From positions 2,046,001 to 2,110,000 of the forward strand of contig NZ_CP109592.1 of NCBI RefSeq assembly GCF_036250675.1: DNA of 64,000 nucleotides, read 5' to 3'. Under the pieces are notes generated by a model, which searched no databases, had not been told where the DNA came from, and saw nothing but the letters and a program-made list of their open reading frames with translations. Below, piece after piece: positions 1 to 64,000 of this stretch. Numbering within the stretch: the stretch's first letter is position 1; every line of letters begins with the position of its first letter. Position numbers and translations under genes: made by a program. Origin of the DNA: Streptomyces sp. NBC_01689. Its GTDB lineage: Bacteria; Actinomycetota; Actinomycetes; Streptomycetales; Streptomycetaceae.

Positions 1-1251
1 CAGGGACCAGTCGTCGTGTCCTTCCCACCCGACGAGCGGCCAGTAGGCGAAATCGGCGTCGCGGTCGGCGAAGTAGTCGGTGATGTTGCCGAACCAGGTG
101 CGGGCGGCCGTGCCGGTCTCCCCCGCCCCGATGCCGAACTCACTGACCCAGACGGGTGCGGTGAAGTGCTGGTTCCCCTGCTCGACGAAGAGGGCCTGGT
201 CGTCGAGGGTCTGGAAGAGCTGGTCCCGGGTGAGGTCCTGGTAGCGGGCGTCATGGGTCTCGCCGATCCCGGTGGCGCCGCTGTGGCTGGGGCCGGTGTA
301 TCCGTAGAAGTGGGCGGAGTACACGAGCTTGTGGGCGGCGACGAGGGTGTGGGAGAGCGTGCGGGCCGGAGCGAGGGTGGGCCGGCCGTGCGGCAGTCCG
401 TCGACCGGCAGGCCGGTCCAGTTGATGCCCTCGATGACGATGAGCAGGTCCGGGTCGGCCTCGGTCAGGATGCGGTCGGCGGCGAGTTGCGCCGCCGCGT
501 ACCAGTCGTGGGCGTCGCCCTGACCCCAGTTGGGATCGTCCAGCACGTCCCGGCGCACCTCGTTGTAGAGGTCCGCGCCCACCACGCCGGGGTCACCCGC
601 GTAGCGACGGGCCATGAAGACCCAGTCGTCCGCCCACTGCTGGGTGGACTGGGCGCTGTTCCACCGCTCGTTGCCGTCGATGCCGCAGCACCAGCGGGAG
701 GTGTTGGTGTGGTTGTTGAGGATGACCGCGAACCCGTCTCCGGTGAGGGCGGCGACGACGGCGTCGTACACCTGGAGGGGTGTGCGGCCGCGCAGTTGCG
801 GATTGGCCGTCACCGCGGCGTCCGGTACCGGCGCCGTGGCGTGGATCATCTCGTTGGAGAAGGGCAGCCGGATGCTGTTGATGCCGAGCCGGTGGAAGTC
901 GCCGAGCAGTTGCGCCAGGGGGACGCGGTCCAGGCCGAGAGGGACGCCGTAGGAGTTCTGGCCCGCGTGGTGTTCGGCCGGGTCGGCGGTGCTCCCGCTG
1001 CCGGTCCAGGAGCCCTGTGCTCCGTCCCAGTTGGCCGACTCGAGCCGGAAACGGTTGCCCGCCGCGTCGACGATGTACCGCCCGCGGGTCGACAGCGGCG
1101 GTTGCCAGGTCCTGGCCGCCGGGGCGTCGGCGGAGACCGCCGGACCACCCGGAGACTCCTTCGTCGCGGCGACGGCCCCGGGCGCCGTGGCCAGCAGCAG
1201 GAGAGCCGCCGTCGCTAATGTCAGGTACTTGCCAAGTCTGCGCGTCGCCAT
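1..1251 (-). CDS. Secreted GH5-family glycoside hydrolase (cellulase-like), 3' end cut by window edge
   Basis: The gene runs off the left edge; 417 codons are visible. The start at 1251 is followed by MATRRLGKYLTLATAALLL and an AVAA cleavage region, a typical Sec signal peptide. The mature part follows a GH5 layout: INSIRLPFSNEM near residue 125, the acid/base Glu in DLYNEV, and the nucleophile Glu in WVSEFGIG. The product is probably an extracellular endo-beta-glucanase or mannanase that cuts plant polysaccharide; substrate cannot be read from the sequence. Codon 12 is TTA (taa at 1216-1218 on the plus strand), the only in-frame TTA I found in the window, so translation should depend on the bldA tRNA and be restricted to developing colonies. 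A 13-bp match to the 24.56-kb sugar operon promoter lies at 1362-1374. GH5 assignment is firm; substrate is inference. Confidence 0.85.
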   Translation of the reverse strand, partial: MATRRLGKYLTLATAALLLLATAPGAVAATKESPGGPAVSADAPAARTWQPPLSTRGRYIVDAAGNRFRLESANWDGAQGSWTGSGSTADPAEHHAGQNSYGVPLGLDRVPLAQLLGDFHRLGINSIRLPFSNEMIHATAPVPDAAVTANPQLRGRTPLQVYDAVVAALTGDGFAVILNNHTNTSRWCCGIDGNERWNSAQSTQQWADDWVFMARRYAGDPGVVGADLYNEVRRDVLDDPNWGQGDAHDWYAAAQLAADRILTEADPDLLIVIEGINWTGLPVDGLPHGRPTLAPARTLSHTLVAAHKLVYSAHFYGYTGPSHSGATGIGETHDARYQDLTRDQLFQTLDDQALFVEQGNQHFTAPVWVSEFGIGAGETGTAARTWFGNITDYFADRDADFAYWPLVGWEGHDDWSL

Positions 1252-1969
1252 GGGACCTCCGCGAGTGGGTGGTGGTGCACGGACGGGGGTGCGCGCGCCG
1301 GACATCGCCTCGGGGGGCACGGGTCGCGGCGATGCGCGCCGGACCGGAACGGCCACCGGAACGACGTTGACACCGAGGGGACTTGAGCCTTCCCTCCGCC
1401 CGCGGGCACAGCCCGGATCCTAGCGGGAAGGCGGTGCCACGGGGGAGGTTCCGGGCCGCCCCGACGACGTGCGCCGTGCGGTACGCGGCGCCGTGCGCAA
1501 CGCCGAACGCGGCGCCGTGCGCAACGCCGAACGCGGCGGCGTGCGCGGCGCGGCGCCATGCGCGGCGCGGTACACGCAAAGGGAAAACCCCGGCACGCAC
1601 GTCCGGCCGCGCTCGGGCTCGGTGTCGGCAGCCGGTGCCTGCGCGAGCCGTCCGCCAGGTCGCCGCACGCTGCTCTCGGTGACAACACCCGCCACCCGAA
1701 AGCCAGTTGTTCATGTGACGCGAGCTCCCCGGCTCTTGCCTGCTTGGGCATGAGCACGCCATCATTACCGCCGGGTATCTACTCGCATAGACACCTGCTT
1801 CTCCCGTTCCTCCCGCTTCGCCGCATTCCGCTTTCCCGCTTCACCGGCTCCCCAGGGACCACCGGCATGTCCGGCTTCCCCGGCTCGCCCTGTTCCCTCT
1901 GTCCGACCAGCTCGACCAGCTCCGCTGACAGCGACCATCCGTCCCCCCGTTTCCAGGAGGATCGCCCCA
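1252..1969. other. Divergent intergenic region with GC-rich repeats
   Basis: About 718 bp without a convincing gene lie between the minus-strand GH5 gene and the plus-strand DUF3103-like gene. It should hold both promoters. I see the 13-mer cgacgttgacacc at 1362-1374, shared with the promoter region of the sugar ABC operon, and a 24-bp tandem repeat at 1485-1534. Long reading frames crossing here have arginine-rich, repeat-derived translations and no ribosome binding sites, so I treat them as non-coding. No clean -35/-10 pair could be assigned. Confidence 0.5.
1485..1560. repeat. 24-bp tandem repeat, two good copies plus a degenerate one
   Basis: A 24-bp unit containing gccgtgcgcaacgccgaacg repeats exactly from about 1485 to 1534 and then decays into gcgcggcg-rich sequence up to 1560. 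It is upstream of the GH5 and DUF3103-like genes. No function is evident; it could affect the divergent promoter region or simply be slippage-derived. Confidence 0.6.
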
Positions 1970-3124
1970 GTGAGACCCCGTCAATCCCGTCGGCGCGGCG
2001 CCGTCGCCGCCCTCGTGGGATCCCTGCTCGCCCTGTCCGCCGGCCAGACCGCCGGCGCCGTGCGGGCCACCGCTGCCGCCCCCGCCACCACCACCGCCGT
2101 CTCGGTCGACGCGGCGCAGGACCAGGCCGCCCGCGCGATCGCCCGCTCCCTCGCGGACTCCGGCTGGCGCGCCCGCGTCCAGCACGCCGCGCTCACCTCG
2201 GACGAGGTTCCCGTCACCGCTCTCGCGGGACGGGCCCACGGTGGGCTGCGGGCCACGCTGGCCGCGGCCGACCGGCGGATCGCCACCGCCAAGGGCCTGG
2301 ACGCGAAGGTGGGTCCGCTGCTCCGGCTGCGTCTCGGAGCCGGCAGCATGCGTACCGCGCTGACCTCGGGCGCCGCTCCGTGGGTCGCCCCGGCCACCTC
2401 CGACGACCACGCCGCCACCGTCGTCGCCTACGACAGCCACGGACGCGCGCACACCCTGGACGCGCGCCACGCGCCCGCCCACCCCGTCTACGTCGTCGAC
2501 ATCGACGGTTCCAAGGCCCTCGCCGCCGGTCTCGACGTGCTCGACGAGCAGTTCCGTCGGTACGGCCTCGACTCAGCCGCCCCGGCCGCGCACCCGCGGA
2601 CGGCACCGTCCGACCGGGCGCGGGCGGCCGGCGCGGGCTTCTGGACCAGCCGGGTCACCGCGGTGGAGCTCTCGGACGACGAGGAACCCTGGGTGAAGGG
2701 CGACGCCGAGATCTACACGCTGGTCACCGGCTTCGGGCAGGACGGCCAGGTGCGGGTCGACCCCGTCGACATGCCGTATCTCGACAACGACGGCACCGTG
2801 TACCGGCCCAACCAGATCCTCGTCAACTGGTCCAACTACAAGTACGACCTGGCCGACGCCGTGATGATGGAGGAGGACGGCAGCACCAACTACCGCGACC
2901 TCGCCAAGGCCATCGCCACGGCGCTGCTGACAATCACCGACCAGGGCACCTACATCCCGCTGGTGAACGCGGTGCTGGACGCCATCCCGGACGACTGGTG
3001 GACCGACGATCCCGACTACGTCGACTCCTGGTACACCCTCGCCCGGAGTGACAACGGCACCCGCTACGGGGCGCGCGGCAATGGCTGGATGACCGTGGAG
3101 CCGTACTTCGTGCAGGAGTTCTGA
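1970..3124 (+). CDS. Secreted DUF3103-like protein
   Basis: A 384-residue protein starts at GTG 1970 with a strong AGGAGG site at 1955-1960. The N-terminus (RRRGAVAALVGSLLALSAGQ then ATAA) is a signal peptide, so the protein is exported. The mature part has an acidic alpha-helical region, a PVYVVDIDGSKAL strand in the middle and a C-terminal domain rich in aromatic and acidic residues (DDWWTDDPDY) ending in YFVQEF. Overall length and the VYVVD-type strand recall the DUF3103 family of exported bacterial proteins of unknown function; this is recognition from memory. No catalytic motif is evident. It converges on the PHP gene and ends before a strong shared terminator. Confidence 0.8.
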   Translation: MRPRQSRRRGAVAALVGSLLALSAGQTAGAVRATAAAPATTTAVSVDAAQDQAARAIARSLADSGWRARVQHAALTSDEVPVTALAGRAHGGLRATLAAADRRIATAKGLDAKVGPLLRLRLGAGSMRTALTSGAAPWVAPATSDDHAATVVAYDSHGRAHTLDARHAPAHPVYVVDIDGSKALAAGLDVLDEQFRRYGLDSAAPAAHPRTAPSDRARAAGAGFWTSRVTAVELSDDEEPWVKGDAEIYTLVTGFGQDGQVRVDPVDMPYLDNDGTVYRPNQILVNWSNYKYDLADAVMMEEDGSTNYRDLAKAIATALLTITDQGTYIPLVNAVLDAIPDDWWTDDPDYVDSWYTLARSDNGTRYGARGNGWMTVEPYFVQEF

Positions 3125-3195
3125 GTCCGCTCCCGCCCGGCCGCCGCGCTCCCGGCGGGACGGGGTGGCCGGGACGGAACCGGCCGTGAACGGAA

Positions 3196-3230
3196 CGAGC
3201 CGTGCCCGGGGACGTCCCGGGCACGGCTCG
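3196..3230. terminator. Bidirectional intrinsic terminator
   Basis: A perfect 15-bp inverted repeat (cgagccgtgcccggg at 3196-3210 and its complement at 3216-3230) with a 5-nt loop lies between two convergent genes (stops at 3124 and 3288). No U-tract follows, as is common for Streptomyces terminators. Confidence 0.85.
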
Positions 3231-3287
3231 GCCGCGTCCTGCCGTCAGGTCACCGCGGGGTGGCCGGACGGCGGACCGCGGCGGGGA

Positions 3288-4919
3288 TCACCGGCCGGTC
3301 TTCTTCAGGAAGATGGGGTTGGTGAGGGCGGCCATCGGGCCGAACATGAGCGCGGCGCCCATGGTGTTGCCCTGGCCGGGCGTGCCGTCCGCCATGGGGT
3401 GGCGGACCTCGGCGCGCACGTACGCGGCGAGCGACGTGGTCGTCCGCCAGGTGACGGTGCCCTCGCCGGAGGCGCCCACCGACTCCTGGTGCATCTGGCC
3501 CTCGTCGGTGATGAAGCGGACCGTGCCGCTCGGCACGCCCTTCACGTCGAGGCGGATGTCGACGGGCGCGTCGGCGGCCGCCTTGAGGGTCTCACCGATA
3601 CCCGCCTGCCGGGCGTCTCCGGAGGCGGTGAAGGTCAGCTGCACGGCGGAGGTCTCCGCGATGTAGCTGCGGCCCGCCCGGATCCCGTCCATGATCGCGT
3701 CGGTGGCCAGGTCGTCGGCGAGGACGACGTTGTGCGGCATGCCGATGACCTGCGGCTCGCTGTGCGCGTCGCTGTTGCCCATCGCGGGGACCCAGTCGCC
3801 GCCGCTGCGGACCGCCTCACCGATCTTCTGGTCCCAGGTGCTGATGGCGTGCTCGTCGTCGTACGTCCAGGGACCGGTCCACACCTCGGTGGCGTCCGTG
3901 TCCTCGAAGCCGAACTTCCACTGGCTCGCGACATAGGCGCAGTACATGTGCGCGGGCACCACGATGCCGCCGCTGCGGCGCACCTGACGGGCGAAGCGCG
4001 GGAACGCGTCGTCGCGGTTGCGGTAACGCCAGTCGATCCACTCGCCGGGCTCCAGGCCGAGCGCGAGCCAGTGGCCGTTGCGGGTGGTGACCTCCTCACC
4101 GGTGATGATGAGCAGCTCGGAGTCGGCGTACTCGCCCCACACACCGTGCGAGGACGAGGTGTTGTGGTCGGTGGAGACCATGAAGTCGAGCCCCGCCGCG
4201 CGCGCACCGGCGGCCACCTCGGCGGGCTGGCGCTTACCGTCGGAGTGCACGGTGTGCAGGTGGCAGTCGCCCCGGTACCAGGCGCGGCCACGCCCCTTGG
4301 CGCGTCGCGGCGGGAAGTTCCTGACGGCGGCCGGGCCGGGCTCACCGTAGGTCAGGGTCACCTGGACCCGGTAGTTCAGGCCCTGGGGCGCGACCTGGTA
4401 CGGGCCCAGGACGATGTGCCAGGTGCCGCGGCCGACCGGGCCGGGGAGGTAGCCCGGGGTGGCCTCGCTGTTGCTGATCTCGAACGAGGTGCGGAAACCG
4501 CCGGACCAGCCGCGGAAGCCCCGGCCGCCCAGCTCGGTGCCGCGTTCGTCGAAGACACCGATGTCACAGGAGTTGCCGGGCGTCCCGGACGGGACGGCCG
4601 GCTTGTCGTAGGAGTACGAGACGGCGATCTTCTGCACACCGCGCGGGACCTCGACCGGGAGGTAGACGAAGTCGGCGACACCGGTGGGCAGCAGCCCGGT
4701 GATGACACGGGTCTCCTCGCCGGTCTTCGGCGGCGCGCCCGCGGTGGTGCCGTCGGCCGCCTCCGCGAAGGAGACCGGGGCCAGGGTGAGGGCCGCGGCG
4801 CCCGCGACACCCGCGGCGAGCAGCCGGCGCCGGCCCAGCGTGCCGGTGGCCTCGCCGTCGCCTCGCGCCTCGGGCTCGAAGATGTCCACGTGGCTCTCGC
4901 AGTGTCCGTCAAGGCACAT
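3288..4919 (-). CDS. Tat-exported PHP-domain metallo-phosphoesterase (CehA/McbA type)
   Basis: The 543-residue product starts at ATG 4919 with GAGGA upstream. A hydrophilic N-terminus is followed by a twin-arginine signal (GRRRLLAAGVAGAAALTLAP), so it is probably secreted folded. A beta-rich domain of about 170 residues precedes a PHP hydrolase domain with the metal motifs GDCHLHTVHSDGK near residue 219, STDHNT, HMYC and NSDAHSEP near residue 383. PHP domains of the CehA/McbA family hydrolyse phosphoesters, sometimes carbamates. The metal-binding His and Asp residues are present, so an active enzyme is expected; the natural substrate is unknown. It is monocistronic: convergent with the DUF3103-like gene and separated from the upstream GH92 gene by a hairpin. 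Confidence 0.85.
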   Translation of the reverse strand: MCLDGHCESHVDIFEPEARGDGEATGTLGRRRLLAAGVAGAAALTLAPVSFAEAADGTTAGAPPKTGEETRVITGLLPTGVADFVYLPVEVPRGVQKIAVSYSYDKPAVPSGTPGNSCDIGVFDERGTELGGRGFRGWSGGFRTSFEISNSEATPGYLPGPVGRGTWHIVLGPYQVAPQGLNYRVQVTLTYGEPGPAAVRNFPPRRAKGRGRAWYRGDCHLHTVHSDGKRQPAEVAAGARAAGLDFMVSTDHNTSSSHGVWGEYADSELLIITGEEVTTRNGHWLALGLEPGEWIDWRYRNRDDAFPRFARQVRRSGGIVVPAHMYCAYVASQWKFGFEDTDATEVWTGPWTYDDEHAISTWDQKIGEAVRSGGDWVPAMGNSDAHSEPQVIGMPHNVVLADDLATDAIMDGIRAGRSYIAETSAVQLTFTASGDARQAGIGETLKAAADAPVDIRLDVKGVPSGTVRFITDEGQMHQESVGASGEGTVTWRTTTSLAAYVRAEVRHPMADGTPGQGNTMGAALMFGPMAALTNPIFLKKTGR

Positions 4920-5230
4920 GTGTCCTCAGCAATGTTCTTCGTGGTGGATACGGGGGGATGTCCTGGACTCTCATACGCCCCGGTGAACGACGCGTGAGTC
5001 CCGGATGGCCCGGACGGCAACTGCCCGTGGCGCACTGCCCCGCGTCGCCGCAGGTCAGGACCAATGACGGCGCGGATGTCCGGCAACGGCAACCCCGTAC
5101 GTCCGACGCGTCCCGGTCCCCGGCCGTGACGTGCGCACGGTCGCGGCACCCGTCCCTCGCGCGCCCTGGGGCAGGTGCGCGTGGACGGGTGCCGCGACCG
5201 TCTCTCCTCAGCGGACGGCCGGCGCCCCGC
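4920..5230. other. Intergenic region: promoter of the PHP gene and terminator of the GH92 gene
   Basis: This 311-bp stretch separates two minus-strand genes. Its right part holds the long hairpin at 5137-5201. The left part should contain the promoter of the PHP gene, but I cannot name a convincing -35/-10 pair. No supported gene is present. Confidence 0.5.
5137..5201 (-). terminator. Long hairpin downstream of the GH92 gene
   Basis: A perfect 19-bp inverted repeat (arms 5137-5155 and 5183-5201) with a 27-nt loop lies just downstream of the GH92 stop at 5231. It most likely terminates GH92 transcription before the PHP gene. Confidence 0.7.
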
Positions 5231-7588
5231 TCACCCCGCCGGCCGCAGGGCCGGCGGGGCCGCGTCGGCGGACGTCCCCCACCCGGACGGTTCGGCGCCG
5301 ACCGTGAAGGAGAGCGACCGCAGGTGCCGGAGCGAGCCGGTCGTCAGATACGTACGGTCGTAGGGTGAGCCGTCCACCCGGGCCGAGCGGATGTAGCGGT
5401 CGTGGTCCGAGCTGCCCGGCGCGCTGACGGTCAGCCCGCCACGCGGGTAGTAACGCCGGTCGAGCTTCAGGTCGACCCGCTCGAAGACGGGCGTCGACAG
5501 GCCCCAGGTGTCGTAGCCCGGCTGCACCGGGAAGAGGCCGATGGACGAGAGCACGTTCCACGCGGACATCGTGCCGAGGTCGTCGTTGCCGGTCATTCCG
5601 GTCGGCGCGTCCGTGAACAGCGTCAGCGCGGCGTGCACCACGTCGGTCGTCTTCCAGGGCTGGCCGGTCGACAGATACGTGTACGGGGCGATGAGGTCGG
5701 GTTCGTTCTGCGGGTTGTACTTGTCCGCGTTGTAGTACTCGTACGGGCCGTTGACCCACACCTCGCGGGCCGTTCTCGCCGGGTCCCGCAGCAACTGGTC
5801 GTAGGCGAAGAAGGAGTCGAGGCGGTCGTTGGCCGCCCGGGTGCCGCCGATCAGGTCCACCATGCCGGGCAGGTCCTGCGGCACGAGCCACTGGTACTGC
5901 CAGGCCGTACCCTCGTGGAAGCCCTCGCTCAGGGCCGGGTCCGCCGGCCCGGTGAAGGCGCCGGAGGCGTCCCGCGCACGGAAGAACCCGGTCGAACTGT
6001 CGAAGATCTTCCGGTAGTTGCCGGCACGCGCGGCGTAGCGGGCCGCGTCCGCGTCATGGCCGAGGTCCCGTGCCATCGCGCCGAGCATGGCGTCGGACAG
6101 CGCGTACTCCAGGGTCGCGGAGGCTCCGTGGTCGTAGTCCGAGTCGCCGGGCTTCGCGTGCGGGCGGTCCTTGACGTAGGGCGCGAAGCCGTTCGCCAGG
6201 TACTCCTCGTCGGCCTCGCGGCCCACCGCGGACGAGTCGGCCGGCGGCACCCCGTCGGCGTTCTTGCGCAAGGCGCGATAGGCCCGTTCGGCATAGTCGC
6301 CGGGTCCCCCGAGCAGGCCCTGCTGGTAGGCGTTGGTCAGGAACGGGGTGACCGGGTCACCGGTCATGATGTTCGTCTCGACCGTGCCGTAGCCCCACTT
6401 GGGCAGCCAGCCGCTGTCCTCGTCGATCTTGATGACGGAGATCGCCATGTCGCGGGCCTCACGGGGCGCGAGCAGGGAGAGGAGCTGCGACTGGGTGCGG
6501 TAGGTGTCCCACAACGACCAGTTCTGGTAGTATGTGAAGCCCTGCGCCCGGTGGATCCGCTGGTCCCAGCCCGTGTAGCGGCCGTCGGCGTCGCTGCCGA
6601 TGTTGGGAGCGAGGAACGACCGGTAGAGCGACGAGTAGAAGGTGCGGCGCAGGGTGTCGCTCCCGCCCCGGGCGCGTACGGTGCCGAGCCGGTCCTCCCA
6701 GGCGCGGTGTGCCGCGGCCCGCACGGCGTCGTACGAACGGCCGCCCTCGGAGCGGAGGTTGAGGGCAGCGCCGCGGGCGTCCACGTACGACAGGGCGGTG
6801 GTCGCCTCGACGGTGCGGTCCTGGGTCGTGTCGAAGCGGACGAAGGCGCCGTTCCGTCCCGTGCCCACGGACTCCTTGGAGCCCTCGGTGACGGTGTCGC
6901 CGTTCCAGGTGCCCGAGGTGGTGAACGGACGGTCGAAACGGGTGATCGTGTAGACGGTGTACGGCTCGGTGTCCTGGCAGAAGCCGCTGCCGGTGATGGC
7001 GGTGCGCACCGTACGGCTGTCGAGGACCTCGACCCTGGTGGAGATCGTCCGGTGCAGGGACTGCCCTGCGTCGAGCAGCACGTTGGCCTTGCCGGTGGCC
7101 GGGAAGGTGTAGCGCTGCACTCCGGTGCGGGCGGTCGCGGTGAGTTCGGCCTCGATGCCGTTCTTCAGGCCGACCCGGTAGAAGCCGGGTCCGGCCCGCT
7201 CGCTGTCGTGGCCGAACTCCGCCTCGTACTTGGCGTAGTCCGTCTCCGTGACGTCGCCGGTCGTCGGCAGCACGGGCAGGTCGCCGCCCAGGCCGCAGCC
7301 GACGCCCGAGAGATGGACCAGGGAGAAGCCCCGGATGTGGTTCTGGGAGTGGTCGTAGCCGGTGTTGTGGCCGGTGTCCGGCGAGAACTGCACCATGCCG
7401 AAGGGCACGGCGGCGCCGGGGTAGGTGTTGCCCTCGTTCTCCGTTCCGATGAACGGATTGACCAGATCGGTGAGCGGGGAGCCGGGCGGGGCGGCCGCCT
7501 GCGCCGCCGGAACCGCCAGGGAGCTGCCGAGGAGCACGGCGGTCGCCACCGCCGTCCCGGCACCGCGCAGCCGTTGGATCCATCTCAT
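5231..7588 (-). CDS. Secreted GH92 alpha-mannosidase
   Basis: The 785-residue protein starts at ATG 7588 behind GAGGAGG. Residues 1-32 are a Sec signal peptide ending in AAQA. The remainder is a full-length GH92 enzyme: an N-terminal beta-domain opening DLVNPFIGTENEGNTYPGA, then an (alpha/alpha)6 domain with WSLWDTYRT near residue 355 and the conserved LPKWGYG plus MTGDP segment near residue 396. GH92 enzymes are calcium-dependent, inverting exo-alpha-mannosidases that trim mannose from N-glycans or yeast mannan. It is monocistronic, with its own promoter and a GACAACGTTGTC operator just downstream of the predicted transcription start, pointing to LacI-family repression, perhaps shared with the mannosidase operon at 15.4-24.5 kb. 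Confidence 0.93.
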   Translation of the reverse strand: MRWIQRLRGAGTAVATAVLLGSSLAVPAAQAAAPPGSPLTDLVNPFIGTENEGNTYPGAAVPFGMVQFSPDTGHNTGYDHSQNHIRGFSLVHLSGVGCGLGGDLPVLPTTGDVTETDYAKYEAEFGHDSERAGPGFYRVGLKNGIEAELTATARTGVQRYTFPATGKANVLLDAGQSLHRTISTRVEVLDSRTVRTAITGSGFCQDTEPYTVYTITRFDRPFTTSGTWNGDTVTEGSKESVGTGRNGAFVRFDTTQDRTVEATTALSYVDARGAALNLRSEGGRSYDAVRAAAHRAWEDRLGTVRARGGSDTLRRTFYSSLYRSFLAPNIGSDADGRYTGWDQRIHRAQGFTYYQNWSLWDTYRTQSQLLSLLAPREARDMAISVIKIDEDSGWLPKWGYGTVETNIMTGDPVTPFLTNAYQQGLLGGPGDYAERAYRALRKNADGVPPADSSAVGREADEEYLANGFAPYVKDRPHAKPGDSDYDHGASATLEYALSDAMLGAMARDLGHDADAARYAARAGNYRKIFDSSTGFFRARDASGAFTGPADPALSEGFHEGTAWQYQWLVPQDLPGMVDLIGGTRAANDRLDSFFAYDQLLRDPARTAREVWVNGPYEYYNADKYNPQNEPDLIAPYTYLSTGQPWKTTDVVHAALTLFTDAPTGMTGNDDLGTMSAWNVLSSIGLFPVQPGYDTWGLSTPVFERVDLKLDRRYYPRGGLTVSAPGSSDHDRYIRSARVDGSPYDRTYLTTGSLRHLRSLSFTVGAEPSGWGTSADAAPPALRPAG

Positions 7589-7614
7589 GGGCGGGGACGC
7601 CTCCTCGCAGTCTG

Positions 7615-7673
7615 GACAACGTTGTCACAGCATGAAGCGCGCTCATTCTTCGTCGTGTACACGTAAACGTCAA
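7615..7673 (-). promoter_or_regulatory. GH92 promoter with LacI-type operator
   Basis: Reading the minus strand, TTGACG (7673-7668) and AAGAAT (7650-7645) are separated by 17 bp. The predicted start near 7638 is followed at 7626-7615 by the perfect 12-bp palindrome GACAACGTTGTC, placed to block elongation. The central ACGT flanked by CA/TG is typical of LacI/GalR-family operators. Confidence 0.65.
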
Positions 7674-7791
7674 GGGCGCCGGGCCGGCGGGTGGCGCGCG
7701 GGGCACGCGCACCACCGGGGCAGCACCGGGTCTTGTCTCTCGCGGGATCCGGCGACCACCCGCCTTGCCCGCCGGTCAGGGTGACGGGTCG

Positions 7792-9627
7792 TCAGGCCCG
7801 CCCCTCCAGCCAGGTCTCCGCGATCGCCAGCGCCACCGCCATGATACTCAGCTGCGGATTGACCTCCGGGCAGCCGGGCAGCACCGAGCCGTCCACGACG
7901 AGGACACCGCGGACACCGCGGAGCCGGCCCTCCGGGTCGACGGGGGCGCGCCGCGGATCACCGCCCGCGGCGGCCGTACCGGTCGGATGGAAGGCCGAGA
8001 GATGCAGGTCCCGCGCGCTCACCCGGGTGAGGACTTCGTCGAGTTCGGCCGGCGAACCGGCGCGCGGGGCGGCGGGGATGCCGGTGAGGACCTCCTCGGC
8101 ACCGGCCGCGAGAAGCACACGGCCCATGGCGCGTACGGCCGTCATCAGCCGTGTCCCGTCACGGGGGTCCAGGTCGTAGCGGACGAGGGTACGGTCACGG
8201 CCCCGGACCCGTCCGGAGGGGCGGTCCGCGATCATGGCGCCGAGGGTCGCGAGGCGTTCCGCGTCCTCCAGTTCACGGCGCAACTCGCGTCCCAGGCCGG
8301 GGAGGACGAAGCTTCCCATGCCGGGCGGGCTCGCGGTCGCCTCCATGAGGATGCCCTGGTCGTGCAGTTCCTCGATCCCGGCGCTCTGCAGGACGCCCCG
8401 CCAGGCGGTCACCGGCTCGGCGAAGCGTCCCGCGACGCTGGTGGCCGGGTGGACGCTGAGGTTGCGGCCGAGCCGCGGGTGTCCGCCGAGTCCGGAGCGG
8501 CGCAGCAGGGGCGGGGTCCCCAGCGCGCCGGCCGCCGTCACGACGAGGGGGCTGAGGATCTCCAGTTCGCTGCCGTCCGGCCGGCGCGCCCGCACACCGG
8601 CGGCGCGCGGGGCTCCCGGCCCGTCGGGGTCGAGGAGGACACGACGGACCCGTGCGCCGGTGACGATCCGGGCTCCCGCGGCGCACGCGTCGGGCAGCAC
8701 GGAGAGCTGCACGCTCTGCTTGGCGCCGGTGGGACAGCCGACCACGCACTGGCACGAGCCCTTGCAGCCGGGGGCGTTGCGCCGCAGCGGACCGGCCCGC
8801 CAGCCGAGCCGTTCGGCGCCGGCGAGGGCCAGCAGGCCGTTGTTGCCCAGTACGTCGAGGGGTTGGGTGGCCACCCTGAGGGTGCGCTCGACCTCGTCGA
8901 GACGGGCTCCGAGGCCCTCGGCGAGGCCGAACCCGAACCGGCCGCTCCAGCGGGTCAGCACGTGGTCCGGAGTCCGGTAGCAGGTGCCGGAGTTGACCAC
9001 GGTGGTGCCGCCGACCGCGCGGCCGACCGGCAGCAGCAGCGGCGGGCTGCCCAGCGCCGCGGTGGCGCCGCCGTCCCGGTACAGCTCGGTGAAGCGGTCG
9101 AGCGGCGCCCGGCGCCCGAAGGACGCCGTCGAGTGGTGCTCGCCCTCCTCCAGGACCACGACGCTCATCCCGGCGCGGGCGAAGGTCCGCGCGGCCATGG
9201 CGCCGCCCGCCCCGGACCCGATGACCACCACGTCGGCGGTGGAACGTGCGGGCCAGGCGTGCGCCGGGGTGCAGTCGAGGGGCGGGTCCTGCGCGGCGGT
9301 CCCGGTAGCGGGCGCGGTCGGCAGGCGTTCGGTGCCCGCCGCCAGCAGGACCGGCACCTTGAGGACGTCGAGCAGGGGGACGAGACGCGGGTGCGCGGCG
9401 AGCGAGCGCAGCACGCCCTCGCGTTCGTCGGGGCCGAGTGCGGCCAGCCGCCTGCCGGTGCGGAGCAGGGCGTACGTCTCCAGGGCGGCGACGGCGGTGT
9501 GCACCCCGGCCCTGGCCGGGACGGGCAGTGCGGCGAGCACCGTGTCGAGGCGGCGCGGCACGCGGGCGGGCCAGGCCTGCTCGCCGTCGTCGGCCAGCAG
9601 CGCGGCGACGAACCCCTCCGCGGTCAT
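7792..9627 (-). CDS. GMC-family FAD oxidoreductase (long-chain alcohol or sterol oxidase type)
   Basis: The 611-residue protein starts at ATG 9627, overlapping the preceding stop by ATGA. An N-terminal helical region of about 130 residues precedes the FAD dinucleotide motif VVIGSGAGGAMAARTF. A cysteine cluster (GCKGSCQCVVGCPTGAKQS, near residue 289) is typical of the fatty-alcohol oxidase and sterol oxidase branch of GMC enzymes. The C-terminal HPTGTAAAG near residue 547 supplies the active-site His region, and CPEVNPQLSIMA is conserved. It should oxidise a bulky hydrophobic alcohol to a ketone or aldehyde. There is no signal peptide, so it is cytoplasmic or peripheral. It is third in a coupled operon after a GntR regulator and an unknown protein. 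Confidence 0.88.
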   Translation of the reverse strand: MTAEGFVAALLADDGEQAWPARVPRRLDTVLAALPVPARAGVHTAVAALETYALLRTGRRLAALGPDEREGVLRSLAAHPRLVPLLDVLKVPVLLAAGTERLPTAPATGTAAQDPPLDCTPAHAWPARSTADVVVIGSGAGGAMAARTFARAGMSVVVLEEGEHHSTASFGRRAPLDRFTELYRDGGATAALGSPPLLLPVGRAVGGTTVVNSGTCYRTPDHVLTRWSGRFGFGLAEGLGARLDEVERTLRVATQPLDVLGNNGLLALAGAERLGWRAGPLRRNAPGCKGSCQCVVGCPTGAKQSVQLSVLPDACAAGARIVTGARVRRVLLDPDGPGAPRAAGVRARRPDGSELEILSPLVVTAAGALGTPPLLRRSGLGGHPRLGRNLSVHPATSVAGRFAEPVTAWRGVLQSAGIEELHDQGILMEATASPPGMGSFVLPGLGRELRRELEDAERLATLGAMIADRPSGRVRGRDRTLVRYDLDPRDGTRLMTAVRAMGRVLLAAGAEEVLTGIPAAPRAGSPAELDEVLTRVSARDLHLSAFHPTGTAAAGGDPRRAPVDPEGRLRGVRGVLVVDGSVLPGCPEVNPQLSIMAVALAIAETWLEGRA

Positions 9628-11006
9628 CGTTCGCCCGCCTCGGCGTGCGCGGTGCCGTCCAGGACCCAGGAGCGCTCGGGGCGCCATCGGCCCCACCAGC
9701 GTTCCAGCACGACGCGGGCGTCGGCGGACTCGCTGTTGCGGCAGACCGCGCGGGCGCCGTCCGGGTCGCGGTACTCCAGGGTGAGGGTCCGCTCGGCCGG
9801 CTGGTCGACCTCGACACGGATGCGGCGCAGCGCGGTGCGGCCCGTCACCGTCCACCGCGGCAGCCCGAACGCGGCGCGGAACCGTCCGAGGCCCAGCCAG
9901 CCGATCGCGGACCGCTCCGCCCGCCGGGGCCAGGTCCGGTTCCCGGCGCGCAGGCGCAGGAAGACCAGTGGAGGAAGCCGTCGCAGTCCGGGCCGGTTGG
10001 ACACCGCCGCGACGATCTCCAGGACGTCGCCGCCGCCCAGGTCCGCGTGGAGCCAGGTCCACCGGTGCGCGTTGCCGTGCCCGTAGATGCGGGCCGAGGC
10101 GCCGGGCGCGTCGCGCAGCGTCAAGGTGTCCCGTCCGTACGAGAACACGCCGTCGTACGTGGCCCGCGCGGCCGGCAGCATCTGGGCGGCGGGAAGGAGC
10201 GGGCGGCGCCAGGACCAGCGCGGGAAGGTGAAGAGGCTCTCGCCCCGCGGGCGTTCGCTGATCTCCCACCGGAAGTCGGCCGCACGGCCGACGAGCCGGC
10301 CGGCGACGGCGGTGACGGCGTCGCCCTCGAACCCGTCCGCGGGCCGGGTCCAGGGGACGGGGCCGAAGCGGGCGTGCCGTACCTCTCCCCGGCGGGGGAA
10401 GGCCGCGACCCATCCATGGGCGAAAGGCTCGGAGCCGTCGGCGGGCGCGGTCACCTCGTGGTGCAGCCACACGCCGGTGCCGGTCGCCGGGTCGGTCAGG
10501 GTGGTGTACCAGACCTCGGTGCGGCCCGGGGTGCCGTCCCAGCGCGGTGCGAAGTGCCCGGCGGGGTCCTCGCGGCGGGGGAAGCGGAAGCTGAGCAGGA
10601 ACGGTGCCAGTGCGGTCGTGAGGGGGAACCTCAGGACGCCCTCACCGGCGCGTGTCCCGTCCTCGTACAGCGTGACCGGCAGGACGGTCATCGACGCGAC
10701 CGGCCGGCGTGCCGTGACGGACTTCCAGCCGTCCAGGGAAAGGGTGCGGCCGTCGGCGGTGAAGGTGAGCCGGTAGCGGATACGCCTCCGGGCGACCGGC
10801 GAGATCTCCAACTCGCCGTCCTCGCACGGCGCGTCGGCGAGACCCGCGATCCGCACCCGGCCGGTCAGGCGCGCCCGGGTCGTGCGGCGCGGGCGCAGCA
10901 CCTCGTCGGTCTCGGCGCGCAGGTCGAGGCGTATGCGCCGGTCGCGGGTGTCACCGTCGAGCCGTACCGTGCCGAGCATCGTCTCCGTGAAGACGGTGCC
11001 CCTCAT
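9624..11006 (-). CDS. Unknown protein between GntR regulator and GMC oxidase
   Basis: The 460-residue product starts at ATG 11006, overlapping the regulator stop, and its own stop overlaps the oxidase start; both overlaps are ATGA. I do not recognise it with confidence. It is rich in beta-strands with many Arg, Trp and Gly residues, lacks a signal peptide and membrane segments, and has conserved-looking stretches such as FAHGWVAAFPRRGE and YGHGNAHRWTWLHADLGGG. That pattern resembles lipocalin-like two-domain folds (CrtC/AttH or tocopherol-cyclase type) that bind hydrophobic ligands, but this is only an impression. Strict coupling to an alcohol/sterol oxidase suggests that it binds or pre-processes the same hydrophobic substrate. 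Confidence 0.75.
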   Translation of the reverse strand: MRGTVFTETMLGTVRLDGDTRDRRIRLDLRAETDEVLRPRRTTRARLTGRVRIAGLADAPCEDGELEISPVARRRIRYRLTFTADGRTLSLDGWKSVTARRPVASMTVLPVTLYEDGTRAGEGVLRFPLTTALAPFLLSFRFPRREDPAGHFAPRWDGTPGRTEVWYTTLTDPATGTGVWLHHEVTAPADGSEPFAHGWVAAFPRRGEVRHARFGPVPWTRPADGFEGDAVTAVAGRLVGRAADFRWEISERPRGESLFTFPRWSWRRPLLPAAQMLPAARATYDGVFSYGRDTLTLRDAPGASARIYGHGNAHRWTWLHADLGGGDVLEIVAAVSNRPGLRRLPPLVFLRLRAGNRTWPRRAERSAIGWLGLGRFRAAFGLPRWTVTGRTALRRIRVEVDQPAERTLTLEYRDPDGARAVCRNSESADARVVLERWWGRWRPERSWVLDGTAHAEAGER

Positions 11007-11689
11007 GCGAGGTCGTCCAGCATGATGCGCTCGGTGGCGGCGAGGTAGGAGTCGGCGGCCGAGTGGGCCCGCGCGGCGTCCGCGGCCAGGACCGCCTCCA
11101 CGACGGGGGACAGCCGGTCGTGGGCCGCAGCCGGGTCGGTGAAGGGGCCCCTGAGCAGGGAACGGACCGGGAGGTAGGCGTTGAACAGCGTGTTCGTCAG
11201 CAGGACGTAGACGCGGTTTCCGGTCGCCCTGGCGAGGGCCCGGTGCACTTCGAGGTCGGCGAGCTGTACGGCGTCGGCGTCCTCGCCCTCCCGTACCGCC
11301 GCCAGCCGGGTGCGCAGTTCGGTCCGCTGGGCTTCGGTCACCCGCGCGGCGGCCCGCTCGGCGATCAACGCACCGATGCTGCGCCGCACTTCGAAGATCT
11401 CCCGGACCCATTTCGCGTCGTGCCGGACCAGCATGGGGAGCAGGTCCGCGCCGCCCAGCCGGGCGTAGTCGCGCACCCGGGTCCCGACCCCGTGCCGGGT
11501 CTCCAGCAGACCGGCCTGGACGAGCCGTCCGAAGGCGTGCTTGAGCGTGGTGCGGGTGACTCCGTAGCCGTCGGCGAGCTGGCGCTCCGGCGGCAGGTAA
11601 CTCCCGGCCGGGTGACGGCCGTCGAGTATGTCCGTGCGCAGGCGTCCTTCCAGTACGTCCACGATGGTCTCGCGGGGCAGCGCCTCCAC
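11003..11689 (-). CDS. GntR-family transcriptional regulator (FCD-type)
   Basis: The 228-residue protein starts at GTG 11689 with AGAGGAGG just upstream. Residues 1-70 form a GntR winged helix (LPPERQLADGYGVTRTTLKHAFGRLVQAGLLETRHGVGTRV region) and the rest is a helical effector domain like FadR/VanR, with DLEVHRALARATGN. It is the first gene of a coupled operon with the unknown protein and GMC oxidase, so it is likely an autoregulated repressor released by a hydrophobic alcohol or its acid product. A near-palindrome at 11723-11741 overlaps the predicted -10 region. Confidence 0.88.
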   Translation of the reverse strand: MEALPRETIVDVLEGRLRTDILDGRHPAGSYLPPERQLADGYGVTRTTLKHAFGRLVQAGLLETRHGVGTRVRDYARLGGADLLPMLVRHDAKWVREIFEVRRSIGALIAERAAARVTEAQRTELRTRLAAVREGEDADAVQLADLEVHRALARATGNRVYVLLTNTLFNAYLPVRSLLRGPFTDPAAAHDRLSPVVEAVLAADAARAHSAADSYLAATERIMLDDLA

Positions 11690-12153
11690 GGGTCCTCCTC
11701 TGGCGAGTTGTCGATCGTTGAGTGGATCAGCCACTGAACCAGCGGGACACCGTGAGGTCAACCCCCCACCGCGCACACGGTGTTGACCTGCGCTCCTCGT
11801 TCCGCCGGGTCGGCGGCCCGCCTCCGTGCCGCGCCTGCGTACGCCCGTGCGTCGTGCCGTACCTGCGCGCGTCCGCGCACCAGGGCGTCCGTTCCGTGCG
11901 TCCGTGCGTCCACGGGTGGTGGTCCGGCGCGGTCTCCGTCGGCCCTCGTCACGGGTCCCCGTCCGGGACTCGTCGACGGACTCCGGGCAGGCCGACGGTG
12001 CGGAGCCCCTGTCCGGGGGCGCGCCCGGCCGGGGCGTCGTGCGACGCCCCGCCTCCGCGGGACACTCCGGCGGCCTAACCCCGCTGGTGGGTGACCCCCG
12101 GCACGAACAGGCTGACCGGGGGGAACCTACGACGACGTTGGGAATCCGCACAC
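11690..12153. other. Divergent intergenic region
   Basis: About 464 bp lie between the GntR gene and the plus-strand esterase. The GntR end holds a promoter and operator. The remaining 300 bp are GC-rich; several long frames cross it but none has a ribosome binding site or recognisable domain, so I call no gene. The esterase promoter must lie here but is not clear. Confidence 0.5.
11723..11761 (-). promoter_or_regulatory. Promoter and candidate GntR operator of the oxidase operon
   Basis: On the minus strand TTGACC (11761-11756) and TTCAGT (11738-11733) are spaced by 17 bp. An inverted repeat tggatcag-cca-ctgaacca (11723-11741; 7 of 8 arm bases match) covers the -10 element, a classic arrangement for autorepression. 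A second inverted repeat aggtcaac/gttgacct spans 11755-11789. Confidence 0.5.
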
Positions 12154-13308
12154 ATGACAGCCTCGCGACGACGGCCGATATCCCGCAGGACCCGGTACCG
12201 CGTCCTGGCCGCGCTCCTCGCCACGATCGGCGCGACCCTCAGCGCCTGCGGCAGCGAACGCGCCTCCGACAGGAGCACGGCGGTCACGGCCGCCGTGGGC
12301 GACCGGACGCAGGCGAAGTACGTCGCCTGCGGCACACCACCGGTGAAGCTGGAGAAGACCGACCAGGACTTCCTCGACGGGCTCGCGGCGGCCGGCGGTC
12401 CGCCGCTGTACGAGATGTCGTACAACGCGGCCCGCGAGGTGCTGAACAAGCTGCAGGCGGGACCCGTGGACATGCTCCCCGCGCAGATCAGCGAGCGGGC
12501 CGTACCCGGCGGCCCGACCGGCCCGGTCTCCGTCCACGTGGTCCGCCCCGCCGGGGTCACGGGGGATCTGCCCGCCATCGTCTACATCCACGGCGGCGGC
12601 TGGGTCCTGGGCAACTTCACGACCCACGAACGCCTGGTCCGGCAGCTGGCGGCCGGTGCCCGCGCGGCCGTCGTCTTCGTCGACTACACCCCCTCCCCCG
12701 AGGCCCGGTTCCCGGTTCCGGTCGAGCAGGCCTACGCCGTCGCCCAGTGGGTGGCCGCTCACGGCCGGGAGATCGGCGTGGACAGCACTCGCCTGGCGGT
12801 CGCCGGGGATTCGGTCGGCGGGGACATGACCGCGGCCGTCACCCTGATGGCCAAGCAGCGCGGCGGCCCGCACTTCCGGCAGCAGGTCATGCTCTACCCC
12901 GTCACGGACGCCGACTTCGACACGGCCTCCTACCGGCGCTTCGCCGAGAACTGCTGGCTCACCCGACCGGCCATGAAGTGGTTCTGGGACGCCTACGCGC
13001 CGCGCGCGGCGGACCGGGCCAACCCGCTGGCCTCACCCCTGCGGGCCACCGTCGACCAGCTGCGCGGGCTGCCGCCGGCGCTGCTGATCACCGACTCCGA
13101 CGTGCTGCTCGACGCGGCCAACTCCTATGCGGCCAAGCTGCGTTCGGCCGGCGTGCCGGTCACCTCGTTCCACCACGCGGGTGTCACCCATGACTTCATG
13201 ATGCTCAACGCGCTGGCGCACACACAGGCCGCCGAGAAGGCCGTCGCCCAGGCCACCGCGGCACTGCACGACGCCCTGTACGGGCCGGCCGACGGCGGCG
13301 GCAAGTAG
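12154..13308 (+). CDS. Lipoprotein alpha/beta-hydrolase (HSL-type esterase)
   Basis: ATG 12154 gives a 384-residue protein; an in-frame ATG at 12091 would only add a hydrophilic tail before the signal peptide. The N-terminus has basic residues, a hydrophobic core and the lipobox LSAC, so the mature enzyme is anchored outside the membrane. The catalytic part shows the HSL-family oxyanion motif HGGGWVLG, the nucleophile elbow GDSVGGD, the acid in TDSDVLLD and the catalytic His in VTHDFMML. The usual GDSAGG is altered to GDSVGG. It should hydrolyse short-chain or amide-like esters; the physiological substrate is unknown. It stands alone; the next gene is a separate small ORF. Confidence 0.88.
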   Translation: MTASRRRPISRRTRYRVLAALLATIGATLSACGSERASDRSTAVTAAVGDRTQAKYVACGTPPVKLEKTDQDFLDGLAAAGGPPLYEMSYNAAREVLNKLQAGPVDMLPAQISERAVPGGPTGPVSVHVVRPAGVTGDLPAIVYIHGGGWVLGNFTTHERLVRQLAAGARAAVVFVDYTPSPEARFPVPVEQAYAVAQWVAAHGREIGVDSTRLAVAGDSVGGDMTAAVTLMAKQRGGPHFRQQVMLYPVTDADFDTASYRRFAENCWLTRPAMKWFWDAYAPRAADRANPLASPLRATVDQLRGLPPALLITDSDVLLDAANSYAAKLRSAGVPVTSFHHAGVTHDFMMLNALAHTQAAEKAVAQATAALHDALYGPADGGGK

Positions 13309-13354
13309 AGGAACGCTCGGGCCGGTTGTCAGACCCTCCCCGTACGGTGGGGGC

Positions 13355-13528
13355 ATGTCGCACTCCCCCGGGCCTGACGGCCAGGTCCCGCACGCCCTCG
13401 ACGAGGTCAACGACCGCATCCGCCATCTCATGACCGAGCCGGTCGGCACCGCACGTGCCGAGGAGTACCGACGGCTGCTCTCCCTGTGGTCCGTGCTCTC
13501 CCGCGAGGACGTGACGAAGGCGGCCTGA
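13355..13528 (+). CDS. Small protein of 57 residues, unknown function
   Basis: A short frame starts at ATG 13355 and is read as MSHSPGPDGQVPHALDEVND and onward to stop 13528. It is charged and predicted mostly helical (EEYRRLLSLW segment), without membrane segment or cysteines. Codon positions follow high-GC coding bias. Upstream gtacggtgggggcATG provides a weak GGTGGGG site. The stop codon lies inside the stem of a strong hairpin, as if the transcript ended with this gene. It may be transcribed from its own promoter or through from the esterase. Confidence 0.6.
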   Translation: MSHSPGPDGQVPHALDEVNDRIRHLMTEPVGTARAEEYRRLLSLWSVLSREDVTKAA

Positions 13529-13555
13529 TCGCCACGGGGGCGACCAGGCCGCCTT
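13517..13555. terminator. Terminator overlapping the small gene's stop codon
   Basis: Arms 13517-13533 and 13539-13555 pair over 17 positions with one mismatch (a G-U wobble when read on the minus strand) around a 5-nt loop. It separates the small plus-strand gene from the minus-strand FG-GAP gene ending at 13680 and can serve both. Confidence 0.75.
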
Positions 13556-13679
13556 CACCCGTCCGGGCCGGGCCGACTCCCCCCGGTCCTCCCACGGACG
13601 GGCCGCTGCCCCGAACGCGATCCGCCCCGGACAGACTGCTGCCGGGGGCGGACCGCTGCCCGGGGTCTCGCCGTGCGAG

Positions 13680-15089
13680 TCAGTGGTGAAAGGCCGAGCC
13701 GAGGAGCGCGCCGGGGACGGGGGCCGCGAGCGTGCCCGGGCCGAAGCTCACCGAACCCGGGGCGGTGACGCCGGAGGCGCTGGTGGGGAAGACCCACACC
13801 GCCCCGGAGCCGCTGTTCTCCCGCGGCGCCGAGACGGCGACGTACCGGCCGACGACGGTGGTGCGGCTGCCGAACCGGTCGCCGTTCTCGACGGCACCGG
13901 GCACCCCGGCCGTGTTCTGGCTGAAGACCTGGGCCCCGGCCCCGGTGAGTCCCGCCGCGCTCCCCTTGAGGACGACGAAGGTCCCCCCGTCGGTCCGGTC
14001 GGCGAGGTCCTCGCCGGGGACTCCCGCGACGACGTCCGCGTACCCGTCGCCGTTCACGTCGCCGACCGAGACACCGCTGCCGAAACCGTCGCTGCTCTCC
14101 GCGGTCCCGGGGACGCCGGACGTGCTCTGCCCGATCAGCACGGCCCGGGACGCGAGGCCGCTCGCCGTGCCCCGGACCACGCCGACGAGGCCGCCGCCCG
14201 CCGCCGTGCTGCGGCCGAAGACGACGTCCTGGCGGCCGTCGCCGTCGACGTCACCGAGGGCGATGCCATCCGCGGAGACCGTGTCGGCGTAGGCGATGGA
14301 CGGCCCCGCCACCAGCCCCTTCGCGGTGCCCCGGAACAGTCGCAGATGCGGTGGCGGGACCGACCCGCCGTCCGAGTCCCTCGAACCGCTGCTGACCACG
14401 AGGTCCGTCCTGCCGTCGCCGTCCACGTCGCCCGCCTCCATCGCGTACAGCCGGAGGCCGGGGTCCACGAGCGGACCGCTGCGGGCCGCCGCACCGGTAC
14501 GGCCGAAGGGCCCGTAGAGCATGCGGTCGGCCGACGCCAGATCGAGGTGCCCGTCCCCGTCGAAGTCGCCCGCCCTGGTCTCCGACCGGCCCTCGCCGAT
14601 GACGGAGGCGTCGATGAGCCCGCCCACGCTTCCCCACAGGACGGTGTGCCGCCCGGCGTCCCGCACGCTGCCGAGGTCCTCGCCGGGGGAGCCGACGACG
14701 AGGTCCGTGAAGCCGTCACCGTCCAGGTCGGCCGCCGTGAGGTCGGCGCCGAAGCGGTCGCCCGTCTCCGCCGTGCCGGGTATCCCGTAGCGGTCCTGGC
14801 TGATCACCTGCCGCTTGACCCCCTTGGGGCCGTCGGACATGCCGTAGACGACGGTGAAGTAGCCGGCGCCGGCCCGGCCGTTCACGGTGCCGCCCGGGGC
14901 TCCGATCGCGAAGTCGGGGTATCCGTCGCCGTCGAAGTCGGCCCGAACGGTGCCCGCGGCCCCGGTGGCGAGGGCGGCCGCGGGGGCACCCTCACCGTAG
15001 GACACCGCGGGGGTCGCCCCGGTCACGGCGACGACAACGGCGGCAGCGGCCACCGTGGCCGCGGACAGCTGGAATCTTCGAGACGACAA
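13680..15089 (-). CDS. Exported FG-GAP / integrin-like beta-propeller protein
   Basis: I place the start at TTG 15089 because AAGGGG lies 6 nt upstream and the product then begins with SSRRFQLSAATVAAAAVVVA, a signal peptide; earlier frame starts give an arginine-rich extension. The 469-residue protein contains at least six calcium-binding DxDGDGxxD loops (DFDGDGYPDFAIG, DLDGDGFTDLVVG, DFDGDGHLDLAS, DVDGDGRTDLVV, DVDGDGRQDVVF, DVNGDGYADVVA), each followed by FG-GAP style strands. This predicts a seven-bladed calcium-stabilised propeller outside the cell, used for adhesion or protein binding in relatives. No enzymatic motif is seen. Confidence 0.88.
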   Translation of the reverse strand: MSSRRFQLSAATVAAAAVVVAVTGATPAVSYGEGAPAAALATGAAGTVRADFDGDGYPDFAIGAPGGTVNGRAGAGYFTVVYGMSDGPKGVKRQVISQDRYGIPGTAETGDRFGADLTAADLDGDGFTDLVVGSPGEDLGSVRDAGRHTVLWGSVGGLIDASVIGEGRSETRAGDFDGDGHLDLASADRMLYGPFGRTGAAARSGPLVDPGLRLYAMEAGDVDGDGRTDLVVSSGSRDSDGGSVPPPHLRLFRGTAKGLVAGPSIAYADTVSADGIALGDVDGDGRQDVVFGRSTAAGGGLVGVVRGTASGLASRAVLIGQSTSGVPGTAESSDGFGSGVSVGDVNGDGYADVVAGVPGEDLADRTDGGTFVVLKGSAAGLTGAGAQVFSQNTAGVPGAVENGDRFGSRTTVVGRYVAVSAPRENSGSGAVWVFPTSASGVTAPGSVSFGPGTLAAPVPGALLGSAFHH

Positions 15090-15460
15090 GGTGAACCCCT
15101 TGGGCTGGAGATCGGCGGTGGGCCGCGCTTCACGCACGCTCGGCAACCACCTTGACCCCCAGGGGGCATGAAGGGTTGTACGCCCTCCCTTCACCTCGGG
15201 TTCACCCGGCAGGACCGGGAGCCGGGACACCTCTCCGCCGACACCGACACCGCCGACACCGCCGCCGCCGCGGACACGGACGCGCACGCCGACACGGCAG
15301 AGAGCGAGGGCGGGCCGGGCCGGAGCCGTGCGGGACGGAGCGGGGTCGGGCGGAGCGGGCTCGTCTCCGGCCCGCCCCACCGACTGTCACCGTGCCCACA
15401 TCGCCCACCCGCTCCGTGCGCCAGGGCGCCGTGGACGGGGGTGCCGCCCCGGCGCCCCCC
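15090..15460. other. Intergenic region with simple-sequence cgacacc repeats
   Basis: This 371-bp region lies downstream of the GH2 gene and upstream of the FG-GAP gene on the same strand. It has a short perfect hairpin (ccccc-a-ggggg at 15156-15166) and a low-complexity tract of ccgacac-like units around 15237-15300. No gene is supported; the FG-GAP promoter must be here but is not evident. Confidence 0.45.
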
Positions 15461-18550
<3,090 letters not shown>

Positions 18551-21283
18551 CTACCGGACCACGACGGTTCGGATCTCCCAGGGACCGAGGGCGAGTTCGA
18601 GTCCGTCGGCGACCGGGGTCGTGGACAGGGGGCGGCCGAGCAGGTCGACCGTGGTGGCTTCGGTGAACGGGCCGGTCACCCGGGCGGCCGACCCGGTGGC
18701 GCTCATGGCCACCAGCCGTAGTTCGGTACCGGCGCCGCGGTCCTCGTCGGTGACACGGCGGATGCTCGACACGAGGACGTCCGTGCCGTCGACCCGGACA
18801 CCGGTGGCGGCGGGGGGCAGTCGGCCGTCCGCGGGTGCGGTCCCGCGGGTGACCAGTACGTCGTTGCGGAAGTCCTCGGCGAGGGCGACCGCGTTCGCGC
18901 CCTGCCAGCCGGTCGCCGAGGGCAGGACGGCGAACCGGTTCTCGACGCGCACGCCGAGATCCTGCGCGCCCGGAGCGGCGATCTCGCTGGCCGCCGGCTC
19001 GTCCCGCAGGGGGTGGATGTTGACGCTGATCGAGCCGATCGCGCGCAGCAGGGTGACGGCCAGTTCGGAGCCGTCGCCCACGAGTTCGTACTCGGAGGCG
19101 TGGTCGAGCAGGACGTTGGCGGCGCCGGCCGACACGAACGCGCTCGCGGGGAAGGTCGGGAGGGGGTATTCGCCCCAGCCGCCCTCCGCGGTGAGTCCGC
19201 GTTCGGTGACGGCGAACTGTCCGGCGGACGCGGACCCGGCCACCGGTTCGGGCAGCGGGACGTGGAAGCGGAGCCGGTGGTCCGCGGACTGGTTCAGGAA
19301 CGACGTCGAGACGCGTACGAACGGTTCGCCCGCGCGCACCTCCACGAGCGTCTCCACCGGGGTCGGCACGGTGCGGGTGGCGCGTACGTCGCGCTCGGAG
19401 GAGAGGGCGGCGGGCCACTCGTAGACCCGGGTGACCCGGATCCGGGAGCGCAGCGGGCCGTTCTCCAGGAGTTCTGTGGTGACCTCGGCCGGCTCCGACA
19501 CGAGCACGTCCCGGGCCGGCGGGGCGTAGTTGTAGCTGTCGCCGCGGTCACCGCCTTCGACGAGGCGGCCGACTCCGTACAGCACGGTGCCGTCGGTGCC
19601 GGTCACGTCCAGGGTGCCATCGGCGGCGACCGTGGCCTCGACCAGTCCGTTGGCCAGTGTGCGGTCCGTCGCCGTCGCGGGGGCGGTGGGGAGCCCGGGG
19701 GCGGTGCCCGCCGGTGCGACCCGGAAGCTGGTGAGGCCGGATGCGGGTACCTCGACGGGTACCAGCGCGGTCGCGCGGGCCTCCTCCAGGGTCAGCACCC
19801 GCCACTCCCCCGGGTGCGCGGCGGCCGCGGCGGCGACCTCGCGGCGCAGGATCAGCAGGTCGAACGGTCCGCTGCTGGGCACCTCGGCGAGGTGGAACAC
19901 CAGGGAACCGGGGGTGAGTTCGTAGTGGTCGATGAGGCGGCCGAAGAGCTCGCGGCGGTGGATGCGGCGCAGGACGCGTTCGAGCTGCGAGGCGTCCATG
20001 CGTTCGTCGGCGAGCACGGTCGGGGCCTGGGAGACGAGCTGCACGGGGTGGACCGAGCCGTCGTCGGAGGTCGCGACGAGCACGGTTCCCTCGGGCGGGG
20101 CGACGACGTCCACCTCGGCCAGGGCGGTGCGCGGGAACGGCAGCGGGTTGGCGACCAGGTGGCCGTCGCTCGGTACCCGGGCGGCGGGCTCGGCGAGGGC
20201 CGCGTCGCGGACCGCCCGCGCGGTCTGCGCGGCCTCGGCGAGACGCGCCTCGACCTGGTCGGAGGTCTCGTCGGTGCCGGAGCCGACGACCGAGTCGTGC
20301 GCGGAGGACTCGATGATCTTGTGCCAGGCGAGGGACAGGAAGGGCGAGTCGTCGCGCCGGGACCAGAGGGCGTTCATCCGCTCGGCGTGGTCGACGGTGC
20401 GCTCGGCGACGGCCATCCGCTGCTTGAGCGCGAGCCGCACGGAGAGCACGCCGGGTAGGATGTTGCCGCGTACGTGGCTGCGCAGTTCGCCGGTGACGAC
20501 GGCGGAGACCTCGTCGCGCACGTGCTCACGGATGTACTCGTCGAGGGTGGCGATGGTGATGGCGCGCTCGTCGCTGGACGCGCGCCGCAGCCAGGCCGCG
20601 AGCCGCGGGTCGGGCGCGTTGTGGTCGGTGCCGGCCATGGCGAGCAGCGGGTCGCCGCCCCAGCGCCCGGCGGTCATCTCGGCGTACTCGCCGAGGGCGC
20701 GTCCGATCTGGTCGGGTACCAGCAGGACGTCGAGGCCGTTGTCGTAGCCGTCGAAGAGGAACTCGGTGCGCACCTCGGAGCCGTCGGGGGCGCGCCAGCG
20801 GAAGGCGTGGCCGTCGACGGAGCCGGGGACACCGCGCCACAGCGCCGCGTGCTCGATCCCGGCGCGGGCCAGGATCTGCGGCATCTGCGCGACGTGGCCG
20901 AACATGTCGGGCAGGTAGCCGATGGGCATGGATCCGCCGAGCTCGGCCGCGGCCGCCCAGCCCATCTGCAGGTTGCGCACGATGGTCTCGCCGGAGCAGA
21001 GGAACTCGTCGAGCAGGATGAGCCACGGGCCGATGGCGAGCTGCCCGCCCGCGACGAGGGCCACGACGCGGTCGCGGTTCTCCGGGCGCATCTCCAGGTA
21101 GTCCTCGATCGCGGCCATCTGCCCGTCGACGGTGAACCGGAAGTCCGGGTTCGCCTCGGCCGTCTCCAGCACGGTGTCGAGGGCGGTGACGAGGCGGTGC
21201 CGGAACACCTGGAAAGGCTCGTACCATTCCCGGTCCCAGTGGAAATGGGGCACGAAAACGGCGGAGTCGGCGGAGTTCTGCAT
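18551..21283 (-). CDS. GH38 alpha-mannosidase
   Basis: ATG 21283 gives a 910-residue protein with AGAAGG upstream. No signal peptide is present, so the enzyme is cytoplasmic and acts on imported oligosaccharide. Motifs of GH38 are visible: zinc-binding HFHWDREWYEPF near residue 14, LPDMFGHVAQMPQIL near 121, ALWRGVPG near 146 and HDSVVGSGTDE further on, followed by the long C-terminal beta-sandwich domains. GH38 enzymes are zinc-dependent retaining alpha-mannosidases acting on alpha-1,2/1,3/1,6 linkages. It lies between the permease and beta-galactosidase genes in the same operon. Confidence 0.92.
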   Translation of the reverse strand: MQNSADSAVFVPHFHWDREWYEPFQVFRHRLVTALDTVLETAEANPDFRFTVDGQMAAIEDYLEMRPENRDRVVALVAGGQLAIGPWLILLDEFLCSGETIVRNLQMGWAAAAELGGSMPIGYLPDMFGHVAQMPQILARAGIEHAALWRGVPGSVDGHAFRWRAPDGSEVRTEFLFDGYDNGLDVLLVPDQIGRALGEYAEMTAGRWGGDPLLAMAGTDHNAPDPRLAAWLRRASSDERAITIATLDEYIREHVRDEVSAVVTGELRSHVRGNILPGVLSVRLALKQRMAVAERTVDHAERMNALWSRRDDSPFLSLAWHKIIESSAHDSVVGSGTDETSDQVEARLAEAAQTARAVRDAALAEPAARVPSDGHLVANPLPFPRTALAEVDVVAPPEGTVLVATSDDGSVHPVQLVSQAPTVLADERMDASQLERVLRRIHRRELFGRLIDHYELTPGSLVFHLAEVPSSGPFDLLILRREVAAAAAAHPGEWRVLTLEEARATALVPVEVPASGLTSFRVAPAGTAPGLPTAPATATDRTLANGLVEATVAADGTLDVTGTDGTVLYGVGRLVEGGDRGDSYNYAPPARDVLVSEPAEVTTELLENGPLRSRIRVTRVYEWPAALSSERDVRATRTVPTPVETLVEVRAGEPFVRVSTSFLNQSADHRLRFHVPLPEPVAGSASAGQFAVTERGLTAEGGWGEYPLPTFPASAFVSAGAANVLLDHASEYELVGDGSELAVTLLRAIGSISVNIHPLRDEPAASEIAAPGAQDLGVRVENRFAVLPSATGWQGANAVALAEDFRNDVLVTRGTAPADGRLPPAATGVRVDGTDVLVSSIRRVTDEDRGAGTELRLVAMSATGSAARVTGPFTEATTVDLLGRPLSTTPVADGLELALGPWEIRTVVVR

Positions 21284-21375
21284 GGCGCGAGCGACCTTCT
21301 CTTTACGGGTGACGCGGCGGGGGGGGGAGGCGATCGGGGTGCGTGGTGCCGGAGGGCGTCGGAGGCGGGTCCGGG

Positions 21376-22233
21376 TCACTTGAGGGCGCCGGAGGCGAGT
21401 CCGGTGCGCCAGAACCGCTGGAGGAGCAGGAAGAGGATGATCACGGGAACGATCGAGACCAGTGAGCCGGTGATCACCGATTCCTGCAGGAGGGGGGCGC
21501 GGGCGGTCTGGCCGTTCCACTCGAAGAGACCGAGGGTGATCGGGAAGAGCGACTCCTTCTGCAGCATCACCATCGGGAGGAAGAAGTTGTTCCAGATCGC
21601 CACGAACTGGAACAGGAAGATGGTCACCAGCGAGGGCGCCATCAGCCTGATCGCCACCGAGAAGAAGGTGCGGAACTCACCGGCGCCGTCCAGCCGCGCC
21701 GATTCGAGGATCTCCTCGGGTACGGAGGCGGAGGCGAAGATACGGGCGAGGTAGACCCCGAACGGGCTGACGATGCTGGGCAGGAAGACCGCGAGGTAGG
21801 TGTTGACGATCCCGGTCGCGGAGAACAGCAGGAAGAGCGGGAGCGCGAGCGCGGTGGTGGGTACGAGGACGCCGCCGAGGATGACGGAGAACAGGAACTC
21901 GCGGCCCCGGAAACGGAACTTGGCGAGCGCGTAGCCGCACAGCGCCGAGATCAGGGTTCCGACAGCGGCTCCCAGGACCGCGTAGATCACGCTGTTGAGC
22001 GCCCACTTCAGGAAGATGCCGTCGCTGCGGCTGAAGAGGGTGCTCAGGTTGCTGAACAGGTCGAAGTGCGAGAGCGCCAGACCGTTGGTGGAGGCGAGGT
22101 CGCTCTGGGGCTTGGTCGCCGCGACCACCAGGAAGTAGACCGGCAGCAGGAAGTAGATCGCCAGGAGGAGCATCAGCGCCATCGCGGCGGTGCGGCTGGC
22201 GCGGCTTTCGCGGATCAGGTTCTGGTTGCTCAC
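21376..22233 (-). CDS. ABC sugar transporter permease (MalG/LacG type)
   Basis: GTG 22233 overlaps the preceding gene's stop (GTGA), giving a 285-residue inner-membrane protein. Six hydrophobic segments are apparent, starting with ALMLLLAIYFLLPVYFLVV. The cytoplasmic EAA loop reads ESARLDGAGEFRTFF and would contact a shared ATPase. No ATPase gene is present in the window, as is usual for Streptomyces CUT1 importers that use the shared MsiK protein. Partner permease and binding protein are adjacent. Confidence 0.93.
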   Translation of the reverse strand: MSNQNLIRESRASRTAAMALMLLLAIYFLLPVYFLVVAATKPQSDLASTNGLALSHFDLFSNLSTLFSRSDGIFLKWALNSVIYAVLGAAVGTLISALCGYALAKFRFRGREFLFSVILGGVLVPTTALALPLFLLFSATGIVNTYLAVFLPSIVSPFGVYLARIFASASVPEEILESARLDGAGEFRTFFSVAIRLMAPSLVTIFLFQFVAIWNNFFLPMVMLQKESLFPITLGLFEWNGQTARAPLLQESVITGSLVSIVPVIILFLLLQRFWRTGLASGALK

Positions 22234-23177
22234 AGTCCGGCCTTCTTCGAGGTCAGTCGCATGAAACCGAAGCTCAGGACGAAGGTGATGACGGCGATGA
22301 CCACGGAGATCGCGGCTGCCTGCTGGTAGTTGTTCCCGGAGGCCACCGCGTACGCGAGCATGTTCGGTGTGTAGGTGCTGGAGATGTTCGAGGAGATCTG
22401 CCGCAGGACGGCCGGCTCGGCGTAGAGCTGCAGGGTGCCGATGATCGAGAACACCGTGGTGAGGATGATCGACGGGGCGATGATCGGGACCTTGATCTGC
22501 CACGCGATCTTCCAGTTGCTCGCACCGTCGAGCTTCGCGGCTTCGTAGAGCTCCTGCGGGATCGACTGCAGTGCCGAGAACATGATCAGCATGTTGTAGC
22601 CGGTCCACAGCCAGGTGGAGACGTTCGCCGCCGACCAGAGCACGGCGCCCGGACCGAGGAAGTCGGGGTGGAGCCCGACGCCCTTGAGACCGTCGACCAG
22701 GGGGCTGATCTGCGGCGAGTACAGGTAGGACCACATGATCGCCGCGATCACACCGGGCACGGCGTACGGCATGAACGCCGTGATCCGGAAGAACGACTTG
22801 ACCTTCAGCAACGGGGTGTCGAGCAGCAGCGCCATGATCAGCGCGACGAACAGCATGACCGGTACCTGGACGACGCCGAACAGTCCGATGCGTCCGATGC
22901 TGGACCAGAACTCGTCGTTCTGGAACACCTTCGTGTACTGCTCGAAGCCGCCGAAGGTCGTGTACGAGGTGCCGTACTGGCCGCCGGTGCGGCGCACGAC
23001 GAGGAAGCTCTGCCAGAGCGCGTAGCCGACGGGGACCAGGTAGAAGAGCACGAACGGGAGGAAGAACGGGGTGAGGAACGCGGCGATGGTGCGGGCCCGG
23101 GGGCCGCCGCCGCGGTGACGGCGGCGGCCCCCCGTGGACTCCACCACGCGGGTCGCGCGGGGTGCGATGTCGGTCAT
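22230..23177 (-). CDS. ABC sugar transporter permease (MalF/UgpA type)
   Basis: The 315-residue protein starts at ATG 23177, 8 bp after the binding-protein stop. It has a basic N-terminus, about six membrane segments (FLPFVLFYLVPVGYALW first) and the EAA motif EAAKLDGASNWKIAWQI. With the neighbouring MalG-type permease it forms the CUT1-family channel. Its end overlaps the next gene by 4 nt, indicating translational coupling and equal stoichiometry. Confidence 0.93.
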   Translation of the reverse strand: MTDIAPRATRVVESTGGRRRHRGGGPRARTIAAFLTPFFLPFVLFYLVPVGYALWQSFLVVRRTGGQYGTSYTTFGGFEQYTKVFQNDEFWSSIGRIGLFGVVQVPVMLFVALIMALLLDTPLLKVKSFFRITAFMPYAVPGVIAAIMWSYLYSPQISPLVDGLKGVGLHPDFLGPGAVLWSAANVSTWLWTGYNMLIMFSALQSIPQELYEAAKLDGASNWKIAWQIKVPIIAPSIILTTVFSIIGTLQLYAEPAVLRQISSNISSTYTPNMLAYAVASGNNYQQAAAISVVIAVITFVLSFGFMRLTSKKAGL

Positions 23178-23184
23178 TCCTCGG

Positions 23185-24519
23185 TCACTTGCCCGCGGTC
23201 GCCGGGATCGCCTGGTCCTTCATCGACTTCAGCGCGGTCGCCTGGGCGGCCGAGAGCGCGTCGTCGAGCGTGCCCTTGCCCGCCGTCGCCTTGGCCATCG
23301 CGTCCTGGAGCGACAGGTTCACCGTCTTCTGGGTCGGGCCCCAGGAGAAGTCGGTGTCGATGTTCTTGGACGAGTCGGCGAAGACGTCGAAGATCTTCTC
23401 GTTGTTGTAGTACGGGACGCCCTGCGAGAGCGCGGGAAGCTTCGAGCCGGCGGTGGCCGCCGGGTAGAGGCCGCCCAGCTTGTTCTCCAGCGCGAGCGCC
23501 TCGGGGTCGGTGTTCAGCCAGGAGTTGAACTTGACCGACTCGTAGAGGTGCTTGTTGCCCTTCATGAACGCGACGGTGGAACCGCCCCAGTCGCCCGACG
23601 CGGGGTTCGAACCCCAGGTCGGCATGGGGACGATGGACCACTTGCCGGCCTGGTCGGGCAGGTTGTCGCGGAACATGCTGTAGCCCCACGCGGCGCCGAC
23701 GTAGCTGGCGATCTGGTCCTTCTGGTACGCCGTGTACATCTGGGTCGAGCCGTGGGCGAGGTCGGTGCGCACGAGCTTGGCGTCGATCAGCTTCTGCCAG
23801 TAGTCGGCGACCTGCTTGCTCTGGTCGGAGGCGACCGACACGTGCCACTTGTCACCGGAGTACTGGTACATCTGGGCGCTGTTCTGCCAGAGCAGTCCGT
23901 TGAACGCCTCGGCGTTGTTCGGGTCGAAGAACGTGATGCTCAGTCCGGGGTCGGCCTTGTGCAGCTTCTGCGCGTCCGCCGCGTAGTCGTCCCAGGTCTT
24001 GGGGATGTCCAGACCGTGCTTCTTGAAGATGTCGCTGCGCACGTAGAGCGCCATCGGGCCGGTGTCCTGCGGGAAGGCGAAGACGCCGGTGCCGCCGAAG
24101 CTGGCCTGGGACCAGGTCCAGGGCACGAACGCGGACTTGGCGGCGGTGGCCGCCGAGCAGGCCGAGGCGTCCACGAAGGCGTTCTGGGTGCGCAGGAAGG
24201 GGAGTTCGTCGTAGCCGACCTGGGCGAGCTCCGGCGCCTTGCCCGCCTTGAGGGCGTTGCCGATGGTGCCGTACTGGTCGTTGGAGATGTTCTTCATCTG
24301 GACCTGGATGTCCGGGTTCTTCTTGTTCCACAGGGCCACGACCTTGTCCATGCCCGGAACCGTGTTCCAGTACTGGAGGGTGACCTTGCCCTTCGCGGGC
24401 TCGCAGGAGGCCGCGGATGCATCACTCGACGGAGCGGGCGACGAACACCCGGCGAGTACGACGACGCCGGCTGCCGCGGCGACGGCGGCGAGGCGGATGC
24501 GCGTGACTGTGTTGCTCAT
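23185..24519 (-). CDS. Extracellular sugar-binding lipoprotein of CUT1 ABC transporter
   Basis: The 444-residue protein opens with a lipoprotein signal (AAAAGVVVLAGC) whose Cys would be lipidated. The mature protein follows the family-1 solute-binding fold: VTLQYWNTVPGMDKVVALWN, GKAPELAQVGYDELPF, and a C-terminal part rich in aromatic residues. It captures an oligosaccharide outside the membrane for the two permeases downstream. As first gene of the operon it lies behind candidate LacI-family operators at 24541-24572 and the 50-bp palindrome at 24674-24723. Given the downstream GH38 and GH2 enzymes, the ligand is probably a mannose/galactose-containing glycan fragment; this is inference. Confidence 0.93.
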   Translation of the reverse strand: MSNTVTRIRLAAVAAAAGVVVLAGCSSPAPSSDASAASCEPAKGKVTLQYWNTVPGMDKVVALWNKKNPDIQVQMKNISNDQYGTIGNALKAGKAPELAQVGYDELPFLRTQNAFVDASACSAATAAKSAFVPWTWSQASFGGTGVFAFPQDTGPMALYVRSDIFKKHGLDIPKTWDDYAADAQKLHKADPGLSITFFDPNNAEAFNGLLWQNSAQMYQYSGDKWHVSVASDQSKQVADYWQKLIDAKLVRTDLAHGSTQMYTAYQKDQIASYVGAAWGYSMFRDNLPDQAGKWSIVPMPTWGSNPASGDWGGSTVAFMKGNKHLYESVKFNSWLNTDPEALALENKLGGLYPAATAGSKLPALSQGVPYYNNEKIFDVFADSSKNIDTDFSWGPTQKTVNLSLQDAMAKATAGKGTLDDALSAAQATALKSMKDQAIPATAGK

Positions 24520-24540
24520 ATCTTCCGTTCCAGAGAACGA

Positions 24541-24575
24541 CTAGCGACGACGCTAGGCGGGTCGACGTTGACACC
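24541..24575 (-). promoter_or_regulatory. Candidate operators in the sugar operon leader
   Basis: Two dyads lie 20-55 bp upstream of the binding-protein start: ctagcg-acga-cgctag (24541-24556, perfect 6-bp arms) and GTCGACGTTGAC (24561-24572, 5 of 6 arm bases match). The second has the ACGT core of LacI-family sites and resembles the GH92 operator. A 13-mer covering it (24563-24575) recurs upstream of the GH5 gene. Confidence 0.5.
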
Positions 24576-24673
24576 TCAGGCGTGAAGCCTTCTGGTTGGA
24601 ATGGCGGGCACGGTGTCGGCTCGAACGCCGGGCGCCGTGATGGGACTCAGCAACCTTGGGGAACCTTGGAGCG

Positions 24674-24723
24674 CGTTCCCGTGAGCGTTCCCGTGAACGT
24701 TCACGGGAACGCTCACGGGAACG
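24674..24723. repeat. Perfect 50-bp palindrome built of 12-bp units
   Basis: Every base from 24674 to 24698 pairs with its partner from 24699 to 24723, centred on tgaacgttca. Each arm is two 12-bp units of the type gcgttcccgtga, so CGTT/AACG half-sites recur about once per helical turn. It lies between the LacI gene stop (24800) and the sugar operon (24519), all on the minus strand. It could be a multi-site operator, a terminator hairpin for the LacI gene, or both. Confidence 0.9.
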
Positions 24724-24799
24724 TGGTGAAGTGTTCGGAAGTCTGCGCTCCGGCGCGTTCGAGTGTCAAGACTTTCGAGTCGTGCACGAGTCCGGCAGG

Positions 24800-25807
24800 T
24801 TACGCGGAGCCGCCCAGCCGCAGCTCGGCGCGGACCACCAGGTCGTCCTCGGCGAGCGGACTCGCCCCGGTCAGCAGCCGTGCGACCTGCTCGATCGCGA
24901 GCGCGCCGAGCTTGCGCGTGTCCAGGGCGACGCTGGCCAGCGGGGGCTCGACGAGCGCGCCCAGCTGCAGCCCGTCGAAGCCGATCACGGCCAGGTCCTG
25001 CGGGACGCTCCGGCGGAGCCGGCGTGCCTCGCGCAGGACGCCCATCGCGATGATGTCGTTGAAGGTGAAGACCGCGGTGACGTCGGGGTGGGCGTAGAGC
25101 AGGGCCCTGAGCGCCGCGCCGCCGCCGTCGGCCGACTGGTCGGCGCCGACCACCACGTCGGCGTCGATCCCGTGGGACTCGGCGGCGGCCGTGAACCACT
25201 CGCGGCGGATGCTGGGGTCGACGCGGCCGTGGTGGTCGAGCATGCCGATCCGCGTGTGTCCCGCCGCGACCAGGTGCGCGACCGCGGCGTGCACGCCTTC
25301 CTCCCCGTCGATCCGGATCGAGCTGAACCGGGCGGTGTGGTGCTCACGGCCGATGAGCACCACCGGCATGCCCCGGGTGAACAGCTGGAGTTCGTCCTCG
25401 GGGCAGCTGAAGTATCCGACGACCGCGTCCACCTGCGAGCTGATCACCTGGAGGGTGCCGCGTTCCTCTTCGGCCCGGTCCGCGGTGTCGTACACGACGA
25501 CGTGCCAGCCGCGCGCCCGCGCCGCCTCCAGCGCGGCCGCGGCGACCTCGGTGAAGAAGGGGTTGAGAAGGTCGGGTATGACCAGCCCGATGGTGGTGGT
25601 GTCCTGCCGGACCAGTCCGCGGGCGAACCGGCTGGGCCGGTATCCGAGCGCGCGGGCGGCGTCGAGGACCCGTTGTTTGGTGGAGCCGTCGATCTCGTCC
25701 TTGTCGTTCAGCGCCCTCGACACGGTCTGCCGGGACACCCCGGCGGACCGGGCGACGTCATGGATCGTGACTTTCCGGGGCTCCCCCGACACCGACGAGG
25801 ACACCAT
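24800..25807 (-). CDS. LacI-family transcriptional repressor of the glycan operon
   Basis: ATG 25807 has AGGAGG 7 nt upstream and gives 335 residues. The N-terminus is a LacI helix-turn-helix with hinge (VTIHDVARSAGVSRQTVSRAL, then YRPSRFARGL). The rest is a periplasmic-binding-protein-like sensor (IGLVIPDLLNPFF, VIGFDGLQLG) that binds a sugar released from the imported glycan. It is directly upstream of, and co-oriented with, the ABC transporter, GH38 and GH2 genes. It is the natural candidate for binding the palindromes between it and the operon, and possibly the GH92 operator. Confidence 0.92.
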   Translation of the reverse strand: MVSSSVSGEPRKVTIHDVARSAGVSRQTVSRALNDKDEIDGSTKQRVLDAARALGYRPSRFARGLVRQDTTTIGLVIPDLLNPFFTEVAAAALEAARARGWHVVVYDTADRAEEERGTLQVISSQVDAVVGYFSCPEDELQLFTRGMPVVLIGREHHTARFSSIRIDGEEGVHAAVAHLVAAGHTRIGMLDHHGRVDPSIRREWFTAAAESHGIDADVVVGADQSADGGGAALRALLYAHPDVTAVFTFNDIIAMGVLREARRLRRSVPQDLAVIGFDGLQLGALVEPPLASVALDTRKLGALAIEQVARLLTGASPLAEDDLVVRAELRLGGSA

Positions 25808-26042
25808 CGCCCACCTCCTGCTGCCAGCGGACGCCGATGCGCCCGCAGGGCCCCGAGTATGCCTGTGCCTGCCACGAACGCGCGAGGTCAGGTCTCCGCA
25901 CGACCGGCGGTGACGTCGTCCCGCCGGGCCGTCACCCCTCCGGCCGGTGGCCGACGGAGACATGACGGAGGCGGACGTACACGGACCCGCGCCGTCGGAC
26001 ACGGCCGGCCGCGGGCGGGGGCTTCAGGTGGGCGCGGCGCGG

Positions 26043-27482
26043 TCACGGACCGGACGGCACGGGTGGGTGGCGTGGCAGCCGGACCAGGAAGCGGGTGTCG
26101 CCCGGCTCGGAGGTGACGGACAGGTCCCCGTGGTGTTTGCCGGCCACGATCCGCCACGCGACGTACAGGCCGAGGCCCGCGCCGGCACCGGCCTTCTTCG
26201 TGGTGAAGAACGGTTCGAAGATGCGGGTCGTGAGTTCCTCCGGCACACCGGTGCCGGTGTCGCAGACGTCGACGCCGACCCAGTCGGCGTCATGGCTGGT
26301 GCGGATCGTGAGGGTGCCGTGCCCGCCCATCGCCTCCACCGCGTTGCCGATCAGGTTCGTCCACACCTGGTTGAGTTCGGCGGGGCGACCCGGCACCCGG
26401 GGCAGCGCGGGGTCGTACGCGCGGACGACACGGACGCCCCGGCCGATCGTGTCGCCCAGCACCAGCAGCGTGCTGTCGAGCAGTTCGTGGACGTCCATGA
26501 CGCGGTCCGGAGCCCTGTCCAGCTGGGCGTACCCCTTGGCGGCGGTGACGAGCGCCGAGACACGGGTGGTGGCCTCCTCCACTTCCGCGGTCAGCAGCCG
26601 GGTGTCGGCCGAGGAGTGCAGCCACCGCAGGGCGTCCGCCAGCGTGCCGGGGTCGGACACGCTCCGCGCCACCCGTTCGAGCCACTCCGTGCCGAGTCCC
26701 GCCTGGGCGAACGTGGACGCCAACTCCCAGCCGTCCGGGACGTCATGGGCCGCCAGCCAGTCCGCCAGCTCGTCCTCCCGGGCCGTCGCCTCCAGCGGGC
26801 CGGGGAGCGTCGGCCGGGCCGGCCGGACCGAGATCTCCTTCTGCAGGGCGACGAGACGTACGAGGGTCTCCTTGTCGCCCGCCGCGACCGCCTCGAGCGC
26901 GTCGTACATGTCGGCGATCCGCCTCCGCAGGGAGGCGTTGGCGCGCACGGCGGCCGCGGCCGGATTGTTGAGCTCGTGCGTGAGCCCGGCCGCCAGCGAG
27001 CCGAGCGCGAGCAACTGCTCACGCCGGCCCGCCTCCAGCTGGACGTTCTTGAGGTTGAAGAAGAGCCCCTCCAGCAGATGGAGCGCCATCGGGAACCACG
27101 CGTGCATGAGCAGCCCGTACAGCTCGGCGTCGAGCAGGTACAGGCGGGTGGGGGCGAGCACCCGCAGTGAATTGTCGTAGATCTGCGGGACACGGTCGCC
27201 GAGGACCGCCCGCCAGGCGCCCGCGTGGACTCCCGGCTGGTCGGTCCGGCTGAGCTCCACGTCCTCGTCGCCCACGCGCCGGTACAGGGCGACATAGCCT
27301 TCGAGCAGCACGAAGAAGCACCGCGCGGGCTCGCCCTCCCGGTAGGCGAACCCCGGCTCGAACACCTCGACGTGCCCCTTACCGCACAGCACGTCGAGCT
27401 GGTCGTCGGTCAGGTCCTCGAAGAGGAACAGGGCACGGAGTTCGTCGCGGTCGCAGGCCACGTGTTCGCGCGGAGCCGTCAT
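26043..27482 (-). CDS. Sensor histidine kinase with N-terminal cyclic-nucleotide-type domain
   Basis: I use ATG 27482, 5 nt after GGAG; GTG 27488 would overlap that site. The 479-residue protein has no membrane segments. Residues 10-130 form a cNMP-binding/CRP-like beta-roll (LFLFEDLTDDQLDVLCGKG, EGEPARCFFVLLEGYVALYRR). The kinase part has the phospho-acceptor His in GLTHELNNPAAA, the N box NLIGNAVEAM, G1 DTGTGVPEE, FEPFFTTK and G2 GLGLYVAW. It is a soluble kinase probably sensing an intracellular ligand. No response regulator is adjacent (orphan). Confidence 0.9.
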   Translation of the reverse strand: MTAPREHVACDRDELRALFLFEDLTDDQLDVLCGKGHVEVFEPGFAYREGEPARCFFVLLEGYVALYRRVGDEDVELSRTDQPGVHAGAWRAVLGDRVPQIYDNSLRVLAPTRLYLLDAELYGLLMHAWFPMALHLLEGLFFNLKNVQLEAGRREQLLALGSLAAGLTHELNNPAAAAVRANASLRRRIADMYDALEAVAAGDKETLVRLVALQKEISVRPARPTLPGPLEATAREDELADWLAAHDVPDGWELASTFAQAGLGTEWLERVARSVSDPGTLADALRWLHSSADTRLLTAEVEEATTRVSALVTAAKGYAQLDRAPDRVMDVHELLDSTLLVLGDTIGRGVRVVRAYDPALPRVPGRPAELNQVWTNLIGNAVEAMGGHGTLTIRTSHDADWVGVDVCDTGTGVPEELTTRIFEPFFTTKKAGAGAGLGLYVAWRIVAGKHHGDLSVTSEPGDTRFLVRLPRHPPVPSGP

Positions 27483-27604
27483 GTCCACTCCAGATCCCGG
27501 TGCGACGCGGTCCGATCGGCGGGGGAGGCTTTCGGCGTCTTCAGTATCGCGCCCCGCTCCCGCCGGGACATCCGCAGACCCGGGAGCGGACGGCGGGCGG
27601 CGGA

Positions 27605-28462
27605 TCAGGCGGTGACCTCCCGGCTCACCTCGGCCCAGTCGTCGAGGTCGGCGAGCCTCGCGGTGAGAGCGGCCCGCATGTCGTTCTCGGCCTGGGCTCC
27701 CAGAGCGATGCGCAGCGGCGGCTCGGGAGCGTCGGCGACGGTGAGCAGGGCGCGGGCGGCCTTGGCGGGGTCGGCGAGGGCGGCGGCCGGCAGGTCCCCC
27801 AGGGCCTTCTGCACGGCCCTGACCGTCCCGTCGTAGTCCTCCTCGGTCTCGGCGAAGTCGAGGTTGGCCAGGAAGGACGTGGCGACCGGGCCGGGTTCGA
27901 CGAGGGTGACCTTGATGCCGAGCGGGGAGACCTCGCCCACGAGTGCGTCGGTCAGTCCTTCGACGGCGTACTTGGTGGCCGCGAGCAGTCCGACGCCCGG
28001 GTGCGCCAGCTGTCCGTAGAGCGACGATCCCTGCAGGATGTGGCCGCCGCGCTGGCGGCGGAGTACGGGCAGGACCGCACGCAGGACGTTCAGGACTCCG
28101 AAGACGTTGGTGTCGAAGACGGCGCGGGCCTGGGCGTCCGACGCCTCCTCGACGGCGCCGAACAGGCCGTATCCGGCGTTATTCGCCACGAGGTCGATGC
28201 GGCCGAACGCCGAGACGGCCGCGTCGACGGCGGCGCGCACCGCGTCCTCGTCCCGGACGTCGGCACCGAGGCCCCTGAAGGTGGCGGGGAAGTCCGCGGC
28301 GAGCCCGTCCAGGCTCCCGGCGGTACGGGCGACGCCCGCGACGCGGTCACCGCGGTCGAGGGCCGCTCTGGCCAACGCACGGCCGATGCCGGACGACGCT
28401 CCGGTGATGAACCAGGTTCGAGGCTGCCGGGAGGCGCCGCTGTCATGCGTGTCATGGGTCAT
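27605..28462 (-). CDS. Short-chain dehydrogenase/reductase (classical SDR)
   Basis: The 285-residue protein probably starts at ATG 28462; a GTG at 28480 would lie in the operator-like AT-rich sequence. It has the NAD(P) motif TGASSGIG, the NNAG structural motif (VANNAGYG), catalytic Ser in GSSLYGQ and an altered YxxxK helix (ATKYAVEG: the Tyr sits one position after Lys). Canonical SDRs have YxxxK (Y before K), so the catalytic Tyr needs alignment to place. The Arg after the first glycines (VARTAG) suggests NADPH preference. The substrate is unknown. The AT-rich dyad TAAGTGCTTA immediately upstream suggests control by a MarR/HxlR-type regulator not seen nearby. Confidence 0.85.
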   Translation of the reverse strand: MTHDTHDSGASRQPRTWFITGASSGIGRALARAALDRGDRVAGVARTAGSLDGLAADFPATFRGLGADVRDEDAVRAAVDAAVSAFGRIDLVANNAGYGLFGAVEEASDAQARAVFDTNVFGVLNVLRAVLPVLRRQRGGHILQGSSLYGQLAHPGVGLLAATKYAVEGLTDALVGEVSPLGIKVTLVEPGPVATSFLANLDFAETEEDYDGTVRAVQKALGDLPAAALADPAKAARALLTVADAPEPPLRIALGAQAENDMRAALTARLADLDDWAEVSREVTA

Positions 28463-28473
28463 GGTTATAAGCA

Positions 28474-28483
28474 TAAGCACTTA
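28474..28483 (-). promoter_or_regulatory. AT-rich dyad at the SDR start
   Basis: The sequence TAAGTGCTTA forms a TAAG/CTTA inverted repeat, followed by a second TGCTTA. It is strikingly AT-rich for this genome and lies 12-21 bp upstream of ATG 28462, a common position for MarR/HxlR-type operators. The binding protein is unknown. Confidence 0.4.
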
Positions 28484-28676
28484 GCTCGCAACGACTCAAG
28501 CTCAGTCGGACCCGAGTTGTGACGTAATCCGTTTAGCGCACAGCCGGGCGAGCTCCGCGAAGTCGTCGTGGCGGCGGACGGTCCCGTGCGGCGGCACATC
28601 GGGCACACATGGTCCGGAGGGCACTTCGCTGCAGGACGATGCTCCGGCGCCCAGCGGTCGGCGCCCGCGGCACACA

Positions 28677-28710
28677 CAGGCCTCGTCCGAGACGTCTCGG
28701 ACGAGGCCTG
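28677..28710 (-). terminator. Perfect 34-bp palindromic terminator
   Basis: Positions 28677-28693 pair exactly with 28694-28710 around gagacgtctc. It lies 110 bp downstream of the CGNR gene's stop (28820) and upstream of the SDR gene, so it likely insulates the two. Confidence 0.75.
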
Positions 28711-28819
28711 GTCACCGCACGGGGTGGGAGGGGCGTCAGCTGTCGACGACTCTCCCGGAACGCCGCCCGCGCGGAGCGACGAGGGGATCACCGGGCCGGT
28801 CGACCGAGGTGGCCCGGAC

Positions 28820-29407
28820 TCAGCCGGCCTGGGCCTTCTTGCGCTGCCGGTAGGCACGCATGGACACCTGCGAACCGCAGGCCGAGCCGCAGTAGACGGC
28901 GGACCCGTTGCGGGTGCGGTCGAAGAAACCGAAGTGGCACGGCTGGTTGCGGCAGGCCTTGAGGCGGGTCCAGGCTCCGCTCTGGGCCAGCAGGGTGACG
29001 GTCGCGAGCACGCTCCCGAACGCCCCGGGCACCCCTGTCTGCTGCGGCAGGAGCGAGGCGCCGTCGGCCCTGATGACGGGCACGAGCGGATGGCGGGTGG
29101 CCACCTGCCGCACATGCCCCTCGGCCAGCCGCACGGCCCCGGCATCGAGGGTCTCGTCCCGGGAGTGGGCCAGCAGCAGCGTGACCAGCGCGTCTCTCAG
29201 CTCCCTCGCCGCGGCGGCGTCGGCGGGCGTCACCTGTTCATCCTCGACGGGGAAGTCGTTCTCGGACAGCCACCGCGCCAGCGCCCCGGCGTCCCCGAAC
29301 CGTTCGACACGGCCTCCCGCGTCCGCGTGCGTGTTGACGAACTCCAGCACCAGGTCGACTCCGTCCGGCGGCTCCAGTGGGCTGCGCTCCGCCTTGCCCT
29401 GCCCCAT
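28820..29407 (-). CDS. CGNR zinc-finger regulator with ABATE domain
   Basis: ATG 29407, with AAAGGA upstream, gives 195 residues. The N-terminal 130 residues are an ABATE-type domain (DLVLEFVNTHAD opening) thought to bind a ligand or stress signal. The C-terminus is a CGNR zinc finger: CRNQPCHFGFFDRTRNG followed by YCGSACGSQVSMRAYRQR. The four zinc Cys residues are present, but CGNR itself reads CGSQ. Family members are putative DNA-binding stress regulators in actinobacteria. It is divergent from the HEAT/MerR operon, so the shared 173-bp region could carry sites for both. Confidence 0.87.
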   Translation of the reverse strand: MGQGKAERSPLEPPDGVDLVLEFVNTHADAGGRVERFGDAGALARWLSENDFPVEDEQVTPADAAAARELRDALVTLLLAHSRDETLDAGAVRLAEGHVRQVATRHPLVPVIRADGASLLPQQTGVPGAFGSVLATVTLLAQSGAWTRLKACRNQPCHFGFFDRTRNGSAVYCGSACGSQVSMRAYRQRKKAQAG

Positions 29408-29527
29408 GCCGAGTCCTTTCGGTGACCTGCCCTGACAATGAGCGAATGCCATTAGGGAGCAACATATTCCCGCTACCCCGCGCTCCTCGTCAGGGTCATG
29501 GTACTGAACGGTCCCTCCCTCGCCTGT

Positions 29528-29558
29528 TTGACCTTGACACCGTGACAAGGTCTTCACT
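29528..29558 (+). promoter_or_regulatory. MerR-type promoter with 19-bp spacer operator
   Basis: TTGACC (29528-29533) and TTCACT (29553-29558) are separated by 19 bp. The spacer is filled by a dyad with arms GACCTTG (29530-29536) and CAAGGTC (29546-29552) plus an inner CAC/GTG. This overlong spacer with the dyad between -35 and -10 is diagnostic of MerR-family activation by DNA distortion. It drives the HEAT protein gene and the MerR gene behind it. Confidence 0.8.
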
Positions 29559-29580
29559 GCGTGCCATGGAGGTGGTCTCG

Positions 29581-30303
29581 ATGGTGGTCACGGGGCACGG
29601 CGCGGGCCTGGGCGAAGTCCAGGGCAGGGGCAACGACAAGGGTGCGGACAGGGATACGGGGGCGGGTGCGGTGCGTGGGCCGGCGGACGGCCGTTCGTCG
29701 GTGCGGCTGCGGGCCGCTCTGGAGGCCGGCTCGGCGCCCGACCCGCGGTTCGTCGACGGGCTCGTCGAGCGATGCGCGGTCGAGCCCGACTTCTTCGTCC
29801 GCGACATGCTGACCTGGGCGCTGACCCGGCACCCGGTGTCCCTGACACTTCCCGCGCTGGTGCGCGAACTCGGTTCGGAACGTCCTCAGGCGCGCAGCCA
29901 GGCACTCCACACGCTGTCCAAGATCGGGGACCCCCGGGCGTGGCCGGCGATCACTCCGGCGCTCCTCCACGACGCCGACCACGAGGTGGCGCGGAGTGCC
30001 TGGCGGGCGGCGGTCGTGCTCGTCCCGGAAGGCGGGGAACCCGCACTGGCCGAGGCGTTGGCGACCCGGCTCGGGCGCGGCGGACGGGAGACGCGGCTGA
30101 GTCTCAGCCGGGCCCTGGTCGCGCTGGGTGAGGCCGTACTGCCCGCCCTGCGTGCCGCCGAGGCGGCCGCCGACCCCCGCGTGCGCGTGCACGCGCTCGC
30201 GACACAGGAGCTGTTGCGCGACCCGGACACCGGATTCGAGTCCGCGATCGAGGAGGCGAAGCGCGCCGTGGCCCTCGGCGTGTCCGGACAGGAGGGACCA
30301 TGA
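29581..30303 (+). CDS. HEAT-repeat protein encoded before a MerR regulator
   Basis: ATG 29581 follows GGAGGT by 7 nt, giving 240 residues. After a Gly-rich, low-complexity N-terminus of about 40 residues the protein consists of HEAT-like helical pairs (SLTLPALVRELGSERPQAR, ALHTLSKIGDPRAWPAI, LLHDADHEVARSAWRAAV, RALVALGEAVLPALRAA). It lacks enzyme motifs and a signal peptide. Such solenoids bind proteins or nucleic acids. Only 3 nt separate it from a MerR regulator that carries the same kind of repeats, and both are behind one MerR-type promoter, so the two proteins probably work together. Confidence 0.85.
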   Translation: MVVTGHGAGLGEVQGRGNDKGADRDTGAGAVRGPADGRSSVRLRAALEAGSAPDPRFVDGLVERCAVEPDFFVRDMLTWALTRHPVSLTLPALVRELGSERPQARSQALHTLSKIGDPRAWPAITPALLHDADHEVARSAWRAAVVLVPEGGEPALAEALATRLGRGGRETRLSLSRALVALGEAVLPALRAAEAAADPRVRVHALATQELLRDPDTGFESAIEEAKRAVALGVSGQEGP

Positions 30304-30306
30304 GGC

Positions 30307-31311
30307 GTGTTGATCGGTGAGGTGGCGCGCAGGTCCGGGGTCAGTGCCCGCATGCTCCGGCATTACGAGTCGCTCGGTCTGGTCCGTCCTTCGGGCCGTA
30401 CCGGGTCGGGCTATCGGGAGTACTCCACGGAGGACATCCGGCGGATCTTCCATGTCGAGAGCCTGCGGTCGCTGGGCCTGTCGCTGCGGGAGATCGGGCG
30501 CGCGCTCGACGATCCCGGTTTCGCGCCCGCGGCCCTCGTCGGTGAACTCGTCGGCCGGACCCGTGAACGCATCGCGGCGGAGACCGAGTTGCTCACCCGG
30601 CTCGGCAGGATTCACGCCGCGGACCCGGGCGGCTGGGAGGACGTCCTCCAGATCGTCGCGCTCCTGCGCGCACTGGAGTCGACGAGCGCCGACGCGCGGC
30701 AGCGCGCGGCCCTCTCCTCGGCCGGCGAGGTGCCAGTGCCGGTGGAGGCCCTGGTCGAGGCGGTGTTGAGCGAGACGGAGCCGAACGTGGCCGGTGCCCT
30801 GCGCTGGGCGCTGACGCGATCGGGTGGCGACGGCACGGAGTTGCTGGCGCGGGGCCTCGGTTCGCCCGGGGCCGTGGTGCGGGAACGTGCCGTCCGGTCC
30901 CTCGCCGAGATGCCCGGTCCCGAGGCGACCGCCCACCTGCGGAACGCGCTGGGCGACTCCGACGCCGTGGTCCGCGGGTACGCGGCTCTGGCGCTCGGAG
31001 CGCGGGGGGTGGACGAGGCGGTGCCGGTGCTCGTCGACATGATCGTGGAGGGAAGGAACGACACCGACGCCGCCGACGCGCTGAGCGCCCTGGCGGTCGA
31101 CACCGCGACGGCGGACCGGATCACCGGCAGGCTCGTGGACCGGCTCGCCCACAATGCCACCGGAGCACCCGCACGCGGACGGCTGACCCAGGCGCTGGCG
31201 GACCTCCCCGGCACGAGGGCGTCGCGTGCCCTCGCAGAGCTCTCGCAGGACGCGGACCGCGCCGTCGCCCTGACCGCGACGTACCTACTCCGGCTGCGCG
31301 ACGTACGGTGA
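30307..31311 (+). CDS. MerR-family regulator with HEAT-repeat effector domain
   Basis: The 334-residue protein starts at GTG 30307, 3 nt after the HEAT gene stop. Residues 1-70 are a MerR DNA-binding domain (LIGEVARRSGVSARMLRHYE, YREYSTEDIRRI), followed by a dimerisation helix (residues about 80-115). Instead of a small metal or drug pocket, residues 150-334 form HEAT-like repeats (VVRERAVRSLAEMPGPEATA, VVRGYAALALGARGVDEAVP, ARGRLTQALADLPGTRASRA). This combination suggests the inducer is a protein or a large molecule, or that the regulator interacts with the neighbouring HEAT protein. Autoregulation through the promoter at 29528-29558 is likely. Confidence 0.92.
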   Translation: MLIGEVARRSGVSARMLRHYESLGLVRPSGRTGSGYREYSTEDIRRIFHVESLRSLGLSLREIGRALDDPGFAPAALVGELVGRTRERIAAETELLTRLGRIHAADPGGWEDVLQIVALLRALESTSADARQRAALSSAGEVPVPVEALVEAVLSETEPNVAGALRWALTRSGGDGTELLARGLGSPGAVVRERAVRSLAEMPGPEATAHLRNALGDSDAVVRGYAALALGARGVDEAVPVLVDMIVEGRNDTDAADALSALAVDTATADRITGRLVDRLAHNATGAPARGRLTQALADLPGTRASRALAELSQDADRAVALTATYLLRLRDVR

Positions 31312-31648
31312 CGGATCCCGTCGGCTCCGTAATGTGACGCACCATCAGTGTCTCTCCCCGAAAGGCCGCATGACACACGGTCACCTGTCCCGTTGACCTC
31401 GCCAGGTGAGACACGAGGACCGGTCTCCCCGGCCGCCCCACGGGCTGAGGGACGGGGTGACCGGCCGGTGGCCGCGGGCAGGGCCGGCCCTCCGCCCGCC
31501 GTCCGCCATCCGCCGCCGCGGGCGCGGGCATGGGGTGGGGCGGGTGATGGCTGGCGGGAAGGCCGCGGCCGGCCCGGCGAGGACGACCGGCCGCGGCCTC
31601 CCGGGGCCGCCCCGCCCGCTCCGGAGGGCGGGGCGGCGGACCCGGAGG
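31312..31648. other. Convergent intergenic region with two GC-rich hairpins
   Basis: These 337 bp lie between the MerR stop and the stop of the minus-strand oxidoreductase. Apart from a small CACCTG/CAGGTG repeat (31382-31408), the left half shows nothing. The right end carries two strong hairpins acting as terminators. Confidence 0.5.
31561..31636. terminator. Double hairpin terminator
   Basis: Two perfect hairpins are adjacent: ggccgcggccgg at 31561-31572 pairs with 31587-31598 (14-nt loop), and ccgccccgccc at 31607-31617 pairs with 31626-31636 (8-nt loop). They lie just downstream of the oxidoreductase stop (31649) and face the MerR operon. Confidence 0.75.
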
Positions 31649-32551
31649 TCAGGTCAGCAGGACGGCCTTGCCCCGGTTGCGGCGCGCCTCCAGGTCGGCG
31701 TGCGCGGCGGCTGCCCCGTCGAGCGGGTACGTCCGCCAGACGGGCAGGGTGAGTCCGCCCGCGGCGGCCGCCCGGACGACCTGCGGCAGGAAGGTTCCGT
31801 CGTCGGTGCTTCCGGCGCTGAAGCGGACGCCGTGCCGCGCGGCCGAGAGGTCGGCGACGGTCAGGACGTGCGCGCGGTCGCCGGTCAGGCCGACGGAGTC
31901 GGCGAGGACACCGGCGCCCGCGGCGTCGAGGACACGGTCGACCCCCTGGGGCGCCGCGGTCCTCACCCGCCGGGCCCAGCCCTCGCCGTAGCCGACCGCC
32001 ACGGCCCCGAGCGCGGTGAGACGCTCCAGGTCGTGCTCACCGGCCGTGCCCACGACGGTGACGCCCCGGGCGAGGGCCAGCTGCACCGCGACGGTGCCCA
32101 CGCTGCCGCCTGCCCCGTGGACGAGCAAGGTGTCTCCCGCGCGCAGGTCCAGCAGGCCGAGCACGCGGAACGCGGTCGCACCGACCGTCACCAGGGACGC
32201 GGCGACCTCCCACGACAGCGCCGCGGGCCTGGCCACCGGCCGCTCCAGCAGCGCGTACTCGCCGTAGCCGCCCCCCACGGTGGCACCGAGGACCTCGTCG
32301 CCCACGTCCGCGTCCGCGCCCGCTCCGACGGCGTCGACGACACCGGACGCGTCCAGGCCGGGCACCACGGGGAAACGGACCGGGACGGCGTCGGCCATCA
32401 GGCCGGAACGGATCTTCAGGTCGAACGGGTTCACGGAGGCGGCGCGCACCCGGATCCGGACCTGTCCGGGTCCGGGCTCCGGCGGGGTCACCTCCGACAG
32501 CCGGAGCACCTCGGGCGTGCCGTACTCGGAGAAGGTGATCGCTTGGGACAT
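31649..32551 (-). CDS. Zinc-less MDR-type quinone oxidoreductase / alcohol dehydrogenase
   Basis: The 300-residue protein has the medium-chain dehydrogenase fold: GroES-like N-terminus ([23 protein letters not shown]-like region, [11 protein letters not shown]) and Rossmann domain with [16 protein letters not shown]. The cysteine ligands of zinc alcohol dehydrogenases are missing, which points to the NADPH:quinone reductase (QOR) branch reducing electrophilic alkenes or quinones. It follows the OYE-type reductase by 52 bp on the same strand, forming an electrophile-defence operon likely controlled by the divergent MarR regulator. Confidence 0.9.
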
Positions 32552-32603
32552 CAGGAACTCCCGGGTAGGGGTGAGCGGCGGGGCGGCCCGACAGGGGCGC
32601 CGC

Positions 32604-33674
32604 TCAGGCGGTGAGGGTGGGGTAGTCGGTGTAACCGCGGTGGTCCCCGCCGTAGAAGGCGGACGGGTCCGGCGCGTTGAACGGACCGCCCGCGGCCAGG
32701 CGCCGGGGCAGATCGGGGTTGGCGAGGAACAGCGCTCCGTAGGCGACCATGTCCGCGCTCCCGTCCTCGATCAGGCCGAGCGCGGCGGGGCCGGTGGCGT
32801 CGGGGTGGGTGAACGGGTTGAGGACGAACGTGCCGGGCCATTCCTTGCGCAGCCGTGCGGTCAGCGCGGTGTCGGGGCCCTCCGAGAGATGCAGATAGGC
32901 GAGACCCGCGCCGGCGAGCCGGTCCAGCAGTGCCCCGTAGACCTCGGCCGGGTCGTCCTCGACGATGTCGTTGTACGGGTTGCCGGGCGAGATGCGCAGA
33001 CCGACGCGCGTGCCGCCGATCTCCCCGGCCACAGCGGTGACGACCCCGACGGCGAAGCGGATCCGGCCCTCGGTGGATCCGCCGTAGGCGTCCGTGCGGT
33101 GGTTGGTGTTGTCCGCGAGGAACTGGTGGAGCAGATAGCCGTTGGCGCCGTGGATCTCCACGCCGTCGAATCCGGCCTCGACGGCGTTGCGCGCCGCGGT
33201 CACGAAGTCGGCGACGGTCTGCCGGATCTCCGCCTCGCTCAGCTCCTTCGGTGTGACGAAGTCCCGCGGTCCCTCGTGGGTGTGCACGCGGCCCCGGGCG
33301 GCGACCGCCGAGGCACCGACCGGTGTCAGGCCGTCGGGCAGCAGACTCGGGTGACCGATCCGGCCGGTGTGCATCAGCTGCGCGAAGATCACCCCGCCCT
33401 CGCGGTGCACGGCGTCGGTGACCGTCCGCCATGCCCTCACCTGGCCCGGCGTGTGCAGACCGGGGGTGTCGGGGTAGCCCTGGCCGACGGGTGAGGGCTG
33501 GACGCCCTCGGTGACGATCAGCCCGGCACCGGCGCGCTGCGCGTAGTAGGTCGCCATCAGTTCCGTCGGTTCGGCGCCTGGACCGTAGGCGCGGCTGCGG
33601 GTCATCGGCGCCATCACGACGCGGTTCGCGAGGCGGGTACCGCCCAGGACGATCGGGTCGAAAGCAGTGGTCAT
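32604..33674 (-). CDS. Old Yellow Enzyme-type alkene reductase
   Basis: ATG 33674 with GAGGGAG upstream gives 356 residues. It is a complete FMN-dependent TIM-barrel of the OYE/NemA family: [12 protein letters not shown], the active-site pair in [15 protein letters not shown] (His-Asn), the [15 protein letters not shown] segment and C-terminal [13 protein letters not shown]. Such enzymes reduce activated C=C bonds of enones, nitro compounds and maleimides using NADPH. A pair of operator-like repeats sits at its start and a MarR regulator is divergent, suggesting induction by reactive electrophiles. Confidence 0.93.
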
Positions 33675-33737
33675 GCGTCGCTCCCTCGGGACAAGTGGTG
33701 CTCCTCGGGCCGGGCGCGCCGTGGCTCGCCCCGTCCG

Positions 33738-33778
33738 TTTACTGTCTGGACAAGTAAAACACCTGTCCGGACAGTAAA
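33738..33778. promoter_or_regulatory. Duplicated operator between OYE and MarR genes
   Basis: A long inverted repeat (33738-33752 and 33764-33778, 14 of 15 bases) contains two copies of a 12-bp dyad: CTGTCTGGACAA (33742-33753) and the perfect CTGTCCGGACAG (33763-33774). It lies 64-104 bp upstream of the reductase start. A third copy overlaps the MarR leader. Confidence 0.75.
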
Positions 33779-33897
33779 TGCCATCGAGGGCCTCCGGAGG
33801 GGCGAAAGTGAAGCAACTAACAGCCATCTGGCTGGGGTGTTGTGGCACTTGCCGAGTCGCAAGCTCAGGGGAAAGGGCGGCGGAGGGTAGAGTTCTG

Positions 33898-33909
33898 CTG
33901 TCCAAACAG
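33898..33909 (+). promoter_or_regulatory. Third operator copy in the MarR leader
   Basis: CTGTCCAAACAG differs from the perfect dyad at 33763-33774 at two positions and ends 15 bp before the MarR start codon. Its position implies autoregulation. Confidence 0.65.
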
Positions 33910-33924
33910 GAGAGTGAGGAAGTC

Positions 33925-34467
33925 ATGACCGAGTCCACGCCGGAAGCCGGACAGAGTTCCGGGGTGCCGGAGGAGAAGGCCACCGTGCCGGTCCCCGGCG
34001 CGGCCGGCAGCGGACCGATCAGTCACGCGATCTTCCGGCTGGCCCGGCTGCACCGCATGTTCGCGGGCCAGCTGCTGCGCCGCATCGGTCTGCACCCGGG
34101 CCAGGAGCTGGTCATGATGCATCTCTGGGAGCTCGGCCCCCAGCGCCAGATCGACCTGGTGCGGCTGCTGGACTCCGACGCCGCCACGATGACGCGTACC
34201 GTCCGCCGCCTCGAACAGGCGGGCTTCGTGCGCCGCCGCCCCTCCCCCACCGACAAGCGCGCCTCGCTCATCGAACCGACGGCGGCCAGCCATGCCCTGC
34301 GCCGGGAGGTGGAGCGGGTCTGGAGCCAGTTGGAGGGCCTCTCGACCACCGGGCTCTCCGACGACGAGTGCGCCGACACCCTCGCCGTGCTGGAGCGCCT
34401 GGAGCGGAACCTCGTACGAGCCGCCGCACACCCCGTGGACCCGGACGCGGGCCGCCAGGGAGCGTAG
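33925..34467 (+). CDS. MarR-family regulator divergent from alkene reductase
   Basis: ATG 33925 follows GAGGAAG and gives 180 residues. A flexible 35-residue acidic N-terminus precedes a MarR winged helix: LHPGQELVMMHLWELGPQR, then the recognition helix DAATMTRTVRRLEQAGFV and wing RRRPSPTDKRASLIE. MarR proteins repress divergent detoxification genes and release on ligand or electrophile binding. The three dyads of consensus CTGTCYRRACAR in the intergenic region are the obvious binding sites. Confidence 0.92.
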   Translation: MTESTPEAGQSSGVPEEKATVPVPGAAGSGPISHAIFRLARLHRMFAGQLLRRIGLHPGQELVMMHLWELGPQRQIDLVRLLDSDAATMTRTVRRLEQAGFVRRRPSPTDKRASLIEPTAASHALRREVERVWSQLEGLSTTGLSDDECADTLAVLERLERNLVRAAAHPVDPDAGRQGA

Positions 34468-34472
34468 GGGCG

Positions 34473-34530
34473 CGCAGGGCCGGCACGCAGGGCCGGCACG
34501 CAGGGCCGGCACGCAGGGCCGGCACGCAGG
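34473..34530. repeat. 13-bp tandem repeat, four exact copies
   Basis: The unit cgcagggccggca repeats at 34473, 34486, 34499 and 34512, with a partial fifth copy from 34525. It starts 5 bp after the MarR stop, in the gap between convergent genes. Arms ggcc make it able to fold, so it may help terminate transcription; a slippage origin is likely. Confidence 0.85.
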
Positions 34531-34666
34531 TCGCGGCGCGCGGGGCACGGCACGCAAGGCGCGGCACCCAAGGCACGGACCGGCCCGTCGAGCGCCTCGC
34601 GGGTGTCCGGCAGGCCCCGCGCCTCCGCACGGGCCTGCCGCTCACGCCCGGTGCCGGGCCCCGGGG

Positions 34667-35404
34667 TCACCAGGGGATGACGCCGGCGTCCTCGGCGAAC
34701 GAACCGGTGGGGCCGTCGTCGGGCAGCGTGGCGAGCCGGATCGCCGTGGCCGCGCCCTGCTCCGGGGTGCGGGGGCCGTGGAAACCGGTGAAGTCGGTCG
34801 CCACCAGCCCCGGACAGGCGGCATTGACCAGGATGTTCGTACCGGCGAACTGCCGGGCGTACTGCACGGTGACGGCGTTGAGGAACGTCTTCGACGGCGA
34901 GTACGCCGCCATGACGGGGCCGATCTCGATGTCCGGGTCCGCCTGCCGGGTCAGGGAGGCGACGGCGCTGGAGACGTTCACGACGCGCGGTGACGCCGAG
35001 CGCCGCAGCAGGGGCAGCATCGCGTTGGTCACCCGGATGACACCGAGGACATTGGTCTCCACGACCGTACGGACCACGCCGAGGTCGAGCGTGGTCGGAT
35101 CCTGCACCCAGCCCGGCCCCATCTCCCCTGATATTCCGGCGTTGTTGACCAAGACGTCGAGGCGCCCGGCCTGCCGCTCGACCAGTTCCACGGCCTCGGC
35201 CACGCTCGCGTCGGACGTCACGTCCAGTGCCACCCCGAACGCGTCCACGCCGGCGGCGCGCAGCTTCCGCACGGCGGTCTCGCGCCGTCTTTCGTCGCGG
35301 GCTCCCACCCCCACACGGTGTCCGAGCGCGCCCAGTCCGGCCGCGATCGCGTATCCGATTCCCTTGTTCGCGCCGGTCACCAGCGCGGTCTTCGTCTCGC
35401 TCAT
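34667..35404 (-). CDS. Short-chain dehydrogenase/reductase (carbonyl reductase-like)
   Basis: The 245-residue SDR has the cofactor motif TGANKGIGYAIA, NNAGISG, Ser in NVSSAVAS, and a catalytic helix reading YSPSKTFLN (YxxxK). TGANKGIG is typical of the NADPH-dependent carbonyl reductase group. PGLVATDF follows. It is divergent from a LysR regulator, with a perfect palindrome between them; it is the probable target of that regulator. Confidence 0.9.
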   Translation of the reverse strand: MSETKTALVTGANKGIGYAIAAGLGALGHRVGVGARDERRRETAVRKLRAAGVDAFGVALDVTSDASVAEAVELVERQAGRLDVLVNNAGISGEMGPGWVQDPTTLDLGVVRTVVETNVLGVIRVTNAMLPLLRRSASPRVVNVSSAVASLTRQADPDIEIGPVMAAYSPSKTFLNAVTVQYARQFAGTNILVNAACPGLVATDFTGFHGPRTPEQGAATAIRLATLPDDGPTGSFAEDAGVIPW

Positions 35405-35457
35405 GCCGTCGATCGTCGTCCGCGCACACGCGGCGCATCCAACACCGATACGGTGCC

Positions 35458-35482
35458 CTGTGATACCCGACGGGTATCACAG
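35458..35482. promoter_or_regulatory. LysR-type operator, perfect 11-bp arms
   Basis: CTGTGATACCC (35458-35468) and GGGTATCACAG (35472-35482) flank gac. The core TACCCGACGGGTA fits the T-N11-A rule for LysR-type regulator boxes. It is located 18 bp before the LysR start and 54 bp before the divergent SDR start. Confidence 0.8.
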
Positions 35483-35500
35483 CGGAGGTAGGCTTCCGCC

Positions 35501-36364
35501 ATGGACACCCTGGAGACCCGCGAGCTGGCGTACTTCATGGCCGTGGCCGAGGAGTTGCACTTCGGCCGTGCCGCGGAGCGCCTCGGCATGGCCCAGCCGC
35601 CACTGTCCCGGGCGATCCAGCAGCTCGAACGGCGGCTCGGCGTCCGCCTGTTGACCCGCAACCGCCGCGGTGTCTCCCTGACCGGCGCGGGTGAGGTGCT
35701 GCTCCACGAGGGCCGCGCGGCCCTCGACGCGACCACGGCCGCCGCGCGCCGCACCCGTCGCGCCGGTGGCGCCGGCCGGCCGGACGGCTCCCGCAACCGC
35801 CTGGTCCTGGCGGTGAAGGCCGCCGCGTCCCACGAGCTGCTGCAGCGGATCCTCGACGCCTACGCGACCGAGCCCGGCGCCGCCGAGATCGAGGTGATGC
35901 CGTGCGGCATGTGCGAGCAGGAGGAACTGCTGCGGGACGGCCGCGCCGACGCGGCTCTCATGCACGCGCCGTTCAACTCGCTCGCCGGGTTCGACAGTGA
36001 GCCGCTGCTGACGGAGGGGCAGATCGCCGTCCTGCCCGCCCGGCACCCCCTCGCCGCACGCGAGTCGCTCTGCCTGGCCGACGTGGAGGACGTCCCCGGT
36101 CTTCCGCGCGCACGCTGGCCCCGCGACGGCGTCTACCGGCCCGGCCCGGGTCCCGAGGTCCACGACCAGACGCAGCTGGCCCAACTGATCGCCCTGGGGC
36201 GGACCATGGCCGTCTTCCCCGAATCCGCCCGGGCCTGGCTGTGGAGCGAGCACGCCGCCGTCCCTCTGAGTGACGCGCCGCCCGTCGTCACCCACATCGC
36301 CTGGCCTCCGCACAGCCGCTCCGTCGCCCTCGCCGGGCTGGTCCGCACGGCCGCGGGGCTGTGA
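35501..36364 (+). CDS. LysR-family transcriptional regulator
   Basis: The 287-residue protein starts at ATG 35501 with GGAGGTAGG upstream. The N-terminal helix-turn-helix (YFMAVAEELHFGRAAERLGM, PPLSRAIQQLERRLG) is canonical, followed by a two-lobed effector domain with LLTRNRRGVSLTGAGEVLL at its start. Two cysteines in MPCGMCEQEE might sense redox change, though this is speculation. It is divergent from the SDR gene and likely activates it. Confidence 0.93.
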   Translation: MDTLETRELAYFMAVAEELHFGRAAERLGMAQPPLSRAIQQLERRLGVRLLTRNRRGVSLTGAGEVLLHEGRAALDATTAAARRTRRAGGAGRPDGSRNRLVLAVKAAASHELLQRILDAYATEPGAAEIEVMPCGMCEQEELLRDGRADAALMHAPFNSLAGFDSEPLLTEGQIAVLPARHPLAARESLCLADVEDVPGLPRARWPRDGVYRPGPGPEVHDQTQLAQLIALGRTMAVFPESARAWLWSEHAAVPLSDAPPVVTHIAWPPHSRSVALAGLVRTAAGL

Positions 36365-36401
36365 ATCGGTCCGGCCCCGTCGGCGCCGGCGGCGGTGCGG
36401 G

Positions 36402-36926
36402 TCAGGGTGTGCGGGCCGGGTCCAGGGGCTCGTAGCAGTCGTAGTTGCGCTGGGCGACGATCCGGCCGTCACGGAATTCGAGGAACGTCGCGATGTGGGC
36501 GCGCATGACGTGTCCCGCGGGCAGGTTCCCGAGCGGCACGGCGAGGGTGCCCGTCCAGAGGACCTCCAACGCGACCTGACCGTCCGAGGCGACGGCGTTG
36601 AGGACGTCGAAGCTCTGCCGCCTCAGTCGCTCCTGTCCGCGCGCGGCCGCCTCGCGCAGCGCGCCGAGGTCCCGCACCGCGCCCGCGGGGAAAAGGACGT
36701 TCGGCAGCTCCTGATGAACGACGTCCTCGTGGAAGAACCCGGCGAGTTCGTCGCCGACGGCGCCGCGTGAGACCGCCTCGTGGTACGCGAGAGCCAGGAC
36801 GGTGTTCGGGTGGGTCGCGAGCGGGTCACGGTCCCCTTCCCTCCGGGTCATGTCTGTTCCGGTCATGTCTGTTCCGGTCACGTCGGCCCCTGTCGTGTCT
36901 GTCACGGTCATGCCGTTCTCGGTCAT
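36402..36926 (-). CDS. SnoaL-like / NTF2-fold protein
   Basis: I choose ATG 36926, giving 174 residues. The N-terminus is an odd tract of Thr, Asp and Met made from repeated 15-bp units (TGTDM twice). From residue 35 on it is an NTF2-like SnoaL domain (AYHEAVSRGAVGDELAGFFHEDVVHQELPN, ending RDGRIVAQRNYDCYEP in sequence order). Such folds are polyketide cyclases, isomerases or hydratases, or simply ligand-binding proteins. A strong promoter (TTGACA-17-TAGGTT) predicts a transcript that begins at the start codon. It is divergent from a MarR regulator. Internal ATGs in the repeat tract mean the true start could be 36851 or so. Confidence 0.82.
   Translation of the reverse strand: MTENGMTVTDTTGADVTGTDMTGTDMTRREGDRDPLATHPNTVLALAYHEAVSRGAVGDELAGFFHEDVVHQELPNVLFPAGAVRDLGALREAAARGQERLRRQSFDVLNAVASDGQVALEVLWTGTLAVPLGNLPAGHVMRAHIATFLEFRDGRIVAQRNYDCYEPLDPARTP
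36841..36900 (-). repeat. 15-bp coding repeat in SnoaL-like gene
   Basis: The unit ggtcatgtctgttcc occurs twice exactly, followed by diverged units, adding Thr-Gly-Thr-Asp-Met steps to the N-terminus. Each unit carries an in-frame ATG, giving several possible starts. Confidence 0.7.
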
Positions 36927-36933
36927 AGCCAAC

Positions 36934-36971
36934 AACCTAATTTGCACAACCATGGTTGTCAAAGTCAGAAT
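36934..36971. promoter_or_regulatory. Divergent leaderless promoters with shared MarR operator
   Basis: Minus strand: TTGACA (36962-36957), 17 bp, TAGGTT (36939-36934), so transcription starts about at ATG 36926. Plus strand: TTGCAC (36942-36947), 18 bp, CAGAAT (36966-36971), start about at ATG 36978. The perfect dyad ACAACCATGGTTGT (36946-36959) lies in both spacers, so one bound repressor would block both. Confidence 0.7.
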
Positions 36972-36977
36972 GGTGTC

Positions 36978-37460
36978 ATGTCCTCCACGCCTGATCCTCT
37001 CGGCCTCGACACCGGTTCCCTCGCGCTCTTCACCGGCTTCGCGGCCGCCTCCGCCGTCCAGGACGCCCTGGCCGACGAGGGCTTCGGTGATCTGCGGTTC
37101 TCCCACGGCTATGTGTTCCAGCACCTCGTCGACGCCGAACCGACCGTCGGTGATCTGGCGGCGAAGCTGGACATGACGCAGCAGGGCGCCTCCAAGGCGG
37201 TCGCCGAGCTGGAGCGCCTCGGGTACACCGAACGCGTGGCCGCGCCGGGCGATGCTCGGGTCCGCCTGGTCCGCCTCACGCCGCGCGGCCGGGACGCCGT
37301 GGCGGCCGCACGCCGGGCCCGTGCCCGGCTGGAGGAACGTCTGGCCCTGCGGTGCGGACCGGAGTCACTGGCGGAGAGCCGCCGGGTGCTGGCGGAACTG
37401 CTGGAGGAGCTGGGCGGGGCCGCCGCGGTCCGCCGCCGGGACGTACGCCCGCCACGGTGA
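36978..37460 (+). CDS. MarR-family regulator
   Basis: The 160-residue protein starts at ATG 36978 with no ribosome binding site upstream, in line with a leaderless transcript. It has a MarR winged-helix: PTVGDLAAKLDMTQQGASKAVAELERLGYTERV region with the wing APGDARVRLVRLTPRG. The divergent SnoaL-like gene and the dyad in the intergenic region mark it as an autoregulated repressor of that gene. Confidence 0.92.
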   Translation: MSSTPDPLGLDTGSLALFTGFAAASAVQDALADEGFGDLRFSHGYVFQHLVDAEPTVGDLAAKLDMTQQGASKAVAELERLGYTERVAAPGDARVRLVRLTPRGRDAVAAARRARARLEERLALRCGPESLAESRRVLAELLEELGGAAAVRRRDVRPPR

Positions 37461-37817
37461 CGGGTCCGTACCGGACATGCGGCCCAGTACTGGGCATGCG
37501 GCCCGCCACCCGGCATGCGGGACCCGTACCCGGCATGCCGTCCGCACACGCTGCCGTCGGCCTTCCCCACACCCGAGGGACTCTCCCTGAGCCGACACGC
37601 ATCGCCGGGCCGGGGACTCGCCCCACCCGCCCCGGCCGGACGATCGGGACCGACGGTGGGAGTGGGCCCGGACGCGCCAGCCCGGACGCGCGTCCCGGCA
37701 CCTCTCCCGGCAGTACCCCCGCCACCCGTACGACCGTTCCCCGGCCACCGGTCGCCCGAGCCGCGGACGGCCGGTGGGCGACTCGCCAACGCCGGCGGTG
37801 TCCGGGACCCGGGAGCG
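37461..37817. other. Convergent intergenic region with gcatgc-containing repeats
   Basis: These 357 bp separate the MarR gene from the stop of the manganese exporter gene. Near 37468-37552 four imperfect copies of a unit containing gtacccggcatgcggg follow each other. The rest is GC-rich without clear hairpins or a supported gene. Confidence 0.45.
37468..37552. repeat. Imperfect tandem repeat with gcatgc cores
   Basis: Four diverged copies of roughly 17-23 bp share the core ggcatgcgg or ggcatgccg. They lie just after the MarR stop. The palindromic cores may fold in RNA and help termination. Confidence 0.5.
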
Positions 37818-38399
37818 TCAGCCGGTGAACGCCTCGATCAGGGTCCAGACGGCGAGTCCGGCCATGCAGAGGGCGCCGATGCGCTGGACGTTCTTCAGGG
37901 GGACGCGCTGCGCGATGAAACGGCCCACGAGCAGGGCGAGCGCGGAGACCGACATCAGCGCGAGGGCCGAGCCGATGGCGGTGGGCAGCCAGCCGTTGGT
38001 GGCGGCCAGGTTGGCCGTGGTGATCTGGGTGAGATCACCCCACTCGCTGATGAAGACGGCCATGAACGCCGTGGTGTAGACGGGCCAGAAGCCGGTCACG
38101 GTCTTCGCGTTGCCGTTCTCGTCCTCGTCGTCTCCCCCGCGCAGCAGGACGAACGCGCCGAAGGCGAAGAGGGCGGCGGAGACGAGCTTGACGGCCATGC
38201 CCGGAAGCATGCCGAGCAGGCTGCCCGCGCCGACGGCGATGGCGACGTGCACGATGAAGGCGGTCGAGGTGCCGAACCACACGTACAGCGGCCGCATCCT
38301 GGTGCCCATGGCCAGTGAGGCGAACATGGTCTTGTCAGGGAGCTCTGCGAGGAAGATCAGCCCGAAGGCGGTGATGATCGCCAGGGGGTCGAAGGTCAT
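37818..38399 (-). CDS. TMEM165/GDT1-family manganese exporter
   Basis: The 193-residue integral membrane protein has about six helices in two homologous halves around an acidic linker (GGDDEDENGN). Each half carries the family's ion-binding signature E-x-G-D in slightly altered form: AELPDKT near residue 19 and SEWGDLT in the second half. UPF0016/TMEM165 proteins export Mn2+ or exchange Ca2+/Mn2+ for protons. A yybP-ykoY manganese riboswitch in the leader makes Mn2+ export the likely role. The start at 38399 follows AAGGGA directly. In the first motif the usual Gly is Pro. Confidence 0.9.
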   Translation of the reverse strand: MTFDPLAIITAFGLIFLAELPDKTMFASLAMGTRMRPLYVWFGTSTAFIVHVAIAVGAGSLLGMLPGMAVKLVSAALFAFGAFVLLRGGDDEDENGNAKTVTGFWPVYTTAFMAVFISEWGDLTQITTANLAATNGWLPTAIGSALALMSVSALALLVGRFIAQRVPLKNVQRIGALCMAGLAVWTLIEAFTG

Positions 38400-38427
38400 T
38401 CCCTTGCTTTCTGCTGGGGGCCGGGCC
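38400..38427 (-). promoter_or_regulatory. 3' arm of a leader hairpin near the exporter start
   Basis: gccgggcc at 38420-38427 can pair with ggcccggc at 38471-38478, forming a hairpin between riboswitch and start codon. It could be the expression platform, sequestering or releasing the translation start; this is inference. Confidence 0.35.
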
Positions 38428-38518
38428 GTCGGCTCGTGCGGCACCCACAGGGCGACGGGAGGAACCACTCGGCCCGGCACGACGGAGCAGCCCACACGGC
38501 GGTGCGAGCCTGGTCATG

Positions 38519-38634
38519 CCTGGCCGAAGGTCTCGTCCGCCCCGCACGGAGTGCGGTGGCCCGGTGGCCGGGGTGCCCTGGGGCGCCCAGTGTGTCGACC
38601 AGCGGTTCTCGGGACTACTCCCCTTCGCTGCCCT
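38519..38634 (-). promoter_or_regulatory. yybP-ykoY manganese riboswitch
   Basis: On the minus strand the leader contains the hallmark loop GGGGAGTAG (38623-38615) after CGAAGG, and later GAGACC followed by CCTTCG. CGAAGG (38627-38622) and CCTTCG (38530-38525) pair to close the element, bringing the L1 (GGGGAGUAG) and L3 (GAGACC) loops together as in the Mn2+-sensing class. A GTCGACACA segment matches the conserved internal stretch. The element lies about 120-235 bp upstream of a TMEM165-family gene, the classical partner. Confidence 0.85.
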
Positions 38635-38730
38635 TCACCCTAACAGGCGATTCCGGCCACCCCGCTCGCCCGCCCGGGGTCCGGACCCCGCCGGGACACC
38701 CGTCGGCCCGGGCCGGGAGGGCGCTCGCGG

Positions 38731-39006
38731 TCAGGGGGTGTCGCCCGACCAGTCCCAGCAGGCTCCGCCGCCGGGGCGCGGGTCGTATATCGCCCGGCCG
38801 CCGGCACCGAACCGCCCCAGCTCCGTCTCCAGGACCACGCCGGTGGACGTCTCCTCCGGTGTCCAGCCGGTGATGTCGAGCAACAGGCCGTCCAGCGGAC
38901 CGCCGACCAGCTCGCCGTAGACATGGCCCGGCTGGGGACCCCGGCGGGGGTCGTCGTGGTCCCCGCCGTAGACCCGGCCGCGCAGCAACTCCTCGTCCCT
39001 GTCCAT
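38731..39006 (-). CDS. Small conserved-type protein, unknown function
   Basis: ATG 39006 gives a 91-residue acidic, soluble protein (MDRDEELLRGRVYGGDHDD). It is rich in Gly, has several Trp residues toward the end (CWDWSGDTP) and no membrane segment. A GGGG stretch precedes the start. The GGPLDGLLLDITGW segment looks like a beta-strand core. I do not recognise the family. It stops 91 bp upstream of the exporter leader and is preceded on the same strand by the WGR-domain gene. Confidence 0.7.
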   Translation of the reverse strand: MDRDEELLRGRVYGGDHDDPRRGPQPGHVYGELVGGPLDGLLLDITGWTPEETSTGVVLETELGRFGAGGRAIYDPRPGGGACWDWSGDTP

Positions 39007-39070
39007 ACGCCCCAGGATTCCAGTCACCACTGACAACGCCGGTTCGCGCGCGGCCCTCGACGGGTCCCGG

Positions 39071-40522
39071 TCACAGCAGCCGCCGGATGTCGCCACGGAC
39101 CCGGTAGAAGCCGCCGGCGGCCTGGTGCAGGGCGTCCACCACGTAGCGCGCGCCGGGCTCGCGTATGGTCCGCGGGAACTGGACGTTCCAGGACGTGTCG
39201 TAGCCCTCGGACACCACGTGCACGCGCAGGCGGCCGTTCGTCCGCACGCACTCGACGACGACCGACCCGGCCGGGGCGTCCGCCACGGTGGTCACGGCGT
39301 CCACGGCCGTGACCGGAGCGCGGACCGGCAGGGCCGCGGCGAGCTTGACGTCCCGTGCCACCGGCACCGTGCCCCGCTGGGCCGCGGTGACCGCCGCGTC
39401 GCTCGCGTCCACGCACACCAGCGAGCCGTCCGTGGTCACCAGATACAGGCGCCCGTCGCGGTACTGCATCGACAGCGCCGAGCCCCCGCCCGTGCCGAGC
39501 TTCCACAGGCGTGTCCCGTCCTGGTCGAAGCAGTAGACGGACGACGACGCGTCACCGGCGAAGACGAACCGTCCGCTCGGCGAGGTGGCGCACGAGTAGA
39601 CCGCGCTGTCGCACGTGTACGTGGCCTCGATCGCGCCCGTCGCCTTCGACAGCCGCTGGACCACGCGGTGCGCGGTCCCCGCGTACACGGAGTCGCGCTC
39701 CTGCCAGCCGAACAGGACGCCGCCCCGCGTGGCCGTGTGCCACAACTCGCCGCCGCCGTCGGGCGCGTAGGCCGTGACGCCCCGGTGGTGGCCGTGGTAC
39801 ACGGCCCTGTCGTCGGCCCGGACCATCCAGCCCTGCTGCCCCTGACCGCGGCGAGCCCACTGATGCTCGTCCTCGTGGTCGATGACGGTGAGCCGGCCGT
39901 CGCGGTCCGAGACGTTCAGCACGCCCTCGTGGATGTCCAGCCAGAAGATGTCGACGTCCGCCGCGACGTCGTACGCGGCGAACGGGATCTTCGAGGAGAG
40001 GTCGTAGACCCTGCCGTCGTCGCAGCCCGCGTAGATCCAGAAGTCGTCGGCCACCAGGCACTTCACGCCGTCCGGCAGACCGAAGCGGGCGAGGACGCCG
40101 CCTTCGTGGTCCAGTGTGTAGACATCACCCGCCTGGTTGCCGACCCAGCAGCGGTCGTCGTCGACATGGATGCCGAACGCCGAGGAGCCGGTGCGGAACC
40201 GCCACAGCACGGGGGCCACCGCGCGGGCCGTGGACGGGGCCGAGGTGACCTGACGCCGGGTCACCGCGCGCGGCGCGCGCTGCCCCGCGAGGGCCGGGGC
40301 ATACCCCTTGCGGACCTTCTCCCCGACCTTCTTCGCGGCGGCCGAGCGCGCCTTCTCCGGTGTGGCGAACGTCGTCGTCTGGGTCTGTCCCCCGGCGCCT
40401 ATCCGCCCGTACCGCACCGTCACCACCATGCCGTCGACGGCCACCTCGTAGAACTTGTGGGCGCCGCCGCCGTCCTGAGACAGCTCCAGATACGTCGTCG
40501 ACACCGCGGACCCGGCAGACAT
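39071..40522 (-). CDS. WGR-domain protein with beta-propeller
   Basis: ATG 40522 follows GGGGAGGGG and gives 483 residues. The first 85 residues are a WGR domain (KFYEVAVDGMVVTVRYGRIG) in which the name-giving WGR reads YGR. Then comes a quinoprotein/WD-like propeller with repeated strands (VYTLDHEGGVLARFGLPDG, VYDLSSKIPFAAYDV, VYCFDQDGTRLWKLG, LVCVDASDAAV). WGR domains bind nucleic acids, for example in PARPs. There is no signal peptide or enzyme motif, so it is a cytoplasmic scaffold of unknown role. The small gene downstream (39006) may be co-transcribed. Confidence 0.88.
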   Translation of the reverse strand: MSAGSAVSTTYLELSQDGGGAHKFYEVAVDGMVVTVRYGRIGAGGQTQTTTFATPEKARSAAAKKVGEKVRKGYAPALAGQRAPRAVTRRQVTSAPSTARAVAPVLWRFRTGSSAFGIHVDDDRCWVGNQAGDVYTLDHEGGVLARFGLPDGVKCLVADDFWIYAGCDDGRVYDLSSKIPFAAYDVAADVDIFWLDIHEGVLNVSDRDGRLTVIDHEDEHQWARRGQGQQGWMVRADDRAVYHGHHRGVTAYAPDGGGELWHTATRGGVLFGWQERDSVYAGTAHRVVQRLSKATGAIEATYTCDSAVYSCATSPSGRFVFAGDASSSVYCFDQDGTRLWKLGTGGGSALSMQYRDGRLYLVTTDGSLVCVDASDAAVTAAQRGTVPVARDVKLAAALPVRAPVTAVDAVTTVADAPAGSVVVECVRTNGRLRVHVVSEGYDTSWNVQFPRTIREPGARYVVDALHQAAGGFYRVRGDIRRLL

Positions 40523-40690
40523 GGCAGACCCCTCCCCCAGGTGGACCCACGGCCTGTTCCGCCGGTCCCACTTCTCGAACCGTAGAGGGCACCACTGACA
40601 TCGGGTCCTGCCCCTCTCGCTCCCCGCCCGCTCCCCGTCGGCACACCGCCCCGGCCCGCCGGGCACCTCCGCCGCCCCGCCTCTCGGACG

Positions 40691-41395
40691 TCAGGCGAAC
40701 AGGCGGCCGTGGTGGGCGGCGCGACGGGCGGTGGCCAGGAGCGCGCGGATCCGGGGGGCCGCCTGGTCGATGTCGCTGACCGGCGCGGCGAACGGAAGCC
40801 GGACGTCACGGTGCGAGCCGGGGTACTCCAGGCGCAGGGTCACGCCGTACCGGTCCAGTGCCAGGGGCACCGCGCGGACCATGCCCCGCGCCGGCTGCGG
40901 CCGCACGAGACGCACGAGGAGAGGGACGAGTTCCTCATGGCTGTCCACGAGGTGCGTCAGCATGCTCGCCTCGCTGGTGGCCAGGGGATCCCGTTCGGCG
41001 TCCTGGAGTTCGTCCAGCGTGACGAACCGGCGCCCGTCGGAGTCCTCGACGAGCGCCTGGCCGAACTCCATGCAGGCGCTCCGGGGCGACTCGCCGCCGT
41101 ACCGGGCGGCCAGCAGCCCGGTGAGGGTGACGCGGGCGCGCAGCCGTTCGCGTACGGCCGTGGGCGCGATGTCGGTGAACTCCAGGCGGACCGGAACACG
41201 CGAGCCGGTGCCGGCGAGGGCGCCCTCCGCCGGGGAGTGCAGGTGGATGCGACCCGTCGTACCGGCGTCGTCGAGGCGGTGGACCTCGGCACGGCACCCG
41301 TCGCTCACCACGGTCATGGACCGGGCCGCGTACAGGATCGACTGCACACGCTCGGCGGGGGTCGGCCGCGTGACGCGGGCGCTGTAGGGACGCAT
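40691..41395 (-). CDS. Iron-regulated DUF2470-domain protein
   Basis: The 234-residue protein has a C-terminal DUF2470 domain (MLTHLVDSHEELVPLLVRLV, VRAVPLALDRYGVTLRL) after a split-barrel-like N-terminal part (MTVVSDGCRAEVHRLD). DUF2470 is found in HugZ-type heme-utilisation oxygenases and in siderophore-associated proteins. The heme-binding His of HugZ would be near MLTHLVD. A near-perfect IdeR/DmdR iron box 58 bp upstream puts it in the iron-starvation regulon, so a function in heme or iron acquisition is likely. Confidence 0.87.
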   Translation of the reverse strand: MRPYSARVTRPTPAERVQSILYAARSMTVVSDGCRAEVHRLDDAGTTGRIHLHSPAEGALAGTGSRVPVRLEFTDIAPTAVRERLRARVTLTGLLAARYGGESPRSACMEFGQALVEDSDGRRFVTLDELQDAERDPLATSEASMLTHLVDSHEELVPLLVRLVRPQPARGMVRAVPLALDRYGVTLRLEYPGSHRDVRLPFAAPVSDIDQAAPRIRALLATARRAAHHGRLFA

Positions 41396-41452
41396 GCGGA
41401 ATCTCCATGGCGATGGGCGGAAGGGGCTGACGACAGATCCGACTCGGCAACT

Positions 41453-41471
41453 TAGGTAAGCCTAACCTAAT
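41453..41471 (-). promoter_or_regulatory. Iron box (DmdR1/IdeR operator)
   Basis: TTAGGTAAGCCTAACCTAA matches the 19-bp actinobacterial iron-box consensus TTAGGTTAGGCTAACCTAA (given on its other strand) at 18 of 19 positions. It lies 58-76 bp upstream of the DUF2470 gene and about 200 bp from the plus-strand carbonic anhydrase. Confidence 0.88.
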
Positions 41472-41670
41472 GCACTGCGCCGGAAGGGAGAACGCCGCCG
41501 CGCGCCGGAGACCGGGTGGGCGGCACGACGCGCCGAACACCGGACGCCAGGCGCCTCGCCGCCCCACCCGGCGGACATTCCCGCGGGCTTGATGTCGATT
41601 CCGGACGCGCGTTGCTAGAGTGCACGCCACTGAGTCCAGAAAATGAACTGACTAGGGACAGGTGTACGCC

Positions 41671-42186
41671 ATGGGTGTCGTCGAGACCCTTACCGGCCGG
41701 AACGCCGAGTTCGCCACGAGCCGTTTCACCGAGGGCCTGCGTATGATGCCGGCGCTCAAGACCATCGTCATCGGCTGTGTCGATCCGCGGGTGGACCCGG
41801 CCGAGGTCCTCGGCGCGGAGCAGGGGGAGATCGCCGTCATCCGCAACGTGGGCGGCCGGGTCACCCCGCGCACGCTGATGGAACTGGTCATGCTGCGCGC
41901 GGTGACACAGGCCGCCGGGGCGGACCTCGGACCCGGCTGGGAGCTCGTGGTGCTGCATCACACGCAGTGCGGTATCGGCCTGCTCAAGGACCGGCCGGAG
42001 CTGCTCGCCGACTACTTCGGGACCGACGCGGCCGGCCTGCCCGCCCGGGCGGTCGGCGACGCCCGCGCGGCCGTCGCCCACGACGTCGCCGTGCTGCGCG
42101 CGGAGTCCCGCCTCGAAGGCACACGGGTCTCCGGTCTGGTCTACGACGTGACGACCGGCCGCGTCGAGACCGTCGTCGCGCCGTAG
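41671..42186 (+). CDS. Beta-carbonic anhydrase, first of two tandem copies
   Basis: ATG 41671 gives 171 residues; an in-frame GTG at 41662 is possible. It has the beta-class zinc motifs CxDxR (GCVDPRVDP) and HxxC (LHHTQCGIG), with NVGGRVTP as substrate-binding loop. It interconverts CO2 and bicarbonate in the cytoplasm. It resembles the gene 150 bp downstream in order and motifs (GCVDPRVDP, VIRNVGGRV, VSGLVYDV), so the pair arose by duplication. Confidence 0.92.
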   Translation: MGVVETLTGRNAEFATSRFTEGLRMMPALKTIVIGCVDPRVDPAEVLGAEQGEIAVIRNVGGRVTPRTLMELVMLRAVTQAAGADLGPGWELVVLHHTQCGIGLLKDRPELLADYFGTDAAGLPARAVGDARAAVAHDVAVLRAESRLEGTRVSGLVYDVTTGRVETVVAP

Positions 42187-42336
42187 CCCGCACAGAGGCA
42201 CCTGGCCCGTGCAGGGAATCCGGCCGGGCCCTCCCGCCCCGGCGCGGGGAGACCGGCCGGTCCTCTCGGACGCCCGCACCACCGTACGCACCCCCACCGC
42301 GCCCGTACCGCGCGGCACGTGCCGACAGGAGCCGTC

Positions 42337-42879
42337 ATGACCGACACGGACGAACTGGTCCGCCGCAACGCCGACTTCATGGCCGCGGAGTTCCGCACGC
42401 GACCCGCCCTCACGATCAACCCCTCAGGGAACATGATGGTCGTCGGATGCGTCGACCCCCGAGTGGATCCCACGCGCGTCCTCGGCCTGGAGCCGGGCGA
42501 GGCAGCCGTGATCCGCAACGTCGGCGGTCGCGTCAACCCCGCGACGCTGCGCACCATGACCATGCTCGGCAAGGTCGGCGCGGCGCACCGGGACGGCAGG
42601 GCGAGCGGCGACTGGAACCTCGTGCTGCTCCATCACACCGACTGCGGGATGACGGACCTGGCCTCCTTCCCCGAACTCCTCGCCGAGTACTTCGAGATCC
42701 CGGAGGCGGACCTCGCCGCCAAGTCGGTCAGCGACCCCTACGGTTCGGTCCGCGTGGACACCGACCTCGTCCGGCGGGAGATCCGCGGGCCGGACTTCCT
42801 GGTCTCCGGGCTGGTCTACGACGTGTCCACGGGAGCCGTCGAGGTCGCCGTCCCGCCGACGCCCGTCCCGGCCGGCTGA
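42337..42879 (+). CDS. Beta-carbonic anhydrase, second tandem copy
   Basis: ATG 42337, 6 nt after AGGAG, gives 180 residues. Zinc ligands are conserved (GCVDPRVDP; LHHTDCGMT), and NVGGRVNP and LVSGLVYDV match the upstream copy. It carries a shorter first helix and a longer C-terminal Pro-rich tail. Two beta-class enzymes next to each other may differ in regulation or affinity; both keep the metal site and should be active. Confidence 0.92.
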   Translation: MTDTDELVRRNADFMAAEFRTRPALTINPSGNMMVVGCVDPRVDPTRVLGLEPGEAAVIRNVGGRVNPATLRTMTMLGKVGAAHRDGRASGDWNLVLLHHTDCGMTDLASFPELLAEYFEIPEADLAAKSVSDPYGSVRVDTDLVRREIRGPDFLVSGLVYDVSTGAVEVAVPPTPVPAG

Positions 42880-43167
42880 CCGCCACGGCGGCCTCCGGCG
42901 GACCGCCGCGCCCCCACCGGCAGGCGGCAGACGGCAGACCGCGATCAGCAGACGGCAGACGCCGGACCGCGGACGTGAGACGCCGGACGCGGGACAGGTG
43001 ACGGCTCGCGGGCCGGCCCCTCGCACGGCGCGCCACCGTCCGGCCGCCGTACGCCCAACCAGCTCGTCACGCGGCCTACCTGACATTCCGTCACTCGTGT
43101 CATCCCGCCCCGGGGACACGCGTCGCGAAGGGACCGTACGCGCCGCGCCCTCCACGATCGGACAGCC
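42880..43167. repeat. Intergenic stretch with degenerate cggcagac repeats
   Basis: Between 42918 and 42995 short units such as cggcagac and cgccggac recur irregularly. The remainder up to the MBL gene is GC-rich without a gene. Function unknown. Confidence 0.4.
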
Positions 43168-44223
43168 ATGTGCGACTCCACCCGCGCCTCCGTGCCCGAC
43201 GCGGCGCGCACCGCCCCGCGTCCCGCGCCCGGGAGCGCGTCCGACCCGATCGGGCTCGCCCCGGTCGACGAGGTCAGGATCACGGTCCTGATGGACAACA
43301 CCTACGACGCGCTGCTCGTCGGCGACAGCCGGACGCGCAGGGTCGGTTTCGGTCCCGCGGCCGTACCCGCGGGACAGTTCGAGTCCGGCCGGACGTCCGT
43401 CGGCCTGCTGGCCGAGCACGGCTTCTCCGCCCTGGTGACCGTCCGGCGCGCCGGACGCACAACGACCCTGCTCTTCGACGCCGGGCTCTCACCCGGCGGT
43501 ACGGTGGACAACGCGAAACGGCTCGGAGTCGATCTGACCGCCCTGCAGGGCGTCGTCCTGAGTCACGGCCACTTCGACCACGCGGGTGGTCTGAGCGGAC
43601 TGGCCGCCGAACTGGGCAGCCGCCGGATGCCGATGACCGTGCACCCCGCCGTGTGGACCACGCGCCGCATCAAGGCGCCGGGGGACGTCTTCGAGATGCC
43701 CACCCTCAGCAAGAGGGCCCTGAACGCCGAGGGGTTCGAGGTCGTCGAGCGGCGCCACCCCTCCCTCCTCGTCGACGGGAGCGTGCTGATCACCGGTGAG
43801 GTCGACCGCACCACCGACTTCGAGCACGGCATGCCGGCCTCGCACCAGGCGCGCGACGGCAAGCGCTGGAGGCACGATCCCCTCGTCATCGACGACCAGG
43901 CCCTGGTGATGCACCTGAGAGGACAGGGTCTGGTGGTGCTGACCGGCTGCGGCCACGCGGGCGCCGTCAACATCGTGCGCCACGCGCGGCGCCTCACCGG
44001 CGTGGACACGGTGCACGCACTGCTCGGCGGCCTCCACCTGAGCGGGCCCGCCTTCGAACCCGTCATCGGCCCCACCGTCGCCGCGCTCGGCGCGCTGGCC
44101 CCGAAGCTGGTGGCTCCCGGGCACTGCACCGGCTGGCGCGCGCAACACGCCCTCGCGGCCGCCCTGCCGGACGCCTGGGTCCCCAGCAGCAGCGGCACCA
44201 CGCACCTCCTCGCGGCCGTCTGA
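43168..44223 (+). CDS. Metallo-beta-lactamase-fold hydrolase (dihydropterin-synthase-like)
   Basis: The 351-residue protein has a hydrophilic N-terminus and an MBL core with HxHxDH in SHGHFDHAGG, then TGCGHAGAVNIV, GGLHLSG and PGHCTGWRA. This spacing fits the MJ0301-type subgroup annotated as 7,8-dihydropterin-6-yl-methyl-beta-D-ribofuranosylaminobenzene phosphate synthases, though most bacterial members have no proven role. Both metal sites appear complete. The start lacks a strong ribosome site, so an internal start is possible. Confidence 0.88.
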   Translation: MCDSTRASVPDAARTAPRPAPGSASDPIGLAPVDEVRITVLMDNTYDALLVGDSRTRRVGFGPAAVPAGQFESGRTSVGLLAEHGFSALVTVRRAGRTTTLLFDAGLSPGGTVDNAKRLGVDLTALQGVVLSHGHFDHAGGLSGLAAELGSRRMPMTVHPAVWTTRRIKAPGDVFEMPTLSKRALNAEGFEVVERRHPSLLVDGSVLITGEVDRTTDFEHGMPASHQARDGKRWRHDPLVIDDQALVMHLRGQGLVVLTGCGHAGAVNIVRHARRLTGVDTVHALLGGLHLSGPAFEPVIGPTVAALGALAPKLVAPGHCTGWRAQHALAAALPDAWVPSSSGTTHLLAAV

Positions 44224-44346
44224 CACCTGCGCGCCGGGCCGTCCCCGCGCGGCCGCCGGCGTGCGGACCGACCGGCCCCGGGGGACTCTCCCGAGAACAA
44301 CACCAGGGTAGGAAGCGGCACTTGACTCGGAGCGACCGCCCTCGTC

Positions 44347-45369
44347 TCACCCGGCCGGTGATCCCCCTTCGGGGTCTCCGTCCTCCCCGCGGGCCGTCCG
44401 CAGCCACTCGTCGGCGGAGAGCGCGAGGAGCCGTCGTACGGCCCCGGCGTCGGGCAACGTTCCGTGGTCGCCGGTCACCCTGAGGGCGGAGACCGCCGTG
44501 ATGTGGCCGAGGCGCAGCGCGCCCGTCAGGGTCTCGTCGTGGAGCAGCCCGGCCAGGAACCCCGCGGCGAACGCGTCGCCCGCGCCGACCGCTTCGACCA
44601 CCGGCGTGCGCAGCGCCGGTACCACGACGGCGCCGGCCTCCCGGGAGAAAGCGGTGGCGAAGTCGCCGCCGTCCTTGACCACGACGATCCGCGGCTGCGG
44701 CAGCAACTCCCGTACGCCGTCTGCCGTGAGGCCGGCGCCCCACAGGTCCTGGGCCTCGTCCAGGCCGACGAACACGATGTCCGCGCGGTCCGCCAGGTCC
44801 CGCAGCACGGAGGGCGCGGTCCCGTCGTGCCACAGCGCGGGGCGGTGGTTGACGTCGAAGCTGACGGCGTACGGCCGTTCGCCGGGCGGCTTGCCGAGCG
44901 CGTGGCGCACCAGGTCCCGGCAGGACGGGGACAGCGCCGGGGTGATCCCGCTGACGTGCAGGAGGGACGCGGCGCGCACGGGTGCGGTGTCCAGCAGGCC
45001 GGGATCGAGGGCCGAGGCCGCGGACCCGGAACGGTAGTAATGGACGCGGGTCCCGTCGGGACGGGGGGACTTGAGGAGGAGCCCGGTGGGGCGGGCCGGG
45101 TCGGTGCGGACGTGGGTGACGTCGACTCCGGCGGCGGCGACGGTGGCCCGTACCCGCCGGCCGGGCGCGTCGTCACCGAGGGCGGAGAGCCACGCCACCG
45201 GAACGCCGTGGTCGGCGAGGTACATCGCGACGTTGGACTCGGCGCCCGCCACCGACAGGCGCAGGTGCTCGGCGTCCTCCAACGGGCCGACCGGGTCGGG
45301 GGCCAGGGCCGCCATCGTCTCCCCGACGCAGACGACGGGTCCGGGGTCGGGCCGCCACGGCATGGTCAT
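44347..45369 (-). CDS. PfkB-family 2-keto-3-deoxy-sugar-acid kinase
   Basis: ATG 45369 overlaps the lactonase stop (ATGA). The 340-residue ribokinase-fold enzyme shows the N-terminal motif AGAESNVAMYLADHG and C-terminal VGAGDAFAAGF with the catalytic Asp near residue 263. It resembles 2-keto-3-deoxygluconate kinases (KdgK). In this operon it should phosphorylate 2-keto-3-deoxygalactonate, the step done in E. coli by the unrelated DgoK. It is the last gene of the galactoside operon. Confidence 0.9.
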   Translation of the reverse strand: MTMPWRPDPGPVVCVGETMAALAPDPVGPLEDAEHLRLSVAGAESNVAMYLADHGVPVAWLSALGDDAPGRRVRATVAAAGVDVTHVRTDPARPTGLLLKSPRPDGTRVHYYRSGSAASALDPGLLDTAPVRAASLLHVSGITPALSPSCRDLVRHALGKPPGERPYAVSFDVNHRPALWHDGTAPSVLRDLADRADIVFVGLDEAQDLWGAGLTADGVRELLPQPRIVVVKDGGDFATAFSREAGAVVVPALRTPVVEAVGAGDAFAAGFLAGLLHDETLTGALRLGHITAVSALRVTGDHGTLPDAGAVRRLLALSADEWLRTARGEDGDPEGGSPAG

Positions 45370-46256
45370 GCGGGCCCTCCCGCGGGGACCGGAGCGGCGG
45401 CGTGGAGTCGGAACGCGGGCGTCGGCGGGCCCGGCACGTCCACGCGTACGGAGAAGACGGCGCCGTCCCCGGGACGCGGATCGGTGAGGCCCACGCGGGC
45501 GGTGGTGACGTGCAGGACGTCGTGCTCCAGGCACACTCCTGCGGGCTGCCTCGCGGGCAGGGCCAGGACGCGGTCGGGGGTGCCGTCGGCGAGGAAGCGG
45601 CGTACGGTGCCGGTCCCCCAGACCGCGGTCCACAGGGCGCCCTCGGCGTCGACGGTCATGCCGTCCGGGCTGCCGTCGTCCACCGTGGCGAAGACCTCGG
45701 GTGTGCCGAGAGCGCCGGTGTCCGGGTCGACCGGGTGGCGGCGGATCACGCCCCGGGCGCTGTCGGCGAGGTACATGACCGTGCCGTCCGGGGTGAAGGC
45801 GGGCCCGTTCGGGACGGTGATGCCGTCCAGGACCCGGACCACGGTGCCGTCGTGGTCGACCCGGTACAGCGAGCCGGCGTTCTCGTCCGCGTCGTAGCCC
45901 ATGCTGCCCGCCCAGAAACGGCCGGCGGGGTCGGCGACGGCGTCGTTCATCCGCGTCCGGACCGCCGCGCCGTCCTCGGGCCGGTCCAGCCAGGTGACCC
46001 GGCCGCCGGGCGTCAGCAGGCAGACGCCGGTGTCCGCGGCGGCGATCCAGGTACCGGGGCGCCCGGTCACCGGCGCCACCGCGCCCACCGGGAAGGGGAG
46101 TCGGGCGAGCGGTTCCAGGGCTCGGGCCGGGTCCGCCGGAGCCCTCAGGAGGCGGCCGGCGAGGAGGTCGACGAGGACGACCTCCTCCCCCGTCCAGCGG
46201 ATGCCTTCGCCGAGTTCCAGCCGGTCGGGACGGGCGACGGGTGCGGGTGTGTTCAT
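45366..46256 (-). CDS. SMP-30/gluconolactonase-family sugar lactonase
   Basis: The 296-residue six-bladed propeller has the metal ligands of SMP-30 lactonases: Glu in LGEGIRW, Asn in RMNDAVADPAGRFWAG, Asn in VPNGPAF and Asp in SPDGMTVD. It starts at 46256, overlapping the aldolase stop, and ends overlapping the kinase start. In context it hydrolyses D-galactono-lactone, made by the dehydrogenase, to D-galactonate. Confidence 0.9.
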   Translation of the reverse strand: MNTPAPVARPDRLELGEGIRWTGEEVVLVDLLAGRLLRAPADPARALEPLARLPFPVGAVAPVTGRPGTWIAAADTGVCLLTPGGRVTWLDRPEDGAAVRTRMNDAVADPAGRFWAGSMGYDADENAGSLYRVDHDGTVVRVLDGITVPNGPAFTPDGTVMYLADSARGVIRRHPVDPDTGALGTPEVFATVDDGSPDGMTVDAEGALWTAVWGTGTVRRFLADGTPDRVLALPARQPAGVCLEHDVLHVTTARVGLTDPRPGDGAVFSVRVDVPGPPTPAFRLHAAAPVPAGGPA

Positions 46257-46885
46257 CGTCCGGTCTCCTCCGCCATGACGCGGAAGGCGCGGGCCCGGTC
46301 GCGGAGCGCCGTCAGGCTGCCGCCGTCCGCGGCGTCGCCGACCAGGGGGGAGCCGACGCCGACGGCCGTGGCCCCGGCGGTGAGACAGGCGTGGGCGGCG
46401 GCCTCGTCGATCCCGCCGACGGGGACGAACGGCGCGTCGGGGAAGGGACCGCGCAGCGCCTTGAGGTAGTCCGCTCCGCCGAAGGGCGCGGCGGGGAAGA
46501 GTTTCAGCGCCTCGGCGCCCAGCGCGCGGGCGGCGATCACGTCGGTCGGGGTCAGCACCCCGGCGAGGACGGGCAGGCCGAGGTCCCGGGAGGCGCGGAC
46601 GCCGTCGCCTAGGCCGGGTGTCACCACGAAGGCGGCTCCCGCCCGGTGTGCGGCGTGGGCGTCGTCGGCGCTCAGGACCGTCCCGGCGCCCAGGAGGGCG
46701 TCGGGCCCGAGTGCGTGCCGGGCGCGCTCGATGACGGTGAGGGCGTCCGCTCCGCTCAGGGACACCTCGATGAGGTCGACGCCCTCCTCGGCGAGGGCCA
46801 GTACCGTGCGCAGCGCTGCGTCCGGGTCGCCTCCGCGCACGATGGCCAGCAGTCGACGGGCGGCCAGGGCGGCTTGCAGGTCCAC
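46253..46885 (-). CDS. KDPG/KDPGal-type aldolase
   Basis: The 210-residue class I aldolase starts at GTG 46885 with GAGGAG upstream. Signature residues are visible: LLAIVRGGDP, Glu in LIEVSLS, GAGTVLS, and the Schiff-base Lys in LKLFPAAPFGG near residue 127, then FVPVGGI. It splits 2-keto-3-deoxy-6-phosphogalactonate (or -gluconate) to pyruvate and glyceraldehyde-3-phosphate, the last step of the pathway. It is flanked by mutarotase and lactonase genes. Confidence 0.93.
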   Translation of the reverse strand: MDLQAALAARRLLAIVRGGDPDAALRTVLALAEEGVDLIEVSLSGADALTVIERARHALGPDALLGAGTVLSADDAHAAHRAGAAFVVTPGLGDGVRASRDLGLPVLAGVLTPTDVIAARALGAEALKLFPAAPFGGADYLKALRGPFPDAPFVPVGGIDEAAAHACLTAGATAVGVGSPLVGDAADGGSLTALRDRARAFRVMAEETGR

Positions 46886-46916
46886 GGTGGAGAACTCCTC
46901 TTCTCTGCGGGGGGGG

Positions 46917-47735
46917 TCAGGGGCAGCGGCAGGTGGTGCCGAGGGTGAGGCGCCAGCGCACCTCGCCGGAGGCGGGGACGCGGGCCGCGTCGTCCGGTCC
47001 CGCCTCGGCGAGGTCGAAGACGCGGCCGAGCATCGGCTCGACGCCGTTGCTGCGGTAGGGGGCGTGCGCGGGGAAACCGCCGAGGTTGCGCCACAGGGCG
47101 ACGGACATCGGCTGTTCCCCGGCGGTCAGGGCGAGATGGAGCCGGTCGGGCCCGTCGTGGACGCAGATCTGCCCGGCGTCGACGACGGCTCCCACGGCGG
47201 TGCCGTCGTCGGGGCCGATCCGCTGGAGCGGCACTCCGCACGGGTCGGGCCAGGTACCGGTGATCCACGGTGCGCCGTCCGGCCAGGGACGGTCGACCAG
47301 CGCGGCGGCCTCCGGGAACAGCCGGGTGGACGCCCCGTCGGGCAGGTGCAGTCCGGCGGCGGGTGACAGGTCGAGCAGGGCGTGCGCGGCCCAGACGAAG
47401 CGGTAGCCCGGCTCGGCGGTGAGGACGTAGTCGGCCTCGGCACCGCCGGGGGTCGCGCGGATCGTACGGCGGAGGGCGAAGTCGGCGCCCTGCACCGAGT
47501 CGGTGGCGCCCTCCCGGGTCCAGGGCCGGGACCAGACGTCCCCGTGGTCCGGGGTGCCGCGGACGGTGGGGAAGCACTCCTCCAGACCGCCCGCGTCCAC
47601 GAACTCCGCGCCGGGCCCCGCCTGTTGGCGCGCGGGGTCGGGGCGGTGCCAGAGCCATTCGCGGCCGGGTGACGCGAGGGAGGTCCAACGGCCGCCGTGG
47701 AGCGGGTCGGTGACGATGTCCAGGGGCATGCTCAC
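46917..47735 (-). CDS. Aldose 1-epimerase-like mutarotase
   Basis: The 272-residue protein starts at GTG 47735, overlapping the dehydratase stop by GTGA. It is a beta-sandwich of the galactose-mutarotase superfamily, shorter than classical GalM (about 340), with WLWHRPD, GGLEECFPTV and RNLGGFPAHAPYRSNGVEPM segments. Catalytic residues cannot be assigned with certainty. In the operon it would supply the anomer of galactose needed by the dehydrogenase. Confidence 0.8.
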   Translation of the reverse strand: MSMPLDIVTDPLHGGRWTSLASPGREWLWHRPDPARQQAGPGAEFVDAGGLEECFPTVRGTPDHGDVWSRPWTREGATDSVQGADFALRRTIRATPGGAEADYVLTAEPGYRFVWAAHALLDLSPAAGLHLPDGASTRLFPEAAALVDRPWPDGAPWITGTWPDPCGVPLQRIGPDDGTAVGAVVDAGQICVHDGPDRLHLALTAGEQPMSVALWRNLGGFPAHAPYRSNGVEPMLGRVFDLAEAGPDDAARVPASGEVRWRLTLGTTCRCP

Positions 47736-48877
47736 CACTCCGCGAAGGAGCCGTCGGGGTGCCGCCAGACCGGGTTGCGCCAGGCGTGGCCGGCGCGGTC
47801 GGCGGCCCGGACGGCCGCCTCGTCGACGGTGACGCCGAGGCCCGGTGCGTCCACGCGGGACGCGTGCCCGTCGACGAACCGGAAGGGTTCGGGGTCGACC
47901 ACGTAGGAGAGCAGGTCGGCGTCCTTGTTGTAGTGGATGCCCCTGCTCTGCTCCTGGATGAGGAAGTTGGGGGTGGCGAAGGCGACCTGGAGGCTGGCGG
48001 CGAGGGCGATCGGGCCGAGGGGGCAGTGCGGCGCGAGGTGCGCGCCGTAGGTCTCGGCGAGGGAGGCGATGCGGTGAACCTCGGAGATGCCGCCGGCGTG
48101 CGAGAGGTCGGGCTGGGCGACGGCGACCCCGGCAGTGAGCGGGGTGAGGAACTCGGCCCGGGAGTAGAGGCGTTCGCCGGTGGCCAGGGGCACCGGGCTC
48201 GCCTCGACGAGCCGGGGCAGCAGGTGGTTCTGTTCGGGGACGACGGGTTCCTCGACGAACAGCGGGTGCAGGGGCGCGAGTTCGTTGAGGACGCGGCGGG
48301 CGTTGGCGGCAGTGAAACGGCCGTGGAAGTCGACGGCGACGTCCCGGTCGGGCCCGAGGACGTCACGGGCCGCCGCCACCCGGGCGACGACGGCCGCGGT
48401 CTCGGCCATGGTGGCGGCCGGTCCGACCCGTCCGGCGCCGTTCATCTTGACGGCGGTGAAGCCCGCCTCCACCTGTTCGGTGATCTGTTCGGTGAGTTCG
48501 GCGGGTTCGTCACCGCCGACCCAGGCGTAGACCCGGACCCGGTCGCGCACGGGCCCGCCGAGCAGGGCGTGCACGGGCGCGCCGTAGGTCTTGCCCGCGA
48601 TGTCCCACAGCGCCTGGTCGAGTCCGGCGACGGCGCTGGACAGGACCGGGCCGCCCCGGTAGAAGCCGCCCTTGGTCAGGACCTGCCAGTGGTCCTGGAT
48701 GCGGAGCGGGTCCTGGCCGAGGAGGTATTCGGCGAGGACGTCGACGGCGGTCCGCACCAGTTCGGCGCGGCCCTCGACGACGGGTTCGCCCCAGCCGGTG
48801 ACGCCCTCGTCGGTCTCCACGCGGCAGAACAGCCAGCGCGGCGGTACGAGGAAGGTTTCGACGCGTGTGATCTTCAC
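47732..48877 (-). CDS. dgoD: D-galactonate dehydratase
   Basis: The 381-residue enolase-superfamily enzyme closely matches E. coli DgoD as I recall it, from MKITRVETFLVPPRWLF to the end WRNPVWRHPDGSFAEW. The metal and acid/base residues are in place: Asp and His in DFHGRF near residue 184, Glu in VEEPVVPEQ, Glu in ATGERLYS and His in PHCPLGPIALAA near 284. IHYNKDADLL is also typical. It converts D-galactonate to 2-keto-3-deoxygalactonate. It starts at ATG 48877, overlapping the regulator stop. Confidence 0.93.
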   Translation of the reverse strand: MKITRVETFLVPPRWLFCRVETDEGVTGWGEPVVEGRAELVRTAVDVLAEYLLGQDPLRIQDHWQVLTKGGFYRGGPVLSSAVAGLDQALWDIAGKTYGAPVHALLGGPVRDRVRVYAWVGGDEPAELTEQITEQVEAGFTAVKMNGAGRVGPAATMAETAAVVARVAAARDVLGPDRDVAVDFHGRFTAANARRVLNELAPLHPLFVEEPVVPEQNHLLPRLVEASPVPLATGERLYSRAEFLTPLTAGVAVAQPDLSHAGGISEVHRIASLAETYGAHLAPHCPLGPIALAASLQVAFATPNFLIQEQSRGIHYNKDADLLSYVVDPEPFRFVDGHASRVDAPGLGVTVDEAAVRAADRAGHAWRNPVWRHPDGSFAEW

Positions 48878-49614
48878 CGGGCACCGGTGCCTTTCGGTTC
48901 GTCGTCGGGTCCGCCGATCCGGTCCAGGTCGCGTCCGGCCTGGTCGAGCAGGGCGCGCATGGCCGCCTCGGCGGCCAGCGGGTCCCGGTCGCGTACGGCG
49001 TCCAGGACGGCGCGGTGGGCGGGTACGGGGTCCTCGCTGTGCGGGGCGCTGTGCACGATGCGGTCGCGGTGGGCGAGTCCCGACTCGATCACCACCTCCA
49101 TGCGCTCCAGGAGTTCGTTGTGGGTGGCGGCGAGCAGGGCTCGGTGGAAGGCGAGGTCGGACTCGACCGCGTGGGCGGCTCCGGTGCCGTCCTCCCCCAT
49201 CGCGGTCAGGGCGTCCTCCAGGGCGGCGAGGTCGGCGTCGGTGCGGCGTTCGGCGGCCAGCCGGACGGCGGCCGGTTCGACGATGGCACGGACCTCGGCG
49301 AGGTTGCGCAGCAGGCCGAGGTCGGCCTCCGCGGAGCCGGCGCCCTGGATCTGCCAGCGCAGCACGTCGGCGTCGAGCAGGTTCCAGTCGGAGCGGGCGC
49401 GCACGAACGTGCCGCGTTTCTGGCGGGCGTCGACCATGCCCTTGGCGGCGAGGACCTTGAGGGACTCACGCAGCGCGGTGAGGCTGACGTCCAGCTCACG
49501 CTGCAGCGCCACGAGGTCGAGCGTGGCCCCCTCGGGGATCTCGCCGCCGAGGATGCGGCGGGCGAGGAACTCCACGGTCTGACCGTGCACGCCGCGGCGG
49601 GCGTAGGGCGTCAT
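48874..49614 (-). CDS. GntR/FCD regulator, DgoR-like
   Basis: The 246-residue protein has a FadR-type winged helix (LALQRELDVSLTALRESLKV-like region, AAKGMVDARQKRGTFVRAR) and an FCD effector domain (metal-binding His in ESDLAFHRALLAA and PAHRAVLDAVRDRD). The linker WNLLDADVLRW is typical of sugar-acid GntR regulators such as DgoR. It lies inside the operon and overlaps the dgoD start, so it most likely senses galactonate and controls its own operon. Confidence 0.9.
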   Translation of the reverse strand: MTPYARRGVHGQTVEFLARRILGGEIPEGATLDLVALQRELDVSLTALRESLKVLAAKGMVDARQKRGTFVRARSDWNLLDADVLRWQIQGAGSAEADLGLLRNLAEVRAIVEPAAVRLAAERRTDADLAALEDALTAMGEDGTGAAHAVESDLAFHRALLAATHNELLERMEVVIESGLAHRDRIVHSAPHSEDPVPAHRAVLDAVRDRDPLAAEAAMRALLDQAGRDLDRIGGPDDEPKGTGAR

Positions 49615-49645
49615 GTCGTACAGCCTTTCGATGGTCGGGGTTCGG

Positions 49646-50419
49646 TCATGCGGAGGCCTTCAGGACGCTCCAGCCGCCGTCGACGAGGAGGTGGGACCCG
49701 GTGACGTAGGAGGCGTCGTCGGAGCCGAGGAAGGCGATGGCCGCGGCCACCTCCGCGGGGGTGCCGAAGCGGCGGGCCGCGGTCTCGGCGACGCTGCGCG
49801 CACGGTCCTCGGGCGGCACCCGGTCCCAGGCCGCGGTGAGGATCGGGCCGGGCAGGACGGCGTTGACGCGGACCTCGGGCCCGTACTCGACGGCGAGCTG
49901 GCCGCACAGGGAGAGCAGAGCGCCCTTGGACGCGGCGTAGGCGGGGTGTCCGGGGATGCCCTTGTGGGCGTGGACGGACGAGGTGAGGACGACCGCACCG
50001 CCCCGGGCCCGCAGGTCGGGCAGGACGGCCCGGAACCCGAGGAAGCCCCCCGTGAGGTTGACGTCGAGCTGGCGGCGCCAGGAGTCGAGGGAGAGCTCGT
50101 GGGCGGGGCGGACGTCGACGGTGTAGGCGTTGCTGACCAGGAGGTCGACCGGTCCGAAGGAGTGGGCGGCGTCGACGACGCGGCGCCAGTCGCCCTCGTC
50201 GGCGACGTCGGTCCGTACGAAGCGGGCCCGGCCGCCCTCTCGGGTGATCCGTTCCGCCTCGGCGCGGCCGCGCTCCTCGTCGATGTCGGCGAGCACGACG
50301 GCGGCTCCCTCCTGGGCGAGGCGGGCGGCGGTGGCGGCTCCGATGCCGGAGGCGGCCCCGGTGACCACGGCCGTGCGGCCGGTGTAGCGGGCACCGCCGC
50401 CTCGTACGGGCTGGTCCAT
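49646..50419 (-). CDS. SDR-family dehydrogenase, candidate D-galactose 1-dehydrogenase
   Basis: The 257-residue enzyme has TGAASGIG, an Asp after the second strand (VLADIDEERG) that favours NAD, Ser in TSSVHAHKG and the YAASK catalytic pair. The usual NNAG motif reads SNAYT. C-terminal GSDDASYVTGSHLLVDGGW is standard for classical SDRs. Its place between alpha-galactosidase and galactonate genes suggests it oxidises D-galactose to the lactone, the one step in the pathway with no other candidate. Family assignment is firm; substrate is inferred. Confidence 0.9.
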   Translation of the reverse strand: MDQPVRGGGARYTGRTAVVTGAASGIGAATAARLAQEGAAVVLADIDEERGRAEAERITREGGRARFVRTDVADEGDWRRVVDAAHSFGPVDLLVSNAYTVDVRPAHELSLDSWRRQLDVNLTGGFLGFRAVLPDLRARGGAVVLTSSVHAHKGIPGHPAYAASKGALLSLCGQLAVEYGPEVRVNAVLPGPILTAAWDRVPPEDRARSVAETAARRFGTPAEVAAAIAFLGSDDASYVTGSHLLVDGGWSVLKASA

Positions 50420-50484
50420 CGTGGGTCACGGCTCCTTCGGGGTCGGGCACACAGTGCGTGCCCATGGGGCGGGGTGGATCGAAC

Positions 50485-52590
50485 CTACGCCGGTGTGCGG
50501 GCCGGACGGCGGGTCAGCACGACCAGTTCGGCGTCGTGGCCGGCGGTCCAGGCGAACGGCAGCCCGTAGTGCAGGAGGTGGGCGCCGCCGTAGGTCGTAC
50601 CGGAGGCCTCGTCGTGGTAGCGGGCGTCCGGGTCGAGGCCGCGGGCGCGCAGCCGGGCGGGGCGGCCCGGCACCAGGGGGGCGCCGTCGAGGCGTCCGGT
50701 GCTGAGGGCGGCGACGACGGTCCGCCCGTCCGCGCCGTCGTACTGGACCCCGCAGGTGGCGTCGTCCGGGCTGCCGAGCAGGCGGGCCTCGCCGTGGTGG
50801 ATCACGTCGCGCACCTCCTTGTACCGGGCGATCCAGCCGGCCGCCTCGGCGCGTTGCTCCGGGGACCAGGTGCGCAGGTCGGCGCCGATGCCGAGGACAC
50901 CGCACATCGCGGTGACGAAGCGGAAGGCGAGGCTGCGCGGGCGGGGGTCGAAGACGCCGGGGGCGTCGGTGACCCAGGAGCTCATCACGTGCGGGGCGTG
51001 GGCGTGCAGGAAGCCGTACTGGATCGCGAGCCGGTCCAGGGGCGCGGTGTTGTCGCTGGGCCAGACGACGTCGGTGCGGGCGAGGGTCGTGTGGTCGACG
51101 CGGCCGCCGCCGCCCGCGCAGCCCTCGACGGTCACGTGGGGGTGGACGGTGCGCAGGTGATCGAGGACGCGCAGGTATCCGTGGACGTGTTCGGCGTCCA
51201 GGTCGAGGCGTTCCGCGGGCGTGGGGCCGGGCCGGCCGCGTTCGGTGGGCGGGCGGTTCATGTCCCACTTGAGGTAGTCGACCCGGTGGTCGGTGAGCAG
51301 CCGGTCGAGAGTGGCGATGACGAAGTCCTGGACGTCCACGCGCCCGAGGTCCAGCAGGAGCTGGTTGCGGACCAGGCGGGCGGGCCGGCCGTCGATCCGG
51401 TAGGCCCAGTCGGGGTGTTCGGCCAGCAGCCGGCTGCCGGGGCTGACGGCCTCGGGTTCGATCCACAGGCCGAAGTCCATGCCGAGCGCGCGGACGTCGT
51501 CGACGAACCGGTCGAAGCCGTCCGGGAAGGCGGCCGGGTCGGGGTACCAGTCACCGAGGCCCGCGGTGTCGTCGGCGCGGCCGGTGAACCAGCCGTCGTC
51601 GACGACGAACAGCTCGACGCCCATGTCGGCCGCGGACTTGGCGAGTTCGAGCTGTCCGGCCGCGTCGACGTCGAAGCCGGTCGCCTCCCACGAGTTGTAG
51701 AGGACCTTGCGGGGGCGGTGGAGCCGCTCTCCGGCGAGCCGGCGCTCGTAGCGGTGCCAGACGCGGGAGAGGCCGTCGAGGCCGTCCGCGCTGAACGCGC
51801 AGGCGAGGCGGGGGGTGGTGAGGGTGGTGCCGGGGGCGAGGAGGACGGCGCCCTCGTGGGGTACGCGTCCGGCGCGGACCCGGACGGCGCCGCCGGGTTC
51901 GGCCTCCGTGGTGATGTGCCAGTTTCCGGCCCACTCCAGGGCGAGGCCGTAGGCGGGGGCGTCGTCGGCGGCGAGGTCCTGGACGGCGAGCCAGGGCGCG
52001 TACGCGTGCCCGGGGGTGCCCTGGGTGCTGCCCATGGTGAACGTGCCCCGGGTGAGGGCGAGTCGGGTGTGCTGGAACTCCTGCGACCACTGTCCGGTGA
52101 GATAGGTGAGCCGGGCGCCGGAGGTCACCGGCACGTTGACGGCGCCGGAGTCGAAGCGCTCCAGGCGCAGTTCCTCCGGGCCGGTGCAGGTGTGTTCGGT
52201 CCAGCGGTGCAGGACGTCGGTGCCCGGTACGACGGCGTAGCACAGGGTGGTGCGCAGGCCGAGGAGTTCGTCGGTGAAGGTGAGCCGGAGGGTGCCGGCG
52301 CCCTGCTCGGCTCCGGTGAACTCCCAGCGGACGCCGCGTTCCTGTCCCGGGCGGCCGGCGATCAGGTCCGCGCCGGTGAAGGGCCGTTGTCCGTGCGGCA
52401 GGTACTCGGCGGGGGCGGCGTCGGCCGGGGTGACGAAGTGGGTGCGGTGCGACCAGTCGAGGGCGGAGGGTCCGTCCTCGGCGCCGTGCGGGCCCCAGGC
52501 GTCCAGTTCGGCCCAGGGGCCGTCCGGCGACAGCCGCACGGTGTAGCCGGTGTTCTCGGTGCGCAGTGTCCAGCGCTGGTACGACGTCAC
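50485..52590 (-). CDS. GH36 alpha-galactosidase, cytoplasmic
   Basis: GTG 52590 overlaps the permease stop (GTGA), giving 701 residues. There is no signal peptide. After an N-terminal beta-supersandwich the barrel shows YNSWEATGFDVD, FVVDDGWFTGR, the nucleophile Asp in DYLKWDMNR near residue 441 and the acid/base in VWPSDNTAPLDRL near 510; CAGGGGR also matches GH36. It cleaves alpha-galactosyl groups from imported raffinose-family or galactomannan fragments, releasing galactose for the oxidative pathway downstream. Confidence 0.95.
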   Translation of the reverse strand: MTSYQRWTLRTENTGYTVRLSPDGPWAELDAWGPHGAEDGPSALDWSHRTHFVTPADAAPAEYLPHGQRPFTGADLIAGRPGQERGVRWEFTGAEQGAGTLRLTFTDELLGLRTTLCYAVVPGTDVLHRWTEHTCTGPEELRLERFDSGAVNVPVTSGARLTYLTGQWSQEFQHTRLALTRGTFTMGSTQGTPGHAYAPWLAVQDLAADDAPAYGLALEWAGNWHITTEAEPGGAVRVRAGRVPHEGAVLLAPGTTLTTPRLACAFSADGLDGLSRVWHRYERRLAGERLHRPRKVLYNSWEATGFDVDAAGQLELAKSAADMGVELFVVDDGWFTGRADDTAGLGDWYPDPAAFPDGFDRFVDDVRALGMDFGLWIEPEAVSPGSRLLAEHPDWAYRIDGRPARLVRNQLLLDLGRVDVQDFVIATLDRLLTDHRVDYLKWDMNRPPTERGRPGPTPAERLDLDAEHVHGYLRVLDHLRTVHPHVTVEGCAGGGGRVDHTTLARTDVVWPSDNTAPLDRLAIQYGFLHAHAPHVMSSWVTDAPGVFDPRPRSLAFRFVTAMCGVLGIGADLRTWSPEQRAEAAGWIARYKEVRDVIHHGEARLLGSPDDATCGVQYDGADGRTVVAALSTGRLDGAPLVPGRPARLRARGLDPDARYHDEASGTTYGGAHLLHYGLPFAWTAGHDAELVVLTRRPARTPA

Positions 52591-53444
52591 TTCACGGCTC
52601 CGAGGTTGAGTCCGGCCACGAAGTGCCGCTGGAAACGGAGGAAGACGGCCACCGTCGGGGCGGCGGCGATGACGGAGCCGGCGGCGATCACGTTCCACAT
52701 GGACACGTACTGTCCCTGAAGTCCGATGAGGGCCGCGGTGATGGGCATCCGTGTGTCGGTGCGCAGGACGGTGATCGCCCACAGCAGGTCGTTGAAGATC
52801 CAGGTGAAGGACAGGGCGCTGAGCGCGGCGAGGGCGGGGCGGGTGAGGGGGAGGATGATGCGCCAGAAGATCTGCCAGGGGCCGGCGCCGTCCACGACCG
52901 CCGCCTGCTGGATCTCGACGGGGATGGACCGCATGAAGCCGTGCAGCACGAAGACGTAGAAGCCGACGCCGAAGCCGATCTGCACGCCGATCAGCGCGGG
53001 CAGGGTGTCGTACACCCCCAGGATCTCGCTGAGTTTGGAGACCGGGATGAGCAGGATCTGCGGGGGCAGCAGGTTGCCGCCCAGCATGAGCAGGAGCAGG
53101 GTGCGGCGGAAGGGCATCTCGTAGCGGCTGAGCCCGAACGCGGCCATCGCGGCGAGCGCGAGGGTCACCACGACGCAGGGGACCGTCACGAGCAGGCTGT
53201 TGACGAGGGCGCGCTGCTGGCCGCCGTCGACCCAGGCCTGCCGGAAGTTGCCGAGGGTGAAGGACCGGGGCCAACTGCCCAGTCCGTGGGCGGCGATGTC
53301 GTCGAAGGACCGCAGGCTGGTGACCAGGACCAGGACGATCGGCAGCAGCCAGAGCAGGGACAGCGCCCCGGCGCCGGCGTGGAATCCGGCGGTGGACAGG
53401 CGGCGCCTGCGCAGGGCCGCATCGGAGGTCTGCGGAGTCGTCAT
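52587..53444 (-). CDS. ABC galactoside transporter permease (MalG type)
   Basis: The 285-residue protein starts at ATG 53444, sharing one base with the previous stop (TGATG). It has six hydrophobic segments, beginning LSLLWLLPIVLVLVTSL, and the EAA loop IQQAAVVDGAGPWQIFWRI, where the first Glu is replaced by Gln. With the neighbouring permease it forms the inner-membrane channel. The ATPase would be supplied in trans. Confidence 0.92.
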   Translation of the reverse strand: MTTPQTSDAALRRRRLSTAGFHAGAGALSLLWLLPIVLVLVTSLRSFDDIAAHGLGSWPRSFTLGNFRQAWVDGGQQRALVNSLLVTVPCVVVTLALAAMAAFGLSRYEMPFRRTLLLLMLGGNLLPPQILLIPVSKLSEILGVYDTLPALIGVQIGFGVGFYVFVLHGFMRSIPVEIQQAAVVDGAGPWQIFWRIILPLTRPALAALSALSFTWIFNDLLWAITVLRTDTRMPITAALIGLQGQYVSMWNVIAAGSVIAAAPTVAVFLRFQRHFVAGLNLGAVK

Positions 53445-54382
53445 CAGTCCGCCTCCCGGAAGGCGCGCACGAGGTAGGAGGCGATCACACCGAAGGCCAG
53501 CACGAAGATGACGACGGCCAGGGCGGAGCCGTAACCGAGACGCAGCGACTGGAAGGCGGTGGAGTACATGTAGGTGCTCAGCAGTTCCGAGGAGTGGTAG
53601 GGGCCACCGCGGGTGAGGGACCACACCACGTCGAAGGAGCGCAGCGAGTCGATGACGATGACGGACAGGACCACCGCGTTGACGCTGCGGAGCTGAGGGA
53701 GCGTCACATGACGGAAGGCCTGCCAGCGTCCGGCGCCGTCGACCTTGGCCGCCTCGTAGAGGGCGGGGTCGATGCCCTTGAGGCCGGCCAGGTAGAGCAC
53801 CATGACGTAGCCGATCTGGCGCCACAGGGCGGGCACGATGACGGCGTACAGGGCGGTGTCCTGATCGGCGAGCCAGGCATGGCGCAGACTGCCGAGGCCG
53901 ACCGACTGGAGGAGCTGGTTGAGGACGCCGTCGGGCTGGTAGATCGCCTGCCAGACGAGGGCGGTGGCGACCAGCGAGAACACCACCGGCAGGAACAGGG
54001 CGGCGCGGTAGAAGCCCACGCCGCGGCGTTCCTGCTGGAGCAGCAGCGCGGTGGCGAGGCCGAGCAGCGCGGACAGTCCGCCGAAGAGCACGAGCCACAG
54101 CACGGTGTCGACGGCCGCGGTGCGGAACACGTCGTCGTGCGCCATCTCGCGGAAGTTGGCGAGGCCGACGAAGCGCGGTGCGGAGACGCCGTCCCAGCTG
54201 GTGAGCGCGAGATAGAAGCCCTGCAGGGCGGGCCAGAAGACCCAGACGGCCTCGGCGAGCAGCGGGACGAGGACGAACGCCAGGACGAGCGGAGGGGTGC
54301 GGCGCGGGCCCCCGGCCCTTCGGCCGCGGGGCGGCGTCGGGACCGGGGTCGTCCTGCGGGCGTCCGTGGTGAGGACGGCCAC
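53444..54382 (-). CDS. ABC galactoside transporter permease (MalF type)
   Basis: I place the start at GTG 54382, just behind the binding-protein stop, with GGGGAG upstream; 312 residues. A Pro/Arg-rich N-terminus precedes six membrane segments (LVLAFVLVPLLAEAVWVFW first) and the EAA motif YEAAKVDGAGRWQAFRHV. It pairs with the MalG-type permease encoded next. Confidence 0.92.
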   Translation of the reverse strand: MAVLTTDARRTTPVPTPPRGRRAGGPRRTPPLVLAFVLVPLLAEAVWVFWPALQGFYLALTSWDGVSAPRFVGLANFREMAHDDVFRTAAVDTVLWLVLFGGLSALLGLATALLLQQERRGVGFYRAALFLPVVFSLVATALVWQAIYQPDGVLNQLLQSVGLGSLRHAWLADQDTALYAVIVPALWRQIGYVMVLYLAGLKGIDPALYEAAKVDGAGRWQAFRHVTLPQLRSVNAVVLSVIVIDSLRSFDVVWSLTRGGPYHSSELLSTYMYSTAFQSLRLGYGSALAVVIFVLAFGVIASYLVRAFREAD

Positions 54383-54383
54383 G

Positions 54384-55664
54384 TCACGCTCCCCAGATCT
54401 TCTGGGCGTCACGCTGCCAGTCCGTCAGGATGCTGTTGATCTCCTTGGGCTTGGCGATGAACTTGGTCAGGGCGGTGTCGGCGGTGGGCTGCAGGGCGTC
54501 GCTGGAGTCGCGGTTGAAGAACTGGGTGACCTCGGCGGCCTCCGCGACGTGCTTGCGGCCCTTGATCACCAGCGGGGTGCCGGTGTCCTTGGCGTCGGGG
54601 TGACAGGGCAGCGCGGTACCGGAGGAGCCCTTGAGGTAGATCTCCTGGGCCTCGGCGCCGGCCAGGAACCGCAGCAGGTCGAAGACCTGGTCGCGGTGGC
54701 CGGAGCGGGCGCTGGCGAAGTACCCGTCGGTGGGCGCCTCTTCGGCGAGCGGGATCTTGGGGTCGATGACGGGGAAGCGGAAGAAGTCGATGTCGTCCAG
54801 GGCGTCCTTGGGTGCGGCGTCGGCGAAGAACGTGCCGATCAGCATCATGCCCGAACGGCCGTTGAGCAGCGCGGTGGTGGCGTCCTGGAAGGCGACGGCG
54901 GTGCCGCTGGGGTCGAAGTACGGGAGGACCTCCTTCCAGCGGTCGAAGACCTTGTGGACCTCGGGGTCGTCGAAGCGGTGCTTGCCGGCGAGGAGTTCAC
55001 GGTGGTACTGGGCGCCGTTGATGCGGATGTCGAGGTAGTCGAACCAGGCGGAGGCGACCCAGGCGGTGTTGCCGCCCGCGCCGAGGCCGATCGGCGCGAC
55101 GCCCTTGGACTTGAGCTTGTCGCACAGGTCGAGGAAGCCGTCCCAGTCGGTGGGCGGGGTCACGCCCCACTTCGCGAAGTTGGACTTGCGGTAGAACATG
55201 CCCCACCAGTAGTAGGTGGTCGGCACGAAGACCTTCTTGCCGCTGCTGGAGGTGCACAGCGTGTGCAGGGCCTTGGAGTAGCGCTTCAGGTCGGGCGAGT
55301 CCCACACCTCGTCGAGCCCGAGCAGGAGGTTCTTGCGGGCGTAGGCGTCCGCGACCGAGCCGGGGTACCAGGTGTAGACGTCCGGCGGGTTGGCGGAGGT
55401 CAGGTAGGTCGGCAGCTGGGTCCGGAACGTCTCGGCGGCGACCGTGTTGAGGTCGACGCTCCCCTTCTTCTTGTAGGCGGCGACCAGGTCCTGCATCGCG
55501 GCCTTGGCCTGGGGGGCGGAGAGGTTGGACTGGAGGGAGACCGCGCCCTTGGAGGAGGTCTTGGACGAGGACGTGGAGGTCACGCAGCCGCTGAGCAGGG
55601 CCGCGGTTCCGGCGGCGCCGGCTCCGGCGAGGAAGCGCCGGCGACTGGTCTGTGAGTGGTTCAT
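54384..55664 (-). CDS. Galactoside-binding lipoprotein with twin-arginine signal
   Basis: ATG 55664 follows AGGAG and gives 426 residues. The signal SRRRFLAGAGAAGTAALLSGC combines a twin-arginine motif with a lipobox, so the protein is probably exported folded and then lipidated. The mature part is a family-1 solute-binding protein (AYKKKGSVDLNTV, NPPDVYTWYPGS, APTDGYFASAR). It should capture alpha-galactosides at the cell surface and pass them to the permeases. It follows the secreted GH27 enzyme by 35 bp. Confidence 0.93.
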   Translation of the reverse strand: MNHSQTSRRRFLAGAGAAGTAALLSGCVTSTSSSKTSSKGAVSLQSNLSAPQAKAAMQDLVAAYKKKGSVDLNTVAAETFRTQLPTYLTSANPPDVYTWYPGSVADAYARKNLLLGLDEVWDSPDLKRYSKALHTLCTSSSGKKVFVPTTYYWWGMFYRKSNFAKWGVTPPTDWDGFLDLCDKLKSKGVAPIGLGAGGNTAWVASAWFDYLDIRINGAQYHRELLAGKHRFDDPEVHKVFDRWKEVLPYFDPSGTAVAFQDATTALLNGRSGMMLIGTFFADAAPKDALDDIDFFRFPVIDPKIPLAEEAPTDGYFASARSGHRDQVFDLLRFLAGAEAQEIYLKGSSGTALPCHPDAKDTGTPLVIKGRKHVAEAAEVTQFFNRDSSDALQPTADTALTKFIAKPKEINSILTDWQRDAQKIWGA

Positions 55665-55699
55665 GGAAGGCTCCTGCGAGGTCACGACGGTTGGCTGGT

Positions 55700-57859
55700 C
55701 TACTGTTCGAACGCGGTGCGGTGCACGGTGCCGTCGACTCCGCGGTACACCGCGTCGACCGTCCCGTCGGCGCCCGCGGCGGCTCCGAGGGCTCCGTCGA
55801 ACGCGGCGCTGGGGAACTCCTGCCGCTTCGACCAGCCCTGCCAGGAGCCCGCCCGGTACCGCTGCTGCCAGAGGGTGTAGTCACCGGCGCGCGCGTACAG
55901 GAGCACCTGGTCGCCGACGGTGACGAGGGTGGGGCTGCCGCTGACCGTGCCGCCGAGTGCGCTCCAGTCCGTCCACCGGCCCTGGGCGTCCCGCGAGCGG
56001 GTCCAGATGTCGTCCGACGCGGTCCGTACGGCGATGTGCACCCGGCCGGCGGAGTCGACGGCCGCGGAGGGCCTGCCGTACGTCACGCGGCCGTCGGGGG
56101 TGCCGAGCGAGGTCCAGCCGGTGGCCGGGCCGCGCTGCGTGATGCGGCCTTCGCCGTCGCGGGCGACGAGCGTCCAGTGGCCGGGGTCGGTGAACGCCAC
56201 CGACGGCGCGTCCGCGAGCTGTCCGCCCAGGCTCTGCCAGTCACCCCAGTGTCCGCCCGTGGAGACGCGCCGGTAGGCACGGGAGTCGGCGCCGCGCACG
56301 AAGACGTCGACGCGGCCGTCGGCGGAGGCGTGGACGGCGGGCTGTCCGAGGATGCCGCCCTTCACCGGACCGCCGAGGTCCCGGCTGCGCGGGGTGCCGT
56401 GGCCGGTGTCCGTGTGCTGGACCAGCGTGCCGTGGGGCCCGCGCAGGAAGGTCTGCACGGTGTCGCCGGAGCGGGCGACGGCGGGGTCGGAGGTGGTCCG
56501 CTCGCCCAGGCCGGTGCCGGGCAGCGCGTCGGCGCCGGTGAGCTTGAGGAACGCGGTTCCGTGGGCGGGCACTTCGACCGTGTAGGAGTCGGTGTGGACG
56601 CCGCGGTCGGCGCGGGCGCGCAGGTCGCGCACGGCGACGGGACCGCCGAGGGCGGTGTCGGCGAAGCGTACGGTGCGGCGGGCCGCCTTGTCGGAGCGGT
56701 TGAGGAGGACGACCGCGCGCCGGCCACGTCCCGAGAGGACCTTGCTGTACACGTCACCGGTGTCGTCGGAGGCGACCCGCACACCCTGGACGCCCAGGCG
56801 GTCCTGGTCGACGCGGATGATCTCCGGGTTGCGGAGGGTGGCCAGCATCGAGGAGTTCAGGGTGCGCGGGTCGGAGCCGAGGACGAGCGGGGATGCCATC
56901 TCGGCCCACATCACGAACTGGGTGGTGGACTCCTCCTCGGTCAGTTCCGGTGTCCCGTCGGACATCGGGCGCATGGGGATGAGGTAGTCGGGGTCGTTCC
57001 AGTGGCCGGAGCCCTGCGCCTCGGGGTGCCAGGCGTTGGCGTCCATGTTGCGCAGGATGTTGGGCCACTCCCCCGCGGTCGGCGTGCCCCAGGCGATGTC
57101 CGTGCCGGTCCGCCAGGAGTCGGCGATGGCCGGGGCGTAGACGAACGTGTTGTGGGCGTCCTGCTCGGGGGTGTGCGGCAGGCCCCAGTCGTCGGTGAGC
57201 GGGTTGCACAGGTTCAGCAGCATCCGGCGGCCGGACTTCGCGACCGCGTCGCTGAGTTCCTTGTACGCGGGGCCCGGATCGAGCTTCGCGCCGATGCCGC
57301 AGAGGAAGTCGACCTTGATGGCGTCGATCTTCCAGCCGGCGAACTGCCGTGCGTCGTCGTCGTAGTGGCCGCGGCTGCCCAGGCCGCAGCTCTTCCCGCC
57401 GTCGTAGGTGCCGGCGTCGGTGTAGATGCCCGCGCGCAGGCCCCGCTGGTGCAGGTACGAGACGAGGGCGGGGATGCCGGAGGGGAAACGCTCGGGGTTG
57501 GCGACCAGCCGGCCCTGCGCGTCACGGGGGTTGTCGGCCTGCCAGCCGCCGTCGAGCCAGACGATGTCGTAGCCGCTGTCCCGGAGACCGCTGCCGACCA
57601 GCTTGTCGGCGACGGAGCGGACCTCCTTCTCGGTGGGCGCGCCCAGGCCGTAGTAGGTGTTCCAGCCCATGTAGGGCGTCGGGGCGAGTCCGCTGTCGTA
57701 CGAGGCCGCCGCGCCGGGGTCCCGCGGGACGGGCGCGGCGGCGGACGCGGAGGCGGTGGGGGCCGTGGTCGCCGCGGCGACCACCATGGCGGCGGTGGCG
57801 ACACTACGGCGGGCGAGGCGGCGGGGCCCGGGCCTCGGTACGGGTGCTTGCGAAGTCAC
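55700..57859 (-). CDS. Secreted GH27 alpha-galactosidase with C-terminal propeller
   Basis: GTG 57859 with GGGAG upstream gives 719 residues. The N-terminus has a signal peptide (ARRSVATAAMVVAAATT). The GH27 barrel shows MGWNTYYGLG near residue 66, WLDGGWQ, the nucleophile Asp in IKVDFLCGIG near 181 and the acid/base in HWNDPDYLI near 286. A beta-sandwich follows (to about 440). The last 270 residues are not part of standard GH27 enzymes: they repeat W-SLGG and FVRGADSRAY strands, like PLL/tectonin-type lectin propellers. The enzyme removes alpha-galactose outside the cell; the propeller may anchor it to glycans. It is first in the operon. Confidence 0.94.
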   Translation of the reverse strand: MTSQAPVPRPGPRRLARRSVATAAMVVAAATTAPTASASAAAPVPRDPGAAASYDSGLAPTPYMGWNTYYGLGAPTEKEVRSVADKLVGSGLRDSGYDIVWLDGGWQADNPRDAQGRLVANPERFPSGIPALVSYLHQRGLRAGIYTDAGTYDGGKSCGLGSRGHYDDDARQFAGWKIDAIKVDFLCGIGAKLDPGPAYKELSDAVAKSGRRMLLNLCNPLTDDWGLPHTPEQDAHNTFVYAPAIADSWRTGTDIAWGTPTAGEWPNILRNMDANAWHPEAQGSGHWNDPDYLIPMRPMSDGTPELTEEESTTQFVMWAEMASPLVLGSDPRTLNSSMLATLRNPEIIRVDQDRLGVQGVRVASDDTGDVYSKVLSGRGRRAVVLLNRSDKAARRTVRFADTALGGPVAVRDLRARADRGVHTDSYTVEVPAHGTAFLKLTGADALPGTGLGERTTSDPAVARSGDTVQTFLRGPHGTLVQHTDTGHGTPRSRDLGGPVKGGILGQPAVHASADGRVDVFVRGADSRAYRRVSTGGHWGDWQSLGGQLADAPSVAFTDPGHWTLVARDGEGRITQRGPATGWTSLGTPDGRVTYGRPSAAVDSAGRVHIAVRTASDDIWTRSRDAQGRWTDWSALGGTVSGSPTLVTVGDQVLLYARAGDYTLWQQRYRAGSWQGWSKRQEFPSAAFDGALGAAAGADGTVDAVYRGVDGTVHRTAFEQ

Positions 57860-58464
57860 GTGCCACTCCCGTGGGTTGGGAAGCAGTAGGAGCGTGACGC
57901 GGGCCGCACGGGGCCGGAGACCTCGGCGTCACGGCGACGACTCTGGCCCGAGGCCGAAATCTTGTCAATATTAATTCCTAATTTAATAGAAGCCGGGTTC
58001 TGTCATCTGCCGGAAACCTTGACAGGGCGAACGTGTCCGGGCAGTGTTCGGCAGCGTCCTCCCGGGCGGCGGCACCGTCGCCCCGCCCCTTGGGCCGGAC
58101 ACGTCCTTCTCCCGACATCCCTGACAGGAGGCGTGATTCGTGCCGGATCGGGCCTCCTTCCCCCGCACGCGGGCAGGCCCTCCCCGCCGGCCCGGCCGGC
58201 CGGGGCATCCCGTGCGCGCGGGCCGGAGACGCGGGGGCGGGCGCGCGACCGCACCGGCCGTGACGGAGGACGTACCGCACAGATCCGGCCGTCTCGCGCG
58301 GTGCCGAACCTGCCGCCGGGCAGGCCCGGTCGGAGGTGTGCGGCCACGTCGTCACGGGTGACGGCCGGTGTCCGGCGGAGGCCCGTGACGAAGAGGCCGG
58401 CCGGGTGCGTCCCGCCCCGGAACGAACGGGACGGGCGGCGGCCGGGTTGCCTATATTCCTGTCC
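57860..58464. other. 605-bp divergent intergenic region
   Basis: Left: the AT-rich operon promoter. Middle: a plus-strand TTGACA at 58019-58024 and an inverted repeat acgtgtccgg (58031-58040) / ccggacacgt (58095-58104). Right: TATATT at 58452-58457 just before the acetyltransferase start. Frames crossing the region include rare TTA codons or no ribosome site, so no gene is called. Confidence 0.5.
57940..57991 (-). promoter_or_regulatory. AT-rich promoter of the galactoside operon
   Basis: Minus strand TTGACA (57968-57963) and CAGAGT (57945-57940) are spaced by 17 bp; transcription would start near 57933. Directly upstream lies a 35-bp tract (57957-57991) with only six G/C, exceptional here, containing the dyad TATTAA/TTAATA (57969-57974, 57983-57988). 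It could be an UP element or operator. Confidence 0.6.
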
Positions 58465-59013
58465 ATGCCCGAGCTGCAGCCGCTCCGTCCGGACCACGCC
58501 CCCGCGCTGCTCGCCTTCGAGCGGGAGAACCGCGCGTACTTCGCCGCGTCCGTCCCCGACCGCGGCGACGACTACTTCGCCCGGTTCGACGAACGGCTCC
58601 GTGCGCTGCTCGCCGAGCAGGCGGCCGGTGTCTGCCGCTTCCACGTCCTGGTCGGCGACGCGGGCGAGGTGCTGGGCCGGGTCAACCTCGTGGACCTGGC
58701 GGACGGCGCTGCCGACCTCGGGTACCGGATCGCGGAACGTGCCGCGGGCCGGGGGCTGGCCACCAGGGCCGTGGGCGAGGTGTGCGACCTTGCCGCGCGC
58801 AGCTACGGGCTGAGCGTCCTGCGTGCCGCGACCACGCTCGACAACACGGCGTCCCGCGCCGTCCTGGCCCGCTCGGGGTTCGCCGTCGTCGGCCGGACAC
58901 GGCTCTCCGGCCGCCCCGGCCTGACCTGTCGCCGCGACCTGCCCGGTCTCCCCGGGCCCCGCGGCCTCGGTGACGCCGGCGCTCCGTCCGTCCCTCCCGG
59001 GACCGGCCGCTGA
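58465..59013 (+). CDS. GNAT-family N-acetyltransferase
   Basis: ATG 58465 gives 182 residues. The GNAT fold of the RimJ/RimL type is clear: LQPLRPDHAPALLAFERENR, then VLGRVNLVDLADGAADLGYR, the acetyl-CoA loop RAAGRGLATRAVGEV and the final helix DNTASRAVLARSGFAVVG. It may acetylate a protein N-terminus, an amine or an antibiotic. TATATT lies 7 bp upstream of the start codon, so the mRNA may be leaderless. A Pro/Gly-rich tail closes the protein. Confidence 0.9.
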   Translation: MPELQPLRPDHAPALLAFERENRAYFAASVPDRGDDYFARFDERLRALLAEQAAGVCRFHVLVGDAGEVLGRVNLVDLADGAADLGYRIAERAAGRGLATRAVGEVCDLAARSYGLSVLRAATTLDNTASRAVLARSGFAVVGRTRLSGRPGLTCRRDLPGLPGPRGLGDAGAPSVPPGTGR

Positions 59014-59097
59014 TCGCCCGGGGCGCGGTCCGGGCGGTCCGCGCTCTCGGTGGCGGCGCGGGTGCAGGCATGGGTTTACTGGGCTTGTCGGTGAGAG

Positions 59098-61200
59098 ATG
59101 AGGTCGATCATGCCTCGTGGACAACGACACGGTCACGCGAGTGGCGCCACCGCCGCGTCGAACGGAGCGAGAGGCTTCGAGAAGGCCCTGTTCGAGCAGG
59201 CCAGGGCCGGGCTGGAGGTCTACGACACGGACCTTCGCGTCCTGCGCGCCAACCCGGCGGTGCTGGCCATGCGAGGTCTGCCCGCGAGCCAGGTGATCGG
59301 GTTCGGCCTCCAGGACCTCGACCCCCACCTTCTGCTGTCACCGATCATCCGCGAGGTGATGGCGAGCGCGCGCGCCGTGTTCGACCGGCCGGTGTCGACG
59401 TACCCGCCGGCCGATCCGGGGAACCGGCACGACTACTCCGTCACCGGCTATCCCCTGCAGGAGCGCGGGCGGTCCATCGGCGCCGCCGCGATGATCCACG
59501 ACGTCACCGACCAGGTCCGCCGGCAGGAGGAACTGGACCTCCTGAGCATCGCGCGCGCCAGGATCGGGTCCTCCCTCGACGCGGTGCGCACCGCGCAGGA
59601 ACTCACCGAGATCGCGGTCCCGTCCTTCGCGGACGCCGTCGCCGTCGACCTGCTGGAGTCGGTCTTCGCGGGCGAGGCGCCGGTGGGCCCGGTCACCGGC
59701 CGGCCGTCGATGAAGCGCTCCGGGTTCAAGGCCCGCGAAGAGGGACAGTACGGCGCCTATCCGATCGGCAGTACCAGTCACTTCGCGATCCCCACCCCGT
59801 ACACCCAGGCCCTGGCCGACCTCCGGCCGCGGCTGGTCGCATCGGTCTGCTCGGCCCGCCAGTGGCTGGCCAACGACCGGCTGCGCGCCGATTTCATCCG
59901 CCGGGCCGGGGTGCACTCGCTCATCGTGACCCCGCTGACCGTGCACGGGCTCGTGCTCGGGCTGGCCAGTTTCTACCGGGCCGGCTCCCACCCCGAACCC
60001 TTCGACGAGGAGGACCTGTCGCTGGCGACACAGCTCGCCGCCCGCACCGCCCTCTGTGTCGACAACGCCCGCCGCTTCACGCGCGAGCACACGGTCGCGA
60101 CCACGCTGCAGCGCAGCCTGCTGCCGCGGACCGCCCCGCTGACGGCGGCGGTGGATTCGTCGCACTGCTACCTGCCGGGACGCTACGGCGCCCACTGGTT
60201 CGACGTCCTCAGTCTCTCCAGCTGCCGGATCGGCCTGGTCATCGGATACGTGCCGGGAGAGGACCTGCCGGCCTCCGTCGTGATGGGACGCCTGCGCACC
60301 GCGGTCTCCACGCTGGCCGCGATGGACCTGCCGCCCGACGAGCTGCTGGTCCATCTCGACGACGTCGCTCAGCGGCTCGCCCGCGAACAGGACTCCGACC
60401 CGCTGACCGTGCTGCACGCGCGGCCCCCGTTCACCGCCTCGTGCCTGTATCTCACGTACGACCCGGTCACCCGCCGGTGCGCGGCGGCCTCCGCGGGTCA
60501 TGAGAGTCCGCTGGTCACCAGTCCCCGGGGCGTGGTCGCCGGACTCGGCATACCGAGCGGCGCGCCGCTGGGCCGCGGTCTGCCGTACCAGCTCCACACC
60601 ACGCAACTGGCGGCCGGGAGCCTGCTGTCCCTCTACTCCGACGGCAGCGCGTACCGCTATCCGGCCGAGGCGGACGAGCGGGCCGGCCGGCTGCGGGAGG
60701 CGGTGGCCGACGCGTCGGCCGACCCGGCGGAGATCTGCGACGCCGTCGCGTACAAGGTGCTGCGGGGGACGGCCCCGGAGGACGGCGCCGCGCTGCTGGT
60801 GGCCCGGACCCGGAGCCTCGCGCCGGACCACGTGGCCACCTGGACCTTCCCGCCCGAGCCGGTGTCGGTCCGCGAGGCCCGGCGGGCGACGCGCGACCGT
60901 CTGGAGCACTGGGGCCTGGAGGACCACGTGTTCGTCACCGACCTGGTCGTCAGCGAACTCGCCACCAACGTGATCCGCCACGCCGAGGGAGCCATCCGGC
61001 TGCGTCTGATCCTCGACCGGACGCTGACGGTGGAGGTGAGCGACGACTCCGACACCGTGCCCCACCTGCGCCACGCCCGACTGCAGGACGAGAACGGGCG
61101 CGGTCTGTTCCTGGTCGCCTCGATGACACGGCACTGGGGCACCCGGTACGAGGAGGGCGGCAAGACCATCTGGGCCGAACAGTCGCTGGCGGCCGCCTGA
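59098..61200 (+). CDS. PAS-GAF-PP2C-HATPase regulator with degenerate phosphatase site
   Basis: The protein (700 residues from ATG 59098; ATG 59110 has better ribosome-site spacing) has PAS (about 25-135), GAF (about 145-335), SpoIIE-type PP2C (about 350-560) and an anti-sigma-type HATPase (about 575-700: ELATNVIRHA, GRGLFLVAS). Active Streptomyces homologues have GGDWYDV and GDVxGHG metal sites; here these read GAHWFDV and IGYVPGED, with two metal-binding Asp missing. AGHESPL and LYSDGSA remain. It probably senses a signal and controls an anti-anti-sigma partner by kinase or binding activity, with weak or no phosphatase function. Confidence 0.9.
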   Translation: MRSIMPRGQRHGHASGATAASNGARGFEKALFEQARAGLEVYDTDLRVLRANPAVLAMRGLPASQVIGFGLQDLDPHLLLSPIIREVMASARAVFDRPVSTYPPADPGNRHDYSVTGYPLQERGRSIGAAAMIHDVTDQVRRQEELDLLSIARARIGSSLDAVRTAQELTEIAVPSFADAVAVDLLESVFAGEAPVGPVTGRPSMKRSGFKAREEGQYGAYPIGSTSHFAIPTPYTQALADLRPRLVASVCSARQWLANDRLRADFIRRAGVHSLIVTPLTVHGLVLGLASFYRAGSHPEPFDEEDLSLATQLAARTALCVDNARRFTREHTVATTLQRSLLPRTAPLTAAVDSSHCYLPGRYGAHWFDVLSLSSCRIGLVIGYVPGEDLPASVVMGRLRTAVSTLAAMDLPPDELLVHLDDVAQRLAREQDSDPLTVLHARPPFTASCLYLTYDPVTRRCAAASAGHESPLVTSPRGVVAGLGIPSGAPLGRGLPYQLHTTQLAAGSLLSLYSDGSAYRYPAEADERAGRLREAVADASADPAEICDAVAYKVLRGTAPEDGAALLVARTRSLAPDHVATWTFPPEPVSVREARRATRDRLEHWGLEDHVFVTDLVVSELATNVIRHAEGAIRLRLILDRTLTVEVSDDSDTVPHLRHARLQDENGRGLFLVASMTRHWGTRYEEGGKTIWAEQSLAAA

Positions 61201-61231
61201 CGGGCCGCTGCGGCGCCCACGGGCGCGGGTG

Positions 61232-61262
61232 CCGGCCCCGGGACGAGGTGTCCCGGGGCCGG
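61232..61262 (+). terminator. Terminator after the PAS-GAF-PP2C gene
   Basis: Perfect 12-bp arms ccggccccggga (61232-61243) and tcccggggccgg (61251-61262) enclose a 7-nt loop, 31 bp after the stop at 61200. Confidence 0.85.
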
Positions 61263-61463
61263 ATCCGTGGTGTCCCCGGCAGAAAGACGCGTTCCCGCCG
61301 AGGCGGGTGGCGGGCAGGCTCGGACATGCCGCCCGACCGGGCGGACCGAGGTCAGTGAGCCAGGAGACACGTCATGCCCCACGTCACCGCGCACCCCGTC
61401 GAGCGGGGCCGGCCCGGGGAGAGCGAGCGGCGGGAACCCGCGCGTCGGCGGCGCGGGCGCCGG

Positions 61464-62429
61464 TCACGGTACGCCGAGGTGATCACGGTAGGCGGCGGGG
61501 GTGATGCCGAGGCGGCTGGTGAACACGCGCCGGAGGGTCTCGGCGCTGCCGAACCCGCTCCGGGCCGCCGCGACCGCGACGGTGTGCCCCGCCTGGAGCT
61601 GGGCCTGGGCGCTCTCCAGCCGGACCATCTCGACGTAGCGGGCCGGGGTGGTGCCGATCTCGTCGTGGAAGAGCCGGGCCAGCTGCCGGACACTGACCGC
61701 CGCCCGGGACGCCATGGCAGGGACGCTGTGGTCCCCGCCGGGGTCGGCCGCGACGGCGTCCAGCGGCGCGCGCAGGGGGTGGTCACGGCCGACGTGCCGG
61801 CGCGAGGGCGCGGAGAACTGCGACAGTCCGCCGGGGCGCTGCATGAACACGACCATCGCCTCGGCCACGTCGCGTGCCACCCGCGGACCGTGGTCCTCCT
61901 CCACCAGGGCGAGGGCCAGGTCGATGCCGGAGCTCACGCCCGCCGAGGTCACGACGGAGCCGTCACGCACGTAGAGGGCGTCCGCCTCCACAACGACCCG
62001 CTCGTAACGGCGGGCGAACTCCTCCGCCTGCCGCCAGTGCGTCGTGGCCCTGCGTCCGTCGAGCAGTCCGACCTCGGCCAGCAGGAACGACCCCGTACAC
62101 ACCGACGCGATCCGCTCCGCCCCGGACGTCAGCCGCCGGACCGCCTCCACCAGGTCGGCGTCGAACGGGCGGTCCACCATGCCGTACGCCCCCGGCACCA
62201 GCACGGTGTGCGCGGGAGCGGTGTCGGCCGCGGCGGACTCGGGGTGCAGCGTGAGCCCGGTCGAGGTGCGGACGTCCGCGCCGTCCGGTGACACCACGCT
62301 CACCCGGTAGCCCGGCCCGTACCGGCCCGCGTGACTGAAGACGTCGGCGGGGCCCGCCACGTCGATCGACGTGACGCCGTCGAAGGCCAGGATCACGACC
62401 CGGCGCCCGGTGTCCTGCTGCTGCGGCAT
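61464..62429 (-). CDS. GlxA-type AraC-family regulator (DJ-1/PfpI fusion)
   Basis: ATG 62429 with GGAG gives 321 residues. The N-terminal part is a DJ-1/PfpI-like domain ([21 protein letters not shown], then the Cys elbow [17 protein letters not shown] and ATTHW). The C-terminus is an AraC helix-turn-helix pair ([41 protein letters not shown]). This is the GlxA arrangement common in Streptomyces. It is divergent from a flavodoxin-fold oxidoreductase and likely regulates it. Confidence 0.93.
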
Positions 62430-62581
62430 CGGCTCCAGCCTCTCCACGAAGATCCCACCGCCCCACGTCACCCCACCCCACCCCAAGGCTAGGCGCCCCG
62501 GTGCCGACCGCCAGGACGGCCATGGCCGGCCGGGCACCCCGGCCCGACCACCCGACGAAGCACACACCGAGAGAGAAGAAC

Positions 62582-63151
62582 ATGACCGGCACCACCGATG
62601 TCTCCCCCCGCACCCTCGTCCTGCTCGGCCACCCGGACCTCGCCCGGTCCCGGATCAACCGGGCCATGGCGGGCGCGGTCCGCGGCCTGTCCCACGTCAC
62701 CCTGCACGACCTGCACGCCGCCTATCCCGACCGGCGTATCGACGTCCCCGCCGAACAGCGTCTGGTCGGCGGGAACGAGGTGATCGTGCTGCAGTTCCCG
62801 CTGCACTGGTACTCCGTGCCGGGCTTCCTCAAGCAGTGGCTGGACGAGGTCATGACCCGCGGTTTCGCCTACGACACCGGGGGGCTGCTCACCGGCAGGA
62901 CGCTGCTGGTCGTCACGTCGACCGGCGGGGTCGCCGACGCCTACCGGCCCGGCGCCTTCCACCGCTTCACCATGGCCGAACTGCTGCGGCCCCTGGAGCA
63001 GACCGCCCATCGCATGGGCATGGCCTTCGCCCGGCCGTTCGTCCTCCACGACGCGCGCGGCGTGGGCGACGAGGAGCTGGCCGAGCACACCGAGCGGTAC
63101 CGGAGGCTGCTCGTCTCCGGGCCCGTCGCCCGCGAGGGCCTCGCGGTGTGA
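62582..63151 (+). CDS. Flavodoxin-fold NAD(P)H oxidoreductase (KefF/MdaB type)
   Basis: ATG 62582 follows GAGAGAGAAG and gives 189 residues. It is a quinone reductase-like flavodoxin fold: [14 protein letters not shown] (FMN phosphate loop), [21 protein letters not shown] and [12 protein letters not shown]. Such enzymes reduce quinones by two electrons or act as regulators of Kef potassium efflux channels; no channel gene is nearby, so quinone detoxification is more likely. It is divergent from the GlxA-type regulator. Confidence 0.92.
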
Positions 63152-63163
63152 CCGGCGGTCCGG

Positions 63164-63703
63164 TCAGCCCCGCCGCGCGCGGACGAGGGTGTCGCCCACC
63201 CACGCGGGGAAGACGAGTCGCGGGCGGAAGCGGCCCTCGACCTCGAAGGGCAGCGAGAAGGTGGGGCTCGTGCGCAGGTCCCGGTGGACGGTGCGGACGT
63301 CGACGCGGGTGTCCGGCAGATGCAGGGGCGAGCCGAAGGGCCCGATCCGGTTGATCCTCGCGTGAATGCGGTCGCCGTACACCAGGGCGGCACAGCCGTG
63401 GTCCTCGGCCCGTGCCGCCGGGACGGCGGACGCCCAGCGGCTGAACTCGTCGAGGTAGCCGTACCGGGACATCTCCTGGAAAGTGATCCTCTCGGTCCGC
63501 ACGGCCTGCGGGCCGTCCAGGAACACGAGGAGCCGCGGCACCCCCGCGCGGCGCCGCCAGTGGGCGGGCAGATCCCGGACCACGCCGTCCAGGACGCGCA
63601 GGACGTCCGCGCGCACGGCGGGCTCCAGAGCCCGCAGCTGTCCCAGCAGGAATGCGCTCGCCTCGTCCACCCCGCAAGCATCCACGAACTCCGGCCGTCG
63701 CAT
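63164..63703 (-). CDS. Unknown protein
   Basis: ATG 63703 gives 179 residues; no clear ribosome site is seen, so the start is tentative. The protein is soluble and mixed alpha/beta: a helical N-terminal half (FLLGQLRALEPAVRADVLRV) and a beta-rich C-terminal half (RINRIGPFGSPLHLPDTRVD, FEVEGRFRPRLVFPAWVG). I do not recognise the family and see no catalytic motif. It converges on the flavodoxin-fold gene with only 12 bp between stops. Confidence 0.75.
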   Translation of the reverse strand: MRRPEFVDACGVDEASAFLLGQLRALEPAVRADVLRVLDGVVRDLPAHWRRRAGVPRLLVFLDGPQAVRTERITFQEMSRYGYLDEFSRWASAVPAARAEDHGCAALVYGDRIHARINRIGPFGSPLHLPDTRVDVRTVHRDLRTSPTFSLPFEVEGRFRPRLVFPAWVGDTLVRARRG

Positions 63704-63750
63704 CAACGGCGCGGACGGCGGCCCGGACCGGTGCGCGCACCGCCCACGCC

Positions 63751-63787
63751 GGAGGACCCGGCACTATTGCAGTGGGCCGGGTCCTCC
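63751..63787 (-). terminator. Terminator of the right-edge gene
   Basis: Arms ggaggacccggc (63751-63762) and gccgggtcctcc (63776-63787) pair perfectly over 12 bp, and an inner CACT/AGTG can extend the stem. It lies 18 bp downstream of the stop at 63806. Confidence 0.85.
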
Positions 63788-63805
63788 GTGGTGCGGTTGT
63801 CTCAC

Positions 63806-64000
63806 TTACCAGCCGTGACGGTCCCGGACGACCCGGAAGCTGCCCACGACGCCGTCCTTGACCTTCACGCCACCGTGGACGAAGTGGGACACGACGCCGT
63901 TGGAGGTGCTCCAGGGGCCGACCGTGGCAACGGGGGAACCGTTGTCGCAGGTCGCGCCACGGAACACCTCGACGGTCCGGCGGCTGTCGTTGCGGACGTT
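63806..64000 (-). CDS. C-terminal part of a small, probably secreted protein
   Basis: The last 64 codons of a minus-strand gene are visible; its start is beyond the right edge. The translation contains SRRTVEVFRGATCDNGSPVA and ends in VVRDRHGW with a TAA stop. It is beta-rich with one Cys, few charged clusters and many Val/Gly residues, like small exported Streptomyces proteins. Family unknown. A strong terminator follows. Confidence 0.65.
   Translation of the reverse strand, partial: NVRNDSRRTVEVFRGATCDNGSPVATVGPWSTSNGVVSHFVHGGVKVKDGVVGSFRVVRDRHGW

Follow-up and report, generated by a model that had tools for sequence, protein, structure and literature searches.

Does the block of twelve genes in this stretch of DNA give Streptomyces sp. 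NBC_01689 a complete oxidative route from galactosides to pyruvate, and how would such a route stand to the Leloir enzymes, by which Streptomyces are usually taken to use galactose? The window analysed here is the whole stretch of 64,000 nucleotides, from a home genome of 9.96 Mb, and a first-pass annotation had read the block as one operon for the De Ley-Doudoroff use of alpha-galactosides, bypassing the Leloir pathway. Overall, we believe that most of this reading is very probably right: the operon would serve the use of galactosides by oxidising galactose, under a GntR regulator and a palindromic operator, where the substrates, the regulator-operator contact and the effector are what we infer from families, neighbourhoods and conservation. 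At the same time, our data are at odds with the bypass, and they cast doubt on the simple label of alpha-galactosidase for the secreted enzyme at the head of the operon.

Layout and conservation of the operon

The twelve-gene minus-strand operon, running from 57859 down to 44347, is real, and its genes belong to the families first given for them. Their description as mostly overlapping by 1-4 bp is only just right, since such overlaps occur at six of the eleven junctions, and at the remaining five the genes are separated by 1, 31, 31, 35 and 65 bp. From the control elements downwards, the features are:

57970..57988 (-), operator-like AT-rich palindrome TATTAAATTAGGAATTAAT, proposed GntR site, conserved in relatives
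57940..57968 (-), proposed promoter: TTGACA, 17-bp spacer, CAGAGT
55700..57859 (-), secreted GH27 enzyme, 719 aa: GH27 barrel and fucose-lectin-like C-terminal beta-propeller; Gly at the key specificity position
54384..55664 (-), sugar-binding protein of an ABC importer: SBP_bac_1, Tat signal; lipobox by eye
53444..54382 (-), ABC permease 1: PF00528
52587..53444 (-), ABC permease 2: PF00528
50485..52590 (-), GH36 enzyme, 701 aa: PF02065, PF16875, PF16874; motifs VDDGWF and LKWDMNR
49646..50419 (-), SDR dehydrogenase: PF13561, NF005559; proposed NAD-linked D-galactose 1-dehydrogenase
48874..49614 (-), GntR/FadR (FCD) regulator, DgoR-like: PF00392 and PF07729
47732..48877 (-), DgoD, D-galactonate dehydratase: NF010624
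46917..47735 (-), divergent protein of aldose-1-epimerase (mutarotase) fold: AlphaFold2 model and Foldseek
46253..46885 (-), KDPG/KDPGal-family aldolase: PF01081; KDPGal-type Val
45366..46256 (-), SMP-30/gluconolactonase-family lactonase: PF08450, PDB sequence matches
44347..45369 (-), PfkB sugar kinase: PF00294; proposed KDGal kinase

For the sugar-binding protein, an ATG start was preferred to the GTG at 55685 by its ribosome-binding site. The GH36 enzyme has no signal peptide by eye and is therefore proposed to be cytoplasmic. No ABC ATPase is found among the twelve genes; such importers in Streptomyces commonly rely on a shared ATPase.

The gene set recurs in relatives beyond chance. Of 80 relatives fetched, our survey covered 70 named loci with a length of 19.8 kb or more, at E<=1e-8 and at least 40% identity; being seeded on the window DgoD, whose closest named relatives among the matches listed are Streptomyces, it favours close relatives. 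Among the matches listed, all twelve genes are present in 29 of the 70 long loci and eleven, all but the lactonase, in 40, the lactonase being absent from 11 otherwise complete loci.

A predicted oxidative route beside the Leloir pathway

By family, the operon appears to encode each De Ley-Doudoroff step: SDR dehydrogenase, SMP-30 lactonase, DgoD, PfkB kinase and KDPGal-type aldolase. DgoD is, on its family match, firmly identified as a D-galactonate dehydratase, scoring 578.5 bits against the galactonate dehydratase model NF010624 (cut-off 311) and sharing 52% identity with E. coli DgoD. In the aldolase, a Val aligns with V154 of E. coli DgoA, where Eda has T161; this position, according to the part of PMC4915726 available, affects the choice between galacto and gluco substrates. 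Val occupies it in 65 of 67 aligned aldolases from the window and other actinobacteria, Thr being confined to the two most distant sequences (40% and 43%). The KDPGal aldolase model NF006600 scores 136 against a cut-off of 207, the KDPG models fall below cut-off too, and it is the Val that favours the KDPGal over the KDPG type. The epimerase-like protein has as its best Pfam hit PF01263 at E=0.012, with none above cut-off, and no NCBIfam match. Its AlphaFold2 model (mean pLDDT 88), however, retrieves the PDB aldose-1-epimerases YeaD and GalM in Foldseek (best E 4.9e-10), and as modelled it has a galactose-mutarotase fold. The roles of the PfkB kinase and the SMP-30 lactonase are assigned purely by family: the kinase has KDG kinase 1v19 as its closest PDB sequence, matches bifunctional KDG/KDGal kinase models below cut-off, and falls outside the DgoK family.

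The SDR belongs to a generic family, with 234 NCBIfam models matching it; it scores 226.8 bits against NF005559, the glucose-1-dehydrogenase subfamily (cut-off 215), and YxxxK and an acidic residue after strand 2 are both present by eye. No characterised galactose dehydrogenase appeared as its nearest relative. We propose it as the galactose dehydrogenase from its genomic context. DgoD at 79% identity or more occurs in 71 of 392 genomes (a count of listed rows), and in a sample of 31 of these the SDR was found in 29, at most 1 kb from DgoD in every case; the two genomes that lack it, G255 and G354, have a dgo locus that looks eroded. Among 30 genomes chosen for having no window-type DgoD (20 with no match, 10 with a weak match only), the SDR was found in none. 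Ten further genomes with only a divergent DgoD all have a relative of the SDR (51-74%), which lies beside DgoD in only three. Four named Streptomyces loci among the matches listed retain only the SDR and DgoD of the twelve genes.

The strongest argument for the pathway is the swap of alpha- and beta-type glycosidases beside one module. Paralogous DgoDs (71-72%) in genomes G292, G253, G065 and G179 are accompanied by homologues of the SDR, GntR, aldolase, PfkB and SGL proteins, and the glycosidases by the DgoD-paralogue loci are GH2 (L162), GH42 with GH2 (L163) and GH35 (L164). Among the scanned neighbours, both G292 and G253 have a GH2 and a binding protein, G253 with a GH42 in addition, and G065 has a GH35; G179 has a GH35 with binding-protein and permease homologues in the neighbouring stretch L165, and the same variant operator. 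Because the module stands beside alpha-type glycosidases here and beta-galactosidase-type families elsewhere, D-galactose is the simplest common product, and most likely the shared sugar. Thus oxidative galactose catabolism by DgoD, kinase, aldolase and lactonase, as originally read, gains support from the SDR-DgoD link and from the company that the module keeps.

Might the oxidative genes instead form a galactonate (sugar-acid) operon that merely adjoins an independent alpha-galactoside operon? GntR, DgoD, aldolase and PfkB stand alone of the twelve in 3 of the 70 loci (among the matches listed), as a galactonate core predicts, and of the 39 named loci whose binding protein is close, 33 have an operator-like site near the start of its gene, a second copy that is absent from the window. 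The junctions are nevertheless tight, the SDR and the mutarotase lie inside the block, no sugar-acid transporter is found among the twelve genes, the same operator stands at both promoters, and in Micromonospora the two halves are adjacent and divergent. We consider two independent operons extremely improbable, and keep to a single operon for galactosides.

It is the bypass of the Leloir enzymes that was not borne out. The home genome has an intact cluster of galT, a galE-like epimerase gene (PF01370) and galK at C1:5747.9-5751.2 kb, and every one of the 31 operon genomes tested has the galactokinase signature. Given intact Leloir genes, the oxidative operon would be a parallel route and not a replacement.

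The regulator, its candidate operator and a probable second target

The regulator has the wHTH and FCD domains of a GntR-type DgoR, a dgo neighbourhood, and 34% identity to E. coli DgoR over 222 aa, in agreement with its first description as DgoR-like. Upstream of the GH27 gene, the palindrome abuts the TTGACA box, which is followed after a 17-bp spacer by CAGAGT (57940-57988); in many relatives the -10 element is CACAGT (by eye). The operator pattern has a single match in the 64-kb window, with 0 expected, and an operator-like site lies at most 700 bp upstream of the catalytic domain in 34 of 36 named loci with a close (at least 70%) GH27. We scanned 71 genomes for the pattern with at most one mismatch, using the reversed pattern as control. 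It is present in 29 of 31 operon genomes (missing in G007 and G255), in 5 of 10 divergent-DgoD genomes (in G069 only a variant, far from DgoD), and in none of the 30 without window-type DgoD; the reversed pattern is found in 0 of 71. Sorted by GntR identity, the 70 long named loci among the matches listed, where phylogeny confounds the comparison, have the motif in 41 of 44 cases at 70% or more, in 2 of 19 below 70%, and in 0 of 7 with no GntR.

Control of the operon by GntR through the palindrome is what we infer from this distribution. Some other regulator, such as one of ROK type or a global one, might bind the palindrome, which is unlike the TGTACTACA-like repeats that can be seen in the dgo promoter of E. 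coli and is missing from three loci whose GntR is at least 70% identical (L063, L068 and L085, among the matches listed). In loci that lack the operon GH27 (L043, L055, L067, L077), the palindrome nonetheless stands upstream of the GntR or SDR gene, and it is gone where GntR is gone but DgoD and SDR stay (L045, L049, L059, L069). A foreign regulator thus strikes us as unlikely, and the operon's own GntR is the candidate with which we continue.

Only two sites with at most one mismatch exist in the home genome, and the second, at C1:9509103-9509122, precedes by 160 bp the gene of another secreted GH27 (C1:9506846-9508942), which has an NPCBM domain in place of the propeller. Close orthologues of this second GH27 (83-100%) occur in 6 of 31 operon genomes and in 0 of 20 others. 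Five of these six genomes have the site 160-163 bp upstream of the gene and in the same orientation; G027, the remaining one, has two sites of opposite orientation, with the gene at least 237 bp beyond them. No operon-type GH27 is listed at the dgo locus in five of these six genomes, the home genome alone having both, so that the two secreted GH27s look like replacements for each other.

The secreted GH27 enzymes and the place of the operon among known systems

The head of the operon had been called a secreted GH27 alpha-galactosidase. Secreted GH27 it is, with the barrel and the catalytic Asp pair present, but the name alpha-galactosidase is uncertain. At the key specificity position, characterised alpha-galactosidases carry Asp, beta-L-arabinopyranosidases Glu or Ile, and two fungal enzymes Cys (PMC4598101). 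The window GH27, like the other regulated GH27 of the home genome, carries Gly in place of that Asp. Gly is found in 48 of 48 operon-linked GH27s covering the site (window included; Micromonospora and Microbispora are among them) and in both copies of the second-site type. Two other GH27s of the home genome have the usual DDCW motif and DAGW, respectively, so the Gly type is not a habit of the genus. A beta-L-arabinopyranosidase identity was considered for the enzyme and set aside, the residue being neither Glu nor Ile. Ala or Cys mutants at this position of another GH27 cleave both chromogenic galactosides and arabinosides, weakly (PMC4598101), and the window enzyme may for that reason still have ordinary alpha-galactosidase activity. 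The C-terminal half of the operon enzyme is a propeller resembling fucose-binding lectins, which together with the loss of the Asp would permit substituted or chain-internal alpha-galactosyl residues. We tentatively suggest, with somewhat less than even confidence, that the Gly-type GH27s under GntR form a new specificity class directed at such targets, releasing oligosaccharides, to be taken up by the importer and cleaved by GH36, and not free galactose.

Could the unusual GH27 mean that the operon serves L-arabinopyranosides, or another galactose-shaped sugar, and that the oxidative enzymes act on L-arabinonate? L-arabinose and D-galactose have the C2-C4 configuration in common, the closest PDB sequence to the GH27, with its specificity Asp replaced, is a beta-L-arabinopyranosidase of S. 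avermitilis, and the only NCBIfam match of the GH36 enzyme is a beta-L-arabinopyranosidase model, at 101 against a cut-off of 1100. Yet Gly has replaced the Asp where known arabinopyranosidases have Glu or Ile, a hexose acid is indicated by DgoD and the KDPGal-type Val, the paralogous loci have GH42, GH35 or GH2 genes instead, and a phosphorylated five-carbon acid would yield glycolaldehyde phosphate, a poor end product. An arabinopyranoside operon is, in our judgement, highly improbable, and galactose is the sugar that we carry forward.

The general pathway can then be proposed. Consider a cell that meets a galactose-containing glycan. The secreted GH27 would trim the glycan, the resulting oligosaccharide would enter by the ABC importer, and GH36 would free D-galactose in the cytoplasm, where the mutarotase-fold protein would supply the right anomer and the SDR would convert galactose to galactonolactone. 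A pathway intermediate, probably galactonate, would be sensed by GntR, which would control the operon through the TAAATTAGnAATTAAT-like palindrome beside the -35 box and, elsewhere in the genome, the second GH27, while the oxidative route would operate in parallel with the intact Leloir pathway.

Oxidative use of galactose has already been predicted in combination with an alpha-galactosidase and a CUT1 importer. In the Rhodobacteraceae loci for which this was done (PMC5507952), De Ley-Doudoroff enzymes are encoded together with a CUT1 ABC importer and a cytoplasmic alpha-galactosidase, under an IclR-family regulator, whereas the Streptomyces operon has GntR, a secreted GH27 and a second regulated GH27. 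A comparable grouping is found in the haloarchaeon H. lacusprofundi (PMC3102087), where DgoD is near a KDG-kinase-related gene, an aldolase, a beta-galactosidase and a probable alpha-galactosidase; this system is archaeal, and the part of that paper available describes no SDR-GntR-importer operon. The E. coli K-12 dgo operon (L172) shares DgoD, the KDPGal aldolase and the GntR-type DgoR, but serves galactonate only, with a DgoK kinase and a symporter and without galactose oxidation or a glycosidase. A 1981 paper by Szumilo reportedly deals with galactonate catabolism in mycobacteria. Actinobacterial dgo genes are also known from Arthrobacter arilaitensis, as a four-gene sugar-acid cluster attributed to transfer from Gram-negatives and, in the sections of the source available, with no galactoside part (PMC2991359). 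Excerpts of two further papers describe the formation of KDGal from anhydrogalactose in S. coelicolor (PMC9706016) and place SACTE_1895, annotated as galactonate dehydratase, among the intracellular proteins of Streptomyces sp. SirexAA-E (PMC12772271). The literature searched, with subscription papers mostly outside it, gave no description of the operon in Streptomyces, and as far as our searches go, the actinomycete version, its operator, the second GH27 target and the Gly-type GH27s are new.

Regardless of the exact target of the secreted enzymes, their key specificity residue falls outside the classes of PMC4598101, and the candidate operator and two-locus regulon are testable. If true, a conserved and separately regulated oxidative route from galactosides to pyruvate, with pyruvate and reduced cofactor as its direct products, would require metabolic models of antibiotic-producing Streptomyces to be revised.

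The proposed operator at a second GH27 gene and its variant at paralogous loci

The home genome (G000) encodes a second secreted GH27 in which Gly likewise occupies the key position where characterised alpha-galactosidases carry Asp:

L127:4844-6943 (G000:C1:9506846-9508942), second secreted Gly-type GH27, with NPCBM

The same operator as the operon's, the AT-rich palindrome proposed as the GntR site, lies 160 bp upstream of this gene, and close orthologues of the NPCBM-bearing enzyme occur in 6 of the 31 operon genomes tested (all with DgoD at least 79% identical to the window's). A variant operator, AATTATGAATAyATCTTGAC, accompanies the paralogous loci:

L162, L163, L164, L165 and L166, paralogous dgo loci that carry the variant operator and genes of family GH2, GH42 or GH35

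Five genomes (G096, G165, G055, G384 and G069) carry a conserved variant site, AAATACTAATAATGTTTGAC, distant from the DgoD gene; at the single such spot inspected (L167), no related gene was found.

Reduced and apparently eroded copies

Only the SDR and DgoD, of the twelve operon genes, are present at L045, L049, L059 and L069. On inspection, the operon copies at L169 (G354), L170 (G255) and L171 (G007) look eroded, with genes partial or missing; the G354 copy has a mismatch in its operator, and an operator search of the G255 and G007 genomes returned no match.

Upstream genes and the GH27 propeller

Two genes lie upstream of the operon:

58465-59010, plus strand, GNAT acetyltransferase
59098-61200, plus strand, PAS/GAF/SpoIIE phosphatase with HATPase domain

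No link of either to the operon was seen. Within the operon, the GH27 C-terminal propeller (56500-55700) resembles the fucose-binding lectins PLL, AAL and AFL.
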